Shown: positions 1 through 63,721 of the stretch, piece after piece
Numbering within the stretch: the stretch's first letter is position 1
Layout of the letters: every line of letters begins with the position of its first letter
From: Clostridiales bacterium
Lineage (GTDB): Bacteria; Bacillota; Clostridia; Christensenellales; DTU072
NCBI GenBank assembly: GCA_012800525.1
Contig: JAAZJD010000054.1
Span: forward strand, 1-63,721
DNA: 63,721 bases
Direction of reading: 5' to 3'
The notes under the pieces: generated by a model
Database searches by the model: none
Told to the model about the DNA's origin: nothing
The model's input: the letters and a program-made list of their open reading frames with translations, nothing else
Translations under genes and position numbers: made by a program

Positions 1-161
1 CCTTTTTTTATTTGCAAAATCGCAGTAATTAATATTGTATAATCTGGGGGAAAATCTGAAAAGCACTTAAATTTGGAAAAAAATTTTAAAAACGCGCCGC
101 AGTTGCACTTAACATTAGACTTAACAACTTGTCTTTATAGCCACATAAAAAGCCTTAAACC

Positions 162-190
162 TTGACTATGCTCTTTTTATAAGTTAAAAT
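162..190 (+). promoter_or_regulatory. Promoter of the nitroreductase gene
   Basis: TTGACT at 162-167 and TAAAAT at 185-190 are separated by 17 bp, close to the housekeeping sigma consensus. A GGAGG ribosome site at 213-217 and the ATG at 228 follow. The rest of 1-227 is AT-rich and non-coding; the T-rich first 12 bases could be the end of an upstream terminator. Confidence 0.7.
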
Positions 191-227
191 ATTAATTGTT
201 ATTTTAGTTTATGGAGGCAGTTATTTT

Positions 228-758
228 ATGGATTTATTTAAAACTATTTATTCAAGGCAAACAGTTAGAGACTTTGATTCTAACGAAACACCTACTCCAG
301 AAGATATTACTATTATCTTACGTGCAGCAATGGCTTCACCCGTTGGAAGGAGTAGATATGAAGATTTGCATTTAACCGTGATCACTGATAAAGAATGGCT
401 AAAAGAAATGTCAAATGTTGTAAATGCGGAAGTACCTTCATCTAGACCCAATGCACCTTTTTATAAAGTTCCAATAATCATTTTGATTTCTAGCAAGCTT
501 GCTGAAAATCCTGCAATTGAATATACAAATGCTGGTTGTGTTGTGCAAAATATGGCGCTTGCAGCAAGAGGGTTAGATCTTGGTAGCGTAATACTTTGGT
601 CTTTTGTTAAACATCTTAAAAAGAGCCCTTCATTGCTTGCTAAACTTGAATTGCCAGAAGGCATGGTTCCAATCATCGGGCTTGGTGTCGGTTATCCCGC
701 TATTCATCAAGAAGTGCAAACTCGCCCAAGACACATAATTAGCGTAAATAAAATTTAA
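228..758 (+). CDS. Nitroreductase family protein
   Basis: A 176-residue protein of the FMN-dependent nitroreductase family, cytosolic NAD(P)H oxidoreductases that reduce nitro compounds, quinones or enones. The N-terminal motif SRQTVRDF (about residues 9-16) is the phosphate/FMN-binding start typical of the family. The central NAGCVVQNMALAARGLDLGS and the late GLGVGYP match the expected dimer and flavin-site regions. Length is normal for the compact subfamily. The start is supported by GGAGG 10 bp upstream and a good promoter. It appears monocistronic, since the next gene has its own -10 box. No neighbour reveals the physiological substrate. Confidence 0.85.
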   Translation: MDLFKTIYSRQTVRDFDSNETPTPEDITIILRAAMASPVGRSRYEDLHLTVITDKEWLKEMSNVVNAEVPSSRPNAPFYKVPIIILISSKLAENPAIEYTNAGCVVQNMALAARGLDLGSVILWSFVKHLKKSPSLLAKLELPEGMVPIIGLGVGYPAIHQEVQTRPRHIISVNKI

Positions 759-770
759 ATATCAACTAAA

Positions 771-803
771 TTGTATATAAAAATATACAAGTAGTGTTAT
801 AAT
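771..803 (+). promoter_or_regulatory. Dyad and -10 element upstream of the AmaP-like gene
   Basis: An inverted repeat (arms TTGTATA and TATACAA, 771-777 and 784-790) sits just upstream of a perfect TATAAT at 798-803. No good -35 lies at 17 bp; TTGTAT at 771 is 21 bp away. This suggests an activator- or alternative-factor-dependent promoter, or an operator. AGGAG at 824-828 serves the ATG at 837. Confidence 0.45.
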
Positions 804-836
804 AACTAATAGAAAACCCTTTTAGGAGAAGAATTT

Positions 837-1715
837 ATGAATAAAAAAATAACAGAAAAAATTATTAGTATTGCCCTATGTGTAGTTAGCCTATTATTTG
901 TACTTTTGCTACTTATCACCACATTTGGTCATATCAAAAATGCTGACTTAGATAATAAAATAGTGAAAGCTTTATTGATTAGCTTAACTGTTGTATTTGG
1001 TATTTTATCTGGTTTTAGTATTGCAATGTCATTTAGAGACACAGAAAAACTAAGCGCTGTTTTGATTTTCAAAGACAAACATAGTGCAACTAAAGCTACG
1101 GTCGCTGTTATGAAAAGGACTGCAGTTAGAGTTTGCAAACCTATTGAAGAAGCAAAAATTAGAAGAGTTCATATCTTTGCAGATGATGTTGGCAATGTAA
1201 AAATGAAAATCGACATAAAAATTTATTCTGACAAAACCGTTGATGTAACTACTAAAGTTAAAGCTACTCTAATAAACACTTTTGAAGAAGTTTTCGGAAT
1301 TGAATTTTCATCAATCGACTTTAGAATCATCAAATCCAAAAATGAGTATTTGCCAAATGATGCCGATGTTGAAAAACGTGTTGAAGCATTAAAGAAAGAA
1401 ATCGTTATGAATAAACCCCTACCAGAAGATATGGAAGAGGCAAAAATTGAAGATTTAGAAGCAGCTAAAGCTGACGATGCTGAAGAAATTACAACAATTG
1501 AAGTTGAGGCTGATGATGCTGAAGAAAACACAGCAGTTGAAGTTGAAGCTGATGATGCTGAAGAAAGTACAACAGTTGAAGTTGAAGCTGATGATGCTGA
1601 AGAAAGTACAACAGTTGAAGTTGAAGCTGATGATGCTGAAGAAGCTGAAGTTCAAGAAGAGGCAACTGAAGAAGAATCTGAAACCAAAGAAGATTCAGAT
1701 AAAGAAGAAAAATAG
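837..1715 (+). CDS. AmaP-like alkaline shock membrane anchor protein with acidic repeat tail
   Basis: A 292-residue membrane protein. Two hydrophobic helices (about residues 9-31 and 44-66) are followed by an Asp23/AmaP-like domain (about 75-170, including the VGNVKMKIDIKIYSDKTV strand region and a VKATLINTFEEVFGIE helix). In Firmicutes AmaP anchors the Asp23 envelope-stress protein to the membrane. Beyond about residue 180 the protein departs from the usual length of roughly 190 residues and carries a very acidic tail, including a 13-residue unit (VEVEADDAEESTT) repeated about four times. The tail probably lies in the cytoplasm and may serve for crowding or partner binding; this is inference. 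No Asp23 partner gene is adjacent. A strong terminator follows. Confidence 0.7.
   Translation: MNKKITEKIISIALCVVSLLFVLLLLITTFGHIKNADLDNKIVKALLISLTVVFGILSGFSIAMSFRDTEKLSAVLIFKDKHSATKATVAVMKRTAVRVCKPIEEAKIRRVHIFADDVGNVKMKIDIKIYSDKTVDVTTKVKATLINTFEEVFGIEFSSIDFRIIKSKNEYLPNDADVEKRVEALKKEIVMNKPLPEDMEEAKIEDLEAAKADDAEEITTIEVEADDAEENTAVEVEADDAEESTTVEVEADDAEESTTVEVEADDAEEAEVQEEATEEESETKEDSDKEEK
1497..1643 (+). repeat. 39-bp in-frame tandem repeat encoding the acidic tail
   Basis: Units begin at 1497, 1536, 1575 and 1614 with period 39 bp (13 codons). Units two and three are identical and the last is truncated. Because the period is a multiple of three, copy-number changes would alter tail length without breaking the frame. 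Confidence 0.9.
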
Positions 1716-1737
1716 TTTTTTTATTATCAAAACGTTC

Positions 1738-1770
1738 AAGGAGTTAGGTTTTTCCTAGCTCCTTTTTTTA
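1738..1770 (+). terminator. Intrinsic terminator after the AmaP-like gene
   Basis: Stem AAGGAGTTAGG (1738-1748) pairs with CCTAGCTCCTT (1754-1764) with one G-T pair and a five-base loop, followed by a T run. It ends the transcript 22 bp after the stop codon. Confidence 0.9.
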
Positions 1771-1847
1771 TTATAAAATCAATACACAAACAAAAATCAA
1801 ATATTTTTGAATTTTTAAAAAATATTTTTATTTTTTCATTTTAGGGG

Positions 1848-1877
1848 TTGAAAAATGGATTTCATTTGTGCTATTAT
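1848..1877 (+). promoter_or_regulatory. Promoter upstream of the DnaE-like gene
   Basis: TTGAAA at 1848-1853 and TATTAT at 1872-1877 are separated by 18 bp. It would give a leader of about 160 nt before the ATG at 2045, or start a short RNA ending at the hairpin near 1988. A second -10-like TATAAT lies at 2014-2019 without a well-placed -35. Confidence 0.5.
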
Positions 1878-1933
1878 TAAATCCCAGCTTAATTTGCAAA
1901 TATTTTAGAAAAATTTATATAAATATACAATTT

Positions 1934-1990
1934 AAAGGCTACAAATAGTGCTATATATTAAATTTATAAAAATAGCAATAGCCTTTTTGA
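1934..1990 (+). terminator. Terminator-like hairpin in the leader of the DnaE-like gene
   Basis: AAAGGCTA (1934-1941) pairs with TAGCCTTT (1979-1986), and inside it TGCTAT (1949-1954) pairs with ATAGCA (1972-1977). The stem is followed by T residues. It lies between the likely promoter (1848-1877) and the start codon, so it could attenuate the gene or end a small RNA of about 100 nt. Confidence 0.5.
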
Positions 1991-2044
1991 AAAAACGTTC
2001 GTGAAAAAGTGTTTATAATAAAAAAATGAAAGGAGAATATAAAA

Positions 2045-4606
2045 ATGGCAGGAAATAATGGATATGTACATTTGCATGTACACAGTGAATTTAGTCAATT
2101 AGAAGGAAGTGCAAAAATTAATGATTTGATTGATGAGGCAAAAAAGCAAAATGCTAAAGCTTTGGCTTTAACTGACACGGGAAATCTTTTTGGATCTTTT
2201 AAATTTTTTAAAGCCTGTGAAGAGGCAAACATAAAAGCTATCATTGGTTGTGAATTTTATATCTATGATAACTCTCACAATAAATATAATCGCATAGTGT
2301 TATTAGCCAAAGATGAAACTGGCTATAAAAACCTATGTAAGTTAAGCAATCCCTCAATCGATGATGTTTCGTATACTGCAAATAATAAAATGGAAAGCAA
2401 CCGTATTTTTATGTTTAAATATAAAGTAGTCTCCAAAATTAAGAAACATTTATGCGATTCTAATATATGCTCGAATTTTAAAATAGATTTAGACACATTA
2501 AAAAATCATAGCAAAGGATTGATTGCTTTGAGCCCAATACTACCTCAATGTGCATTAGGCGCCCTTTCCCTTGAAGAATATGATAATGCTAAAAAATATG
2601 CACTAAAATTAAAATCAATTTTCGATGAAGGCGACTTTTATATCGAACTACAAGATCATAACCTAGAAGAACAAAAACTATTAAATCCAAATTTAATAAA
2701 AATAGCAAATGAAATAGGAGTTAAGTGTGTTGCAACCAATAATATCTACTATGCAAAAAAAAGCGATTCAAAATATCATGATATTTACATGTCTATTAAA
2801 ACGCATAAAAAACTAACTGATAAAGATAGGAAACAACTTCCAAATGATGAGTTTTACCTAAAAACCAAAGAAGAAATGGATGAGATATTCAACTATCATC
2901 TAGAGGCTACTAGCACTCCAAATGAAATTGCAGAAAAATGTAAATTCAAATTTGACTGTAACACCACACGATTTCCCAAATATCAATGCCCTAATAACTT
3001 AAATGCTGGAGAATATCTTAAAAAAATAACCAAAAAAGGTCTTGAAAAAAGATATGGCAAATTAACTAAAGAAATACAGCAAAGAGCAAAAGAGGAGCTT
3101 GATATCATTACAAATTTAGGGATTACAGATTGTATCTTAATCATTTCCGATGTCGTTGATTGGGCTAAAAACAATGGTATTCCCGTAGGACCAGGTAGAG
3201 GACCTAGTGCTTCTAGTATAGTTTTATATGCTTTGGGGGTTGTTGATGTAGATCCTCTAAAATATGGATTGATTTTTGAAAGATTTATTAATAAAAATAC
3301 AATTAAATTCCCTAGTTTTGACATTGATGTTTGCGCCCAAAGATTGCCTGAAGTACAAAATTATATGGTGCAAAAATATGGTAAAAACCATATTTCAAAA
3401 ACTATCAAATTCAAATATATGGGAAAACTAGAGGCTCTTAAAAAAACTGCATCGGTTTTTGATTATCGCGATCTTGGTAAGTTATTAAGACTCTTGCCTA
3501 AAGACACGCCAGGATGTAAAAATCCTAGCCTTAATCAAATATTAAACCCTAACAGCACATATTACATAAAAGAAATAGATGACTTATATAATGAAAATCC
3601 AACACTCAGATTAATCATCAGTGTTGCAGCTAAACTTGAAGGTTCATATTGTTCTTCTATATGTTCATCTATAAAAACTATGATCTACAATCAACCGGTA
3701 ACTGAAATTCTACCTACTTCTGAAAATAGCAAACGTATCTGCACTCAATATGACGATGAAGACCTTAGTATGCTTGGGTTCTTTGGAATTAACTTTTTAC
3801 CTTTAGATACATTAACAGAAGTTAAACTTGTTCATAATATAACTTTAGCAACTAAAGGTATTGATCTAAATTTCGACGATAATAATTATAGTAATTTGGA
3901 AGTATATAAACTAATATCAAATGGTGATACTGAGGGTGTTTTTCAACTAGAAGAGCCTCACTTTCAAAAATTCATGAAAACAATAGAACCCTCTTGTTTT
4001 GAAGAGCTTATTGCAGCCTTTGCACTACATTATCAATGTTTATCTCAGCCAGATTCCACAATAACCAAATATCTTGAAGGTAGAGCTAATCCTAGCAAAA
4101 TTAAATATTTGGATAATAAATTAATAGACATCCTAAAGCCAACAAGAGGTATGATTTTATATCAAGAACAAGTTATGATGATTGTACATAAAATAGCTGG
4201 ATATGATATGGTTAGAGCAAATAACTTTAGGCGGACAATGAGCTTTTTTAATTTAAAAGAAATTGAAAAAGAACGCGAAATATTTATTAATGGATTAAAA
4301 GATGAAAAGGGAAATTTTGTCCTAAATGACAAAGGACTGCCTGAAGTCTTAGGTTGTATTGCAAACGGAATTGATAAAAAAATAGCTGAAGAAATTTTTA
4401 CTCAATTGAAAAAATTGACCCCATATACTTTCACAAAAGCTCATGCTACTGCATATGCTAAGCTTACCTATATCACAGCTTACTATAAAAGCCATTATCC
4501 CCTAGAATTCATGACCGCTGTGTTGAATAATCGCTCAAATAATTCTCGAATTAGAAAATATTTACCATATCTTATAAAAATGGGATTTAATCTCACTTGC
4601 TCTTAA
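2045..4606 (+). CDS. DnaE-like DNA polymerase III alpha homologue, probably catalytically inactive
   Basis: An 853-residue homologue of bacterial replicative polymerase alpha (usual length about 1100-1200). The PHP domain (about 1-280, HLHVHSEFS near the start) and the palm/fingers region (GPGRG, GVFQLE, YQEQVM, TKAHATAYA) align well. The signature PDFDVDF reads PSFDID, so the first catalytic aspartate is Ser424, and the third, in KFDFLGL, is Asn583; only Asp426 remains. The GRGSGAGS, HAGG, RPGP and RRAMGKK motifs are altered, and the PHP motifs TDHGN and ATNDVHY read TDTGN and ATNNIYY. It ends just after the fingers, so the helix-hairpin-helix, clamp-binding and OB-fold regions are absent. 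AGGAG at 2031-2035 supports the start. The frame is intact, which argues for a maintained pseudo-polymerase over simple decay. Its role is unknown. Confidence 0.8.
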   Translation: MAGNNGYVHLHVHSEFSQLEGSAKINDLIDEAKKQNAKALALTDTGNLFGSFKFFKACEEANIKAIIGCEFYIYDNSHNKYNRIVLLAKDETGYKNLCKLSNPSIDDVSYTANNKMESNRIFMFKYKVVSKIKKHLCDSNICSNFKIDLDTLKNHSKGLIALSPILPQCALGALSLEEYDNAKKYALKLKSIFDEGDFYIELQDHNLEEQKLLNPNLIKIANEIGVKCVATNNIYYAKKSDSKYHDIYMSIKTHKKLTDKDRKQLPNDEFYLKTKEEMDEIFNYHLEATSTPNEIAEKCKFKFDCNTTRFPKYQCPNNLNAGEYLKKITKKGLEKRYGKLTKEIQQRAKEELDIITNLGITDCILIISDVVDWAKNNGIPVGPGRGPSASSIVLYALGVVDVDPLKYGLIFERFINKNTIKFPSFDIDVCAQRLPEVQNYMVQKYGKNHISKTIKFKYMGKLEALKKTASVFDYRDLGKLLRLLPKDTPGCKNPSLNQILNPNSTYYIKEIDDLYNENPTLRLIISVAAKLEGSYCSSICSSIKTMIYNQPVTEILPTSENSKRICTQYDDEDLSMLGFFGINFLPLDTLTEVKLVHNITLATKGIDLNFDDNNYSNLEVYKLISNGDTEGVFQLEEPHFQKFMKTIEPSCFEELIAAFALHYQCLSQPDSTITKYLEGRANPSKIKYLDNKLIDILKPTRGMILYQEQVMMIVHKIAGYDMVRANNFRRTMSFFNLKEIEKEREIFINGLKDEKGNFVLNDKGLPEVLGCIANGIDKKIAEEIFTQLKKLTPYTFTKAHATAYAKLTYITAYYKSHYPLEFMTAVLNNRSNNSRIRKYLPYLIKMGFNLTCS

Positions 4607-4610
4607 ACAA

Positions 4611-4640
4611 AAAACGGAGTCGCTTTTGTGACTCCGTTTT
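4611..4640. terminator. Bidirectional terminator between convergent genes
   Basis: AAAACGGAGTC (4611-4621) pairs perfectly with GACTCCGTTTT (4630-4640) around an eight-base loop. It lies between the plus-strand DnaE-like stop and the minus-strand stop at 4659. A-rich and T-rich flanks make it suitable for both directions. Confidence 0.9.
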
Positions 4641-4658
4641 GACTGTTCTAAATTATTG

Positions 4659-6926
4659 TTATTTTTTACGCCTACCAAATAAGCCCTTTTTCTTTTTCTT
4701 ATCTTCTTTAGGTTCTTCTTCAGCTTCTTCAACATTAGTAGTTTCAACTTCTTCTTCAGGCTGGTCTTCTATAGATTCTACTTCTGCATCTCCAGCTACT
4801 ATTTCTTCTTGAACATCTCCTAAGTCTTCAGCAACCATTTCTACTTGCTCTTCTACTATTTCTTCTTGAACATCTTCTAATTCTTCAGCAACTGCTGGTT
4901 CTTCTACTATTTCTTCTTGCGTTTCAGTTTCTTTAGAAGCTGCTGGTTCTTCTACTATTTCTTCCTTAGAATCTTCTGATTCTTCAACAACTGCTGGTTC
5001 TTCTACTATTTCTTCTTGCGTTTCAGTTTCTTTAGAAGCTACTGGTTCTTCCGTGGATTCTTTTTTTACAAATGGTGAAGGCTTACCAAATTTTACTTCA
5101 AATGAACTATCTAAAATTTGTAGACAACTTCCAAAAATCTCTTGTTCAACATCGCTTGGATAAGCACCGCTACCTTTTACATTTGCCAAGAAATTTCTAA
5201 GCTCTACAAATTGCTCTTCTGTAATTTCTTTATCCCTTGAAGCTTGGTCTGCTAAAAATACTAATTGAACTAATCTTTCGCCCTTTTCTCTTTCAATTCT
5301 TTCTGCTTCAGTTTCTTGTGGCTCTTCTACTTCTAGTTTTTTTTTAACCTCTTCTTCTACTACCGGTTCTTCTTCAAGAACAGGCTTTTCTTCTTCTACT
5401 ACCGGTTCTTCTTCAACTACAACAGGCTTTTCTTCAGGTGTAGTTGCGGGAGTTTTAGGGAATTTTACTTCATATGCACTATCTAAAATTTGCAAACAAC
5501 TTGCAAATATTTCTTGTTCAGCATCGCTTGGATAATCGCCGCTATCTTTTGTTGTAGCTAAAAAGCTTCTAAGTTCTACAAATTCCTTTTCTGTAATTTC
5601 TTTATCCCTTGAAGCTTGATCTGCTAAAAATACTAGTTGAACTAATCTTTCACCTTTTTCTCTTTCTTTTCTTTCAGCCTCGGTTTCTTGTGGCTCTTCA
5701 ACTATTTCTTCTGGTTCAGATGCAAATCTAACACTATATGCACCATCTAAGATAATTAAACAGCTTTCAAATATTTCTTGTTCAGCATCACTTGGATAAT
5801 CACCGCTATCTTTTGTTGTAGCCAAAAATGCTCTTAATTCAGCCATTTCTTCCTTGGTGATATTTGGGTCTTTAGAAGCTTGGTCTGCTAAAAATACTAG
5901 TTGTACAAGACGTTCACCAAGACGCCTTTCACGTTCTTCAGCTGTTTCTTGTGGTTCTTCAACAACTACAGGCTCTTCAACTTCTTCAACAACTACAGGT
6001 TCTTCAACAACTGGTTCAGCTCCACGCCAATCTTCTTCTGTAATTGGTTCTTCCTCTACCCATGGTTCCTCTTCTACAAGTGGGATATCTTGAGTTTCTT
6101 CAATTATGAGATTCTCATCTATTTCAGGTGTAGTAACAATTTCTAAAATGTCATTTTGCCCTAGTTTGTTTGCTAGAATATCTTCAATTGCAGCATTTAT
6201 TTCTTCTATATTTTCTTCTACAAACTCGTCATTTATTTCACGGAAAATAATCACATTATTATCTAAAGCATCTTGAAATGCAGAAAAACTTGATTCAAGT
6301 TTTTTATACGCTCTCTTTTGCCTAGCTGAGAAAATAAAATAAAATATTAGATATGCAATCAAAGGTACTATCAATGTGCCGAATACAGGAAGGATATATC
6401 CAAGGACAACTGCTATCTTTTCTAAATGTGCTGGATATTGAAAAAGCAAATTAGCATACCCTAATGCAGATACGCCCCAACAAAGCAATATTGTCAAAAT
6501 GGATAAAAAGTTAAATGAACCCCAACCCGAAGAGTAGTTTGGATTTCCTTTTCTTTCTTCAAGCACTTCATTTTTTGTTATATAATCTGAGGGATAGCCA
6601 GTTTGTTGCTCTAAGAAATTGCCCCATCCGCGACTCACGGTTTCTGGCATTTCTTGAATTCTTTGATTTAACCCAAATACATTTTCTTCATCAATGGTTC
6701 CTGTTGCCTCAACATATGCTGTCGCATCATCTAATTGTTTCTTTAGCTTGCTTGCTCTACCTAAATTTTTCACTATAATTGCTACGATAAAAGCAATTAA
6801 AATTCCTACGACACCAAATATTATTATGTAAACTGCTGGTGCTAAACCTACTTCAAGGTTTAAAAGATTGCCCTCATTAAGCAAAAAATCTCTAAATTTA
6901 TCAACAAATCCCTTCAATGAATCCAT
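4659..6926 (-). CDS. Membrane protein with three copies of a 65-residue unit and acidic linkers
   Basis: A 755-residue protein I cannot name. The N-terminal part has three hydrophobic segments (about residues 29-52, 137-160, 172-198). A long Glu/Pro/Val-rich region then contains three copies of a 65-residue unit at 337-401, 425-489 and 549-613. Each starts GERLVQLVFLADQAS and runs through a helical ELRxFLA segment, a DYPSDAEQEIF motif and LQILD. The C-terminus is highly acidic and ends in a lysine/arginine cluster. The ATG at 6926 is chosen because GGAGAGAGGAG lies just upstream and the promoter's -10 box (6961-6966) excludes the in-frame ATG at 6971. The units may be helical binding modules; this is inference. 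It could be a cytoskeletal or envelope scaffold. Confidence 0.7.
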   Translation of the reverse strand: MDSLKGFVDKFRDFLLNEGNLLNLEVGLAPAVYIIIFGVVGILIAFIVAIIVKNLGRASKLKKQLDDATAYVEATGTIDEENVFGLNQRIQEMPETVSRGWGNFLEQQTGYPSDYITKNEVLEERKGNPNYSSGWGSFNFLSILTILLCWGVSALGYANLLFQYPAHLEKIAVVLGYILPVFGTLIVPLIAYLIFYFIFSARQKRAYKKLESSFSAFQDALDNNVIIFREINDEFVEENIEEINAAIEDILANKLGQNDILEIVTTPEIDENLIIEETQDIPLVEEEPWVEEEPITEEDWRGAEPVVEEPVVVEEVEEPVVVEEPQETAEERERRLGERLVQLVFLADQASKDPNITKEEMAELRAFLATTKDSGDYPSDAEQEIFESCLIILDGAYSVRFASEPEEIVEEPQETEAERKEREKGERLVQLVFLADQASRDKEITEKEFVELRSFLATTKDSGDYPSDAEQEIFASCLQILDSAYEVKFPKTPATTPEEKPVVVEEEPVVEEEKPVLEEEPVVEEEVKKKLEVEEPQETEAERIEREKGERLVQLVFLADQASRDKEITEEQFVELRNFLANVKGSGAYPSDVEQEIFGSCLQILDSSFEVKFGKPSPFVKKESTEEPVASKETETQEEIVEEPAVVEESEDSKEEIVEEPAASKETETQEEIVEEPAVAEELEDVQEEIVEEQVEMVAEDLGDVQEEIVAGDAEVESIEDQPEEEVETTNVEEAEEEPKEDKKKKKGLFGRRKK

Positions 6927-6960
6927 GATTTCTCCTCTCTCCGAAAATGTATATATATTT

Positions 6961-6989
6961 ATTATATACACATACTAACATTTAAGCAA
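6961..6989 (-). promoter_or_regulatory. Promoter of the triple-unit membrane protein
   Basis: On the minus strand TTGCTT (6984-6989) and TATAAT (6961-6966) are 17 bp apart. The expected transcript start near 6954 leaves a leader of about 28 nt to the ATG at 6926. The rest of 6990-7249 is AT-rich and shows nothing recognisable. Confidence 0.75.
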
Positions 6990-7249
6990 GATAAAATTTA
7001 AAAATATATTTTAATATTTTATATATAAGGGAAAAATGACAAAATCAATGTCTTTTTATATTATTTTTATTGAAAAAACGATACTTTTTTGTAAATTTTT
7101 GTTTTGTTTTTAATAGTTTGGTAACTTAAATTTATTATTTTGGATACAAAAGTAGCAAGTTTTGTATATTCATAATCATTTTAAAGATATCAAGTGACCA
7201 AATCAAATTTTAAAAATTTATTTTAGTTAAATTGCTATAAAAATAAAAA

Positions 7250-7380
7250 GGGACTGTTAAGAAACTAAAAAAAATTAAAACAGTTTTTTCTTCATCAAAA
7301 GACAAACACATTGAGAGAAGTGCCATTTTTATATAAGCTGTTTATATGTTGTAGTTATCTAAATGCTTATTAACAGCCCA
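7250..7380. mobile_element. MITE-like hairpin element, copy A
   Basis: A 131-bp element homologous to 50881-51013. The left end (GGGACTGTTAAGAAAC, 7250-7265) and right end (TTATTAACAGCCCA, 7367-7380) are imperfect inverted repeats. The interior shares long identities with copy B, such as GTTTATATGTTGTAGT against ATTTATATGTTGTAGT. Near the left end a nested hairpin (ACTGTT with AACAGT, then T residues) can act as a terminator in either direction. It starts 21 bp beyond the addA stop. No transposase or clear target-site duplication is visible. Confidence 0.65.
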
Positions 7381-7400
7381 GAGTTTCATATCAAAATCTA

Positions 7401-10400
7401 TTAGATTACTGGTGTTTTCTCTCCTTTATCAATGGAGTATATGAAGGCTTTAGTTACTTTGAGATTGAGTATATTTTCTAATGCTAATATATATATATTT
7501 ACTTGTTCTGAATAAACCTCTAGAAGTGATGCTTCATCTTTTGAAGAATATTTATAGTCGATTACAATGGCTTCATCCCCACACACTATTACAGCGTCAA
7601 TTATTCCCTGTATTGTTATTTTATCTTCTGGCGCATCTTTACCTAGTATATCTTTTAATTTATTTGCTTTATCTCTATAGTAAAACCTTTGTTCACGAAG
7701 TAGCTTTGCTTTGCCTTCCCTAACTGAATCAAAAACATCCCAGTTTACTATTTTATGTATAAATTCAGCATTTATATCTTTTTTGTCAATTAGGCCTCTT
7801 TTATCAAAGTCGTCCACTTGGGCATTAATATCTGCTAAAGATGTTTTATTAAAATCTATCAATTCTAAAACTTTATGATATGCTATACCCTTGTCTTTGC
7901 TTTTACCTTTGTCTACTGAAACTTTGATTTCTTTAATATTTTCCCTAATTTCTGATCTCTTTAAACCAGAAGCACTATATTTTGCTTGAAAAGTTTTAGT
8001 ATTTTCATATGGATATTCATATTCAAATTTTTTCTCAGCTTCATTGGATGCATTTTTAGGCTTATAAAAGTCTTTAACAAATATTTTGTTATCATCTACT
8101 TCAATATTTTCGCCTTTCAAGTTCAAATCAAAGTGCACTTCAGTTTGCAAAATTTCATCAAATGAATTTCTTAATAATTTTTCTAAATCCGTACATTTCT
8201 CAGGAGCTACATAATCTTTCTTTAATCCTTGCTTATCATTATATAATATAAACAAATGATTTTGAGCTCTTGTTAAGGCTACATAATAAACCCTCATTTC
8301 TTCTTCATACTCTTCAAGCTTATTTTGATACCCAATTAGCATGTTTTTGAATGTTGAAGTTTTTAATCTTTGATTGGCATCTTTTACTTGCACCCCATAT
8401 CCTAAATTTACATGATATTCTAAACCTTTTAAACTATAGTGATAATGGATTCGAGTTGCTTCTGGCAATATCACAATTGGAAACTCGAGTCCCTTACTTT
8501 TATGAATAGTCATAATTTTTACACAATCATCTTTAAAGTTCACTTTCATCATTTCATCTAGAACGGAAGACAAGTTCCCATCTTGGATTGCAAACAAAAA
8601 TGCTTTAATTGTTTTAGCAATTTCTTTTCCTCGCAAATAATAAACAAATGAATTAAAAAATTCTATTCTATAAACTGACTCATACATCATTACTGCATCA
8701 TAACCAGTTTCTGTTGCTATAGACATAATCAACTCAGCGACATCTAATGATAAAGACTTTTCTCTATATTTATCTAAAAATTTATTGAAATTTGAAATTT
8801 TCTTTTTAATCAAATCATCTCTTGAATAGCCAAAAAATGCTTCAAAAAAATTTTTCCTATCTTTATTAGCATCTTCACCTTCAACTTTAGGTCTATCTTC
8901 AGTATATGCTTTTCTAATCATTGCAAGTTCTTCATTTGAGAAATCCCCAAAACTTGAAAGCAAAACTTGTATCAAGGGAATATCTTGATATGGATTATCT
9001 AAAATTTTTAAAAGTGCCACAAATAATGCGACATCTTCATTTTCTTCCTCAAGTGAAAGAAATGATTCATATGGTATTTGTTCTTGATTAAATGCTTCTA
9101 TAATCCCTTTAGCAGCTTTTGAAGACCTAACTAAAATTGCGAAATCTCCATAACCAATTTCTCTTACAGATTTGCCGTCATCTATTTTTTTACCAAGAGC
9201 TTTTTTAATATAGTCTACCACTTGAAGTTCTATTGAACTTCTTGCTGATGCTATCTTTTGTTTTTGCTCCAATGCCTCATCTTTAAATGCATCAATTACA
9301 GAATATGGCTTGCCATATGCTTCTACATCTTTATTTCTAAAAGTAAGATCTTCTTTGCTCGTATTATTTATCGTAATTACAGGAAGAGTTGAATCATATT
9401 CTATTTTAAGGCCCCTCATCATGGATGTCTTAGCATAGTCAACTTTTCCAAAACTTTCTGTCATATTTTTTGCAAATATAGCATTTACAAAATCTGTGAT
9501 TTGATTTGAAGATCTAAAATTTTCATCAAAATATATGACCACACCATCGCTATCTTTATATATTTTTTTATAATCATTTTCATGTTTTATATTTTTAATA
9601 TCCTCTTTCTTGATGTTCTCATTATATTTTCTTAATCTTCTTTCAAAAATTGCAGGCTCAGCATTTCTAAATCTATATATAGATTGTTTAATGTCACCAA
9701 CATAAAATAATCTTTGTACCCCAAACGTATCAATTATTGCCTCTTGCATTTCATTGGTATCTTGATATTCATCTACAAATATCATGTCAATATTTTTAGC
9801 AAGTTCTTTTGCACAATTATCCTTTGATAAAATATCATACGCATATCTTTCTATATCAGAAAAAGAAGCAACTCCTCTCTCTTGTTTTACTTTAATACTT
9901 TCAACCATGCATTCTTTAGCAAAATCTATTAATTCTTCAATAAATTGATTTTCTAAATCGGTATATCTTTTGTCTTTCGCTAAATTTAGCATTTTATTTT
10001 CATCATTTGAATCAAAAAATGATATCTCTTTACCTAAAACTATCAATTCATCTAAACTTTTTGCTTTAGGAAACTCATCTAATTTTGGGAAAAGCGACAT
10101 ATGTTCAATAACTTTATATGTATATTCTTTCAAATTATTAAAGTTTCTATTATCGGATAACGCATCAAAAATATATTGATATTTATTGCTTGAAGAACTA
10201 ATGTAGTCTTCTATTTTTTCTTCAATTGTTTGATATATATATGCTTCATCTTCTATTGGCTCTAAAATAGAAAGATTTGCATCAAGATTAATACGCTCAA
10301 AGTATTTGCTATAAATTGTTTTACAAAAAGAATCTATAGTGCCTATCATAGCATTGTTAATTTTTTCAATTTGCTTTCTAAAATGCAAAACGATATCGCC

Positions 10401-10670
10401 ACTGCTTTCTTGAATTTTTTGGGCAAGTTTTTTTATTAATCTAGATTTCATTTCAGCTGCTGCTGCATTTGTAAAAGTTAAAACAATTATTTTATCTAAA
10501 TCCCCAAGCTCTTTAGTCTTTTGATTTGGTTCTTCTAAATATTTTAAAATTCTCTCAACCATAATAAGAGTTTTTCCAGATCCTGCTGAAGCAGCAATCA
10601 AAACAGGCTTTTCGTAATCTATTAAAGCTGCTTTTTGGTGTATTGTAAATTCATAAGATTTTTTTGTCAT
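7401..10670 (-). CDS. addA: ATP-dependent helicase/nuclease subunit A
   Basis: A 1089-residue UvrD-family helicase-nuclease, the motor and one nuclease of the AddAB complex that resects double-strand breaks and loads RecA. Walker A AASAGSGKT lies at about 26-34, the DEYQDTNE Walker B motif near 300, and the VYYVALTRAQNHLF helicase motif late in the motor. The C-terminal RecB-type nuclease has QGIIDAV and D1038-Y-K1040. It is somewhat shorter than the roughly 1200 residues usual for AddA. AAGGAAAAT precedes the start. It follows addB by 36 bp, so the two are co-transcribed. The MITE-like hairpin at 7250-7380 probably ends the operon. Confidence 0.95.
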   Translation of the reverse strand: MTKKSYEFTIHQKAALIDYEKPVLIAASAGSGKTLIMVERILKYLEEPNQKTKELGDLDKIIVLTFTNAAAAEMKSRLIKKLAQKIQESSGDIVLHFRKQIEKINNAMIGTIDSFCKTIYSKYFERINLDANLSILEPIEDEAYIYQTIEEKIEDYISSSSNKYQYIFDALSDNRNFNNLKEYTYKVIEHMSLFPKLDEFPKAKSLDELIVLGKEISFFDSNDENKMLNLAKDKRYTDLENQFIEELIDFAKECMVESIKVKQERGVASFSDIERYAYDILSKDNCAKELAKNIDMIFVDEYQDTNEMQEAIIDTFGVQRLFYVGDIKQSIYRFRNAEPAIFERRLRKYNENIKKEDIKNIKHENDYKKIYKDSDGVVIYFDENFRSSNQITDFVNAIFAKNMTESFGKVDYAKTSMMRGLKIEYDSTLPVITINNTSKEDLTFRNKDVEAYGKPYSVIDAFKDEALEQKQKIASARSSIELQVVDYIKKALGKKIDDGKSVREIGYGDFAILVRSSKAAKGIIEAFNQEQIPYESFLSLEEENEDVALFVALLKILDNPYQDIPLIQVLLSSFGDFSNEELAMIRKAYTEDRPKVEGEDANKDRKNFFEAFFGYSRDDLIKKKISNFNKFLDKYREKSLSLDVAELIMSIATETGYDAVMMYESVYRIEFFNSFVYYLRGKEIAKTIKAFLFAIQDGNLSSVLDEMMKVNFKDDCVKIMTIHKSKGLEFPIVILPEATRIHYHYSLKGLEYHVNLGYGVQVKDANQRLKTSTFKNMLIGYQNKLEEYEEEMRVYYVALTRAQNHLFILYNDKQGLKKDYVAPEKCTDLEKLLRNSFDEILQTEVHFDLNLKGENIEVDDNKIFVKDFYKPKNASNEAEKKFEYEYPYENTKTFQAKYSASGLKRSEIRENIKEIKVSVDKGKSKDKGIAYHKVLELIDFNKTSLADINAQVDDFDKRGLIDKKDINAEFIHKIVNWDVFDSVREGKAKLLREQRFYYRDKANKLKDILGKDAPEDKITIQGIIDAVIVCGDEAIVIDYKYSSKDEASLLEVYSEQVNIYILALENILNLKVTKAFIYSIDKGEKTPVI

Positions 10671-10706
10671 TTTTATTTTCCTTTTTTATTTTATAACTAT
10701 AATTTC

Positions 10707-13700
10707 TTATATATCGGCAAAACATCTAACGCTAGTTAAGTCAAGGCTTGCTCTTTCATTTCTATCTTTTGATATATCGCATATTGGTTTATAATCACAA
10801 TATTTGCAACTATCCATGCTCATCGGAGCTTTTTCTATATTTCCTTTTTGAATTTCCGAAAATCCGTTAGCAATTAGTTTTTCTACATATTTTATCAAGA
10901 TTTCAAAACCCTTCTCGCTTAAAATCTTTCTAGATAGTCCATTATAAAAAGTTTCAGGATGTTCTACTTCATCTAATTTATATCCTTTATAGATATCAGA
11001 TACACTTGCTTTACGAAGTTGCGCTTGTGTCTTTTCGCTAGCATCTTCTCTTTTTAATTTGTTTATCTTAAACTCTGGAATATAAAATTTATCATCAGTG
11101 CTTGGAGCAATATCCTGATTAAAGGAATAAACATTATTTGCATCTATATTAAAAAATCCTTCATGTTTTAAAATATCCGAGGATTCTTCTTGTGCATCTT
11201 CTTCTTTTAAGTAATTATCTCTTAATATTAGATATGCAATAAACCCTGGCTTGTAGTTTTTAAACTCTGGGCTTTTGCTTAAAGCTTGAAGATAGACAAC
11301 TAATTGAATTGTTTGTCCTGTAAATATACTTGCTATACTTATATCTTTAGTACCAGTTTTATAATCTATGATGCCTACAAAATTGCTGCCATTTTTATTT
11401 TTCGTTATGTCTATCCTATCAATTTTCCCGCGAAGAGCTAACACCCCATCTTTTTCTTTGCCCTTACAGTCTTCGATAATTGGAATTTCAATTTGTGCTT
11501 CCTTTGAATTAAATCCAAATGAAAATTCAATTTTATATGGTCGATATGTTCCTTTCTTAATTTGCCTAATTAAGTTTATTATGATTTTTTCAACCTCATC
11601 TTTAATACGATTTAAGAAAAATTCATTTTGTGGGTTTTTATATAAATCCTTTATTGTAGGATCTTCATAAATTTCATTTATGCTTTTTTTAATTTGTATA
11701 GCAATTGTTTGATCTTTGATTGTATCAATTTGATCTTTAACCGCTTTAAAAAAGTTTTCTAAAATATTATGAATTATTGTTCCAATTGTTATTGGTAAAA
11801 TAAAACCTTCAGACCTTTTAGAAGCACCTAGTCCATAATACATAAAATGCTTATATGGACAAGCAAAATATGTTTCTAATTGTGACACGCTTGATAGATA
11901 TCTATTTTTTTGATCTTTCTTTACAGTATAGTCTAAAAGATTTTCTACTACAGTATTATGGCAATTACTATCACTGCATTCTAGCGCTGATGCAATAATG
12001 TTTCTTTTATCCTTATCAATATATTGATAAATTTCATCTAACAGCTTTATATAAAAATCCTTATGTTTTGTCTCTACTATTAAACTTTGAAGTTGCAACC
12101 ATTTAAAAAATGCATTATCCGCGGTAACTAAATAATTTTCAAGATTTACATCTTTAAAAAGATTGTCTATAAAAGAAGTTATATCATATTTTTTTAAAAG
12201 ACTTTCATACTCTCCATCTGGATCATCACCAGTTAATCTTTTTAATTCATCTAAGGCTATTGATGCTTGTGTCTTTTCTCCTTTTATAGAAAGTTTAGGA
12301 TAACTAAAATAAAATTTTTCAAATTTTGATAGCATATCGACAAAATCATATCTATTATTTTTTATTTTTTCCGATGCCAGTGGATATATTGCTATATCAT
12401 TTTCTTCCATAGACCTATTATCAAAAGAGGTAAATATTCTATCTTCACTTACGTTATCTAAATTTGAATCATTTGTAAGACCCATTACAAAAGCTATCTT
12501 ATTTTCATAAATTTTACTATTGCCTATTTGCGCAACAGTAACACAATCTAAATCTATAGGGATTGAAGATAGACTTTGTGCCCTTGCTCCAGAAGACAAA
12601 ATGGATATAAATTCTGAAATCTCCATATCTTCTTTACCAAGTATTTCTTTAATTTCTTGTAATATATCTATTAAAAGATCGACTGACCTTTGATTAAACT
12701 CAAAATCTTCGCTACTTCTACCTCTTAAAAGATCAGTAAATTTCTCTTTAGTTTCACTATCATTTATTAGTCTTATACAAGCATTAACAAAACCTGCAGC
12801 ATTTTTATCTTGCTTTTTAAATAGACAAAGAATATCAAAGACTTTCTTTCTAAAATTTTCAAAATCGCCACCTTTAAAAGAATTTTCAAAATCTTTATAT
12901 GTTATGTTTTTTTCATATATATAATTTTCAAATTGACAAACCTCAGAAAAGTCATTATAAAATAATGGATTTTTTATAAATCTTAAAGCCTTTTTTACAT
13001 CTCTTGGATTTTTTATAAATTCTAAAATAGATAATATGTAATCAAAAATTAAACTCTCACTTAATGTCACTCTAGAAGGTACAAAAACTGGAATATCATA
13101 TCTTCCAAAAATTTCTTTTATACTAAAATCATTTTCAGCTAATGAGTTGAAAATCGTGATATCTCTATATCTATATTTTTCATTTCTCACAAGCTTTATT
13201 ATTTCATTAGCAACAGCATTTATCTCTGAAAAAGCATTATCTTCAGCATATATCTCAATATTTTTGATATTTTTAAATTTTTTATCTGAATAACCAAAAA
13301 GTTCTCTTCTTAAAAAATCCAAATCATTTGTTAACTTTTTAGCTTTATTAATTTTTTCTATTTTTTCTTCCCTTGAAACAAAATTTCCTCTTACAAACAA
13401 CTCAATGTGTTCTACTCCTAATTTATCTCTAAGCCTAGTAAAAGTTTGAGTTGGTGTTGTTTCTACATTAACTTCATCAGTTGGCACAAATGATAAAGCT
13501 ATATTTGTTTCCTTTGCATTTTCTGCAATAACGCTAATGAGTTCAATCTCTTTATTTGATAAAGTATTAAATCCCATAATATATACATATGATTTTTTAA
13601 TATCTTCTTCATTTTTAATATTGTTAATAAAGCCATCATATACTGTAATTAGATCAGGAGTCGTTTTTGCAATTTCTTCCCTATATGCTTTGTATAGTAA

Positions 13701-14156
13701 AATTATATCTTTAAGTTTACTTTGAGTAGACGATTGCAATTTAGGAAGAGATTCTTCTAGCGATTCTGGCAAATATCCACTAAGCCTTAAGCTTTCAATA
13801 GCTCTATAAATATCAAGTGCAAATGTATTTTTCTTACAAGAGCCAGCATAATGCTTTAATTTTTGAGAATTGGCATTAATGACTTTTCTCATTACCATTA
13901 TCGCCCCTTCCCTTGATAAATAACTTTTCCCTACTTTTTCTAGCGACCTTGCACAAACTCTCTCAAATGAGCCAATAAAAATATTAAATGCTCCTTTAAC
14001 ATCTAAATAATCTAAAACTAAAGTCTCCATACCAAGCGTATAACTTGTTGGAGTTATTACTATATGCTGACTTTCATGGTTATAGTTTTGTTTTAATCTC
14101 TTTAAAACATGCCCTATTGCCCTTTTATCATTATCATCACAGAAAATTTTTAACAT
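10707..14156 (-). CDS. addB: ATP-dependent helicase/nuclease subunit B, without Walker A
   Basis: A 1149-residue AddB subunit, partner of AddA. The C-terminal RecB-type nuclease has D931-Y-K933, enclosed by the four iron-sulfur cluster cysteines C766, C1117, C1120 and C1126 (CPYKHF and CKYCDYKPIC). Family members commonly begin with a Walker A loop (GRAGSGKT-like). Here the N-terminus reads IFCDDNDKRA, so the ATP-binding loop is lost. An AAGGAG site lies close upstream of the ATG. It is the first gene of the addBA operon. The 137 bp upstream contain no promoter I can identify with confidence. Confidence 0.93.
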   Translation of the reverse strand: MLKIFCDDNDKRAIGHVLKRLKQNYNHESQHIVITPTSYTLGMETLVLDYLDVKGAFNIFIGSFERVCARSLEKVGKSYLSREGAIMVMRKVINANSQKLKHYAGSCKKNTFALDIYRAIESLRLSGYLPESLEESLPKLQSSTQSKLKDIILLYKAYREEIAKTTPDLITVYDGFINNIKNEEDIKKSYVYIMGFNTLSNKEIELISVIAENAKETNIALSFVPTDEVNVETTPTQTFTRLRDKLGVEHIELFVRGNFVSREEKIEKINKAKKLTNDLDFLRRELFGYSDKKFKNIKNIEIYAEDNAFSEINAVANEIIKLVRNEKYRYRDITIFNSLAENDFSIKEIFGRYDIPVFVPSRVTLSESLIFDYILSILEFIKNPRDVKKALRFIKNPLFYNDFSEVCQFENYIYEKNITYKDFENSFKGGDFENFRKKVFDILCLFKKQDKNAAGFVNACIRLINDSETKEKFTDLLRGRSSEDFEFNQRSVDLLIDILQEIKEILGKEDMEISEFISILSSGARAQSLSSIPIDLDCVTVAQIGNSKIYENKIAFVMGLTNDSNLDNVSEDRIFTSFDNRSMEENDIAIYPLASEKIKNNRYDFVDMLSKFEKFYFSYPKLSIKGEKTQASIALDELKRLTGDDPDGEYESLLKKYDITSFIDNLFKDVNLENYLVTADNAFFKWLQLQSLIVETKHKDFYIKLLDEIYQYIDKDKRNIIASALECSDSNCHNTVVENLLDYTVKKDQKNRYLSSVSQLETYFACPYKHFMYYGLGASKRSEGFILPITIGTIIHNILENFFKAVKDQIDTIKDQTIAIQIKKSINEIYEDPTIKDLYKNPQNEFFLNRIKDEVEKIIINLIRQIKKGTYRPYKIEFSFGFNSKEAQIEIPIIEDCKGKEKDGVLALRGKIDRIDITKNKNGSNFVGIIDYKTGTKDISIASIFTGQTIQLVVYLQALSKSPEFKNYKPGFIAYLILRDNYLKEEDAQEESSDILKHEGFFNIDANNVYSFNQDIAPSTDDKFYIPEFKINKLKREDASEKTQAQLRKASVSDIYKGYKLDEVEHPETFYNGLSRKILSEKGFEILIKYVEKLIANGFSEIQKGNIEKAPMSMDSCKYCDYKPICDISKDRNERASLDLTSVRCFADI

Positions 14157-14293
14157 ATTTACTCCTTTTATTTACCTTCCAAACCTCTCTCTTTTGTTGC
14201 AATAGATACAAAGCTATTCCTCGTTATTCTTAAAATATTCCTCATTTAGTTCTATCAATATATAGTACAAGATTTTTTTGCAATTTTTCTTGA

Positions 14294-15850
14294 TTATTTT
14301 GAAACTTCTATAAGTTTCTCAAAAATTTTTACCATTGCTAAAGTATCAAGTTTGCAGTACTCTAATAAACTTTTCCTTGCTTTTTCCGCTTCATCAGGTG
14401 ACATATTTTTAATTTTAGGAAATATACTCATCGCATCAGTCCCGCTTTGTACACCATCAAGATTTTGATAGCTTAATTCTGCATCATTAGGAAACAATGC
14501 TGGTAACACTTTTTTTATAGACGCCGATCCATTCATTTCTTTTGTGTGGTAATAGCGCTCTTGAAAAGGAGTCTTTAAATCTATTACATTGTTTTGAATA
14601 TTTAATAGGTGCTCTGATAAATCTGGAAAAGCCTTAGCTAATTCTTTAAGTCTTGTACATTCAAATTGTTTATGATATGCCAAAACACAAGCATCTTTAG
14701 GAATATCCTTACAAAGTTGTTCAGCTAATAGGCGTCTTGGATCTATCCCTGAAGTATCTAAAAATTCCTTGTGCTTAAGTTTGCCACCAGGAGATTCAAT
14801 ATAATGCAATGAATATTGAAATGGGACTTGTTGATATGGTGTGCATCCTTTAAATTCTGAAAATACTGGCTCTATATCAAAATCAAGACAATCTATTGGT
14901 TTCAATGTTTCAAAATCGAGAAAATATATCGGATATTTTAATTCATCTAAAAATTCATTTATTTTGGCTTTTTCTATATATGGCTTGTCATAAAATATAC
15001 AATCTAATTGAATTTGTCGCCTTTGTGTTGCACCTTTTGTATGATGCATCAATTGATTAAGTGAAATAAAACCTTTTTCATAACAATAAATTTTATCTTT
15101 AAATTTCATTTTACTTAACTTTGACTCTTCAAGAGGGGAAAAGTTTTTAAAACAATATTCCCAAAAAGCACAATCTTCTCGTTTTTTACATTCAATTAAA
15201 GATTTTTGGGGTTCATTTTTCAAATCAAGATCCAGTATTTTTTTAGCTTCTTGTAAGTTTTCTTCTATTTTTTGTTCTTCTTGCTCTATATCATTATCCA
15301 TAAAATCGGCAATGAAAAACTCTTTAATATCCAATTCTTCTTCAAAAATATAATTTCCATTAATATGCATAAGATAGATACCAATTACTTTCATGCCACA
15401 TTTTTCTAATACATATTTTTGATAAGCAAGATCAGGCAAGTATTTGTCTTTTTCACTTGTTGCTGAGCTTTTGACTTCATATATTTTAAAACCATCTTTT
15501 TCTCTTTTTAAAATATCAACAGCACAATATCTACCGTAATAGTCAAATGATGCTTCACAAATAATAGGTGCCCCTTTATTTATTTCCTCTTTGGTTTTCT
15601 CAATCATTTTTGAAATATCAAGTTTCCCATCATCTTTATATGCGGTCACATCAACAAAATCTCCAAAAAAATTTCTAGCATATTCCCCAACCTTTGTGCC
15701 TGTAGAAATTATTCCTTGGGCAGATTGATTTAGCTTAAATTCTTCAGGTTTATATTTCGATAACCACAAAATTTTAGGACATTCTAAAAAATTACAATAC
15801 TTTGATTTTGATATATTGATTTGTTCAATTTTTTTTCTTCCTGCACACAT
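14294..15850 (-). CDS. DUF2779-type protein: Cas4-like nuclease plus RNase H-fold exonuclease
   Basis: A 518-residue protein resembling the DUF2779 family. The N-terminal half looks Cas4/RecB-like: cysteines C19 and C24 (YCNFLECPK), D112, the E125-V-K127 nuclease motif, and C221, C227 and C233 probably completing an iron-sulfur cluster. The C-terminal half has the DEDD-exonuclease start FLDFET (D312, E314), an AYHKQFECTRL segment and a late YCKLDTLAM. Both catalytic centres look intact. It has its own strong promoter at 15939-15967 and lies directly upstream of addBA, so a DNA-repair or foreign-DNA role is plausible but unproven. The ribosome site (AGAGGA) is about 11 bp from the ATG, rather far. 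Confidence 0.75.
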   Translation of the reverse strand: MCAGRKKIEQINISKSKYCNFLECPKILWLSKYKPEEFKLNQSAQGIISTGTKVGEYARNFFGDFVDVTAYKDDGKLDISKMIEKTKEEINKGAPIICEASFDYYGRYCAVDILKREKDGFKIYEVKSSATSEKDKYLPDLAYQKYVLEKCGMKVIGIYLMHINGNYIFEEELDIKEFFIADFMDNDIEQEEQKIEENLQEAKKILDLDLKNEPQKSLIECKKREDCAFWEYCFKNFSPLEESKLSKMKFKDKIYCYEKGFISLNQLMHHTKGATQRRQIQLDCIFYDKPYIEKAKINEFLDELKYPIYFLDFETLKPIDCLDFDIEPVFSEFKGCTPYQQVPFQYSLHYIESPGGKLKHKEFLDTSGIDPRRLLAEQLCKDIPKDACVLAYHKQFECTRLKELAKAFPDLSEHLLNIQNNVIDLKTPFQERYYHTKEMNGSASIKKVLPALFPNDAELSYQNLDGVQSGTDAMSIFPKIKNMSPDEAEKARKSLLEYCKLDTLAMVKIFEKLIEVSK

Positions 15851-15938
15851 TATTATATTTATCCTCTTTTTGTAAAATAAGGTCCCTCAGCAGACAATTT
15901 TTTGACATAAATTTTTGCGACTTCAATATTGCATAATT

Positions 15939-15967
15939 ATTGTATAATTTTTTCATTTTTTTGTCAA
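15939..15967 (-). promoter_or_regulatory. Strong promoter of the DUF2779 gene
   Basis: On the minus strand a perfect TTGACA (15962-15967) is 17 bp from TACAAT (15939-15944). The leader to the ATG at 15850 is about 80 nt. The remainder of 15968-16054 is AT-rich without other signals. Confidence 0.8.
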
Positions 15968-16054
15968 TAGCGATATTTTTTAAGGACATATTTTGCTGTC
16001 GCTATCTTATTTTATCATTATTTAAAAAAAATACAACTATAAATGCTACTTTTT

Positions 16055-16086
16055 AGAAAAAAAGATACATTTTTCAATGCATCTTT
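16055..16086 (-). terminator. Intrinsic terminator after the GH95 gene
   Basis: On the minus strand AAAGATGCATT pairs with AATGTATCTTT (one G-T pair) around a short loop at 16061-16086, followed by a T run. It lies 30 bp after the stop codon at 16117. Confidence 0.75.
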
Positions 16087-16116
16087 AAATTTTTGAAAAT
16101 TTTATTATAATTGATT

Positions 16117-18351
16117 TTATAAAAAATCCACCTCTGAATAGCGTTGAGGTTTCGCAATTTTGCTTTCTGTTTGACGAATTACTCTACCTGCTTTCCAATA
16201 GAAAGAAATTGATTTGCCACCTTCAATCGTCAGTCCTTTAACTTCACCTTCATACCATTCATCAGGTAGTGCTGGTAATAGTTCTAGTTCATCAAAAGAT
16301 TGGACAAGCATTTCATTAATAGCAGCAACTATGCCAAAGTTTCCATCAATTTGAAATGGTGGATGCGCAGATAATAGTGAAGCATATACTCCACCACCAC
16401 CAAGCCTCATTACACCTTTATTTGATTTAAGTCTCAAAGAATTTTTTAAAAGCTCATAAGCATGATTGCCATCTTTAAGTCTTGCCCAAAGTGCAGTCTT
16501 CCATGCAAGCGCCCAACCTGTACCATCGTCACCTCTAGCTTCTAGAGATTTTCTAGCAGCATCCTTTAGTATTGTTCCTTTAGATTTAGCAATTTCATCC
16601 CCTGGATATAGACCATATAAATGAGATACATGTCTATGTTTAGGCTCTGCTTCTTCAAAATCCTTGCTCCATTCTTGAATTCTTCCACTTTCTGAAACCA
16701 TATAAGGTGTAATAAAATGAATATGTCTTGCGACTTCTTTTTTAAAATCATCTTCAATTTTTAACTCATCACAAATATCAACATAAGCTGCAAATAATTC
16801 TCTAATAATGCACATTGTCATTGCAGGAGCTTTGTCTAAAGAATATCTTTTTCTTTTTAAAACATATGTATTTTCAGGACTAATTTCTGGATAGCATACA
16901 TACCTATTAGTCTTTTCATCAAAGGTTATAAAGTCTATATAAAATTCAACTGCCCCTTTAATTACACCAAAAACTTTTGATAAAAACTTTTTGTCTTTTG
17001 TATATTGATATCTCTTATATAAACTAAGAGCAAGCCATCCAGATGCTCCCATACATAGAGAATATCCAATTGAACCACGCTTACCTTTATCCACTGGAAC
17101 AACATGTCCATGCAAATCACTATTATGCCCTGCAACCCAACCTCTTGCTCCAAAACTTTTTGCAAGAGCTTTTCCATTTTCAGCAATCTTTTTAATTTGA
17201 TTAACATATGGAGAATAGCATTCGATTAAATTTGAACTTAATGCTGCCCAATAATTCATTTGAAAATTTATGTTTAAAGTATAGTTTGATGCCCAAGGAG
17301 GAGTTAAAGTATTACACCAAATTCCTTGTAAATTTAAAGCGGCTGACCCTTCTCTAGAACCTGCTATCATCAAATATCTTCCAAAATCATATAGTGTTAA
17401 AACAGCTTTTAATGGATCTGCGCCTTTTTTGATATTAATTAATTCTTTTTTAATATCTTTAGGACTATCTTCTATACCATTTATAGAAAGCTTTACCCTA
17501 TTAAATAATCTTGAAAAATCGCCAGCCGAAACATTTTGACTTTGCTCAAATCCAAATTCAAGTGCTGTATTTATTGTATCTAGACAATATTTATATCTGT
17601 CACCAAAAAATTCATATGAAGTTTTGGAGGTATAATAAAATTCTGTCTTGGTATATCCTTTGATAAAAAGCTTTCCATCTTTTTCAAAAATCTCTCCATC
17701 AGTTAAAATTTTACAAATCGCTGTAAAGCTCATTCCTTTTTTATCATCAAAATATTTAACAGGACTTACACTAAGTTTACTAGGATGATCTACCGTACTT
17801 GGAGCTAACCCTTCCATTAAAAGCATATCTCCATCAATTTTAGTTTCATGTTTTACTTTTGATGTCAATTCAATATTTAAATTTGATGGTTTGTCACACG
17901 AAATTTGTCTTATATAAACTTGATTAGGAAATGAAACAAAAGATTTTTCTTCAAACAAAGTACTTCTTTTTTTATATGTTACTGTATGAAGACCTGTGGC
18001 AAAATCTAACTTTCTATAATAATTTGAAATTCTACCTTTTCCCTTATCAGTTATAATACTTCCAAGTTGTATATAGCTTTCAGTTGTATCGCCATTAATT
18101 TCATTTTCAATAAGCCTTTCTGCTTCTGAAATTTTACCTCTATCATATAGTTTTCTTACTTCAACAATTACATCTTTATTATATTGAGGTTTTGTTAATT
18201 CTCCAGTCCCTGACCAAAATGTGCTATCGTTTAAACTAATGGTATCTTTAATTGGATTTGCATCATCCATAACACCAATCCTACCATTTCCAAGCGGATA
18301 GCATTCATTCCAATTTTTTGCACTTTCAAAACTTCCTAAAAAACGTGCCAT
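16117..18351 (-). CDS. Glycoside hydrolase family 95 (alpha-L-fucosidase-type)
   Basis: A 744-residue GH95 enzyme. The family chiefly hydrolyses terminal alpha-1,2-L-fucose from host glycans by inversion; some members act on alpha-L-galactose. The N-terminal beta domain starts near LGNGRIGVM. The (alpha/alpha)6 barrel contains NLQGIW, TLNINFQMNYW and the acid motif GRIQEWSKDFEE with E560 as probable general acid, followed by HRHVSHLYGLYPG. Length is near the catalytic core. There is no signal peptide, so imported oligosaccharides are the likely substrates. A strong GGAGGAGAGG site precedes the ATG, 58 bp after the signal peptidase stop. Confidence 0.9.
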   Translation of the reverse strand: MARFLGSFESAKNWNECYPLGNGRIGVMDDANPIKDTISLNDSTFWSGTGELTKPQYNKDVIVEVRKLYDRGKISEAERLIENEINGDTTESYIQLGSIITDKGKGRISNYYRKLDFATGLHTVTYKKRSTLFEEKSFVSFPNQVYIRQISCDKPSNLNIELTSKVKHETKIDGDMLLMEGLAPSTVDHPSKLSVSPVKYFDDKKGMSFTAICKILTDGEIFEKDGKLFIKGYTKTEFYYTSKTSYEFFGDRYKYCLDTINTALEFGFEQSQNVSAGDFSRLFNRVKLSINGIEDSPKDIKKELINIKKGADPLKAVLTLYDFGRYLMIAGSREGSAALNLQGIWCNTLTPPWASNYTLNINFQMNYWAALSSNLIECYSPYVNQIKKIAENGKALAKSFGARGWVAGHNSDLHGHVVPVDKGKRGSIGYSLCMGASGWLALSLYKRYQYTKDKKFLSKVFGVIKGAVEFYIDFITFDEKTNRYVCYPEISPENTYVLKRKRYSLDKAPAMTMCIIRELFAAYVDICDELKIEDDFKKEVARHIHFITPYMVSESGRIQEWSKDFEEAEPKHRHVSHLYGLYPGDEIAKSKGTILKDAARKSLEARGDDGTGWALAWKTALWARLKDGNHAYELLKNSLRLKSNKGVMRLGGGGVYASLLSAHPPFQIDGNFGIVAAINEMLVQSFDELELLPALPDEWYEGEVKGLTIEGGKSISFYWKAGRVIRQTESKIAKPQRYSEVDFL

Positions 18352-18409
18352 ATTAAAACCTCTCCTCCAAACATTTAATATTTACACAAATATTTCATTA
18401 CTTAACCAA

Positions 18410-19051
18410 TTAAATTATCGGCAACACTGGTACAGGCGAAAACTCTTCAAGCCCAATAACATTTTTAATCCTTTTTACTGTTGATGGATTACTTAAAATA
18501 GTTTTGCCTCTATATCTCAAAACCACCCTTCCTACTATACTTTCTAGTGGTGCCGTTTCTTTTGTTGTACTACTATCTGAAGAGTGATTTCTATTATCTC
18601 CCAAATAGAAAAACTCATCTTTAGGCACTGTTATTTTGCCAACAGCATTATTCCCAGAAACATATCTTTCTTGATTTACATATTTATCTTCTAACATTTC
18701 GCCATTTCTAAACACTCTATATCCACTAGAGGTATATTTAAACTCAATAAGGTCTCCTGGCAAACCGATAATTCTTTTTACAAAATGCTTATTATTTCCA
18801 TTTCCATTTTCACTATCTGGTATATCTGTTTCAAAAATTACAACATCTCCAAATTGATATTTCCCAGGTTTATATACCAAAACCGTATCACCATCATGTA
18901 AAGTTGGCTCCATGGATATACCACTTACAGGAACCGTTACAAATAAAAAAGTTGCTAAAAGATATGCAGCTACTATGCACACCACAAAAATAACTATATT
19001 TATAACAGTGCTTATGGTTTTTTCTCTTTGTGTTTTTTGTTTTTTTGCCAT
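18410..19051 (-). CDS. lepB: Signal peptidase I
   Basis: A 213-residue type I signal peptidase that cleaves secretory signal peptides at the outer face of the membrane. One N-terminal membrane helix (about residues 14-40) is followed by the catalytic serine S46 in SGISMEPTL and the general base lysine K92 in FVKRIIGLPGD. The late YLGDNRNHSSDS box is conserved. A single membrane anchor and this size are typical of Gram-positive enzymes. It lies 91 bp after the alpha/beta-hydrolase-like gene and 58 bp before GH95 on the same strand, so it may be co-transcribed with them, although the functions do not obviously connect. Confidence 0.95.
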   Translation of the reverse strand: MAKKQKTQREKTISTVINIVIFVVCIVAAYLLATFLFVTVPVSGISMEPTLHDGDTVLVYKPGKYQFGDVVIFETDIPDSENGNGNNKHFVKRIIGLPGDLIEFKYTSSGYRVFRNGEMLEDKYVNQERYVSGNNAVGKITVPKDEFFYLGDNRNHSSDSSTTKETAPLESIVGRVVLRYRGKTILSNPSTVKRIKNVIGLEEFSPVPVLPII

Positions 19052-19142
19052 TTTATTTTAACATCCAATCTTTTCTAACATTTTATATTATAGCATTATA
19101 TTACTTCTAATATTTAGTTTTAGTGAAAAATCAAACCACAAT

Positions 19143-20828
19143 TTAAAGTATTATCATATTTCCAACAAGGACATTTGGTGCATCTATTACAATTGCCTTA
19201 ATTTCACTTGTGTCTTTAATAGACATCCTATCTTTATTTTTAAACTCTTTGAGATTAAACATATAGTTATAGAAAAAGCCAGATGTATCTGGTATTTGCT
19301 TAACAGTATAGTATTCTTCAATAGTATTTTGTTTAGTTGTACAAAGTAATGTTACCTTAGCGTCTACATCTTGCGGTGAACAAATATTTATTTGAATTAT
19401 ACTTTCTCTATTTAAAACATTTTTCTTTAATTTATATGTCTTTAACGGAATTTCACCCGCAGTTATTCCCTTCAAGCCTTTAGAGCTTTTTGCAATCTTT
19501 AATGTTCTTTCTAATAAAATATCACCGCTATAATTTTCCACAAACGGTGAAGTGCCTTCAGCAGGTTGATAAATTACGGTATTGTCTCCCTCTTGGTCTC
19601 TATTGTTTTTTAACTTATTATTTTCAGATATGTCTTTTTTCAATAACTTACTATTAAGTGTAAGACCTGTGATATATGTGACCAATGCAAATGCATATAT
19701 TGCTTTTGTTTCTTCAGCGAGAAGTTTTGGAGCACACATATATTCATTGTGTGACACTGTATCAACTTTACCCATTCTCCAATCTCTAACTTGATTATTC
19801 TCTTCATCAAAACTGTAAAAAACATTGACTTGATCAACAATTAAACCTGGGTCGCAGGTAATGTCAAAATATAACTTATTTTCTTTATTGATTCTTATTG
19901 CAATTTCTGGGTTTTCTGGGATATATGCCCCAGTTCTTAAACTATTTAACCAAGTAATTACACTTGTATGAAGCCTTGGAGTAATAAAGTCACTAAAGCC
20001 TGGACAATATGCATAATTCAATGTTGCTTCCACAAGCAAGCTTCTAATATTTTCTAATTTATCAACATTTCCTTTGCTACTATTCGAGCCTAGTGCTATA
20101 AAAACAGGAACATCTATATATTTTGCATATGCAACTGCTGATACTCCTGAAAGCCATGCAATTTTTTCTTCATTATATGGCTCTTCTCCTAAAAATCTTG
20201 TGGTGTCTTGCATTTCGCCATAACCACAACCATTTAAACAAACTAATGCTTTGATATTTTTATTTGTTGAACCAACAACTTGTATTGCAACGTCACTTGC
20301 TGTTCCCATGCCTAATAAAATGACATCTCGTATTTCAAATTGTTGTTCAATAAATTTTACTGCTCTTTTAACAACACAAGAATAGATATGTTGACAAGTT
20401 TCCTTTGCAGTTTTTTCAAGTTTATATAAACTGTCATTATCCTCATCATATACACAATAATGTAGTGATTGAGGATAAACCGTTGGATATGGTGATGAAG
20501 CAGTAATGTCTACAATAAAAACTCTATAACCATCTCGGATAAAAGCATCAATCAATTCTTTTGTAGGAAATCTATGATATTCTGGCACAATTAAAATTGA
20601 ATCTAAAATTGTTTTTTCAAGTGGTTCATATGTATAAAAGCTAACATCTGCAATTTCAGAATCTTTAATTAAAGCATTAAATCTATATAAGGAGTGATGA
20701 ATTCCTTCTTTTTCTTCAACATAGACCTCTTTAATATCTGTTACTTCAACATCAATATCAAAGTTTTCCCATACTTTTTGAGGAACCAAAACTCTTCTAG
20801 ATTTTTTTCTCAGTCCTAATTCTTCCAT
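19143..20828 (-). CDS. Alpha/beta-hydrolase-fold protein lacking the nucleophile
   Basis: A 562-residue protein. The N-terminal 300 residues look like an alpha/beta-hydrolase fold (DSILIVPEYHRFP, DGYRVFIVDITA, VILLGMGTASDVAIQVVG, DVPVFIALGSNS). The nucleophile elbow G-x-S-x-G reads G-M-G-T-A, with glycine at position 175 instead of serine, so ordinary esterase chemistry is unlikely. The C-terminal 250 residues look like beta-rich accessory domains. No signal peptide is visible. ATG at 20828 is preferred to the ATG at 20834 because AAGG lies 7 bp upstream of the former and only 1 bp from the latter. It follows the Ca2+ ATPase by 86 bp. Function unknown; related folds include acetyl-xylan esterase and CocE types. 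Confidence 0.6.
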   Translation of the reverse strand: MEELGLRKKSRRVLVPQKVWENFDIDVEVTDIKEVYVEEKEGIHHSLYRFNALIKDSEIADVSFYTYEPLEKTILDSILIVPEYHRFPTKELIDAFIRDGYRVFIVDITASSPYPTVYPQSLHYCVYDEDNDSLYKLEKTAKETCQHIYSCVVKRAVKFIEQQFEIRDVILLGMGTASDVAIQVVGSTNKNIKALVCLNGCGYGEMQDTTRFLGEEPYNEEKIAWLSGVSAVAYAKYIDVPVFIALGSNSSKGNVDKLENIRSLLVEATLNYAYCPGFSDFITPRLHTSVITWLNSLRTGAYIPENPEIAIRINKENKLYFDITCDPGLIVDQVNVFYSFDEENNQVRDWRMGKVDTVSHNEYMCAPKLLAEETKAIYAFALVTYITGLTLNSKLLKKDISENNKLKNNRDQEGDNTVIYQPAEGTSPFVENYSGDILLERTLKIAKSSKGLKGITAGEIPLKTYKLKKNVLNRESIIQINICSPQDVDAKVTLLCTTKQNTIEEYYTVKQIPDTSGFFYNYMFNLKEFKNKDRMSIKDTSEIKAIVIDAPNVLVGNMIIL

Positions 20829-20914
20829 ACCCATACCTTAGATTTTATTTCCAAGCTAGATTTAACCTTTTCATACTAACATCATTTGCTAGTTTACCCA
20901 TCTCACACAAATAC

Positions 20915-23677
20915 TTATAGCTCTTTATAAACTTTATCAATTTCTTTTCCATTTGCTAGAGCTTCTTTTTCTTTAGCAAGATTTTTCTTCATATGCAACC
21001 TAATAAATATCTTATGTATTTCAACTATTGGGATAATAGCAAAACCAAGACCTATGCAAATAGCCCATTGTGAAATGTGTAAAGGTATTGTATCAAACAA
21101 TGTTTCCCCAACTGCAGGAATTGCTATAGATAGTATTATTAGGATAAATCCAATTATAAATGAACCATTCAAATACTTATTGCTAAATGGATTTGATGAA
21201 AATAGTGAGTTATGATCTGATCGCATATTATATGCGTGGAATAGTTGAATAGCACATAGAGTTAAAAATGCCATTGTCATAGCTTCACCATGGTTATTAT
21301 GACCAATATCAGTATATTCACCAATAAAATATGCTGCTAGAACTAAAACAGTTTGAAATACTCCGTGAAGAATAATATTTAAACCATATGAACCAGCAAA
21401 TAGGCTTTTACTGTTTTTCCTAGGTGGCATATCCATAACATCTGCTTCAGCTTTCTCTGTTCCAAGTGCAAGTGCTGGCAAACTATCAGTTACAAGGTTT
21501 ACCCATAAAATCATAACTGGTGTTAAGAAAACTATGCTTTCTCTTTGAATTGCAGAAAGTATAACAGTTACTATGAACATACATAAAACTTCTGCTATAT
21601 TTGCAGACAATAAATAATGAATTGCCTTTTTAATATTTGCATAAACCTTTCTACCTTCTTCAACAGCTGCTACTATAGTTGCAAAATTATCATCTGCTAA
21701 AACCATATCGCTAACACCCTTTGAAACATCTGTTCCAGTTATTCCCATTCCAATTCCAATATCAGCAGACTTAATTGATGGAGCATCATTTACACCATCT
21801 CCTGTCATTGCAACGATTTTTCCTTTTGCTTGAAATGCTTTAACAATTCTAACTTTATTTTCAGGGCTTACCCTTGCGTAAACATTGATGTTTTCTATTT
21901 TATCTAAAAATTCCTCATCACTTAACTTGTCAAGTTCAGCACCTGTAATCGATATTCCACCTTCAACTAAAATTCCAATCTCTTTTGCTATAGCTCTTGC
22001 AGTATCCATATGATCGCCTGTAATCATAACTGGTAATATGCCTGCTTTTTTGCAAGTAGCAACCGCATCTTTAACTTCAGTTCTTGGTGGATCTATCATA
22101 CCTACAAGACCTACAAAAATAACATCTTCTTCAATAGCCTCTAATCGTAAATCCTTATCTTCCTTTATTGTCTTTATAGCAAAGCCTAAAACTCTCAAAG
22201 CCCTATTTGCCATTTCACTATTTTTTTCTTCTATTATTTTTATATCTTTTGAAGTAATTTCCCTTACCCCATTTTTATCTAAAATATATTTGCATTTTGC
22301 AAGTAAAATGTCTGTTGCACCTTTAATATGAGCAATTTTCTCACCATCTACATTATTAATAGTAGACATCATTTTTCTCTTGCTATCAAATGGATTTTCT
22401 TCAACTCTTTCATATTTTGTAGAAAGGCTTACGAACTTTTGATTGTTTGCATATGCTACTAAAGCTGTTTCTGTCGGATCTCCAATTAAGCCTGCTTCCG
22501 TTTCTTGCGTATCATTGCATAGCGCCATAGTCCTAATTAAAATCTTTCCAATATCACCATATTTTGTTTCAGTTTCTGAATACATGCCATCTGCTGCATT
22601 ATATAGTTGTTTTACTGTCATTTGATTTAGGGTCAATGTCCCTGTTTTATCAGAACAAATAACTTGGCAACTACCTAAAGTTTCAACTGCTGGAAGATTT
22701 GAGACAATTGCTTTTCTCTTGCTCATTGCCTTGACACCAATAGACATAACTATTGTTACAACTGCAGGTAGTCCTTCAGGAATCGCAGCAACTGAAATTG
22801 CAACCGCAGACATAAATGCAAATACTATGGTATCTGCAAGAGGTTGTGTTTTATCTCTGAACAAAACACCAGCAACAAAAATGATTGCAGCAATAATCAA
22901 AATTCCTACACTAATTATCTTTGCTGATTTATCTAATTGTTTTTGTAATGGTGTAGATTGCTTTTTATCTTCAGCAAGCATTTTAGCAATCTTTCCAACT
23001 TCTGTATCCATGCCAGTTTTTATGACAACAGCTTTTCCTCTACCGTATGTAATAACACCCGTGCTATAGCACATATTGTCTCTATCACCAATTGGAACTT
23101 CATCTTGGTCTATAACTGTGGTATTTTTTTCACTTGGGACGCTTTCTCCTGTAAGTGATGCTTCTTCAACTTTTAAACTTACACTTTCAAAAAGCCTCAT
23201 ATCTGCAGGAGCGACATCACCAGCTTCTAAAACAACAACATCACCTATAACAAGCTCTTCACTTAAAATTTTAACAACTTCCCCATCTCTTAAAACTTTA
23301 GTATACGGTTTATTCATATCTTTTAAAGCAGAAAGAGCTTTTTCAGCATTGTCTTCTTGTATAAGACCTATTATTGCATTTACTACTACTATGAATAAAA
23401 TTAAAAAGCTATCAACTAAATCCATATATTCTTTTTGAACAATAGCTAAAATGCCAGATATTAATGCTGCAACTAATAGCACTATTATCATGGCATCTTT
23501 AAGTTGATTTAAAAACCTAACAATTAAAGAAGGTCTTTTGACCTCATCTAAAGCATTTTTACCAAACTTTTCAAGTCTTTTTTTAGCTTCTATACTCGTT
23601 AATCCAGTTTCTGATGTTTCTAATTTTTCAAAAACTTCCTTTGAACTCATATTCCAACATTTTTGAATATCTTTCAT
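20915..23677 (-). CDS. Calcium-transporting P-type ATPase (P2 type)
   Basis: A 920-residue cation pump of the P2 (SERCA/PMCA-like) class that uses ATP to export Ca2+. It has the TGES actuator motif, the phosphorylation site CSDKTGTLT with D343, and the TGDGVNDAPSIKSADIGIGMG hinge. Calcium-site residues are present: AAIPEGLPAVV in helix 4 and VNLVTDSLPALALG in helix 6. Length is normal for prokaryotic pumps. A TATAAT-like -10 (23742-23747 on the minus strand) precedes a hairpin at 23710-23734 that would lie at the very 5' end of the message. No calmodulin-type extension is visible. Confidence 0.93.
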   Translation of the reverse strand: MKDIQKCWNMSSKEVFEKLETSETGLTSIEAKKRLEKFGKNALDEVKRPSLIVRFLNQLKDAMIIVLLVAALISGILAIVQKEYMDLVDSFLILFIVVVNAIIGLIQEDNAEKALSALKDMNKPYTKVLRDGEVVKILSEELVIGDVVVLEAGDVAPADMRLFESVSLKVEEASLTGESVPSEKNTTVIDQDEVPIGDRDNMCYSTGVITYGRGKAVVIKTGMDTEVGKIAKMLAEDKKQSTPLQKQLDKSAKIISVGILIIAAIIFVAGVLFRDKTQPLADTIVFAFMSAVAISVAAIPEGLPAVVTIVMSIGVKAMSKRKAIVSNLPAVETLGSCQVICSDKTGTLTLNQMTVKQLYNAADGMYSETETKYGDIGKILIRTMALCNDTQETEAGLIGDPTETALVAYANNQKFVSLSTKYERVEENPFDSKRKMMSTINNVDGEKIAHIKGATDILLAKCKYILDKNGVREITSKDIKIIEEKNSEMANRALRVLGFAIKTIKEDKDLRLEAIEEDVIFVGLVGMIDPPRTEVKDAVATCKKAGILPVMITGDHMDTARAIAKEIGILVEGGISITGAELDKLSDEEFLDKIENINVYARVSPENKVRIVKAFQAKGKIVAMTGDGVNDAPSIKSADIGIGMGITGTDVSKGVSDMVLADDNFATIVAAVEEGRKVYANIKKAIHYLLSANIAEVLCMFIVTVILSAIQRESIVFLTPVMILWVNLVTDSLPALALGTEKAEADVMDMPPRKNSKSLFAGSYGLNIILHGVFQTVLVLAAYFIGEYTDIGHNNHGEAMTMAFLTLCAIQLFHAYNMRSDHNSLFSSNPFSNKYLNGSFIIGFILIILSIAIPAVGETLFDTIPLHISQWAICIGLGFAIIPIVEIHKIFIRLHMKKNLAKEKEALANGKEIDKVYKEL

Positions 23678-23709
23678 TTTCTAGTAACCTGTCCTTTCTA
23701 GTTTAAACA

Positions 23710-23734
23710 AACTAAAGGCTTTTGACCTTTAGTT
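23710..23734. promoter_or_regulatory. Hairpin between GH20 and the Ca2+ ATPase
   Basis: AACTAAAGG (23710-23718) pairs with CCTTTAGTT (23726-23734). On the minus strand it is either the terminator of the GH20 transcript, whose stop is 90 bp upstream, or the 5' hairpin of the ATPase message starting near 23735 from a TATAAT at 23742-23747. The sequence does not decide between these. Confidence 0.5.
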
Positions 23735-23824
23735 TTAATATATTATATAATAATCTTTCATCAAAAATAAAATACATTTTACTATGGATTTTTTCCCTTT
23801 CGAATATACCTTATACTTATGTGC

Positions 23825-25306
23825 TTATTTTTTATTTTCTTCAGAATATTTTTGATTTAGCATTCTCTTATTTTTATTTACTCTTGCAAGTGACTCTTTG
23901 CCTCTTTCAATATCAATCTGTTTATAGAATTTTTTCAAAGATTTTAATCTAAATAACCCTCGTGGATTTACTTCTTTAAATTTTGCAAAATTATATCCAT
24001 ATTTATTTACTAGACATTCTGATATACCTTTTGCTCTAGTTTCAAAATCTTTATAGTTAGTATGCCATGGAGACCAACCTCTTTCTGCTACTGCAAGGAG
24101 CCTTGGAAATGTTTGGTACATAATTTTATCAAAATCTTTTACATATTCTGTCCATAGCGGAGCTTCTACTCCTAAAAGTCTGCTTTCATCATTTAACCAT
24201 TTTGGCACTGGATTAAATTTAAATGTTTTTCTAAGCGGAGTCATTCCATATGGATAATCTAAATAGTAATGGAAAAAAGGACTCATAATTAAATCTTTAC
24301 CAGCATTTACATGTTTTTTACTTGCCTCAATATCTGCTTTTTGAGTTCTCCAGTAATGAACAGTAATATTATCTGAAACATTATCCCCATAAAGACCGTC
24401 ATTCCAGTTAATAACTTTCCTGCCATTTTCTTTACAAAACTTGGCAAGTCTATTCATCATAAAAGCTTGTAACTCTTCTTCATTTTTCAAGTTGTTGTCT
24501 TTGATAGTTTTTTGACAATCAAAACATTCAAGCCATTTAATCCTTAAAGCTTCATCTCCACCAAGGTGAATATATTCATATGGGAAAAGCTCAAAAACTT
24601 CTTGTAATACATTTTTAAAAAACCTATATGAATCTTCTTTGCCAGCACACATTACATCTTCAAATATTCCAAAACATTCTTTTACTTCAGCTTTTTGTCC
24701 ATCACAAGATAAAAATGGATATGCTGCAATAGCCGCTGAAAAATGCCCAGGTACATCAAGCTCTGGTATGATATCTATATGCTTACTCTTTGCATATTCG
24801 ACAACTTCCCTAATTTGATCTTTGGTATAATATCCCTCAACAGGGATACCGTCTCCAAGAGTTTGGTCTCTCTTTGAGCCTATTTTGGTAAGTAGAGGAT
24901 ATCTTGATATTTCAATTCTCCAACCTTGGTCTTCAGTTAAATGCCAGTGGAATATATTGAATTTTAGATATGATATTAAATCTATAATCTTCTTAATTTC
25001 TTCGACTGTAAAAAAGTGCCTACAGCAATCTAGCATAAAACCACGATAGTTAAATCTTGGCTCATCATATATTAAGACATTTGGCATTTTTCCACTTGCT
25101 GCTATTTGAGCTACAGTCTGTGCACCATAATGGAAACCTCTTTCATCGCTAGCTTCTAAAAAGATCCCTTTCTCATTTATTTCTAATTTATAACTATTTG
25201 GTTTCATATCAAGGACATATTTTCTTGATATATCATATTGCGAATAATCATATGTGCCTTTTGATAAAATTTCAACCTTCACAGGTCTTGGAATAATATT
25301 TAACAT
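23825..25306 (-). CDS. Glycoside hydrolase family 20 beta-N-acetylhexosaminidase
   Basis: A 493-residue GH20 enzyme that removes terminal beta-GlcNAc or GalNAc by substrate-assisted catalysis. The short N-terminal GH20b-like domain (PRPVKVEIL) leads into the barrel: RGFMLDCCRHF, FHWHLTEDQGWRIEI, IIPELDVPGHFSA, and HLGGDEAL with the catalytic pair D251-E252. A late WTEYV supplies a substrate-site tryptophan. No signal peptide is present, as for the GH95 enzyme nearby, suggesting intracellular breakdown of imported host-type oligosaccharides. GGGGAGG precedes the ATG, and a TATAAT (25347-25352 on the minus strand) gives a likely -10 box. Confidence 0.92.
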   Translation of the reverse strand: MLNIIPRPVKVEILSKGTYDYSQYDISRKYVLDMKPNSYKLEINEKGIFLEASDERGFHYGAQTVAQIAASGKMPNVLIYDEPRFNYRGFMLDCCRHFFTVEEIKKIIDLISYLKFNIFHWHLTEDQGWRIEISRYPLLTKIGSKRDQTLGDGIPVEGYYTKDQIREVVEYAKSKHIDIIPELDVPGHFSAAIAAYPFLSCDGQKAEVKECFGIFEDVMCAGKEDSYRFFKNVLQEVFELFPYEYIHLGGDEALRIKWLECFDCQKTIKDNNLKNEEELQAFMMNRLAKFCKENGRKVINWNDGLYGDNVSDNITVHYWRTQKADIEASKKHVNAGKDLIMSPFFHYYLDYPYGMTPLRKTFKFNPVPKWLNDESRLLGVEAPLWTEYVKDFDKIMYQTFPRLLAVAERGWSPWHTNYKDFETRAKGISECLVNKYGYNFAKFKEVNPRGLFRLKSLKKFYKQIDIERGKESLARVNKNKRMLNQKYSEENKK

Positions 25307-25481
25307 AAATCCTCCCCTTAAATTTTAAAATATTACTGACTACATAATTATATCAAAAAAATACACCAAGTAAAATATCAGTGTATTGTAAACATAGATT
25401 TCCAACAAAAATCTTTTCAATCATTAAATATTGCTTGTTATTATAATCGTTTCTTTTACGCTTCAAAGTATTTTTAAATAC

Positions 25482-25800
25482 TTAATTTGTCGCATTCACT
25501 TTAAATGTGCTTTTCTTTTGTACCATCTTTTTGTATTTAACAAATGCCTTCCAAATGCCTAATTTGCCGCATTTACTTTAAATGTGCTTTTGTATCTTTT
25601 ACACCATCTAATACAGTTGTTTTTGCATTTAACAAATTACTTCCAAATGCCTAATTTGCCGCACTTACTTCAAATATGCTTTCATGTCTTTTGCACCAAC
25701 TAAGGCAGTTACATTTAACAAATGCCTTCCAAATACCTAATTTGGCGCACTCACTTCAAATGTTAAATTTGGTGCTTTTGTATCTTTTGTACCATCTGAT
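25482..25800. repeat. Decayed tandem copies of the 3' end of the lipoprotein gene
   Basis: Three degenerate copies of about 80-90 bp (roughly 25482-25559, 25560-25650, 25651-25737) follow the true 3' end of the minus-strand lipoprotein gene (25738-25800). Each keeps GATGGTGTAAAAGA-like coding sequence, a shortened tail, a stop-like TAA or TAG near GGCAAATTAG, and a spacer such as GGCATTTGTTAAAT. This fills most of the intergenic gap 25307-25736; the rest holds the GH20 leader and promoter. Confidence 0.8.
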
Positions 25801-26540
25801 ATCGTTATGTTTTTAAGATGTATCGTGCTTGCAGAAGACGGTTTTTTTATTCTAATAGAATATAGTAAAATCTTTTGTACAGACTCCCCTTCGGCAATAG
25901 TGGTAAGTAGAGTGTCTTGTCCATTTTTAGCATAAGCTAAAATGCTAAATTTGTTTGGATTTTCCGTATTTTCATAGGGAGTTGTTGTCCATTTTGCACT
26001 TATTCTTTGTGAAAGCACTACAGTTGTCACTGCAATTGATAATTCAGCCGCTTTTTCCACATCAAACATAAGAGCATATATACCATTTGTAACTTCATCA
26101 GCATGTAAAATATAAAGATTGAGATAACAATAACCTGCCCCTTTTTCTGGATCGGGAGCTTCTTCTATAACTAATCTTATAGGGGATGTTACATGTGTTT
26201 CTCCCAAAACTTCATAAGTAAATGTTGTAGATACTCCTCTATATACAACCTCTAGTGTCTTTGTTGCTGGCAAGTTTGTCTTGGTATTAAAGCCTGCTAT
26301 CATATCTAGGGTAATTCTTTTCTCTTCTGTTTCGCCACTAATATAAAAAACTTTTATTTTAGCATTTGATAGATCTAATTGTTCATCCAAGGCATATTGT
26401 GATTTAAACGATCCTTGCAAAATTTCAATTTTTTCAACAGGACTTTCTATTGTTCTGCCTTTCTTGCATGCAGTTAAAATCGCTATTAGAAATGTAACTA
26501 ATAGTATAATGCATATTAACTTTTTGAGAGTTTTATTCAT
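25737..26540 (-). CDS. Lipoprotein with Ig-like and cohesin-like domains
   Basis: A 267-residue lipoprotein: hydrophobic signal and lipobox LTA-C25. Residues about 35-110 resemble a bacterial Ig-like (Big_3-type) domain (VEKIEILQGSF, DLSNAKIKVFY, LEVVYRGVSTTFTYEV). The C-terminal 150 residues resemble a cohesin fold (YLNLYILHADEVTNGIYALMFDV, LLYSIRIKKP, IHLKNITISDG). It starts 4 bp after the stop of the giant M6 protease, so translation is probably coupled. Since that protease ends in a dockerin-like segment, this protein could hold it at the cell surface. Cohesin assignment is by eye. Its 3' end is duplicated downstream. Confidence 0.65.
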   Translation of the reverse strand: MNKTLKKLICIILLVTFLIAILTACKKGRTIESPVEKIEILQGSFKSQYALDEQLDLSNAKIKVFYISGETEEKRITLDMIAGFNTKTNLPATKTLEVVYRGVSTTFTYEVLGETHVTSPIRLVIEEAPDPEKGAGYCYLNLYILHADEVTNGIYALMFDVEKAAELSIAVTTVVLSQRISAKWTTTPYENTENPNKFSILAYAKNGQDTLLTTIAEGESVQKILLYSIRIKKPSSASTIHLKNITISDGTKDTKAPNLTFEVSAPN

Positions 26541-26544
26541 AATT

Positions 26545-29500
26545 TTAACTTACCGTTATTATTGTTTCTTCTTTTTCGGCTTTTAAATTTGTCTTCTTAC
26601 TTATAAAAATATTTGCTACATCATTTATCGGAAGAGGAGCATTTAAAGGCTCAGGATTATTAATTGCTCTTACCCTTGAAATAAAGCTTGTTAAGGGATC
26701 ACTTGACGCTTTATTACCACCCATTATTTCTGGGATATATTTATTTTCATCGTATCTTTTCATTAATAACATTGTTGCAAGATATACTATATCATCGCTG
26801 TTTACTTTACCATCTTGGTTTGCATCACCAATGACAGCTAACATATATTTAAATACTGTATTGCCATCGCCATTTCTAAACTCTAACATATCACCAGATT
26901 TTACACTGACATTACTATCTAATGAGATTTTTACATTATTTAAATAAATGTGGTCTATTAAAAAATTAAAATCAGTATTTAAATTTGCTATTTTATTAAA
27001 AATCTTATTAAATTCTGTTGGCCCATTAAATACTAAAATCTCAAACTTTAAGATTTTTAAATCTCTAGGGCTTTTAGAAAACATATCATTTTTTATAAAT
27101 ACTAAATCTTTTTTAGCAGCAAAGGTAACATTATACCCAGCACTTACACTTGTCTTTTTAAAGGCTGCTTTTGGTCTTATATCTATCCTTGTTGAACCAC
27201 CTTTTGTTGAATCATATATAATTTCAAAACTTCTAGTAATATCAGTTTTACCAGAAAGATTTACTTTGTTAGTACCTGTATCAGAATATACCATTGTTGC
27301 CGTTAAAATGATTTCTGAAAAATCGGGAGTTGAGCCAAAACGATATGTAGGATTAGTTGCACTATCTTTCAATTTTACTGACATCTCCGTAACGTAATTT
27401 TGAACTAATAAATCCACCACAGTTGATGTAATATCTGCAGTTGATCGCACATACTCTCCAGCTGCAGGCACATATATTGCTTTTATTTTCCAATTACCAG
27501 GAACTAAATAACTAGACGCCACAGGCTCACTTGTTGAAAATGAATTTTGCTCAGAACCAGGCAATGCTGCTAAAGCTCCAGTATCATCATATCTATGCGA
27601 TCTTACTCCCTCTAAATAATATCTAGTTGCAAGGATATCATTTTCTTCGCCACTTTTCATAAATCTACGAATTTTTACAAAGCTTTCGGCACTTTCTTCT
27701 AAAATATCCTTATAAAAAATTGCAGGTTTTGAATTAAAGGTAAAGATCTTATCTGTATTAAGAAATGTCAATGAAAGACTTGATACGTAGTCTTTTACAG
27801 TAAGGTGAAATTCTATATATTTATTTGATCTTGTATGTGTAATAGTTACAGTTTGAGTTGTATCTATAGCTTCATTATTAAAGTTTTCATCTTCTTTAAT
27901 TACTACTCCCCCAGTAATTAGAGCATTTAATGTATATTCTACTTTTTCTGGATTCCCATTAAGGTCTTTTGAATATCTTAAGGTAAACTCGAACACCATA
28001 TTATTGAGATAATCCATATAATTATCTTGATATCCAATAATATGTTGATTACTAGCTACGGCCATATTAACCACTTCATCTTTTACTCTTAATCTAAAAT
28101 TCTTCTCAAAGGTCAAATATTTCACAGTCAACTCATGTGATGCGACTGGCTCTACTACACCATTATCTGTTAGCTCTTTTGTAATATCTAAATAACCACT
28201 TGGATCAACATATGTTACACTGCTATAATCACTTGGTAATAGCGAAACTTCTCCAGCAAATCTCTTTGATAGTTTCACTTTTGAAGCAAGAGTATTTTCT
28301 AAACTTGCCCCATCATTACTATAGTTAATTACAATTTCATCATCTATTAATATATCTTCAATTACATCTCTAACAATAATCCAATAAGTTTGATCTACAA
28401 AATCAACGCCATCTCTAACTTGAGGCTTTGAATTACCTATAAACTGGATATTAAGTGGTTGTTTTTGATCAACAACATTTTCATCAAATGAAATATTTTT
28501 GGGACTTAGTGTAGCACTTTCTTCATATGGATTTAAAGAGTTAAAATATAGAGCTATCTCAGATTGATTAGGGGCTCTTTCATAGTCAGCATAAGCAAAT
28601 TCCAAAGGATTTTCTTCTGTCCCCGGTGAAATATATTCACCTTCTTCTTTCATCCCTTTTATTTCCCACCTTAAGATGCCAAAAGTTGTTACATAATGAG
28701 TTAATTGTTGTTTAAAAACAATTGATGCGCCTTCTTTTTCTTTTGCATAAATATATATCGGCACGAATAAGGGCTTACCAATAATTGCTTTATTAAATTT
28801 ATCAACAACTTCACCAGTATCATTTGTTTCAAAGTTATAATAGATATCTTGCTCTAACTCTGGATTATATTTTTCAACAATAAGAGACTTGTCGCTTGAT
28901 GGTAAAGTGACCTTCACATCATCTAAAATTAAATCTCCATTTTGCAAATAATAAAAATAATGATCACCTTGGCCTACATGTGATTCATAGCCAAATATTT
29001 CAGTTCTAGAGCCTTGTAAAATAACATCAACTATCTTTTTAGAGGTTTCAACTTCATTGCCAAATTCATCTTTATAACTAAATTTTACTTCATGGGCCCC
29101 CACAACATTGGCATCAAAACCACTAATTGTTACTCTAGACAAATCAACAGATATTTCCTTTGTTGATTGAAATGTTAATTTTAAATAATAAGGGAAATCT
29201 TTTAAATCGCTTTGATATTCTAGTGTTGCCAAAGTAGCCGGCGGATTACCTAAAAAACTGATGCTTTTTACATAATCAACAACTTGTATTTGATAAATAG
29301 TTCTTACTTGATTTAGATATGAGCCTATTTGTTTTGAATAAACAAGTTCAATAGTTCTTTCTCCAGGAGAAGTATACAAGCTTGTTTGTGCCAAATTTGT
29401 AAAAAACTTTCCATTAAAAGGCTTATCTAAATATGCACAAGTTATTTCATCACCACTAGATGCCTTTGTATATTTTATTTCTCCTATTTCTGTATTTGCA

Positions 29501-32500
29501 TCAATAAATGTAGTACCTAATTTGTATCTAGTTTGAGGATTAGTTATAAAAATACTAGAAACATAGTCATTTACTGAAACTTTAAATATACATTCTTTCC
29601 CCAAATAAGTAATCCTAACTTGTTGCTCAGCAGATAAATCAACAGGATTATATGTACCTGAAACTACCATCGTAGCGCTCACACCCATTTCAGATTCCAC
29701 CGTTCCACCATCTACGTTACGAATTATTTTAATTTTCATTTCAGCATATGGTAAAGAATCTCCATATTTCAAATCAAAGGAAGTTATTCCTGATGGATAA
29801 ACAGCAGAAATACTTTCTATTTCAGAAACAATTTTAACTACTGTTTGAGTTGAATATGTTGTATTTTTAATACTTAATGTTGCAGTAACAATACATTCTC
29901 CACTAGCACCTTTGACAGCCCTTATTTGGCCACTATCATTAATTGTAACTAGATTGCTAGGACTTGCAGTATATGTAGGTTTTGGCAGCGGGGTTAACCC
30001 AAGAGCATTACTTGGATTTTTTAGTATTTTTAATTGCACTAATGGAGGGGGTACTGAAGCATATGAAGCATATTCTTCTATAAATATACTAGCCTTTGTT
30101 AAATCTGGATCTCCATTTTCATCCAACTTTGTACCTTCTATTAATATGCTATCTAACGGAATATACTGTCTCACTTCTATATCAATAGTTTTTGAAATGT
30201 CTGTCCCATGAGCTGTAATATTTAATCTTATAAAGCCTTCTTTAATAGAAGTAATTTTCCATTTTGTAATATCTTGCCCCTCTGGTAAAATATCATTTCC
30301 CGTATTAGGATGTGCTTCTATATCTATTTGAATTTCTGCAACTTCATCTTTTCCTTCAATAGGACTAGTCGAAAACATAAGCCTTTTGTAAGTTGAAAGT
30401 CCTCCGCCTTGTGCAACTGTCTTCATAGTTAAATATACATGTTGGGGATTTCCCGCATCATAGTCAAGTTGCATGGTTGTTGCCATCGAAAATCCAAAAC
30501 TATCTCGAATTTCAATATTTGTAACTTCTTTAAATTCGCCTACTCCTGTATATATTAAATTGTTAAATTCAACATTAGTTTGGTATACATCATTTTGACC
30601 TATATATTCTACAAAGCCATCTTCGCGCAAAAACATAGCATGATGATTTGAACAAGACAAATCTACTATATCTATCAAACTATTAAATTGATCCATGAAA
30701 GCTTGACTAGGCCCCATTGGTGTAATTACCTTTCCTGCATTTGTCAAAAGAGAAAAATATGAATCTGCTACAGACACCTTTTTAATTCCGGTTAAACTAG
30801 CTAAAACCTCATTTAATGCATTCATTGTCACTGTATCATTTCCAAAAGCTTTTACAGTTCCATCTTTATATATTAAAACGGCGTATTCTTTAGAAAGACC
30901 AACTTTACTTACATTCGTCTCCGCTTCAATAGCTTGCTTAACTTCATCAGCTAATACACCTGCAACTTTAGCTTTAGCATTTTCCGTAATTCCTATAACA
31001 TTATTGCCATGTGCTACAATATCAACAATGTTAGTCCATGAGTCAACTTCCATTTGCCCTAAATCATCGGCTCCTAAAGCTAAAACAGTTCCATCTACAG
31101 TTACTCCATAACTTGTTCCAGTGCCTGCTGCAATATTTAAAATATTGCTCCAATTTCTTGCTCCAATTTCGCCACGATAATCATAGCCGTAGGCTTCAAC
31201 ATCTAAATTTTTAGTTAAAGCTAGCACATGATCTCTCCCTAAAGCAATAGAAATATATGGGCCTCTACCTTCTATATTCCACTTAGCTTCGAGGGTATTA
31301 TAAGGAACATCACCCGTGTGTCCCAAAGGTATATTTGTTCTTGCAATCCCATTTTTATCTAGCGCAACACTCATCGTATTTGAAGCATATATTGTGGCTT
31401 CAGGATATAGTTTTGAAAGAGTAGACCAGCTTTTTCCTGCTTTATTTATTGCAATCTTTTTTTCTATACTGAAATTATTATTGATATCAAAGATAACCAA
31501 AGATACCTCTTGTGGATACTCATCTTCGGAAACCGCGTTTCCTGTCATTACTCTAGTATGATGGAAAAGATTGTTCAAATCTACAGTTTGTCCTAAATAA
31601 AACCTTCCTTCAAAAACACTTTTATAGCTGTTATATTCACTTTTAAATTTAGCTATATCAATGTTGGCGATTGAAAAAGGTGGTTGCCCCTCTTTAACGA
31701 GTGAAGCTTGAATATTTTTTAGTAGACTTAAATTAAGTCCAGATGATGCTGAAAAGAAAAACTTAACACCAGCCCCAACATCATCTTGGAATAACTCAGC
31801 ATTTAATATTTCAAATTTATCAAAAATATTTTCAGGCAGATTTTCATCGCCAGGTAATACAATTCTAAATTGACTATAATTTGTAGATGTTGAAAGTGGA
31901 GTAATTTGAATACCTGTATTAGTTCCGTCTACATAATATATTGCATCACTTTCATAAGTTTTTTTATTATTTGGGTCTAAAGGTTTACCAAGATTATTAA
32001 AGTGATTATTGTATACTGATAAATATCCTAATTTTGCATCACTATAGCTTGCAGAATATCTTTGACTAGGAGATGTCGTAGGCTTAAGAGAAACTGCTGG
32101 TCTATATACATAAACCTCATCTGGTTTATCAACTTTTCTATATACCGCATCAGCATTACCGTTTATACCTTCTTTTACCCTATACACAATTAATCCACTT
32201 CCTGGTAATGGCCAATCATATACTGATGATTTAGTTCTCATTTCAACCATAATATATTCATTAGATTTATCTGTCGGTATTTTATATGCAAAAGGTTTGC
32301 CCACGCCTTCTCCAGAAACTCTAGATAAAGTTGTTGCATATGCGGTATATGTTCCACTTGAGGTGATTGTTTGAATTTGCTCTGGTTTTATACTTTTTAA
32401 ATACTTGTTTCTCGTATGAACAAGCATATATTGAGGAGTTTTTTTGTTAAAAGACATCAAGTCCCACTCGCCAGTTGGGACAAAATCGTTATTGTAATGG

Positions 32501-33516
32501 TAATAATCTGGAGCACCCAAAACATGTCCCATCTCATGGCAAACTGTCCCAATATCAACACTATCTATAAAGTTAAAGGTATAATCACCAAACCATTTTC
32601 CTAGCATTTTGGGGTCGCTTGGGTCTGCCCCTTTTATCTCTCGAATATTCCATTTATGTGGCCACAATAATCCGCCCCATGTTGGGTTTCTAGATCCTGT
32701 AATAAAAATTGATACTGAATCAACATATCCATCTGAAACACCATTTGGACCCAACTTATCAATATCATCTGCTGTAACATTATATTTTGTTGAGATACTT
32801 GTTAAGATACTTTTAACTAACTCATATTCTTTATTTCTTCTTTCGCTAGAAGAAGAATCCTTTACATCGTAATATGATCTATCATAAGGTGCTTCATATA
32901 TATATGTATCATTTGCTTCTTTTGCAGGAATTGAATCTACGCTAATTTTGTTTTGAGTAAGAGTTTTATAGTAGTTATCTAAATCTGTAAAATTTATCAT
33001 ATTTTCAGGTGGGAATGGATTTGAAGTAGTCTCACCTTTAAACTTTACGTATACAACTAAATTTTTAATAGACATTTGAGAGCTAGAATAGGCCATCCTA
33101 TTTTGCCCTTTTATTTCAATTGGCTCAAGCTTAAACCTTGGATCGTTTCTATCTAAGTCACTTACACTTACCTTTTCAATTCCTGAAGCATCTTGATCTA
33201 AGGTCACTCCAGACCCTACAATTTCTCCATCAACTTTAGTTAAATATTCTAAATTTGTTCTATCTTCATTTGGGACTAAAACATTGCCATATTTATCGTG
33301 GTCATATTTAAATTGCTGATCTCCACTTTGATAAAACTCAAAAACATTACCATCAACTTCAATTTCTCTTTCAAAGTTATATCTATCAAAACTTTCATTG
33401 GCTACGTCATTATTTAATGTCGGATTTTTGCTTACCACAAAACTAGCTGCAACAACTATAGCCACAACTAACAAAATCATTATTGCTATTATAGATACTC
33501 TAGCTTTTTTATTCAT
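26545..33516 (-). CDS. Giant M6-family metalloprotease with RCC1-like, Ig-like and dockerin-like regions
   Basis: A 2323-residue secreted or anchored protein. The N-terminal helix (about 7-29) is a signal or signal-anchor. The M6 (immune inhibitor A-like) zinc protease has H327-E-x-x-H331 with GAPD337 following, and a downstream EWDLMSFN stretch consistent with the Met-turn. Residues about 730-1000 contain RCC1-like units (HVLALTKNLDVEAYGYD, YGVTVDGTVLALGADD). Many Ig-like domains follow (DYVSSIFI, DYVKSISF). At about 2230 IGDANQDGKVNSDDIVYLA is a dockerin-type calcium-binding loop. It heads a two-gene operon with the lipoprotein. The proteolytic target is unknown; host mucin or matrix protein is plausible. 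Confidence 0.82.
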   Translation of the reverse strand: MNKKARVSIIAIMILLVVAIVVAASFVVSKNPTLNNDVANESFDRYNFEREIEVDGNVFEFYQSGDQQFKYDHDKYGNVLVPNEDRTNLEYLTKVDGEIVGSGVTLDQDASGIEKVSVSDLDRNDPRFKLEPIEIKGQNRMAYSSSQMSIKNLVVYVKFKGETTSNPFPPENMINFTDLDNYYKTLTQNKISVDSIPAKEANDTYIYEAPYDRSYYDVKDSSSSERRNKEYELVKSILTSISTKYNVTADDIDKLGPNGVSDGYVDSVSIFITGSRNPTWGGLLWPHKWNIREIKGADPSDPKMLGKWFGDYTFNFIDSVDIGTVCHEMGHVLGAPDYYHYNNDFVPTGEWDLMSFNKKTPQYMLVHTRNKYLKSIKPEQIQTITSSGTYTAYATTLSRVSGEGVGKPFAYKIPTDKSNEYIMVEMRTKSSVYDWPLPGSGLIVYRVKEGINGNADAVYRKVDKPDEVYVYRPAVSLKPTTSPSQRYSASYSDAKLGYLSVYNNHFNNLGKPLDPNNKKTYESDAIYYVDGTNTGIQITPLSTSTNYSQFRIVLPGDENLPENIFDKFEILNAELFQDDVGAGVKFFFSASSGLNLSLLKNIQASLVKEGQPPFSIANIDIAKFKSEYNSYKSVFEGRFYLGQTVDLNNLFHHTRVMTGNAVSEDEYPQEVSLVIFDINNNFSIEKKIAINKAGKSWSTLSKLYPEATIYASNTMSVALDKNGIARTNIPLGHTGDVPYNTLEAKWNIEGRGPYISIALGRDHVLALTKNLDVEAYGYDYRGEIGARNWSNILNIAAGTGTSYGVTVDGTVLALGADDLGQMEVDSWTNIVDIVAHGNNVIGITENAKAKVAGVLADEVKQAIEAETNVSKVGLSKEYAVLIYKDGTVKAFGNDTVTMNALNEVLASLTGIKKVSVADSYFSLLTNAGKVITPMGPSQAFMDQFNSLIDIVDLSCSNHHAMFLREDGFVEYIGQNDVYQTNVEFNNLIYTGVGEFKEVTNIEIRDSFGFSMATTMQLDYDAGNPQHVYLTMKTVAQGGGLSTYKRLMFSTSPIEGKDEVAEIQIDIEAHPNTGNDILPEGQDITKWKITSIKEGFIRLNITAHGTDISKTIDIEVRQYIPLDSILIEGTKLDENGDPDLTKASIFIEEYASYASVPPPLVQLKILKNPSNALGLTPLPKPTYTASPSNLVTINDSGQIRAVKGASGECIVTATLSIKNTTYSTQTVVKIVSEIESISAVYPSGITSFDLKYGDSLPYAEMKIKIIRNVDGGTVESEMGVSATMVVSGTYNPVDLSAEQQVRITYLGKECIFKVSVNDYVSSIFITNPQTRYKLGTTFIDANTEIGEIKYTKASSGDEITCAYLDKPFNGKFFTNLAQTSLYTSPGERTIELVYSKQIGSYLNQVRTIYQIQVVDYVKSISFLGNPPATLATLEYQSDLKDFPYYLKLTFQSTKEISVDLSRVTISGFDANVVGAHEVKFSYKDEFGNEVETSKKIVDVILQGSRTEIFGYESHVGQGDHYFYYLQNGDLILDDVKVTLPSSDKSLIVEKYNPELEQDIYYNFETNDTGEVVDKFNKAIIGKPLFVPIYIYAKEKEGASIVFKQQLTHYVTTFGILRWEIKGMKEEGEYISPGTEENPLEFAYADYERAPNQSEIALYFNSLNPYEESATLSPKNISFDENVVDQKQPLNIQFIGNSKPQVRDGVDFVDQTYWIIVRDVIEDILIDDEIVINYSNDGASLENTLASKVKLSKRFAGEVSLLPSDYSSVTYVDPSGYLDITKELTDNGVVEPVASHELTVKYLTFEKNFRLRVKDEVVNMAVASNQHIIGYQDNYMDYLNNMVFEFTLRYSKDLNGNPEKVEYTLNALITGGVVIKEDENFNNEAIDTTQTVTITHTRSNKYIEFHLTVKDYVSSLSLTFLNTDKIFTFNSKPAIFYKDILEESAESFVKIRRFMKSGEENDILATRYYLEGVRSHRYDDTGALAALPGSEQNSFSTSEPVASSYLVPGNWKIKAIYVPAAGEYVRSTADITSTVVDLLVQNYVTEMSVKLKDSATNPTYRFGSTPDFSEIILTATMVYSDTGTNKVNLSGKTDITRSFEIIYDSTKGGSTRIDIRPKAAFKKTSVSAGYNVTFAAKKDLVFIKNDMFSKSPRDLKILKFEILVFNGPTEFNKIFNKIANLNTDFNFLIDHIYLNNVKISLDSNVSVKSGDMLEFRNGDGNTVFKYMLAVIGDANQDGKVNSDDIVYLATMLLMKRYDENKYIPEIMGGNKASSDPLTSFISRVRAINNPEPLNAPLPINDVANIFISKKTNLKAEKEETIITVS

Positions 33517-34093
33517 TTCTTCCCTTTAAGTAAGCTATCTTTTTGTTTAAGCAATATATGTAGCACTCTATTTAATGCTATAAAATTATAAAATGTTATA
33601 TAAAGTTTAACATTCTACTATTTCATTTTCAATATCCACCATATTTATACACTTATGAATCAACAAAAATTTAGCCTACGCTAAGTTGAAATTTAATAAA
33701 ACCTAAAAAATATACATCAAAAAAACCTCAATTTCCTTAAAAATATCAAATATAGTCTTCCCATAAACGACAGTCTTTTTTGTTGTGGCTACATTTTTCT
33801 TTAAGATTTGCTTTATAAATTTAGGGAACAAAAAAGGCACGAACTATCATAATCCGCACCATTTCTTTACCATTTCTTTTGCAAAGTTTTCATATATAGT
33901 TAGCTCCTAACACAATCATTTAATCTTCCTGATTAAAGATGCTACTGAATTATTTTGCCATTTTGTCACTAATATTCAATGAAGATTTTTATCTATAAGT
34001 CTACGCTATCCCACTTCTCAAGAAAATCAAAAAGATTCAAAATTAAAATGCTTGTTTCTGTTCGCCAATTTTTTGCAACATCTTTTGCAATAA
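33517..34093. other. Intergenic region between kinase and M6 protease genes
   Basis: 577 bp, AT-rich, no coding signal. The part next to 33516 holds the protease leader (AAAGGGAAG ribosome site) and a TATAAT-like box. A small hairpin (TTTAATC with GATTAAA) lies at 33919-33937. Near the kinase end short TTGCAAAA motifs recur. Nothing else is recognisable. Confidence 0.5.
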
Positions 34094-35872
34094 TTATTTT
34101 TTACGCAACTCATTAATGGGTTTTAATCCAAGTAACTTAGGAACAACTGTTTCTATATCAAAGGAAGTAAAATGTAATTCTATACAATTTTCAAACTGCC
34201 TTTTAATTCTCAATATACCTATTACATCACCTTTAAAAACGTAATATGGCTTAGCTATTTCTAAAGATTCGGTTTTGAATTTTTCGTAGGATTTATAGTT
34301 ATCAAAAAACACTTGTGCACTATTATTTTCTTTTTTGAAATCAAAAATTAAATTCGGGTATTTTTCTTTAAGTGATTGTAGAATATTTATGCAGTTTTCT
34401 TGACGTTTTTTTTCAAATTCATCGATCAAATCAAAATTATCATTTTCAAAATAAGTTCCCATTGTGCGTTGCCAATTAATAGCTATTTCAAACTCAATTG
34501 GATATGAATATTTTTTAAGTCTATCAAAGGACTCTTTAATATAAAAGTTAAGATACATGAAAATCCAAAGTATTGGTGCATCAAGAAGATTCTTTTTGCA
34601 ACTTTCAGGAATAGTCTCGCAAGATTGCAACAATTCTTCAGCGTGATAATCTTGACATGAGGCAAAGTATTTTAAGATGAGCCCCGATAAATCATAAGTT
34701 TTATCATTTACTGGATACCGACTAACTAGTGTTACCATTTTATCATAGATTTTTTTATGTTCTTGATTCGAAAGATTAAGAGGGTCATATGAAAGTCCTC
34801 TTATATACACATTACTCTCATATTTAAATTTACTTTTACACTCATATAACATTTGCTCTTGTATTGATAAATTTAATAAAAAGTCTGATGTTTTATATCC
34901 TATAATCATGTTATAGTTAGGATTTAAAAAATTAAATTTTTCTGGCACCCGATAAAAAAGATGCTTGGCCAAAAGTATATCGTTGCAAGCTATCTCTAAT
35001 ATCTTATTTAAATCTTCATTTAAGATATCACTTGGTTGTGGTTGAGCTAGCAAGTGTTCTTTTATCTCCTGCATTCTTTCTTTTACAGTTTTAAAAATTA
35101 AATATATTTCAGATTTAACTATTTTTGCATTAGATAATCTTTCTTTTGTATCTTTAATAAGCATTCTATTAACAATATCATCTAACTCACTATAACAAAT
35201 ATTAACATCTGCTATTTTTTTATAGTTGTTTCCTTGTGGAACTTCTTTTGTAAATATTTCATTAATAATCAATCCTAAAGAATATATATCCGTATACTTT
35301 CCAACATCTTTTTTATTTAATAATTGTTCGGGGGCTCTATAAGTAAAATTTGCAAGTCTATCACCCGTAGTAGTAATATTTGAATCATTAAATTGTGCAA
35401 TCCCAAAATCGGCTAAAACAGCATCGCCGTTTTTATCTATTAAGATATTTTCTGGTTTTATGTCTCTATGAACAATGCCTCTATTGTGAATAAATATTAG
35501 TGCTTCACATATTTGAATGCATATTTTCAATTTGTGGTCATCGCTTATAATACCCTCATTAATTAACCTTCTCAAGCTACAGTCATATAGTGGCATCAAA
35601 CAATAAAGCATCTCCGTTGTACTTCCGTTTTTTGTTTCAGGGTGTTTACCGTAGCTTATGTAATTTATTATTCGATTATGGAGAGTCTCATGTGCAAAAT
35701 CGCATTCTTTCAAAAATCTGATATTCTTCTTTTTATCTTTGCTTGCTACAAGCTTTAAAGCAAAATATTTGCCCTTTGATTCCACCTTAAAAACAGTGCC
35801 AGATCCACCATTTCCAATAGATTCAATTATCTTATATTCTATACCATTTAATTCAATCTTCTTTTTTTTCAT
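34094..35872 (-). CDS. Hanks-type serine/threonine protein kinase
   Basis: A 592-residue protein. Residues about 10-270 form a eukaryotic-like kinase: glycine loop GNGGSGTVFKV, ATP lysine K40 (FALK), catalytic loop HRD137IKPEN, D155FG, and an APEQLL activation-segment end. All catalytic residues are present, so it should be active. The C-terminal 320 residues match no family I know. Unlike PrkC/PknB kinases, it has no membrane helix and no PASTA repeats, so it is cytosolic. No adjacent PP2C phosphatase is present. Its place between a surface protease and the ATP synthase operon gives no clear target. Confidence 0.88.
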   Translation of the reverse strand: MKKKKIELNGIEYKIIESIGNGGSGTVFKVESKGKYFALKLVASKDKKKNIRFLKECDFAHETLHNRIINYISYGKHPETKNGSTTEMLYCLMPLYDCSLRRLINEGIISDDHKLKICIQICEALIFIHNRGIVHRDIKPENILIDKNGDAVLADFGIAQFNDSNITTTGDRLANFTYRAPEQLLNKKDVGKYTDIYSLGLIINEIFTKEVPQGNNYKKIADVNICYSELDDIVNRMLIKDTKERLSNAKIVKSEIYLIFKTVKERMQEIKEHLLAQPQPSDILNEDLNKILEIACNDILLAKHLFYRVPEKFNFLNPNYNMIIGYKTSDFLLNLSIQEQMLYECKSKFKYESNVYIRGLSYDPLNLSNQEHKKIYDKMVTLVSRYPVNDKTYDLSGLILKYFASCQDYHAEELLQSCETIPESCKKNLLDAPILWIFMYLNFYIKESFDRLKKYSYPIEFEIAINWQRTMGTYFENDNFDLIDEFEKKRQENCINILQSLKEKYPNLIFDFKKENNSAQVFFDNYKSYEKFKTESLEIAKPYYVFKGDVIGILRIKRQFENCIELHFTSFDIETVVPKLLGLKPINELRKK

Positions 35873-36317
35873 TATCCCCCCCTTGTTTCAATTTTTAATT
35901 CCGCATTTTATATATGTTTTCTATTTTCATCATAACATCATAAAGGTATAATATGTTACTTATTCACAAATATTATTCATGATAAAATATATAATTTCAC
36001 TACATAAGGCAGCACTTTTTCATCATATTGTCTATTAAATATGCTATTGAATCATATTTTCTCAAATCATTCAAAAGCAATATGCGCAAAAAGGCCTAAT
36101 AACTATGTATCAAAACTATGCATTTAGTATGGTGGTGCAAGAATTTAAAGTTTATAATGGATGGTTTAATTTTTTATAATCTTAGTAAAACAATAGATAC
36201 AAGGCGATACAACTGATCAACATTTTTGAGGAAAACTGATAAACAATGTGTGCGTTGAAAATATTATGGGTTTGTCTTTGATATGAGAAAAGCAAAGGTA
36301 TAAAATTGGTGATGGAT
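35873..36317. other. Intergenic region between ATP synthase operon end and kinase
   Basis: 445 bp without convincing coding or RNA signals. The kinase ribosome site (AAGGGGGG) is beside 35872. No clear intrinsic terminator is visible after the epsilon subunit gene. Confidence 0.5.
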
Positions 36318-36722
36318 TTATAAAGTATTCTTTTTGTTTGACTTGAGTAAAGTTCTGAAAAGATCTAGGGTTCCAAGTTGATTTTGGACAAAACTTGCTG
36401 AGCGTCTTTCTTTTTCAAGAGCGATGCGTTTTTGCTTTTCTTGAAGAGCAATAGAGATATTTTCTTCCCATTCTAAGAAGTCGCTTGTAAGGATAACTTC
36501 AGATTTTTTTATATTTAAAACGCCATCAGCGGAAACAAAGACTTTTTTTTCACCATTTTCTAAAATTACTCTGCATTCACCAGGAAATAAATATGCTATT
36601 GACGGTAAATGAGAAGCTAAAACTTCTAGACCGCCATCTTCAAGCATGACTTTTAAGCTTTGAACTTCACCTTGAAATAAGGTTTTTTCAGGTGTAAGCA
36701 TTGTAAGTTTAAAAAGTTTCAT
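36318..36722 (-). CDS. atpC: ATP synthase epsilon subunit
   Basis: A 134-residue F1 epsilon subunit of the central stalk, which couples and regulates ATP synthesis. The N-terminal beta-sandwich is clear (FKLTMLTPEKTLFQGEVQSLKVMLEDGGLEVLASHLPSIAYL), followed by a C-terminal helical hairpin that is lysine/glutamate rich. GAGGACAG precedes the ATG. It is the last gene of the operon, 101 bp after atpD. Standard length. Confidence 0.93.
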   Translation of the reverse strand: MKLFKLTMLTPEKTLFQGEVQSLKVMLEDGGLEVLASHLPSIAYLFPGECRVILENGEKKVFVSADGVLNIKKSEVILTSDFLEWEENISIALQEKQKRIALEKERRSASFVQNQLGTLDLFRTLLKSNKKNTL

Positions 36723-36823
36723 TTACTGTCCTCGTATAATAAATCAATAATATTTTTAAATTTAACCAGTTGATATGGTTATAGACTATTTTTTATGAAG
36801 AGCTTTAAATTTTTAAGTGTAAT

Positions 36824-38257
<1,434 letters not shown>

Positions 38258-38324
38258 TTAGATTTACTTGCTTTCCTACATATATTTATTTTTACTATTT
38301 TATACTTTACTCTTATATAGTTAA

Positions 38325-39161
38325 CTAATAATTTCTACTCATATTTGTTGTTGTTGCATCTAGCAAAGCATTTGTAATACTTTCTTGTCTTTCTTGGTTA
38401 TACTTCTTTTGTAATTCCTCGATAATCCTTTTCGAGTTGGATGTTGCTTCTTGCATGCTTACCATTCTTTTGAAATTTTCCGCATATGAAGCAGAACATA
38501 TAGCTTGATAAATTCTTGCCCAAAGATATTGGGTTAATACTTTCTCAAATGTGTCTCCTCCAGAAATGTAATTTACTTCTTCATCACATCCTAAAATTTC
38601 TAATGGCAGAATTTTTTTAATAGCGATTTTTTGTTGAGATAGCTTATCTGCCATTGTATAAATAATATAAGCTCTATCCATTTTCTCTGCTTTAAAATCT
38701 GCACATAAATCATCAGCTATTGCCCTTGCATCATCTGGCATAGGATCTGGGAATATATTAACATAAGAATTATCTACATCTATGCCTTCCTTTTTATCAT
38801 AATAATCTCTAATTATCGCTCCAACGGCAAAAAGATTTGTTACTTTTTGAGTTCTCATAGATGCATCTGAGGCATTTAAAATCAATTGACTATAATCACC
38901 ACAAAGACCTTTGTCGGCACCTATGACAACATATGCTGCACGATTACCATCACGTTGTTGAAAAAATGGATGAGATTTTGCTTCATTTGATGACATAAGA
39001 TGTGTTGCTGCTTCCCTAGCTTCATCTAAAAAACCATTAGCAAGTTCAAATTTTTCTTTTGCTCTATGCATTTTAGATGCTGAAATTAAATGCACTGCAT
39101 TTGTAATTTTTGCAGTTTCTTTAACACTAGTTATTCTTCTTTTTAAATCTTTAGCATTCAT
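38325..39161 (-). CDS. atpG: ATP synthase gamma subunit
   Basis: A 278-residue rotor shaft of F1. The N-terminal coiled-coil helix starts LKRRITSVKETAKITNAVHLISASKM, the central Rossmann-like part includes YVVIGADKGLCGDY, and the C-terminal helix ends in SITNALLDATTT. Length is normal. AAGAGA precedes the ATG, 60 bp after atpA, within the operon. Confidence 0.95.
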   Translation of the reverse strand: MNAKDLKRRITSVKETAKITNAVHLISASKMHRAKEKFELANGFLDEAREAATHLMSSNEAKSHPFFQQRDGNRAAYVVIGADKGLCGDYSQLILNASDASMRTQKVTNLFAVGAIIRDYYDKKEGIDVDNSYVNIFPDPMPDDARAIADDLCADFKAEKMDRAYIIYTMADKLSQQKIAIKKILPLEILGCDEEVNYISGGDTFEKVLTQYLWARIYQAICSASYAENFKRMVSMQEATSNSKRIIEELQKKYNQERQESITNALLDATTTNMSRNY

Positions 39162-39221
39162 TATAGATTCTCTTAAATTTAATCAACTATTCTCTTAACT
39201 GATGATAAAACACATTTTAGA

Positions 39222-40739
39222 TTAGTTCTTGATTTTAGAAATATATTCTTTAAATTCATCTAATATTTTTGCTGCATCTTTATCAGAAAGCTCTTTAGTT
39301 ACAGTTATGTGATCATATATCTGAGAAAGACCTTTATTTTTATATAATTGGATAAAATTAGTTATAATATTTTGCGTGTTTTTTGCTGGGAAATTATCAA
39401 GAAGATTATTTTGCAAAATTAAAAACTCAATAGCCATATCTGTCATTGATACGGGACTAAATTGTTTTTGTTTTAAGGCTTCAGTTAAGATAGCACCGTG
39501 CTTTAAAACTTCTTTTGTTGCATCATCTAAATCTGCATCAAATCTAGCAAAAATTAACATTTCTCGATATTGAGCTAAATTTAAACGAATTTTCCCGCTT
39601 ACCTTTTTGATAGCTTTACTTTGTGCAGCTCCACCTACCCTAGAAACAGACAACCCTACATTTATTGCTGGTCTCATGCCAGAATTAAAAAGTTCTGTCT
39701 CCAAATAGATTTGCCCATCAGTAATTGAAATAACATTAGTAGGAATATATGCAGAAATGTCTCCATCTTGAGTCTCAACAATAGGTAAAGCTGTAAGTGA
39801 GCCACCACCTTTTTCGTCAGAAAGTTTTGCGCTTCTTTCTAATAGACGTGAATGAATATAAAAAATATCGCCAGGATATGCTTCTCTACCTGAAGGCCTT
39901 TTTAGTAATAATGATATCGTTCTATAAGCTACTGCATGCTTTGATAAATCATCATATATAATTAAAACATCCTTTCCTCTATACATGAAATCTTCAGCTA
40001 CAGCAGTTGCTGAATAAGGTGTAAGATATTGCAGTGGCGCTGGTTGTCCAGCAGTAGAGCTAACGACAATGGTATAATCCATTGCACCTTGCTTAGTTAA
40101 ATCTTTGACAACTCTTGCCACAGATGAAGTTTTTTGCCCAATAGCCACATAAACGCAAATAACATCTTTCCCTTTTTGATTAACTATAGTATCAAGTGCT
40201 ATAGCAGTTTTCCCAGTTTGCCTATCTCCGATAATTAACTCTCTTTGACCTTTCCCTATAGGAATCATTACATCTATTGCTTTTATGCCTGTGTACAAAG
40301 GCTCAGCAACCTTGGCTCTATCAAAAATAGTAGGAGCTGGGCTTTCTATATCTCTATAACTTGATGCTCTAAAGGGACCCTTCCCATCTAAAGGTTGTCC
40401 AAGAGGATCTATTACTCTACCTAAAAGATTATCCCCTGATGGTACTTTTATTGTTTCTCCCGTGGGATATACAATATCTCCAGGTGATATTTCGTTTGAA
40501 GCAGAAAGTAAAATTGCTCCTGTAACTTCAGTTTCCAAATTTAACGCAATGGCATAGCTTTCATCTGATATACGTACAAGCTCACCATTTTTAACATCCA
40601 TAAGTCCTTCAATCATTACAACTCCATCACAAGAAGAAATAACCCTTCCAGCAGGACGTACATCTGTTTCTCGCTTGAAAGTAGCAGCTTCTTCTAAAAT
40701 TGCTTTGATTATTTCCGATGAGTTATAATTCTTTGTCAT
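39222..40739 (-). CDS. atpA: ATP synthase alpha subunit
   Basis: A 505-residue regulatory nucleotide-binding F1 subunit. It has an N-terminal helix (IIKAILEEAATFKRET), Walker A GDRQTGKT at 171-178, and the conserved IDVMIPIGKGQRELIIGDR and GMRPAINVGLSVSRVGGAAQ. The N-terminal helix is normally held by the N-terminal domain of the delta subunit, which is missing here (see atpH). AAGGAAAAT precedes the start. Stop-to-start spacing to atpH is 51 bp. Confidence 0.97.
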   Translation of the reverse strand: MTKNYNSSEIIKAILEEAATFKRETDVRPAGRVISSCDGVVMIEGLMDVKNGELVRISDESYAIALNLETEVTGAILLSASNEISPGDIVYPTGETIKVPSGDNLLGRVIDPLGQPLDGKGPFRASSYRDIESPAPTIFDRAKVAEPLYTGIKAIDVMIPIGKGQRELIIGDRQTGKTAIALDTIVNQKGKDVICVYVAIGQKTSSVARVVKDLTKQGAMDYTIVVSSTAGQPAPLQYLTPYSATAVAEDFMYRGKDVLIIYDDLSKHAVAYRTISLLLKRPSGREAYPGDIFYIHSRLLERSAKLSDEKGGGSLTALPIVETQDGDISAYIPTNVISITDGQIYLETELFNSGMRPAINVGLSVSRVGGAAQSKAIKKVSGKIRLNLAQYREMLIFARFDADLDDATKEVLKHGAILTEALKQKQFSPVSMTDMAIEFLILQNNLLDNFPAKNTQNIITNFIQLYKNKGLSQIYDHITVTKELSDKDAAKILDEFKEYISKIKN

Positions 40740-40790
40740 ATTTATATTTTCCTTAACTGTTTATTTGATACCACAAAATTGAATTCATAT

Positions 40791-41018
40791 TTACTGTTGA
40801 ATCTTATCAACGACTCTATCTCTAAGTTTTGCAAGTTGTGTTTTGAGTGAACCATCATAAGCCGTTTGACCATCAAAGATGATTATTCCTCCTAAAATTG
40901 TTTGATCTACTCGATATATGGCTTTAAAATAACCATATTTCCTTTGAAGCTTGGTTTCAATATCAAACTTTTTTTCAGGAGAAAGTTCTCTACTTGTGGT
41001 TATTGTTAGTGTATTCAT
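40791..41018 (-). CDS. atpH: ATP synthase delta subunit reduced to its C-terminal domain
   Basis: Only 75 residues against about 175-185 in the family. The sequence matches the delta/OSCP C-terminal domain: TITTSRELSPEKKFDIE, then VDQTILGGIIIFDG, then YDGSLKTQLAKLRDRV. The N-terminal helical bundle, which caps the alpha-subunit N-termini, is absent. The gap to atpF is only 40 bp, and atpF (171 residues) is not long enough to contain it by fusion. A TTAGGAAAAT site sits directly before the ATG, so this is a true short gene. Position between atpF and atpA supports the identification. Confidence 0.85.
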   Translation of the reverse strand: MNTLTITTSRELSPEKKFDIETKLQRKYGYFKAIYRVDQTILGGIIIFDGQTAYDGSLKTQLAKLRDRVVDKIQQ

Positions 41019-41058
41019 AATATTTTCCTAATTACCTATATATACGGTTTTGTAAAAA

Positions 41059-41574
41059 CTATTCTTCATTAGTCCAATCATCAATGCATTGATCGATAAT
41101 TTTGTCATTTTCTTCAGCACTAATTTCTTTTTCAATTAATGCCTTTGCAATAGCTACAGCAACATCTGCGACTTGGGTTTTGATACCGCTTATCGTTTCC
41201 TTTTTTATTTCTTGCGATTCAAGTTCAGCCCTATTAATTATTTCTTCTGCTTTTTTAGCAGCTTCCGATGTAGCATTTTCCTTAATCGTATGTGCAACTC
41301 TTTCAGCCTCAAGTCTTCTAGCCATAATTTCATTGTCTACATTTTCAAGTTTTTCGTGATACAACAAATTAAGTTCCTCTGCTTCTTTTTTTGCTTGCTC
41401 ATTGCTTTCATATTGCTCTTTTATCTCATTTTGCCTTTTTTCTATGAATTTCTTTACTGGCTTATATACAAGCAAAGTAACCCCTATCATTAAGATAAGG
41501 AAATTCATTAGGTGTAATAGGATTTTCATCCCATCAATGCCTAAAGGGAGATTGGCAGATAATATAATGTCCAT
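41059..41574 (-). CDS. atpF: ATP synthase b subunit
   Basis: A 171-residue peripheral-stalk subunit. One N-terminal membrane helix (about residues 14-36, ILLHLMNFLILMIGVTLLVY) is followed by a long charged coiled coil rich in Glu/Lys/Ala that normally ends at delta. The ribosome site overlaps the stop codon of atpE (AGAGGTAAATA), indicating tight coupling. The final residues (NDKIIDQCIDDWTNEE) form a short extra tail that may compensate for the reduced delta subunit; this is speculative. Confidence 0.93.
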   Translation of the reverse strand: MDIILSANLPLGIDGMKILLHLMNFLILMIGVTLLVYKPVKKFIEKRQNEIKEQYESNEQAKKEAEELNLLYHEKLENVDNEIMARRLEAERVAHTIKENATSEAAKKAEEIINRAELESQEIKKETISGIKTQVADVAVAIAKALIEKEISAEENDKIIDQCIDDWTNEE

Positions 41575-41583
41575 TATTTACCT

Positions 41584-41841
41584 CTATAGCACATTGATTA
41601 CTAGTAGTATGGATATAATCAATGCATAAATGATAACTGTTTCAATAAAAACAAGACCTAGTATCAAGCCTGACTTAATTTTTGATTCTGCTTCGGGCTG
41701 TCTTGTTATCCCTTCAAGAGCCTTTGCAATTACAATAGCCATAGCAATTGCTGCGGCTACACCCACTAATGCAATAGCAAGACCCGCTGCAAGTGCATAT
41801 ATACCTTTTAGATCAATAGCAGCTACTAAAAAAGAATTCAT
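41584..41841 (-). CDS. atpE: ATP synthase c subunit with AxAxAxA motif
   Basis: An 85-residue rotor-ring subunit with two membrane helices joined by the polar loop ARQP-like ITRQPEAESK. The ion-binding carboxylate is E67 in FIETVIIY. The first-helix glycine motif GxGxGxG is replaced by alanines A29, A31, A33 and A35. The Na+-type glutamine on helix 1 is Met34 here, while T68 and Y72 keep part of the Na+ pattern, so H+ or Na+ use is undecided. The strongest ribosome site of the operon (GGAGGT) precedes it, fitting the high copy number needed. Confidence 0.95.
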   Translation of the reverse strand: MNSFLVAAIDLKGIYALAAGLAIALVGVAAAIAMAIVIAKALEGITRQPEAESKIKSGLILGLVFIETVIIYALIISILLVINVL

Positions 41842-41855
41842 AATTTACCTCCGAT

Positions 41856-42055
41856 AATTAATTTATTTTACTTTATATTTTAGTGTTTTTATTTGTTTGA
41901 CTAATTAGACTAAATGTTATGTAGATAAGTTTTTTCTTAATCTATGCTCTTTTCAGCTAATTAATTTATTTTATATTCAGTGTTTTTGTTTATTTAACTT
42001 AATTAAACTAAATGTTATGCAGATACGTTTTCTACTTGCTCTACATTCTCTTCAA
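41856..42055. repeat. Decayed duplicate of the atpB 3' end and flank
   Basis: Plus-strand 41856-41957 resembles 41959-42055 with period about 103 bp. The latter includes the true atpB end (stop TAA at 42015-42017). Both contain TATCT-A/G-CATAACATTTAGT and the following AT-rich flank (AATTAATTTATTTTA). It explains the long 173-bp gap between atpB and atpE. Confidence 0.8.
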
Positions 42056-42794
42056 CAACATCTAGCTTCTTTTTTCTTTTTTTCTTCTTTTCCTTCTTAG
42101 GAATTACTTCTGCTGCACCACCATAAAACATAGATGTTAACAATGTTAAAACATATGTTTGGATTACTGCATGGAATACGGTAAAAATAATTCCTACAAA
42201 AACAGGCACCACAAATGACAGTGCAAGAAATTGATAAACTAATTCTGTCATTAATAAGCCACTAATCATACTTCCAAAAAGACGAAATGACATAGAAAGT
42301 GGCAAAGAAAAATCTTTTAGCGCATGTAAAACACCTTTGGGGCCATTTACTTTCATTCCACCTGCAAGAATTGTTCCAAAAGAACATAAAGCTATGGCTA
42401 TACATGCATTTATATCTACTAAAATAGGTCTTAAACCTATAAGTTCTATCATCGTGCCAAAGAAAACGTAAAGTCCAGCACTGAAAACATAAGCTCCTAA
42501 AAACCTATTGCTTGTTGGGCTATTAGAAGAAGCGAGATTTGAAAAGAATGATACAGCTTTTTCTAAAATAACTTGAGCCTTTCCTGGAATTTTCTTCATC
42601 CTTGGAATAAAGAATATTCTTAGTATTAAACAAAACAATAAAATTGCTGCTGTTACAATAAGAGCTGAGAAAAAACTTGGATTAACTTTTAAGCCCAAAA
42701 AACTCACGTCATCTGGCAAAAGGGCTTTTTTCATTATCTCCCCAAGAGACATTCCATTTTCAGCTGCTAATAAATAAGTCATAAACTTCTCCAA
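42015..42794 (-). CDS. atpB: ATP synthase a subunit
   Basis: A 259-residue stator channel subunit of Fo. Five to six membrane helices are visible; the essential arginine R171 lies in LPLSMSFRLFGSMISG. The C-terminus has an added lysine-rich then Val/Glu tail (KKEKKKKRKKKLDVVEENVEQVENVSA) not usual in the family. GGAGAA precedes the ATG. It is the first gene of the operon; no atpI is seen upstream. Confidence 0.93.
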   Translation of the reverse strand: MEKFMTYLLAAENGMSLGEIMKKALLPDDVSFLGLKVNPSFFSALIVTAAILLFCLILRIFFIPRMKKIPGKAQVILEKAVSFFSNLASSNSPTSNRFLGAYVFSAGLYVFFGTMIELIGLRPILVDINACIAIALCSFGTILAGGMKVNGPKGVLHALKDFSLPLSMSFRLFGSMISGLLMTELVYQFLALSFVVPVFVGIIFTVFHAVIQTYVLTLLTSMFYGGAAEVIPKKEKKKKRKKKLDVVEENVEQVENVSA

Positions 42795-42833
42795 TTAATT
42801 TTTTGTTAAATTCGTTATATTACTATTGTATAT

Positions 42834-42862
42834 ATTATACCCAAACATTACACATGTCTAAA
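42834..42862 (-). promoter_or_regulatory. Probable promoter of the ATP synthase operon
   Basis: On the minus strand a perfect TATAAT (42834-42839) is preceded 17 bp upstream by TTTAGA, a weak -35. The leader is about 33 nt to the atpB ATG. Confidence 0.55.
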
Positions 42863-42889
42863 TATAATTACAAATTTTTCACGTTTTTT

Positions 42890-44440
42890 CTATGCTAGCA
42901 TATTCATTTTTTTATATGCACTCTCATTTAATCCTTGTATTTCAAATTCAATAGAGCCACGAGAGTATTCTTTTTTGCACTTAGCAATTCTTTCACTAGC
43001 GGTTGCATCCATTTCTTTTACTTCAGATAAGTCTAAAGTAATTTTATTGACATCTGACATCATTGATGTTGATGAAATATATTGTATTACTTTCTCAATA
43101 TTGAAAACATATAGTATGCCAGATGCCTTAACTAACATTCTATTATCGCCAACTTCTTGTGTTACATTTAATTTCCTCTTGTAATTAGGAATATTGATTA
43201 AAGTAACTGCCACCATGCCGCCTACTACACCCCAAATTAAATTTTTGAATACTGTCAAACCACATGTTATCAGTAAAACAATTGCTTCTTTATATGAATA
43301 CTTAAGTATCTTAAAGACCAATGGAAAATTACACATCCTTATCGAAACTGAAATTAGTATCGCAGCAAATACTGTAAGTGGGATATATTTAATGACATCC
43401 ATAAGCGTAAAATACATTATTAGAAGAAATATAGAATGTACAAAACCTGATATAGATGATTTAGCTCCTGCATTAATATTTGCGGAAGTTCTTGCTATTG
43501 CACCAGTAGCAGGTAGTCCACCAAAACATGAAGCTGCAATGTTTATAACACCTTGTGCTAGTAGCTCCTGATTGGGATTATGTTTAGTCCCTGTCATGCC
43601 ATCAGCCACTTTTGCTGAGAGAAGACTTTCTATCGAACCCAAAATGGCTATAATTATAGCGGGAACAATAAGACTTGCAAATTTAACATTTTCATACTCT
43701 TCAAATGAGATGAGATAAAACCCTGCCTTAATATCACCATATTTGCTACCTATAGTTTGTACACCTTGATCTCCTGCAGTTTTTACAATAATTAAATTTA
43801 TCGCAGTACAAGCAATTACAGCTATAATTATAGAGGGAATCTTGCGGTTTATTTTATTTAACACCAGTATTAAAATTAAGCCAAATAGACCAATTAAAAA
43901 TGTGACATAATTAAACTCATGAATATTTTGAGCATATGAAGTTACTTTTGGAATAAACTCTGATCCTGAAGTATGGATTAAACCAAAAAAGTCTCTTATC
44001 TGTCCAGTAATTAGCGTTAACCCTATGCCCGTTGTAAAGCCAGTCACCATAGGATGAGAAATATATTTTATTATCTTCCCAGATTTAGTAATTCCCATAA
44101 TGAGCATCAAAACACCAGCCATTAAAGTTGCTATTTGCAAACCTAAAAGACCAATATTAGGATTTAATAAATAACCATAAATAATTACTACAAATGATGT
44201 AGTTGAACCTCCAACCTGAAACCTACTACCGCCTAAAAATGCCAAGATAATACCAGCCATAATAGAGGTATTTATTCCCATTTGCATACCTTTAGTAGAC
44301 ACACTCTCTGGTACAGTTTGAAGTCCTAAAGCTATAGATAAAGGAAGAGCTACAATGGCGACCATGAGTCCTGCCATTATATCATTGAGGATATATTGTT
44401 TTTTGTAGTCTTTATAAAATATGAAGATATCTGGCTTCAT
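42890..44440 (-). CDS. SulP-family anion transporter with STAS domain
   Basis: A 516-residue SLC26/SulP transporter, probably carrying sulfate, bicarbonate or another anion across the cytoplasmic membrane. The core shows many hydrophobic helices: GLMVAIVALPLSIALGLQT near the start, the MAGIILAFLGGSRFQVGGSTTSF repeat helix, and ATGAIARTSANINAGAKS. The C-terminal STAS domain (about 425-510) has ITLDLSEVKEMDATASERI, where the usual serine of the DxS loop is altered. It starts 50 bp upstream of the atp promoter and reads in the same direction, possibly into the operon. A GC-rich ribosome region (GGAGGGCGGGTGGG) precedes the ATG. Confidence 0.9.
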   Translation of the reverse strand: MKPDIFIFYKDYKKQYILNDIMAGLMVAIVALPLSIALGLQTVPESVSTKGMQMGINTSIMAGIILAFLGGSRFQVGGSTTSFVVIIYGYLLNPNIGLLGLQIATLMAGVLMLIMGITKSGKIIKYISHPMVTGFTTGIGLTLITGQIRDFFGLIHTSGSEFIPKVTSYAQNIHEFNYVTFLIGLFGLILILVLNKINRKIPSIIIAVIACTAINLIIVKTAGDQGVQTIGSKYGDIKAGFYLISFEEYENVKFASLIVPAIIIAILGSIESLLSAKVADGMTGTKHNPNQELLAQGVINIAASCFGGLPATGAIARTSANINAGAKSSISGFVHSIFLLIMYFTLMDVIKYIPLTVFAAILISVSIRMCNFPLVFKILKYSYKEAIVLLITCGLTVFKNLIWGVVGGMVAVTLINIPNYKRKLNVTQEVGDNRMLVKASGILYVFNIEKVIQYISSTSMMSDVNKITLDLSEVKEMDATASERIAKCKKEYSRGSIEFEIQGLNESAYKKMNMLA

Positions 44441-44550
44441 AAAAATCCCACCCGCCCTCCTTTTTCATGATTATTAACTATATATGTTATTATCTACTAT
44501 ATTAAACACTAAATTGCATGAAAAAGCAAGAATAATGGCATGTCATACAC

Positions 44551-44680
44551 TACAATTTTACAAAAATCACCTTTTTGTAGCACATCACGCTACAGTTTGA
44601 TAAAAATAGAAATATTGTAGCGCACTACACTACACTTTTGCAAAAATAGAAATATTGTAGCACAGCATACTACAAAAGAT
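44551..44680. repeat. 40-bp tandem repeat with regularly spaced dyads
   Basis: Three units start at 44551, 44591 and 44631, with a partial fourth at 44671. Units two and three share AAAAATAGAAATATTGTAG. Each junction has TGTAG and CTACA arms (44576-44594, 44616-44634, 44656-44674), forming small dyads at 40-bp spacing, a layout that could serve repeated protein binding. Confidence 0.85.
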
Positions 44681-44773
44681 AGATGAAAAAAGCCATTGTA
44701 TTTATATTGTTTCTCTTTGCAATGATTCCTTGGCTTATCCTTTATAGACTCTAGCCCCTAGATGTTCCATACA

Positions 44774-45061
44774 AAATGGCGTAATAAATGGCGTAATAAA
44801 TGGCGTAATAAATGGCGTGGCAAATGGCTCACCATACATGTCACCATACATGTCACCATACATGTCACCATACATGTCGCTATACATGTCGCTATACATG
44901 TCACTATAAATGTCACTATAAATGTCACTATAAATGTCACTGTAAATGTCACTGTAAATGGCACTGTAAATGGCACTGTAAATGGCACTGTAAATGGCAC
45001 TGTAAATGGCACTATAAATGGCACTGTAAATGGCACTATAAATGGCACTGTAAATGGCACT
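44774..45061. repeat. 12-bp tandem array of 24 units with graded sequence drift
   Basis: ATG trinucleotides recur every 12 bp from 44776 to 45054 (24 units), with one 14-bp unit at 44824-44837. Unit type changes stepwise along the array: AAATGGCGTAAT, then ACATGTCACCAT, ACATGTCGCTAT, AAATGTCACTAT, AAATGTCACTGT, AAATGGCACTGT. The period is a multiple of three, so open frames of about 100 codons exist in several frames on both strands, but none shows gene-like sequence. Confidence 0.95.
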
Positions 45062-45220
45062 CAAAAACTGCCACAGCTAAAAATATGAATAAAAACATCG
45101 CATTAAAACTATGCCTTATTTATAAATTTGGGACTTGCAGTAGCCATAAGTGGACAATTAACCAAAAGTGGACTTCTATGTTAAAAGTAGTATATTATAT
45201 ATTGAAAAAGGAAGTTTTTT

Positions 45221-45661
45221 ATGTGCTACTACTTATATGGAACAGTCGAAGGCGATGTAAACGAAAATTTATTTAACAAACTGAATAATATGAAATATTT
45301 TAAGTTTAAGCTTGGCACATACTCTAGCTTAGTTAGTTGCATAAAAAAAGGCACCGAAGAATTTAGATTAACTAATGGCATGTGCGATTGTGCGACTGCA
45401 ATTGGTGGCAAAAATCCTAGTTATGACAATGCTACCTTATATGAAGTCGATGAGGAGATAGAGGAATACGTAGAGTTTATTCAAAGCTTAACTGAATTGA
45501 GAAATATAAAAAATCTCTACATTTGCAAAAAATATAATAGAGATAAATTAGAAGGCATTATTGAATTACAAATTGATGATATAGATGATTTAAATCTGTT
45601 TTTTGCTAACATTAGACCTAACTTAATATACAAAATTGGACTTTATAAAAAATATTTTTAG
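45221..45661 (+). CDS. Small protein of unknown function
   Basis: A 146-residue protein I do not recognise. It starts MCYYLYGTVEG and contains a cysteine-bearing stretch NGMCDCATAIGG near residue 55 and a C-terminal hydrophobic/charged segment (LFFANIRPNLIYKIGLYKKYF). No signal peptide or membrane helix. AAAGGAAG lies 6 bp before the ATG, which supports a real gene. It stands alone on the plus strand, downstream of the 12-bp array and convergent with the DUF4143 ATPase. The N-terminal YLYG-V-x-G pattern and alpha/beta alternation suggest a small compact fold. Confidence 0.6.
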   Translation: MCYYLYGTVEGDVNENLFNKLNNMKYFKFKLGTYSSLVSCIKKGTEEFRLTNGMCDCATAIGGKNPSYDNATLYEVDEEIEEYVEFIQSLTELRNIKNLYICKKYNRDKLEGIIELQIDDIDDLNLFFANIRPNLIYKIGLYKKYF

Positions 45662-45769
45662 CTTTGTAGTTTGTACATACTTTATAAATTCTTCTCTTCT
45701 AAATTAAACATCTTGTCCTCTTGTATTACTAATTAATTAAAATGACCTATTTATTTAAAAAATTTTAGG

Positions 45770-47023
45770 TTACATTTCAAGACTATTTTTGTTTAGTAGG
45801 AAATCAAAAATACTCATAACTAGTATGCCGTCTTCATTATACAAGGGAGCCAATGCATCCTTTGTAATAATTATTTTTTTAAAAGCATCTTGAGTCATAA
45901 GTAAAGATTTCTTCTCTTGTTCTGCTTTCTTGTCACTAGAAATATGCAAAGCTGATTGAATATAATATCGTTTAGATCCTTGATTGCATACAAAATCAAT
46001 CTCTCGTTGTTTTCTAATATTTTTATTGTTTTTATCAGTTTCATTTGAAATTACAACACCAACATCAACGTTATATCCCCTTACTTTTAATTCATTAAAT
46101 ATTATGTTTTCCATTGCATGATTTTCTTCAATTTGCCTAAAATTTAATCTAGCATTTCGTAATCCTAAATCAGTAAAATAATATTTCAAAGGAGTGTTTA
46201 TATATTTTTTTCCTTTTACATCATACCTATATGCACTATCTATTAGAAATGAATCTTCCAAATACTCTAGATATTTTTTTACCGTTGTGGGGCTAATTTT
46301 TATATTCTTAACACTTTTAAATGTGTTAGAAAGTTTGTTTGGATTTGTTAAAGACCCAATACTTGAGGAAATAATATTTAATAGCTCTTCCAATTCTACC
46401 CTATTCCTAACATTATGCCTGCCCACAATATCAGTTATATAAGTTTCTTCAAATAACTTCTTTAAAAAATTAATTTTTTGGTCCACTGTGGTAAACTGTA
46501 ATACTAACGGAATGCCCCCATAAAGAACATAATCTCTCCATCCTGAATATTCATTGCCAGGATATACGCTCATAAACTCAGAAAATGTAAGTGGATACAT
46601 GCGAATCTCATCTCCACGTCCTCTAAATTCAGTAATTATATCTTTGGCAAGAAACTTTGCATTACTGCCAGTTACATAAACATCTACATTTTCCATTCTA
46701 AGCAAACTGTTAAGGACCGCTTCAAAATCTCCCAATAACTGCACTTCATCAAGAAGAATATAATGCATTTGGTTATCTTTAATTTGCGACTTTAGATAAG
46801 GGAAAAATACTGCGGGATCTCGATATTGTTTATTTTCATATATATCAAATGACATTTCAATAATATGTGTATCTGATATTCGCTCAGATTTTAAATGATC
46901 ACGAAATAATTTAAACAAAAGATATGATTTTCCGCATCTTCGAATACCTGTAATTACTTTTATCAACCTATTGTGCTTTTTTGATATTAATTTATCCAAA
47001 TATATATCTCTGCTAATTTCCAT
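45770..47023 (-). CDS. AAA ATPase of the DUF4143 family
   Basis: A 417-residue protein. The N-terminal AAA_14-type ATPase has Walker A GIRRCGKS at 26-33, Walker B HYILLDEVQ near 104, and TGSNAKFLAKD. The C-terminal DUF4143 domain includes YYFTDLGLRNARLNF, ENIIFNELKVRGYNV and EIDFVCNQGSKRYYIQSA, a nuclease-like fold with a D-x-QSA variant. These proteins are common in host-associated bacteria and are poorly understood; some are thought to be mobile or defence-related. The ATG follows GAGAGG. Three 74-bp-spaced palindromes lie directly upstream and probably control it. Confidence 0.88.
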   Translation of the reverse strand: MEISRDIYLDKLISKKHNRLIKVITGIRRCGKSYLLFKLFRDHLKSERISDTHIIEMSFDIYENKQYRDPAVFFPYLKSQIKDNQMHYILLDEVQLLGDFEAVLNSLLRMENVDVYVTGSNAKFLAKDIITEFRGRGDEIRMYPLTFSEFMSVYPGNEYSGWRDYVLYGGIPLVLQFTTVDQKINFLKKLFEETYITDIVGRHNVRNRVELEELLNIISSSIGSLTNPNKLSNTFKSVKNIKISPTTVKKYLEYLEDSFLIDSAYRYDVKGKKYINTPLKYYFTDLGLRNARLNFRQIEENHAMENIIFNELKVRGYNVDVGVVISNETDKNNKNIRKQREIDFVCNQGSKRYYIQSALHISSDKKAEQEKKSLLMTQDAFKKIIITKDALAPLYNEDGILVMSIFDFLLNKNSLEM

Positions 47024-47041
47024 AAATAACCTCTCTGTGAT

Positions 47042-47215
47042 AAATTTTTGCGGATTTCCGCATTTTTATCTAATATAATTATGCATCTACTAACCCCTCA
47101 TTGCAAGTCTAGAAGAAATTTTTGCGGGTTTACGCATTTTTATCTAATACAATTATACATCTACTAACCCCTCATTGCAAGTCTAGAAGAAATTTTTGCG
47201 GATTTCCGCATTTTT
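47042..47215. repeat. 74-bp repeats with a palindrome upstream of the DUF4143 gene
   Basis: Repeat units start at 47042, 47116 and 47190 (period 74 bp; third is partial). Each begins AAATTTTTGCGG and carries the dyad TGCGGATTTCCGCA (47049-47062; imperfect at 47123-47136; perfect at 47197-47210). The remainder of the unit, ending TTGCAAGTCTAGAAG, is nearly identical. The first dyad ends 26 bp before the DUF4143 start codon, between it and any upstream promoter. Confidence 0.9.
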
Positions 47216-47499
47216 ATACTCTAGACTCTCAATCTGTAAAGTTAAAATAAGATAATCTCTAAAATACAACTACAGTTATTTTGCAATAAACATTAAACTT
47301 CAAAAAATAAATATTAAAGTCAAATACACATTTTGCTAATGAGCATGCACTTATTTTTGAACAAACTTTAGACTTAACAAGACTTAACGACATTTGTTTT
47401 ATTTGTAATACTCCTTAACAACGATAGCTATTTATGATACACTAAAGGTGAAGTTTTTTTAAAACTAACCCTAATTATATGAGGAGGAAAAAATAATTT
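47216..47499. other. Intergenic region upstream of the aminotransferase
   Basis: AT-rich. The aminotransferase ribosome site (GAGGAGG) lies just before 47500, and a TATGAT -10-like box near 47433. TTAGACTTAACAA at 47368-47380 also occurs at 115-127 upstream of the nitroreductase. No coding signal. Confidence 0.5.
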
Positions 47500-49023
47500 A
47501 TGGAAAAAATAAATAAAAATGGATTTGGTATTACTAGATGGGAAAAAGCTGCAGATATTAATGCAAGGTTAAAAAATTTAACCAGCAAACCTATACATAG
47601 TATATCGGAAGACTATTTAAAAAATGAAGTTTTGCCTCACTTTGACACAAAGTGTGCTAAATCAAAAGAGATAACTGCTGAGGCAAAACAATATATACCA
47701 GGGGGAGTACAACATAATCTAGCTTTTAACTATCCATTCCCAATGTGTATGGTGAAAGCTGAAGGTGCATATCTATATGATATAGATGGCAACAAGTACT
47801 ATGATTTCTTGCAAGCTGGCGGACCTACTATTTTAGGCTCTAATAATGAAAATGTTAGAAAAGAAGCCATTAAGCTAATCAATGAATGCGGCCCTGTTAC
47901 TGGATTATTTCATGAGGCAGAATTGCTTATTGCAAAAGAAATTAATAAGCATATGCCATGGGTAGAAAAATTTAGAATGTTAGGTTCTGGTACTGAAGCT
48001 GTTATGGGCTCACTTAGAATTGCTAGAATCGCAACTAAAAAGAAGAAAATAATCAAGATGGGCGGAGCATATCATGGCTGGTCAGATCAAATGGTATATG
48101 ACCTAAAAATAGGTGGAACGAGAAACCTAACTGAATCACACGGTATCCCATCTCACATATTTAGGCATACTCAAGCTGTTAGAAATAATGATATCCAAGC
48201 TCTAAAAGGTTTAATGGCAACTAATCAACTTTGTGGCGGAACTGCTGCTGTCATTTTAGAGCCATTTGGACCAGAATCAGGAACAAGACCAGTGGATTTA
48301 GACTTTGCAAAACAAGTTAGAGAGCTTTGCGACAAATATGGCGCCTTGCTAATTTTTGATGAAGTTGTAACAGGTTTTAGAGTAGGACTTGGTGGAGCCC
48401 AAGGATTTTTCGGAGTTCAACCAGACCTTACAATATTTGGAAAAGTTGTTGCTGGTGGATATCCTGCTGCTGGTGGTATCGGCGGAAAGAAAAAATATGT
48501 TGATGCTCTAGCTGGTGGAGTTGCGACAATGATGAAAAAAGCATATGTTGGTGGAACTTTGGCTGCTAACCCCCTATCAGCACTTGCTGGATACCTAACT
48601 ATTAAAGAAATTGAAAAAACAGATGCTTGTGTTAAAGCAGGTAAAGCTGGCGATAGATTGACAGATGGATTGCAAATATTAATTGATAAATATGAGCTTC
48701 CTTTTGTTGCATATAACCAAGGATCAATTTGTCACTTAGAATGTACGGGTGCTATGAGCTTTGATTTCTCATCTAGGTCATTTTTGAAGTCTGCAATTGG
48801 CGCTTTAAGAGCAAAACCTGAAATGCTTCGTAGAAAAGTTGCAATGGAACATATGGGTGCAGCTTATATGGCAAATGGAATAGTCACACTTGCAGGAAGC
48901 AGACTATATACATCTGCAGCAGATACTGATGAAGTAATCGATGGTGCATTAAATAGATTTGAAGATGTCTTCAAACATGTAGTTTCATATGGCGGAAAAG
49001 AAGAATTTTTCAATCACAAATAG
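47500..49023 (+). CDS. PLP-dependent class III aminotransferase (GSA aminomutase-like)
   Basis: A 507-residue aminotransferase of fold type I, class III. Motifs: YIPGGVQHN, the LGSGTEAVMGSLRIAR cofactor region, HGWSDQ, LLIFDEVVTGFR with the PLP-binding aspartate, and the Schiff-base lysine K315 in FGKVVAGGYP. It is longer than glutamate-1-semialdehyde aminomutase (about 430) by an N-terminal extension, and no heme genes surround it, so a different substrate is likely. The next genes are two class II aldolase-like proteins and a transporter, suggesting a small catabolic cluster. Strong GAGGAGG ribosome site; terminator at 49051-49084. Confidence 0.88.
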   Translation: MEKINKNGFGITRWEKAADINARLKNLTSKPIHSISEDYLKNEVLPHFDTKCAKSKEITAEAKQYIPGGVQHNLAFNYPFPMCMVKAEGAYLYDIDGNKYYDFLQAGGPTILGSNNENVRKEAIKLINECGPVTGLFHEAELLIAKEINKHMPWVEKFRMLGSGTEAVMGSLRIARIATKKKKIIKMGGAYHGWSDQMVYDLKIGGTRNLTESHGIPSHIFRHTQAVRNNDIQALKGLMATNQLCGGTAAVILEPFGPESGTRPVDLDFAKQVRELCDKYGALLIFDEVVTGFRVGLGGAQGFFGVQPDLTIFGKVVAGGYPAAGGIGGKKKYVDALAGGVATMMKKAYVGGTLAANPLSALAGYLTIKEIEKTDACVKAGKAGDRLTDGLQILIDKYELPFVAYNQGSICHLECTGAMSFDFSSRSFLKSAIGALRAKPEMLRRKVAMEHMGAAYMANGIVTLAGSRLYTSAADTDEVIDGALNRFEDVFKHVVSYGGKEEFFNHK

Positions 49024-49050
49024 AAATTAATATTTAAACAAAACATTTTG

Positions 49051-49084
49051 AATAGAGCTAGATTGTTTTCTAGCTCTATTTTTA
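49051..49084 (+). terminator. Intrinsic terminator after the aminotransferase
   Basis: AATAGAGCTAGA (49051-49062) pairs perfectly with TCTAGCTCTATT (49069-49080) around a six-base loop, followed by T residues. The remaining 49085-49349 is AT-rich with no supported gene; the aldolase-like gene therefore needs its own promoter. Confidence 0.92.
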
Positions 49085-49349
49085 TGTGTTATATGACAAA
49101 GTTCTATAGGTAGTTTAAATAAAAACAATGCAGTTTCGGTAGCGACTATAATATACAAGACTAAAATAACTATAGTTATGCTGCTTTGATAGCAAATGAT
49201 GCTTAATAGTGATATTAATAAAATAAAAGACAACACTTCTAAAATGTTATATAATTGTATTGCTTATAAGTTTTATATATTTATATAAAGTAATGTTGCT
49301 AACTATTTTTACTGGTTAAATTCCAACAACATTATTATACGAGAAAAAT

Positions 49350-50036
49350 ATGGCACAATATGATTTTAGAAAATTAATCATCAAATATGCACTAGAATTA
49401 GCAAATGATAAAATGACAAGTCAAGGCAAAGATTTTATCAGCTATAGAATTAATCAAAATACTATGTTTATTACTAAACCTGGAGCCGATTTTGCAAATC
49501 TGAAAAACGATGATATCGTAATAGAAATCATCAATAAAGATGCAAAAGATAAAGAAGTTGCTTTGCACTCTAATATTTATGCAACAAAGATTGAAATAAA
49601 CGCCATAATTCACTCTAATCATGACCTTATAGAAACTGCAGCAAATATGAAAAAGAAAATGAAAGCACCACTAGATGACATGGCTCAAATTGTTGGACCA
49701 ACACTTAGAGTTGTTCAAAAAAATGAAGTTAAAGATATCATGAAAGCTCTAAAAGGTAGAGACGCCTGTCTTGTTAAAGGCGAAGGTGCCATATCTTTAG
49801 GTAGGACAATAGCTGAAGCTCACACCGGTGCAATGGTATTATTTAAAGCTTGCAAATGTCATGCTGAAGGTCAAAAGCTTGGAGGTACAGTTACTATTCC
49901 GTTTTTAGAATCTTTCCTTATGCACAAAGTTTACAAGATGAAATATAGTAATGTTAACCAAGAATTAATGATTAAAAAAGAAAAAGAAGAAGCTTTAATT
50001 GGACCAAATGATGATACAAGTGGTTTAAATATATAG
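49350..50036 (+). CDS. Divergent class II aldolase/adducin-like protein
   Basis: A 228-residue member of the FucA/adducin fold. Compared with its neighbour at 50268, the zinc-binding H-x-H reads H88-S-N90 and the third histidine (NHG) reads G-E145-G. The glutamate before the first histidine (E69) is kept. Two of three zinc ligands are therefore missing, so normal aldolase catalysis is unlikely. It has a longer C-terminal tail ending in GLNI. It may form a complex with the intact paralogue; this is inference. No clear ribosome site is visible upstream beyond GAGAAAA. Confidence 0.65.
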   Translation: MAQYDFRKLIIKYALELANDKMTSQGKDFISYRINQNTMFITKPGADFANLKNDDIVIEIINKDAKDKEVALHSNIYATKIEINAIIHSNHDLIETAANMKKKMKAPLDDMAQIVGPTLRVVQKNEVKDIMKALKGRDACLVKGEGAISLGRTIAEAHTGAMVLFKACKCHAEGQKLGGTVTIPFLESFLMHKVYKMKYSNVNQELMIKKEKEEALIGPNDDTSGLNI

Positions 50037-50247
50037 ATATAATAGTAAAATATAGATACTTTAGATATATAAATGCAAATATGAAGGTAAAATATAGATG
50101 CTTTTAGGTATACGATGAAATATCTTTGGTTTAGATATATAAATATAAAAGAAAAATGCAGACACTTTTTAAACATATATAATAAAACTGTCTTGCAAAT
50201 ATGAAGGTAAAAATATAGACACTTTTAGATATACAATAAAATATCTT
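50022..50247. repeat. Tandem duplication of the aldolase-like gene 3' end and flank
   Basis: 50022-50127 (last codons GGTTTAAATATATAG plus flank) and 50128-50247 (GGTTTAGATATATAA plus flank) are imperfect copies. The clearest shared part is TGCAAATATGAAGGTAAAA at 50074 and 50194. AT-richness makes the exact edges uncertain. It fills nearly all of the gap to the next gene. Confidence 0.7.
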
Positions 50248-50267
50248 ATAAGTATAAGAGGTATATT

Positions 50268-50834
50268 ATGAATGAAATGGATATTAGAAAAAAGATTATT
50301 GAAACGGGCTTAAACTTAGTTAAAGATAGATTAGTGCAAGGAACATGGGGAAACATTTCTATGAGAATAGACGATGAATATATGATAGTCACCCCAAGTG
50401 GATTAGACTATTCAATTTTAAAACCTGAAGATTTGCCAAAGGTTAGCATTTTAGATACAAAAGAATGGACTGGTCCATATAAACCTACAACTGAAAGAAA
50501 AGTTCATGCTGCAATATATAGAAGTAGACCCGATGTTATGGCAGTTATCCATACTCACCCTATGAATGCTTCAGTTTTTGCAAGCTCTAGAAAAAATATC
50601 CCATTGTTTAATGATGAGTTAAAATCTTGCCTAAAACATGATGTTATCGTATCAAAATATGCCCTACCAGGAACTAAAAAAATGCAAAAAGTAACAACCC
50701 AAGCTCTTGGCGAAAATGATGCTTGCCTACTTGCAAATCATGGAGCTTTCTCCTGCGGAAAAACTATGGAAGATGCCTACAATGTTTTAGCAACAATTGA
50801 AAAAGCTTGTGAAGAATATCTAACTAAAAAATAG
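50268..50834 (+). CDS. Class II aldolase (FucA-like)
   Basis: A 188-residue zinc aldolase of the L-fuculose-phosphate aldolase/adducin family, which cleaves or forms sugar-phosphate carbon bonds via a zinc enolate. Motifs are complete: GTWGNIS, TPSGLDY, E76, H95-T-H97-P, and N-H158-G. Length is slightly short (FucA about 215). AGAGG lies about 8 bp before the ATG. Together with the fucosidase GH95 this could suggest fucose use, but the isomerase and kinase genes are not present here. Also compatible with a 5-deoxyribulose-phosphate-type salvage aldolase. Confidence 0.88.
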   Translation: MNEMDIRKKIIETGLNLVKDRLVQGTWGNISMRIDDEYMIVTPSGLDYSILKPEDLPKVSILDTKEWTGPYKPTTERKVHAAIYRSRPDVMAVIHTHPMNASVFASSRKNIPLFNDELKSCLKHDVIVSKYALPGTKKMQKVTTQALGENDACLLANHGAFSCGKTMEDAYNVLATIEKACEEYLTKK

Positions 50835-50880
50835 TCGCTTAACTTAAAGTAATTTGAAAAATTTTAATTAATGTAAAAAA

Positions 50881-51013
50881 GGAGCTGTTAAGAAACCCCA
50901 AAAAATCTTAACAGCACCTTTTTATTGTCAAAACACAAACACATTTAGAGAAGTGCTATTTTGATATTAGCTATTTATATGTTGTAGTTATTTAAACGTT
51001 TCTTAACAGCCCC
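50881..51013. mobile_element. MITE-like hairpin element, copy B
   Basis: A 133-bp element with terminal inverted repeats GGAGCTGTTAAGAAAC (50881-50896) and GTTTCTTAACAGCCCC (50998-51013). An inner arm TCTTAACAGCACC at 50907-50919 can also pair with the left end, followed by TTTTTATT, so the left arm has two competing partners. It lies between convergent genes, 25 bp after the permease stop and 46 bp after the aldolase stop, and would act as a bidirectional terminator. Homologous to 7250-7380. Confidence 0.7.
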
Positions 51014-51037
51014 AGTTTTTCAAATGAATATAACGAC

Positions 51038-52345
51038 CTACATGCCCCACACTAACCAAATAAGGACATAGCCTGTGACTACTGCAATTAAAGTAAATGG
51101 GACACTAATTTTCATAAACTGCAAGGCTTTAACTTCATGTCCATCTTTTCTTAAAATTCCAAGTGCAGTAATATTTGCTGATGCTCCGATAGGAGTAAGG
51201 TTTCCACCAAGTGTTGCACCAGAAATCAAACCAAAATACAATAATGTTGGGTCTACACCCATCAATGCAGCAATTCCAGATACTACTGGCAACATAGTTG
51301 CGACATAAGGAATATTGTCAATAAAAGCAGATAGCAAAACGGAAAACCATACCAAAATTGAATAAATTGCAAAAAGATTTCCGCCAGATAAACTAACAAA
51401 GAACTCACTTAATCTATCTATAACACCAGCCTCTTTTATCCCAGCAATGACTACAAATAAGCTACCAAGTAATAACAATGTAAAGAAATCTATTTCTTTA
51501 ACTGTTTCTAATGTTACCTTAACATTTTTTTCAGTTATAGCTTCTTTTATTAATCCAATAAGCAATAAACTGACACAAATAACTCCATTAGTTAAATCAA
51601 GTTCTCCTGCCATTATTTTTGCCTTAGCAGGTAAAAATGAAGCAATTATCAAAAGAACAATCATTAATAAAAGCAAAACAGATGGGAAAAAATCTTTTAC
51701 TTTCGTTTGGTCTTCTAGTGTAATTTTTTGTTTATCTTTTCTAAAAACAAAAAGCAAAAGTAATGTGGCTAATATCGCACTAATTTGAACAACAAAGAAA
51801 AGTCCCATCTTCCCCCTATAAATGAAAAAGTCTAAAAATGTCATATTTGCATAACCACCAAGCATAATGGATGTAGTATCCCCTACCAAAGTAGCTGCAC
51901 CTTGAAGATTTGAAGATATAGCTATAGCAATAATACAATTGACTGGTGATATTTCTAGTTTTTTGCAAATTGTTAAAGCAATAGGAGCAATCATAAGAAC
52001 AGTTGCAACATTATCTATAAATGCGGAAACTAAACCTGCAAAGAAAGAAAGTGAAACCATTGCCCATTGAACATTTGGGGTTTTATGAATGATTTTTTCA
52101 GCAAGAAGGGATGGCATTTCAGACTTGATAAAAAGAGCAACAATGCCCATTGTTCCTCCTATCATCATCAAAACATTCCAGTCAACTGATTCTAATAACT
52201 TTTTAATTGGCAATATTCCAATAGCAAGATATAATACTGCGGATACTAAAGCTACATATGCCCTATATTTTGGCAAAGCTAATAGTAAAATATACGTTAC
52301 AGCAAACAATACAATTGCAATGATAAATTTTGTTGATTCAGCCAT
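51038..52345 (-). CDS. Ion transporter superfamily permease (ArsB/NhaD/SLC13-like)
   Basis: A 435-residue inner-membrane protein with about 11-12 hydrophobic helices. Two related hairpin motifs mark the ion-transporter fold: SAFIDNVATVLMIAPIAL (about residues 108-125) and SAFIDNIPYVATMLPVV (about 335-350). The SGATLGGNLTPIGASANI segment is the second signature loop. Substrate may be Na+/H+, arsenite or an organic anion; sequence alone does not tell. AGGAGAG precedes the ATG and TATAAT lies at 52375-52380. It is convergent with the aldolase pair. Confidence 0.85.
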   Translation of the reverse strand: MAESTKFIIAIVLFAVTYILLLALPKYRAYVALVSAVLYLAIGILPIKKLLESVDWNVLMMIGGTMGIVALFIKSEMPSLLAEKIIHKTPNVQWAMVSLSFFAGLVSAFIDNVATVLMIAPIALTICKKLEISPVNCIIAIAISSNLQGAATLVGDTTSIMLGGYANMTFLDFFIYRGKMGLFFVVQISAILATLLLLFVFRKDKQKITLEDQTKVKDFFPSVLLLLMIVLLIIASFLPAKAKIMAGELDLTNGVICVSLLLIGLIKEAITEKNVKVTLETVKEIDFFTLLLLGSLFVVIAGIKEAGVIDRLSEFFVSLSGGNLFAIYSILVWFSVLLSAFIDNIPYVATMLPVVSGIAALMGVDPTLLYFGLISGATLGGNLTPIGASANITALGILRKDGHEVKALQFMKISVPFTLIAVVTGYVLIWLVWGM

Positions 52346-52464
52346 TTGTCTCTCCTAAAAATCCTACCCTAAATATTATATACCATATCCAACTTTTTTT
52401 ACACTACAAAATATTTTTTAAACTACTATATTTGTGAAATGAAATGCTGTCAATTACTCTATTG

Positions 52465-52493
52465 AAAAAACCACCAAATTTGGTGGTTTTTAT
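52465..52493 (-). terminator. Terminator of the giant surface protein gene
   Basis: The palindrome CCACCAAATTTGGTGG (52471-52486), flanked by A and T runs, lies 28 bp after the stop codon at 52521. The T run on the minus strand follows the stem. Confidence 0.9.
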
Positions 52494-52520
52494 TACATGA
52501 AACATAAGAAATATAATCTT

Positions 52521-55500
52521 TTATGGATTAACCCTTAGCACTGTATATAGTTTCATTTGACGGTGACCAAGGCGTAATGAATATTCAAATGTGTAATACA
52601 TTGCTCTACCTTCTGTGTAAGTTACTATATCACGCCAATTGTTGACTAATTGTGTTCCAAAGTTTGTTGGCGACCACGTTGTTGTACGATATACTGTTGC
52701 ACTTCTCCAGTCAACTGGATACATATAGTCATAGTCATGTCCAGGCACCTCAATGGTTTGTATTCCCAAAAATCCTCCTGAGGTTGTATATGGATCGATA
52801 TGGTCTCTCATAGACATCATTGGTAGATACTGTAAGCTAAATGGTGTTCCAGAAGCTATTTCAATTCTTGGATATTGATTGTCTGGGCTCCATCTAATTT
52901 GTTCAGATAAACCTTGTTGCACAACTGTTGACTTGTATTTTGCTGCTGGGAATGTTTGAGTCCTATCACCAACAGTCATGACACCTTGATCATCTAAGCC
53001 AACATATCTCCATTGTTCTTCTGGTGGTAGCTGAGGAGCTATCATTCCATGACCAAACGATGTTGCAGGGTGATATAGGCCTACCCCTTGAATAAATAGA
53101 GAGTTATTAGGAGTTCCTTCACCATTTGTATAGCTAGATGGATCTTCATATGCAGTCAGATAAATCTCACCACCTACAGGATCTTCAGGGCTTGGATATG
53201 CTCTTACTGTTGTTGCATCCCAATAAATTATACCTGCATAACCTTGCTCAACTACTGGTGTTGGATCATCTTGGCTTATCGATGGTTGTCTAAATTGTGA
53301 TGGTGTAGCCTTTTGTGCAGAAATTTGTATTTCTGCATCCAAGCTGTAGATATCTCCTATCACACTTAAGCCTACTGTTTTTGCATCCTCATCATCATCA
53401 AAGCTATCTTCTATCACAGAGAATATTCTAGTATTTGTGTCTCCAAGATTGAACGTATATTCAAGTGGTATGGTTCTAGATTGTGAGTATGTGCTTCCTG
53501 CAAACACTTGTTTAAACGTCTTTTGTAAAGTAGTGGTTTTGCCAACTTCTAAAGAAATCATGTTATCAACTGTATTCATTAGTAAAACTTTCTCTGGTCT
53601 TACATTAAATTCATATTCAATTACTTGGCCACCTCTTCCTCCAAGCTGCAAGTATGCTTTTTGTGTTTCTTGTGTATCAAACCAATTAACCTCATCAAAG
53701 CTCCACTTATTAACTCTATTTCTATATGTACCGCCACCTCTAAATCCTGTGAACTCAACTATACCACCGTCAAAAGAGACCCTTAATCCGTCGTTTGATC
53801 TTATATCTATTGTAGAAGATGGTGTCAATCTTTCTCCAGGCATTACTTCTGCCATATGTGCTAAATCTCCTCTAACACTAGAAGGTAGTAAAATAACTTC
53901 TTCCATAGAGAAGGTTCTAGTAGCTTCTCTAAACAATGTAGGATTAGGTATAGTCCATAGATTTGGGCTATTATGTACTTCAACAGAATGAGTTTGTCCA
54001 TCTAAATCTAGTCTAAAGGTTGTTCTCATAACTTCTTTATTGTAATGAACTAGCAAGCGATTACCAAAAGATCCTGACCAAATTGAATCTGTAACATCAA
54101 CAAAGTCTGTTGCCTTTCTTGGATTTGCAAACAAAGCTGCTCTTTTTGATAAGTATTCTTCAGTATTTCCAAAATTCCTTGCTTCAAGTATTGTAGTATT
54201 TAATTCTTCTAAGGCATCTTTTGTTCCTACATAAACTCTGTATTCTGTAGGTAGAGGAATTCCACCAAGCTTAATGTATTCATATGGATTCCTTACATAA
54301 TAACTTTCATTTGTTGTTGCACCAAGCTGATATTCTAGGGCTTGAATATTATTTGAGTGAGCATATGGCATTCCCCAATCCTTGAAATCTTTAGCTGTTT
54401 CATTTTCAATAACTTCAAAACCTAAAATGTATGCCTCTTCACAATGTGCATCAAATTTTGCATATTGTTGTCCGCCTTCACCAAGTCCAAATCCTGGAAT
54501 TTTAATATAAAATCTTGCATCTTTACCTTTATGTGATATGCCTCTTGTTGAATCTAGGGTAAATCTAATTCTCATAGACTCTTCTGCTTCTGAAACAGTA
54601 ATGTAGTTATTTTCTGTTGTAAATAGATTTGCATAACCTCCCATTGTAAAGGTAATATCATATGCACCTTCCTCAGAGCCACCTGGTACATTTTCTGGAA
54701 TATTTCCAAAGCGTAAAGTGAAGTATCTTGAAGTAGATGGATCATCTCCACCAAATAAATCTCTTACCACATCAGCAGCGACATCATATGAGTAGTTATA
54801 TTTATATGGTTTAATTGTAGGTTTAATTGGGATTTCTTCGCCATATTTATCAAGCATTGGATATGGGAATCTACCTGAAATTTGTCTTCCCGTTGTTTCG
54901 TCTAAAACAAGCTCGTTGTCTATAGTTATTAAACGACCAAGTTCATCGCGTACTTGTTCTGTATATATCTTGTCTCCATTTTCATCTACAACATAATCTA
55001 AATCTGTAGGATGATTATCTTGTAGGTATACTGGTTCATAAAGATTAGTAAAGCCAGTAACAGTTCTATCTAACACCCTTACATTGTATTTTACGCTTTG
55101 AGCAAAACGATTATCATTTGCAGCTTGATTTGCATTTGCAGCTATTCTATTTAACTTAACAATTGCAATTGCATTGTTATTTAATTCTGCTCCTTTAACA
55201 GAAACTTTGACACCAGCAATATTCCAATCAACCTTCATTTGACTAGCATCAACTGGCGCATTATATGGATTTAATCCATACTTTCCAACTAAATCGCCAT
55301 CTTGTGCAAATTTTACATTTATAGATTCTTTTGGATAAATTTCATCTGGGTTATATACTCTAAATGGATCAAATACAAAGTGCAATCCTTTTTCCCCATC
55401 TTCTTTTGCAAAAGGTGAGTCACTAACAGCAAATAACTTTGATATCTCTCTATTCACGACAACTACAGGAATAATAATTGTTTGATATCCACCAGCTTCA

Positions 55501-58500
55501 TTACCCATCTTTGCAGTAATTCTGCCTGTACCACCCTTGTAGTCTATTTCTTTTGATACTCTACCTGATGGCGACAAGATATGATATGCATGAGTTCTAT
55601 CATATTCAACAGATGTTGTTGTCCTAAATCCAGATGCAGTCATAATGACAACATTATCTTCCGTAATTACATTAACCTTGTTAGATTCAATGTCTTCAAA
55701 CATTGGAATTTCCACTCTATATGTTGAATTATGCTCTGTAAATGAAGTTGGTGTATATGTTCTATATTTATAGTCTTCATAACCAGGCTCAGAAATAGCA
55801 TCTCCATATTTCACTGCATATGGATCGATGAATACAGCATCTTCAATACCTGCAACGTATGTCATATCATAAATTGTTCCAGTGATTGTTAGTAGATACA
55901 TTGCATCTTTTGCTATAGTATCGCCTTTTCTACCAAAGTTTACAACAGCTCTAATACTTCTTCCTTTATACAAGTCTTGTAGTATTGTAGGTCTTCCAGT
56001 ATTTGCATCAAAGATTTGATATGAATCTTGAGAGAGTTCAAAGACAATTTCTTTTAGTGAATTATTGCCTAAAATATTTCCTGAAACATCTTCATTGCCA
56101 TATCTATTGACACGATAAATAATTTCAATTGGGAATGCAAAGGCATCATCAGCAAAATCTTCACTATAACCCTTGACATATGGGTCAATGTTGATGTGAT
56201 TTGAATATGGAAGCACACTACCATCTCTATATCTTACGAAACGGTCTTGCGTTCTTCTGTTTATAACTTCAATTGGTATGCTAATTGATTGTCTACCAGT
56301 TACTCTACCATTTTCTTCTACATAAATTGTAGCAATTGCACTAGAACCATTGCTTTCGTTATACATGCCACCATAAATTGTTAGCTGTGATAAAGCTCTA
56401 CTTATATCCCAACTTACAAATACTTCACGTCTTGCATTTATTGTCTTTCCTTCTTCTTCACTACCTGCACTTCCTAAGTTTGCTAAAACTTTGCTTGGTA
56501 ATCCAACAAAACCAACATATGGGTCAACTACTAATTTTTCAATTTGTCCAAGGCTATTTAATCTAACAACTGAATCTTCCGTTAAAGGCTCTGTTTCGCT
56601 TATTGAGAGGCTAAATAACTCTGATGGCAATACTTCAACATTGATTAAGAAGTTTTGCTCTAACCCTTGAATTCCTTTGCCTATCGTGGCCCTTAATCTA
56701 TATGTACCACCAGTCTTATCGTAAACTAAACCAACTTGGCTGACTTCAACTGAAACATTTTCATCTATAGCACCTTGTTTGAATAGAACTTGTACACCAG
56801 GATTAAATTCAACAATTTCAATAGCTACAGCTTTTACTGCATCATATGCGCTTAGACCTATTGGATTTGCATCGTATTCATATTCTTCTAGTGTATAACC
56901 TGCATTTGCAAGTTCTGATATGTATGCAGGAGTTGTCTTGCCATGACCTCTATAGCCAACATAAATTACTTGGTTTACACTATCTAGATATGAAACTAGA
57001 ACTTGACCACTTAATTTGAGATATTGTAATGCACTATCTATCTCTGTTATTTCACTTGGCCATTCGTTAAGCGTTAATTGTTCAAGACCATTTACAACAT
57101 CAAGTATATTGGTATTTTGTTTGATTATTGGATCTGATACATTATATGAGGCATTTCCATATGAAATTGCAATTAAAGTAGCCTTGCCTAAGTCTGCAAA
57201 CTCGATCTTATCATACAAGCTACCTTTTAGGGTTTGCTCACCATACCAAGTTCTAATTGCCACTGCGATTCTTTCTTGTACAGTAAATTCCATTGGTCTT
57301 TCTTGCCTTATAGAAAGAGTATTAGTCGTTGTATCATCTTCATGGATAACTCTTAAAATTCCACCAAAGTCTTCTGTTATGCCAAAGCCTACCATCTTGT
57401 TATATACATATTCGTACAAATATGTGTATGGAATATCTGGATAATCAATATCTAATTCTTTGGTAATTTCTGTTTCACTGTCATTAGATTTTACAGCTAC
57501 ACTAACTTTGCCATCAATTGCACCTAAAGCATTATTTATTTGCTCTATTATATTTCCATATGGATTTAGAGACACTTCATTTGTAATGCCACCAAAGCTT
57601 ACAATTGTTTGTCCGATTTGGAAAATCTTAATTTCTACTGGGTGATATCCAAATAGGCCGCCACCAACTCTTCCTACAACAGTTCTTTCTACATCTTCAA
57701 AATGTTTAAATGCATTAATTTCTAGCCATTCTACCGGTAAATCATTATATTCAGTAAGTGGGTTATCTGGATCTGAAGCATTTGGAACTAGACTTTCTAC
57801 TCTTGCATAATGTGGAAGCTTAATACCATCAAATGCATAGAATGTATTAGATTTAGTGTTATCTGCTACATCAGCAATTGTAAACTCATCAGAATAGTCT
57901 TCATCTTTGAAGTATTGCACTGAGGTTATTTCTCTTGATTTCAAGTTAATATATCTAACTGGAATTACTCTTCTATTATTATCACTTACACCAAGTGTAG
58001 CATTTCCAATGATTCCCTCAACTTGTGAGTAGAAGCTCTCTTTATCTACACCAAGGTCAAATACTACAGGAACAGCTTCTTCAGTTTCAAATTCATCTTG
58101 CAATTTAACGTTAATCAATTTTGGAAGCTCAAAATTAACAGGGTCTTTTATCTTTATTGTTACCTTTGGATCAGCATCATTATTTACTTCAATTGTAAAT
58201 CCATTAACATCTGATGTTACTGGAGCAATATTTGAATATTCATGATTTGATAAGAAGCCATCATTTGTTAATTGATATTGGATTTCTTGAGACCATATTG
58301 GGTTTTCTGCATAACCAACATTTCCAATTCTTACTTTTATACCCACTGTTCTACCGTCTAAGTATATTCCACCTTCTTCAATAAAGTTCCAAGATATAAC
58401 TTCAAACATATCTCTAGCAATCGTAACATTTAGACCTTTAACTTTTGCCTTGATTCCTGCTTGCTCTAACATGTCATCGATATTACCTTTCATAGCTGGG

Positions 58501-61500
58501 TCTTTAGTATCTTTTAATCCGATTAAATAATCGATATCTGTAGATTCTGCAAAATATGGATTAATATCTATACTTGGGATTATAAACTTTTCAATCTCGG
58601 TCTTTCTCAAGGTTATTCTTACATTTTTGACTACATAATTGCCAAGATTTTGATCAACAAGTAATGCATTTGTATAATAGAATCTTCCAACATATGAAGG
58701 TTTAATAAATCTAATATCTTTGTAGTATCTAACATCGTTATATGTAATGTAATCTTCACTTGCCGTTACAAAATCCCATGAAGTTGTATTTGATCCCTCT
58801 CTAAAGGTTCTATCACTAATTGCAAAGTAAACTTCTGTTGGAGCAGTGATATTTTCAACCCCATCACTATACATAACAGTTTGAATATTTGATAAGCAAG
58901 CTGCACTTTCTGTTGTAGGTGTAGGTTCGCCGCCCAAAGTATATTCACTATATGGATAAACTGTTACATTTTGCAAGTTAACAGGCAATCTTCTATGTAT
59001 TGTATATTCAACTGGAATATATTGAGCATATGGGTCTTCTCCAACCTTTGCTTTTATCGTATACTTCCAAGAAGTTTCTCCTTCTTCAGTCTTGTAATTA
59101 AATGAACGTTTTCTAGCATCATCATATTCCCATACAAAGTCAATGCCTTCTTGTGCTGTAACAGTGGTATGAGCAACACCATTTGCCCCAAATCCAATTA
59201 CTATTTCATTTGGCAAGTTAAAGTCTTGTCCTTGGAATGGATAAATGTGCCTATTTATATAAGGTATCGTATCTAGTAAGTTGTGTGTTACAATCTCTCT
59301 TCCTAAAACTCTAATGACAAGTTTAATCGCTTGTACATTTCTTCTTTGATCTAACACATTTAGATATACAACATAGTCTGGATGAGTTGTAGCTCTTGGA
59401 TTATAGTTGTTTAGTCCACTAACATCAACTGAAGCAACTCTCCATCCTATTGTTTCATACCTATTTGCGCCAGTGCCAGTTGCTATAGTGATATTTTTAA
59501 TAGACCTCATTTGTGCTACGATGTTGATGTTGTCTAGTGGATTATATTCAATATAGTAAGTAGTTCCACCTTCACCATCATCTTCAGTTTTAAGTACAGA
59601 GTCTAATTCTCTATTTGTAAATCTAAATGTAGAAGATACAACATTAGTTACTGGAACGCCTTCTTCTGCCTCAATATTTTCTTCTAAAACAATATGTCTT
59701 GAAGATTCACCAAGTGCTGTTACATAGTTTACAAAATCAGCTCTTGTTACATTTTCATATTCAATAACTAGTGCTCCACCGTGCCAATCGTAATATCTAT
59801 ACATTCCAATACAATTTGCTGTTTCACTATTGATTTGATAGAATCTTCCAAATGGAGTAACTTCTAATTCACTATATCTATTTGCTAGCTTAATAGCAGC
59901 ATTCTTAATCGAGAAGACACCTTCATCAATTTTAAAAGCTGGATGATTTGCCATATCATAATCATAGTTTGACATTACAGCATACATCTTGCCATGGCCT
60001 GTCTTATAAATAGATGTTCTTTCCAATCTTGAAATACTTACTATTTCTTCTGCCACTCTTGATTTAATCTTGATTGGCACATTAATTGTAACCTTTCTAG
60101 CTTCTATACCCATAGCTGGAATTGATGCACCATCATTTGGTCTAGAAGGATCAAACCAATATGTTAATTTCGCATTAACAGTCTCTCCTTCCCAAGAAAT
60201 ATCTAGATTACTTAAATCCCAATCAAGATGATTGAAAAGATATTCTCTTATTACATAATCTTTTCCAGCAATTTGCATAGGAGTTCCATTTGGTTGTAGA
60301 TATACTTTCTTAGTTGCATATCTCAACATTTGTGGAAGTGCAGCCTTATATGCATCTAAGTCAAAATCTAATGGATCAATTTCTGGAAGATCAAATACTT
60401 TTGTCCTTTCTTCTGCTGGTGTAGTTGTGTCTTCAACCCATGCTTTTGTTTGCTCATTGTATGAATACATAAATGTTGAATTTGGATCAACCATAATTCC
60501 ATTTTCTATCTCTACAGGAATCTTATCAATTATGTATGAATTTTGAGCTTTTCCATAAATCTTATTTCCTACATAACCTACTAATACTCCTTCTTGAACA
60601 CCTTCTTCTCTTGGAGTAAAGTTAATCCTGCTGAAATCCCAGAACATATATACACCCTTGCTATCTCTAGAATCTCCTCCGTCTGCAAAAATTACGTCTG
60701 CTCTTGAAGGTAAAACATTATGGAAATCTTTTTCTATAAATCCACCAGTTGAAGGATCAACATTATGTCTAACTCCGCCCTCTTCATTTGCCCAAGTTCC
60801 GCCAATAGCCGTAAAGTCTAATATATTGTATGGATCATGGAAAATAATTTTCTCTGGTGGTGAAAGTGGTATCGTCAATAAATCCTTTCCATCAACTTCC
60901 TCGCCATCTTTAATCTCTTTATTAAGCTCAGCTCTATTCATTGCTCCAGTCTGAGCAACATTTCTTATAGCAAAACCATTGTTATCAATATCAATTTCTA
61001 GATAATAGTCATCTTTTGCATTCATTATTGATAATGCTTTAATTTCATCGTTTGATAAAACTCTATACTCATAGTGGCTCAAGGTTTCAGGATCTGTACT
61101 TACATTTCCTTCAGCATCTACAGGCCAAAATGCAGTTGTTCCTAATTCATAGTCCTCTTCATCTGCACAGCCATATACATCTCTTACATAAGTTTTTCCT
61201 ATGACTCTTTCAATTACATTGCCATTAATATCCATAGAATATCTTGTATCTGTAATGATTAAATAAGAGTTTACTGTAGTCTTTTTTATCCACCTTTGAA
61301 TCATATCTTCAATAGCTTGGAACTTTTCATTGATTGGGTTACCATCAATACCATAAATTACAGTATCTGCTCTCAATTCAGTTGCTACAGGATTAAACTT
61401 ATCAGTTGGATCAATTTCTAGAACAATGCCATTTGCTGATGGTGCATCTCCGCCTTCATAAGTTTTCTTCTTCAAGGAGTTTGTATAGCTTGCACCATTT

Positions 61501-63721
61501 ATGAATGCAACAATTCTATCAACTAAAGTTCCGTCATTATGATTTAAGAATAGTTTTGCATACACTGACTTATCAACAAAGTCTAATTTTCTTTCATAGC
61601 CTTGTTTTAAATTGCCATCATCGTCTAAAATGCTTTCCAAATCAGCAGTCGTAGAATATTCATAATTTTCGCCATATTCGGTATTTTCATGGTTTTTATA
61701 ATTATATCCAACTAGATTTGAGCCAACTGGTATAATACCTTCGTTTGAAACTAAATTTTTAACATTAGTTCTAATTTGTCCATCATCAATATGTTCTTTT
61801 TCTCTTCTATTTCCAGAATGTCCTGAGCCAGGCTCACCGACGCCTTCTGCCATTGTTGACACCATATCTTCTTTTTGAAGTGGTGAACCTTCTAAATCTC
61901 TTTCTTTCATCATTGAGTATGGTGGATTTAGTGGTAGTATATGAGAGATTAATCTAGTTATTTGATCTAAAATATCTTTTAAATACCTATATGCAATCAA
62001 TTGGACTACGCCCATTAAACTATTAACTGTATCTCCAAATGATAAAGCACCTAAAACACCATTTAACAAGGTAGATACAACAGCACCTGAAATTTGTGGA
62101 CCTGCTCTATATAAGTCTGATGTATAATCTGCTCTATTTGCAAAAGTATAGTCATATATTTGCATATCTCTAGAATCGTCAAACTGTCCATCAAAACTCA
62201 TATCTCCAATCTTTGTATCTTTTGTGCCTTCTGGAATTAAAATTAAATCTTTCGTTCCAATTCTTCTATCTGGAAGCATTGCTCCATAACCAAGTAGAGG
62301 ATATATCATTTCATATATTAAATTGAAAATTGTATCAAATAGACCTGAGCTTAACCATAATTCAATATATGAAACTCTGTCCGAATAATCTTTTGCACCT
62401 TTTTCAAAGCCTGATAAGTAGTTACTCCATGGAACAAATACTGGTTTTCCTAATTCATCTAACGTTGCTTTTGTTGTATCAACATCTGGAATAGCTCCAA
62501 CAGCGGCATTACCACCTTGTTGAATTATCCATTGAACGATTGAACCACCAACACCACCGATTAAATTCCCTATCGCAGTTGCAGCAGCATCAATAGCTTG
62601 TCCGCCTGCCCAACCAATTAGCGAATTAACAACACTATCGCCCATAGTCCTTGCCCATTCAGTTGTAGTCATAGGTATTCCATCTGGAGTATAACCTGGG
62701 TCTGTTGGGTCTGAACGTAAATATGCTTCATATTCTTCTAAGGTCTCACCCTCATTAATTGGTCTTCCACCCTTTGCATCTAAAGTATCTGCACCCAATC
62801 TTAATTTAATTCCTTGAAGCATTCCTTGATTTGCTATTGGATTTTCTTGTGACCAGTGAGCTGCTCTTGGGACTAAAATCAATTCACCTAAATTGTGATT
62901 TGAGCTTTCCATTGAGCCTGAAGATAAAACAAATGGAGCAAAGTTATAGTTTTCATAAACTTTAGACCTTACCTTAACAATCATTTCAACACCATATGGT
63001 AAGTCTTGTAAGAGAAGTTCTCCAGTTTCAGATATATTAGAACCTACTCCCAAAATTGTATGCGAATATTGATTATTTTGATCAAATCCTAGAGTCTTTT
63101 CTTCAGCAAGAACTGCAGTATATTCTGGATCACCCATTCTATCTTTGATTGTTACAGCTGTAGTAAAGTTTCTAATTGTATTGTCAAGCTTATTCTTTCC
63201 TATATTATAGAAGTTAAATGCCTCATCACTTTGTCCTTGTAGCCTTTCTTCCTTTACAAGTTGATTAATTCTCAAAGTGCCATCTGCAGATTTTTGTTCG
63301 CCATATAATGAATCTGTTTCTCTAATATTCTTGCCTTCTCTTGTAATCCAAATTTCTATATCTTGTGCATCAACAGGCTTTAAGTCTGCTCTCTTGAAAC
63401 CAAGAATTATCATATTTTGGCTTGGTAAAGCTCTCACTTCAAAAGTAGCTTTATAATGGTGAGAATGTGCAACATATGCAAGACCAGTAAGCTTTTCTTC
63501 CACTCTCCAGTCATTTATAGCATTGTTTGCATCAGGCTTAAAGAATGGAATTACTCCCACAGGAACTCCATCTTGATATTCTTGAACAATTAAGTTAAAC
63601 ATTGCTTGCTTCAATGCTTCATATGAATCTAATTGATAGACTACAACTGATGAGTTTTTGTATAGGGTTGAATTGTGTATTTGATTAGATCCTATTAAAG
63701 ACTCCATATGTGCTTTTGAAA
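52521..63721 (-). CDS. Giant repetitive Ig-like surface protein, 5' part outside the window
   Basis: At least 3732 residues. The frame stays open to the window edge, with no ribosome site before the first ATG (63707), so the true start lies beyond 63721. The first 600 visible residues are a unique region with an alanine/glycine hydrophobic stretch (AATAIGNLIGGVGGSIV). The rest is a long series of beta-rich, Ig-like units. Each begins near a DPY motif and ends in an IPV-x-V-x-NR pattern, for example SISIPIEVINRRT and TIIIPVVVVNREI. Cysteine is nearly absent. The C-terminus (YTVLRVNP) has no LPXTG, dockerin or membrane anchor, so attachment may be N-terminal or non-covalent. Adhesion is the likely role. 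Confidence 0.75.
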   Translation of the reverse strand, partial: SKAHMESLIGSNQIHNSTLYKNSSVVVYQLDSYEALKQAMFNLIVQEYQDGVPVGVIPFFKPDANNAINDWRVEEKLTGLAYVAHSHHYKATFEVRALPSQNMIILGFKRADLKPVDAQDIEIWITREGKNIRETDSLYGEQKSADGTLRINQLVKEERLQGQSDEAFNFYNIGKNKLDNTIRNFTTAVTIKDRMGDPEYTAVLAEEKTLGFDQNNQYSHTILGVGSNISETGELLLQDLPYGVEMIVKVRSKVYENYNFAPFVLSSGSMESSNHNLGELILVPRAAHWSQENPIANQGMLQGIKLRLGADTLDAKGGRPINEGETLEEYEAYLRSDPTDPGYTPDGIPMTTTEWARTMGDSVVNSLIGWAGGQAIDAAATAIGNLIGGVGGSIVQWIIQQGGNAAVGAIPDVDTTKATLDELGKPVFVPWSNYLSGFEKGAKDYSDRVSYIELWLSSGLFDTIFNLIYEMIYPLLGYGAMLPDRRIGTKDLILIPEGTKDTKIGDMSFDGQFDDSRDMQIYDYTFANRADYTSDLYRAGPQISGAVVSTLLNGVLGALSFGDTVNSLMGVVQLIAYRYLKDILDQITRLISHILPLNPPYSMMKERDLEGSPLQKEDMVSTMAEGVGEPGSGHSGNRREKEHIDDGQIRTNVKNLVSNEGIIPVGSNLVGYNYKNHENTEYGENYEYSTTADLESILDDDGNLKQGYERKLDFVDKSVYAKLFLNHNDGTLVDRIVAFINGASYTNSLKKKTYEGGDAPSANGIVLEIDPTDKFNPVATELRADTVIYGIDGNPINEKFQAIEDMIQRWIKKTTVNSYLIITDTRYSMDINGNVIERVIGKTYVRDVYGCADEEDYELGTTAFWPVDAEGNVSTDPETLSHYEYRVLSNDEIKALSIMNAKDDYYLEIDIDNNGFAIRNVAQTGAMNRAELNKEIKDGEEVDGKDLLTIPLSPPEKIIFHDPYNILDFTAIGGTWANEEGGVRHNVDPSTGGFIEKDFHNVLPSRADVIFADGGDSRDSKGVYMFWDFSRINFTPREEGVQEGVLVGYVGNKIYGKAQNSYIIDKIPVEIENGIMVDPNSTFMYSYNEQTKAWVEDTTTPAEERTKVFDLPEIDPLDFDLDAYKAALPQMLRYATKKVYLQPNGTPMQIAGKDYVIREYLFNHLDWDLSNLDISWEGETVNAKLTYWFDPSRPNDGASIPAMGIEARKVTINVPIKIKSRVAEEIVSISRLERTSIYKTGHGKMYAVMSNYDYDMANHPAFKIDEGVFSIKNAAIKLANRYSELEVTPFGRFYQINSETANCIGMYRYYDWHGGALVIEYENVTRADFVNYVTALGESSRHIVLEENIEAEEGVPVTNVVSSTFRFTNRELDSVLKTEDDGEGGTTYYIEYNPLDNINIVAQMRSIKNITIATGTGANRYETIGWRVASVDVSGLNNYNPRATTHPDYVVYLNVLDQRRNVQAIKLVIRVLGREIVTHNLLDTIPYINRHIYPFQGQDFNLPNEIVIGFGANGVAHTTVTAQEGIDFVWEYDDARKRSFNYKTEEGETSWKYTIKAKVGEDPYAQYIPVEYTIHRRLPVNLQNVTVYPYSEYTLGGEPTPTTESAACLSNIQTVMYSDGVENITAPTEVYFAISDRTFREGSNTTSWDFVTASEDYITYNDVRYYKDIRFIKPSYVGRFYYTNALLVDQNLGNYVVKNVRITLRKTEIEKFIIPSIDINPYFAESTDIDYLIGLKDTKDPAMKGNIDDMLEQAGIKAKVKGLNVTIARDMFEVISWNFIEEGGIYLDGRTVGIKVRIGNVGYAENPIWSQEIQYQLTNDGFLSNHEYSNIAPVTSDVNGFTIEVNNDADPKVTIKIKDPVNFELPKLINVKLQDEFETEEAVPVVFDLGVDKESFYSQVEGIIGNATLGVSDNNRRVIPVRYINLKSREITSVQYFKDEDYSDEFTIADVADNTKSNTFYAFDGIKLPHYARVESLVPNASDPDNPLTEYNDLPVEWLEINAFKHFEDVERTVVGRVGGGLFGYHPVEIKIFQIGQTIVSFGGITNEVSLNPYGNIIEQINNALGAIDGKVSVAVKSNDSETEITKELDIDYPDIPYTYLYEYVYNKMVGFGITEDFGGILRVIHEDDTTTNTLSIRQERPMEFTVQERIAVAIRTWYGEQTLKGSLYDKIEFADLGKATLIAISYGNASYNVSDPIIKQNTNILDVVNGLEQLTLNEWPSEITEIDSALQYLKLSGQVLVSYLDSVNQVIYVGYRGHGKTTPAYISELANAGYTLEEYEYDANPIGLSAYDAVKAVAIEIVEFNPGVQVLFKQGAIDENVSVEVSQVGLVYDKTGGTYRLRATIGKGIQGLEQNFLINVEVLPSELFSLSISETEPLTEDSVVRLNSLGQIEKLVVDPYVGFVGLPSKVLANLGSAGSEEEGKTINARREVFVSWDISRALSQLTIYGGMYNESNGSSAIATIYVEENGRVTGRQSISIPIEVINRRTQDRFVRYRDGSVLPYSNHINIDPYVKGYSEDFADDAFAFPIEIIYRVNRYGNEDVSGNILGNNSLKEIVFELSQDSYQIFDANTGRPTILQDLYKGRSIRAVVNFGRKGDTIAKDAMYLLTITGTIYDMTYVAGIEDAVFIDPYAVKYGDAISEPGYEDYKYRTYTPTSFTEHNSTYRVEIPMFEDIESNKVNVITEDNVVIMTASGFRTTTSVEYDRTHAYHILSPSGRVSKEIDYKGGTGRITAKMGNEAGGYQTIIIPVVVVNREISKLFAVSDSPFAKEDGEKGLHFVFDPFRVYNPDEIYPKESINVKFAQDGDLVGKYGLNPYNAPVDASQMKVDWNIAGVKVSVKGAELNNNAIAIVKLNRIAANANQAANDNRFAQSVKYNVRVLDRTVTGFTNLYEPVYLQDNHPTDLDYVVDENGDKIYTEQVRDELGRLITIDNELVLDETTGRQISGRFPYPMLDKYGEEIPIKPTIKPYKYNYSYDVAADVVRDLFGGDDPSTSRYFTLRFGNIPENVPGGSEEGAYDITFTMGGYANLFTTENNYITVSEAEESMRIRFTLDSTRGISHKGKDARFYIKIPGFGLGEGGQQYAKFDAHCEEAYILGFEVIENETAKDFKDWGMPYAHSNNIQALEYQLGATTNESYYVRNPYEYIKLGGIPLPTEYRVYVGTKDALEELNTTILEARNFGNTEEYLSKRAALFANPRKATDFVDVTDSIWSGSFGNRLLVHYNKEVMRTTFRLDLDGQTHSVEVHNSPNLWTIPNPTLFREATRTFSMEEVILLPSSVRGDLAHMAEVMPGERLTPSSTIDIRSNDGLRVSFDGGIVEFTGFRGGGTYRNRVNKWSFDEVNWFDTQETQKAYLQLGGRGGQVIEYEFNVRPEKVLLMNTVDNMISLEVGKTTTLQKTFKQVFAGSTYSQSRTIPLEYTFNLGDTNTRIFSVIEDSFDDDEDAKTVGLSVIGDIYSLDAEIQISAQKATPSQFRQPSISQDDPTPVVEQGYAGIIYWDATTVRAYPSPEDPVGGEIYLTAYEDPSSYTNGEGTPNNSLFIQGVGLYHPATSFGHGMIAPQLPPEEQWRYVGLDDQGVMTVGDRTQTFPAAKYKSTVVQQGLSEQIRWSPDNQYPRIEIASGTPFSLQYLPMMSMRDHIDPYTTSGGFLGIQTIEVPGHDYDYMYPVDWRSATVYRTTTWSPTNFGTQLVNNWRDIVTYTEGRAMYYTFEYSLRLGHRQMKLYTVLRVNP

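Follow-up and report, generated by a model that had tools for sequence, protein, structure and literature searches.

What becomes of a second copy of a replicative DNA polymerase once its active sites are gone: does it decay, turn into a different enzyme, or persist for a role other than catalysis? The question is raised by the gene at positions 2045–4606 (plus strand) of the window, that is, the whole 63,721-nucleotide stretch of Clostridiales DNA analysed here (contig C10 of an assembly of 1.78 Mb with 95% completeness). A preliminary description had read this gene as a DnaE-like pseudo-polymerase maintained by selection. The reading frame begins with ATG and runs for 853 codons with no internal stop, and the insertions and deletions that separate it from DnaE all keep the frame, so the uninterrupted frame described earlier is real. 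The same holds for its ribosome site, as a Shine–Dalgarno-like AAGGAG (2030–2035, plus strand) lies 9 nt 5′ of the ATG. The proposed promoter did not hold up, as 15 sigma-70-like matches were found compared with 17.2 ± 4.9 in shuffled sequences, which is chance level. Of the proposed terminator the structure stands, a GC-rich hairpin between the convergent genes (4611–4640), but its T-run better suits the minus-strand neighbour, so that at most the two genes share it as an intergenic terminator. The codon adaptation of the gene is 0.64 (0.636) versus 0.50 for shuffled sequence, slightly under that of reference genes (0.658–0.761), and its GC content falls in the same range (31.5 versus 30.0%).

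The catalytic triad of C-family polymerases (D401, D403 and D555 in E. coli) has been described as absolutely conserved (PMC3919608), and the active PHP exonuclease of DnaE carries nine ligands, HHDHEH[C/H]DH (PMC12926913). Pfam places PHP, DNA_pol3_alpha and DNA_pol3_finger domains on the 853-residue protein, with matches in NCBIfam as well, and thereby confirms the PHP, palm and finger homology that defines a C-family polymerase (DnaE1). Its residues were compared with those of the genome's own DnaE and of 29 DnaEs from the same bacterial family. In the palm/thumb region (DNA_pol3_alpha, aa 323–585; 3011–3799, plus strand) the first catalytic Asp (D401 of the own DnaE) is replaced by Ser424 (3314–3316, plus strand) and the third (D562) by Asn583 (3791–3793, plus strand); the motif PDFDID thus reads PSFDID and KMDFLG reads GINFLP, the remaining Asp of the triad, D426, being kept. 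GRGSGVGS has become GRGPSASS in the same region, and HAAG has become SSIK. The finger domain (aa 590–754; 3812–4306, plus strand) retains YQEQ and has lost the RPGP and SKK motifs (RPGP to YSQP, RRIISKK to RRTMSFF). In the PHP domain (aa 9–205; 2069–2659, plus strand) six of nine metal ligands are replaced (D20E, H45T, H83R, C165I, D233N and H235Y, the last two just beyond the Pfam boundary), turning the HHDHEHCDH of the own DnaE into HHETERINY. In total 8 of 12 metal ligands and catalytic Asp are gone; D426 and D428 of the palm are still present, as are H9, H11 and E70 of the PHP site. The replacement of two catalytic Asp and the altered GRGSG, HA-G, RPGP, RR and PHP metal motifs were all noted in the preliminary description and are borne out by the alignment. 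Where a C-family polymerase requires three Asp this protein has S424, D426 and N583, and the nine-ligand site of an active PHP exonuclease is intact in the own DnaE but not here.

The protein also ends ahead of the clamp-binding and OB regions, as had been described, and the HhH pair, likewise required of a DnaE1, is missing too. No remnant of these regions was found downstream of the gene or elsewhere in the genome, save in the true DnaE. A split polymerase with its C-terminal part encoded apart was rejected, as the C-terminal region occurs just once in the genome. Relative to the own DnaE the PHP domain carries an insertion of ∼32 aa that is predicted to be disordered; the corresponding lineage-specific region (aa 106–143; 2360–2473, plus strand) is open in the frame of the gene only. 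A frameshift-compensated origin of the insert was rejected, since it resembles DnaE in no frame.

An AlphaFold2 model of the protein, built with 22 DnaE relatives, reached a pLDDT of 84 and a pTM of 0.81, with confidence below 50 only at aa 1–3, in the insertion (106–143) and in the loop that formerly held a PHP ligand (165–173). Its best solved relatives in Foldseek are the Pol III alpha subunits of Taq, E. coli and M. tuberculosis (TM 0.79–0.86). The model thus keeps the DnaE fold, bearing in mind that the homologous alignment partly imposes the fold on the model; the structure prediction and metal-site check called for in the preliminary description accordingly give a modelled DnaE fold with most of its metal ligands missing.

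The preliminary reading would have fallen had this gene been the only DnaE of the genome. However, a full-length DnaE of 1202 aa is encoded on contig C41 (C41:6050–9658); its catalytic and PHP residues are all intact and it has the HhH and OB regions, and the gene at 2045–4606 is thus not the sole replicase. PolC and DnaE1 are described as the clostridial combination of replicases. By contrast, a search that gave positive controls for B. subtilis, L. lactis and T. maritima detected no PolC polymerase here, nor in the 37 further family genomes searched, which cover 11 genera. The families of the order show either a PolC-like match pattern or a single match (DnaE alone), and many other families look DnaE-only at this level, which reflects PF07733 match numbers only. 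A 519-aa protein of the same genome (L189:256–1815; G000 contig C18) combines a weak OB-fold match with a DEDDh exonuclease, has PolC as its best family match and lacks PHP and polymerase parts; it may be what is left of a PolC, retained as a proofreading subunit in its own right.

The paralogue is found in this genome only. Used as a query, it retrieves the normal DnaE from each genome of the family at 36–44% identity, and its closest match is the own DnaE (51%; 51–52% over aa 1–850). The 39 other family genomes yielded no copy, nor did genome and viral contigs scanned with peptide seeds, so the homologues sharing its substitutions, for which the preliminary description had suggested a search, did not turn up there. 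Conservation across species, a trait of B- and Y-family pseudoenzymes, is therefore not seen, there being no other copy in the 40 family genomes. In the tree the paralogue and the own DnaE are sisters with a support of 100/99, and as none of the family's other DnaEs falls within this clade the gene is a lineage-specific duplicate. The branch lengths are 0.44 for the stem, 1.61 for the paralogue and 0.24 for the own DnaE. Because the branch of the paralogue is long and its composition odd, this placement leans also on an insertion in the finger region that is common to both proteins and missing from the family consensus.

The surroundings of the paralogue are those of relatives with one segment replaced. 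Its upstream neighbour (837–1715, plus strand) is a conserved gene without a Pfam family, has an N-terminus that looks membrane-spanning, is matched in 25 of the 38 family genomes searched (its own included) and bounds the replaced segment on the left; the convergent neighbour (4659–6971, minus strand), followed by AddA/AddB-like genes, bounds it on the right. In two relatives the order is the 837–1715 homologue (preceded in one of them by a nitroreductase gene), an acyl-CoA synthetase-like gene, a CorA-like gene, the 4659–6971 homologue and AddA, the two middle genes being named by eye from their sequences. The paralogue occupies the place of these two genes, and elsewhere in its genome the acyl-CoA synthetase has only a 30% partial match. 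A phage origin was rejected on the grounds that the sister is the host DnaE and the chromosomal neighbours are in conserved order; among the phage DnaEs listed, moreover, the best are just ∼34–35% identical. Contamination of the assembly is unlikely, considering the similar GC range, the sister relationship to the genome's DnaE and the neighbours shared with relatives. Gene conversion from DnaE left no clear sign, as in the most similar stretch (aa 193–232, 88% amino acid identity) the synonymous identity is only mildly raised, at 0.66 versus 0.57 overall.

If the duplicate is simply decaying, its substitutions should be those of neutral drift. The pairwise dN/dS between paralogue and own DnaE is 0.055 (likelihood limits roughly 0.02–0.09), and the value on the paralogue branch is ∼0.1 (from a branch ratio of 6.7:1, assuming equal time and mutation rate); the dN/dS proposed as a check in the preliminary description thus falls well below 1. 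Synonymous change is near saturation, with 51 of 128 4-fold sites identical (40%) where 0.36 is expected at random, and the dS of ∼0.7 or lower that a neutral history of the paralogue needs is rejected (p = 2e-5). The paralogue has lost 61 (30%) of the 203 residues that do not vary across the family, and the losses are concentrated in catalytic motifs (26/51 versus 35/152 elsewhere, p = 3e-4); invariant sites are nonetheless kept more than variable ones. Conservation is 64% in the PHP domain, 59% in the first half of the palm and lowest, at 30%, in the second half. In simulations of neutral drift a divergence of 10% produced a mean of 7 stops and one of 30% a mean of 22, with at least 14 in 60/60 runs, compared with none observed; the chance of zero stops falls from 0.30 at 1% change to 0.10 at 3% and 0.02 at 5%. 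The marks of a pseudogene, i.e. stops or frameshifts, a dN/dS near 1 and a uniform loss of conserved sites, are thus missing, and catalytic residues have been lost beside an active paralogue. As read from the sequence, the pattern of loss is that of a pseudoenzyme, not a pseudogene.

Low dN/dS on the branch, near-saturated synonymous sites, the missing stops and the catalytic bias of the losses together argue that the duplicate has been maintained, and with the intact DnaE elsewhere in the genome they support the pseudo-polymerase maintained by selection of the preliminary description. The purifying selection on reading frame and fold is nevertheless indirect, inferred from a single sequence in one genome at near-saturated dS. 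The best surviving alternative is an early-stage pseudogene, an extra DnaE that long functioned, lost its function recently and is now drifting, stop-free by luck. This would fit the long branch (1.61), the loss of 30% of the invariant sites, the C-terminal truncation, the slightly weaker codon adaptation and the occurrence in a single genome. However, the invariant-site losses are too many for a neutral phase without stops according to the simulations, they cluster in catalytic motifs rather than being uniform, all indels are in frame, and confidence in the predicted fold is good, which makes recent decay an unlikely account of the gene as a whole. A short recent neutral phase of a few percent divergence after function ended is possible.

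We therefore favour, as probably the best reading, a maintained, non-catalytic pseudo-polymerase. According to this model the DnaE of this lineage would have been duplicated into the site that acyl-CoA synthetase and CorA-like genes occupy in relatives, and the duplicate would then have been shortened by a third at its C-terminus and have lost the catalytic residues of the polymerase site as well as those of the PHP exonuclease site, losses that are visible in the sequence. Afterwards purifying selection, to judge by the substitution patterns, would have kept a folded protein that most likely acts by binding instead of catalysis. In E. coli the proofreading exonuclease is held by the PHP domain. 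As the PHP domain and the first half of the palm are best kept, and the paralogue lacks the regions through which DnaE touches clamp, tau and duplex DNA, the likeliest partners would be those docking on the PHP/palm face of DnaE, with a proofreading exonuclease (for instance the genome's OB-Exo protein) or DnaE itself as candidates that the paralogue would hold, compete for or regulate. That the genome's OB and DEDDh-exonuclease protein pairs with DnaE, and by extension with the paralogue, is plausible as a guess, and naming any such partner on this face is likewise a guess that we would not expect to prove right.

A more specific version of a binding role, already raised in the preliminary description, makes the paralogue a decoy, a replisome regulator or part of an anti-phage defence, in competition with the DnaE of phage or host. 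DnaE-like polymerases are indeed present in phages (matches in 1316 phage records, none reaching 60% identity), and inactive paralogues in other polymerase families are known or proposed to work in complexes (PMC2527604, PMC12926913). However, with the tau- and clamp-binding regions missing the paralogue cannot oust DnaE from the clamp or clamp loader via known contacts, the neighbours are ordinary chromosomal genes with no defence neighbourhood seen among them, and PADLOC 2.0 defence models gave no match; the clamp-loader decoy and anti-phage roles thus find no direct support, and we regard this version as distinctly improbable. Least credible of all is a neo-functionalised enzyme using a remaining Asp or a new site, as the persistence of D426 and D428 in the palm and H9, H11 and E70 in the PHP site is set against the loss of 8 of 12 metal-binding positions together with the GRGSG, HAAG, RPGP and SKK residues.

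Inactive Y-family polymerases are parts of mutasomes. The maintained pseudo-polymerase reading would place the paralogue, homologous to its own DnaE over aa 1–850 with the same fold and finger-region insertion but with two catalytic Asp and most PHP ligands lost and no HhH, clamp-binding, OB and CTD regions, beside other dead relatives of active replicases. It resembles the inactivated archaeal B-family polymerases (PMC2527604) and the half of Pol epsilon that is inactive (PMC2669801), inactive B-family polymerases having been proposed to play a structural role, but these belong to family B and are ancient and widespread, while the paralogue belongs to family C and occurs in one genome. Catalysis has likewise been lost in ImuB, in other inactive Y-family proteins and in PolX with an inactive polymerase site (PMC12926913), which keep a role as complex partner or nuclease; unlike the paralogue, the Y-family ImuB has ImuA and DnaE2 as its partners, and the X-family PolX keeps its PHP activity. 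The paralogue suggests that the pattern of inactive polymerases in the B, X and Y families extends to the C family, and such a counterpart would raise the question of non-catalytic roles for replicase paralogues in DnaE-only bacteria. A maintained dead C-family paralogue was not described in the literature searched, which covers few subscription journals. Such proteins could have been missed, since one survey beforehand removed sequences and fragments whose active site was incomplete (PMC3919608) and another study discarded strongly diverged and truncated sequences ahead of tree building (PMC12926913).

The order contains further degenerate derivatives of DnaE. We surveyed genomes with an extra polymerase match in single-DnaE families, leaving out several PolC-bearing genomes with an extra match, and therefore draw no connection to the loss of PolC. 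Six mini-DnaE proteins of 270–370 aa (L076:7435–8541, L077:853–1941, L078:6879–7799, L080:7676–8512, L081:4468–5514 and L082:7367–8443, in other genomes of the order) are, like the paralogue, derived from DnaE with palm and finger segments kept and catalytic Asp lost (PDFDID to PFSF or similar); unlike it they have no PHP domain, often keep SKK-type basic residues and in three cases (L076, L078 and L080) adjoin a gene for a WYL-domain regulator on the same strand. Four have an N-terminal extension, one of which weakly resembles the FtsK gamma domain (under the Pfam cut-off). A profile scan found mini-DnaEs in 6 of 297 genomes of the order and none in the genome of the paralogue, and the comparisons made gave no sign of a sister relation to the 2045–4606 gene. 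A class-level scan for mini-DnaEs at E ≤ 1e-20 returned no match, but as the six known carriers gave none either and were presumably outside the sample, this result carries little weight.

Two further short DnaE derivatives were found in single-DnaE families of the order, along with three metallo-beta-lactamase proteins that carry a degenerate DnaE palm at their C-terminus (L071:5903–8323, L073:7591–9804 and a 738-aa ORF in L074). As in the 2045–4606 gene, the first catalytic Asp of the fused palm is replaced (A, N) and the next two Asp are kept; RMMBL is matched in L073 and weakly in L071. In genome G161 the mini-DnaE gene (L077) has a similar metallo-beta-lactamase gene ∼3 kb away. We tentatively raise the possibility, to which we give well under even credence and hold as doubtful, that catalytically dead proteins have evolved from DnaE more than once in those families of the order that lack PolC (the full-size paralogue, the mini-DnaEs, some of them next to WYL regulators, and the metallo-beta-lactamase fusions) and act as regulators or scaffolds in replication or repair; they would then make up a class of pseudo-polymerases within the C family. 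L070 and L072 (genomes G121 and G263) encode additional DnaE-like polymerases, 802 and 1072 aa long, which have strong matches to phage polymerase families and probably lie on prophage or phage contigs.

Elsewhere in the window, the ORF at 44812–45276 consists of a short-period repeat (HHTCHHTC… followed by CKWHCKWH…) and is probably a DNA repeat array, not a gene. Two long ORFs of 3728 and 2323 aa (52521–63707 and 26545–33516, respectively) encode, as judged by eye, putative surface proteins.
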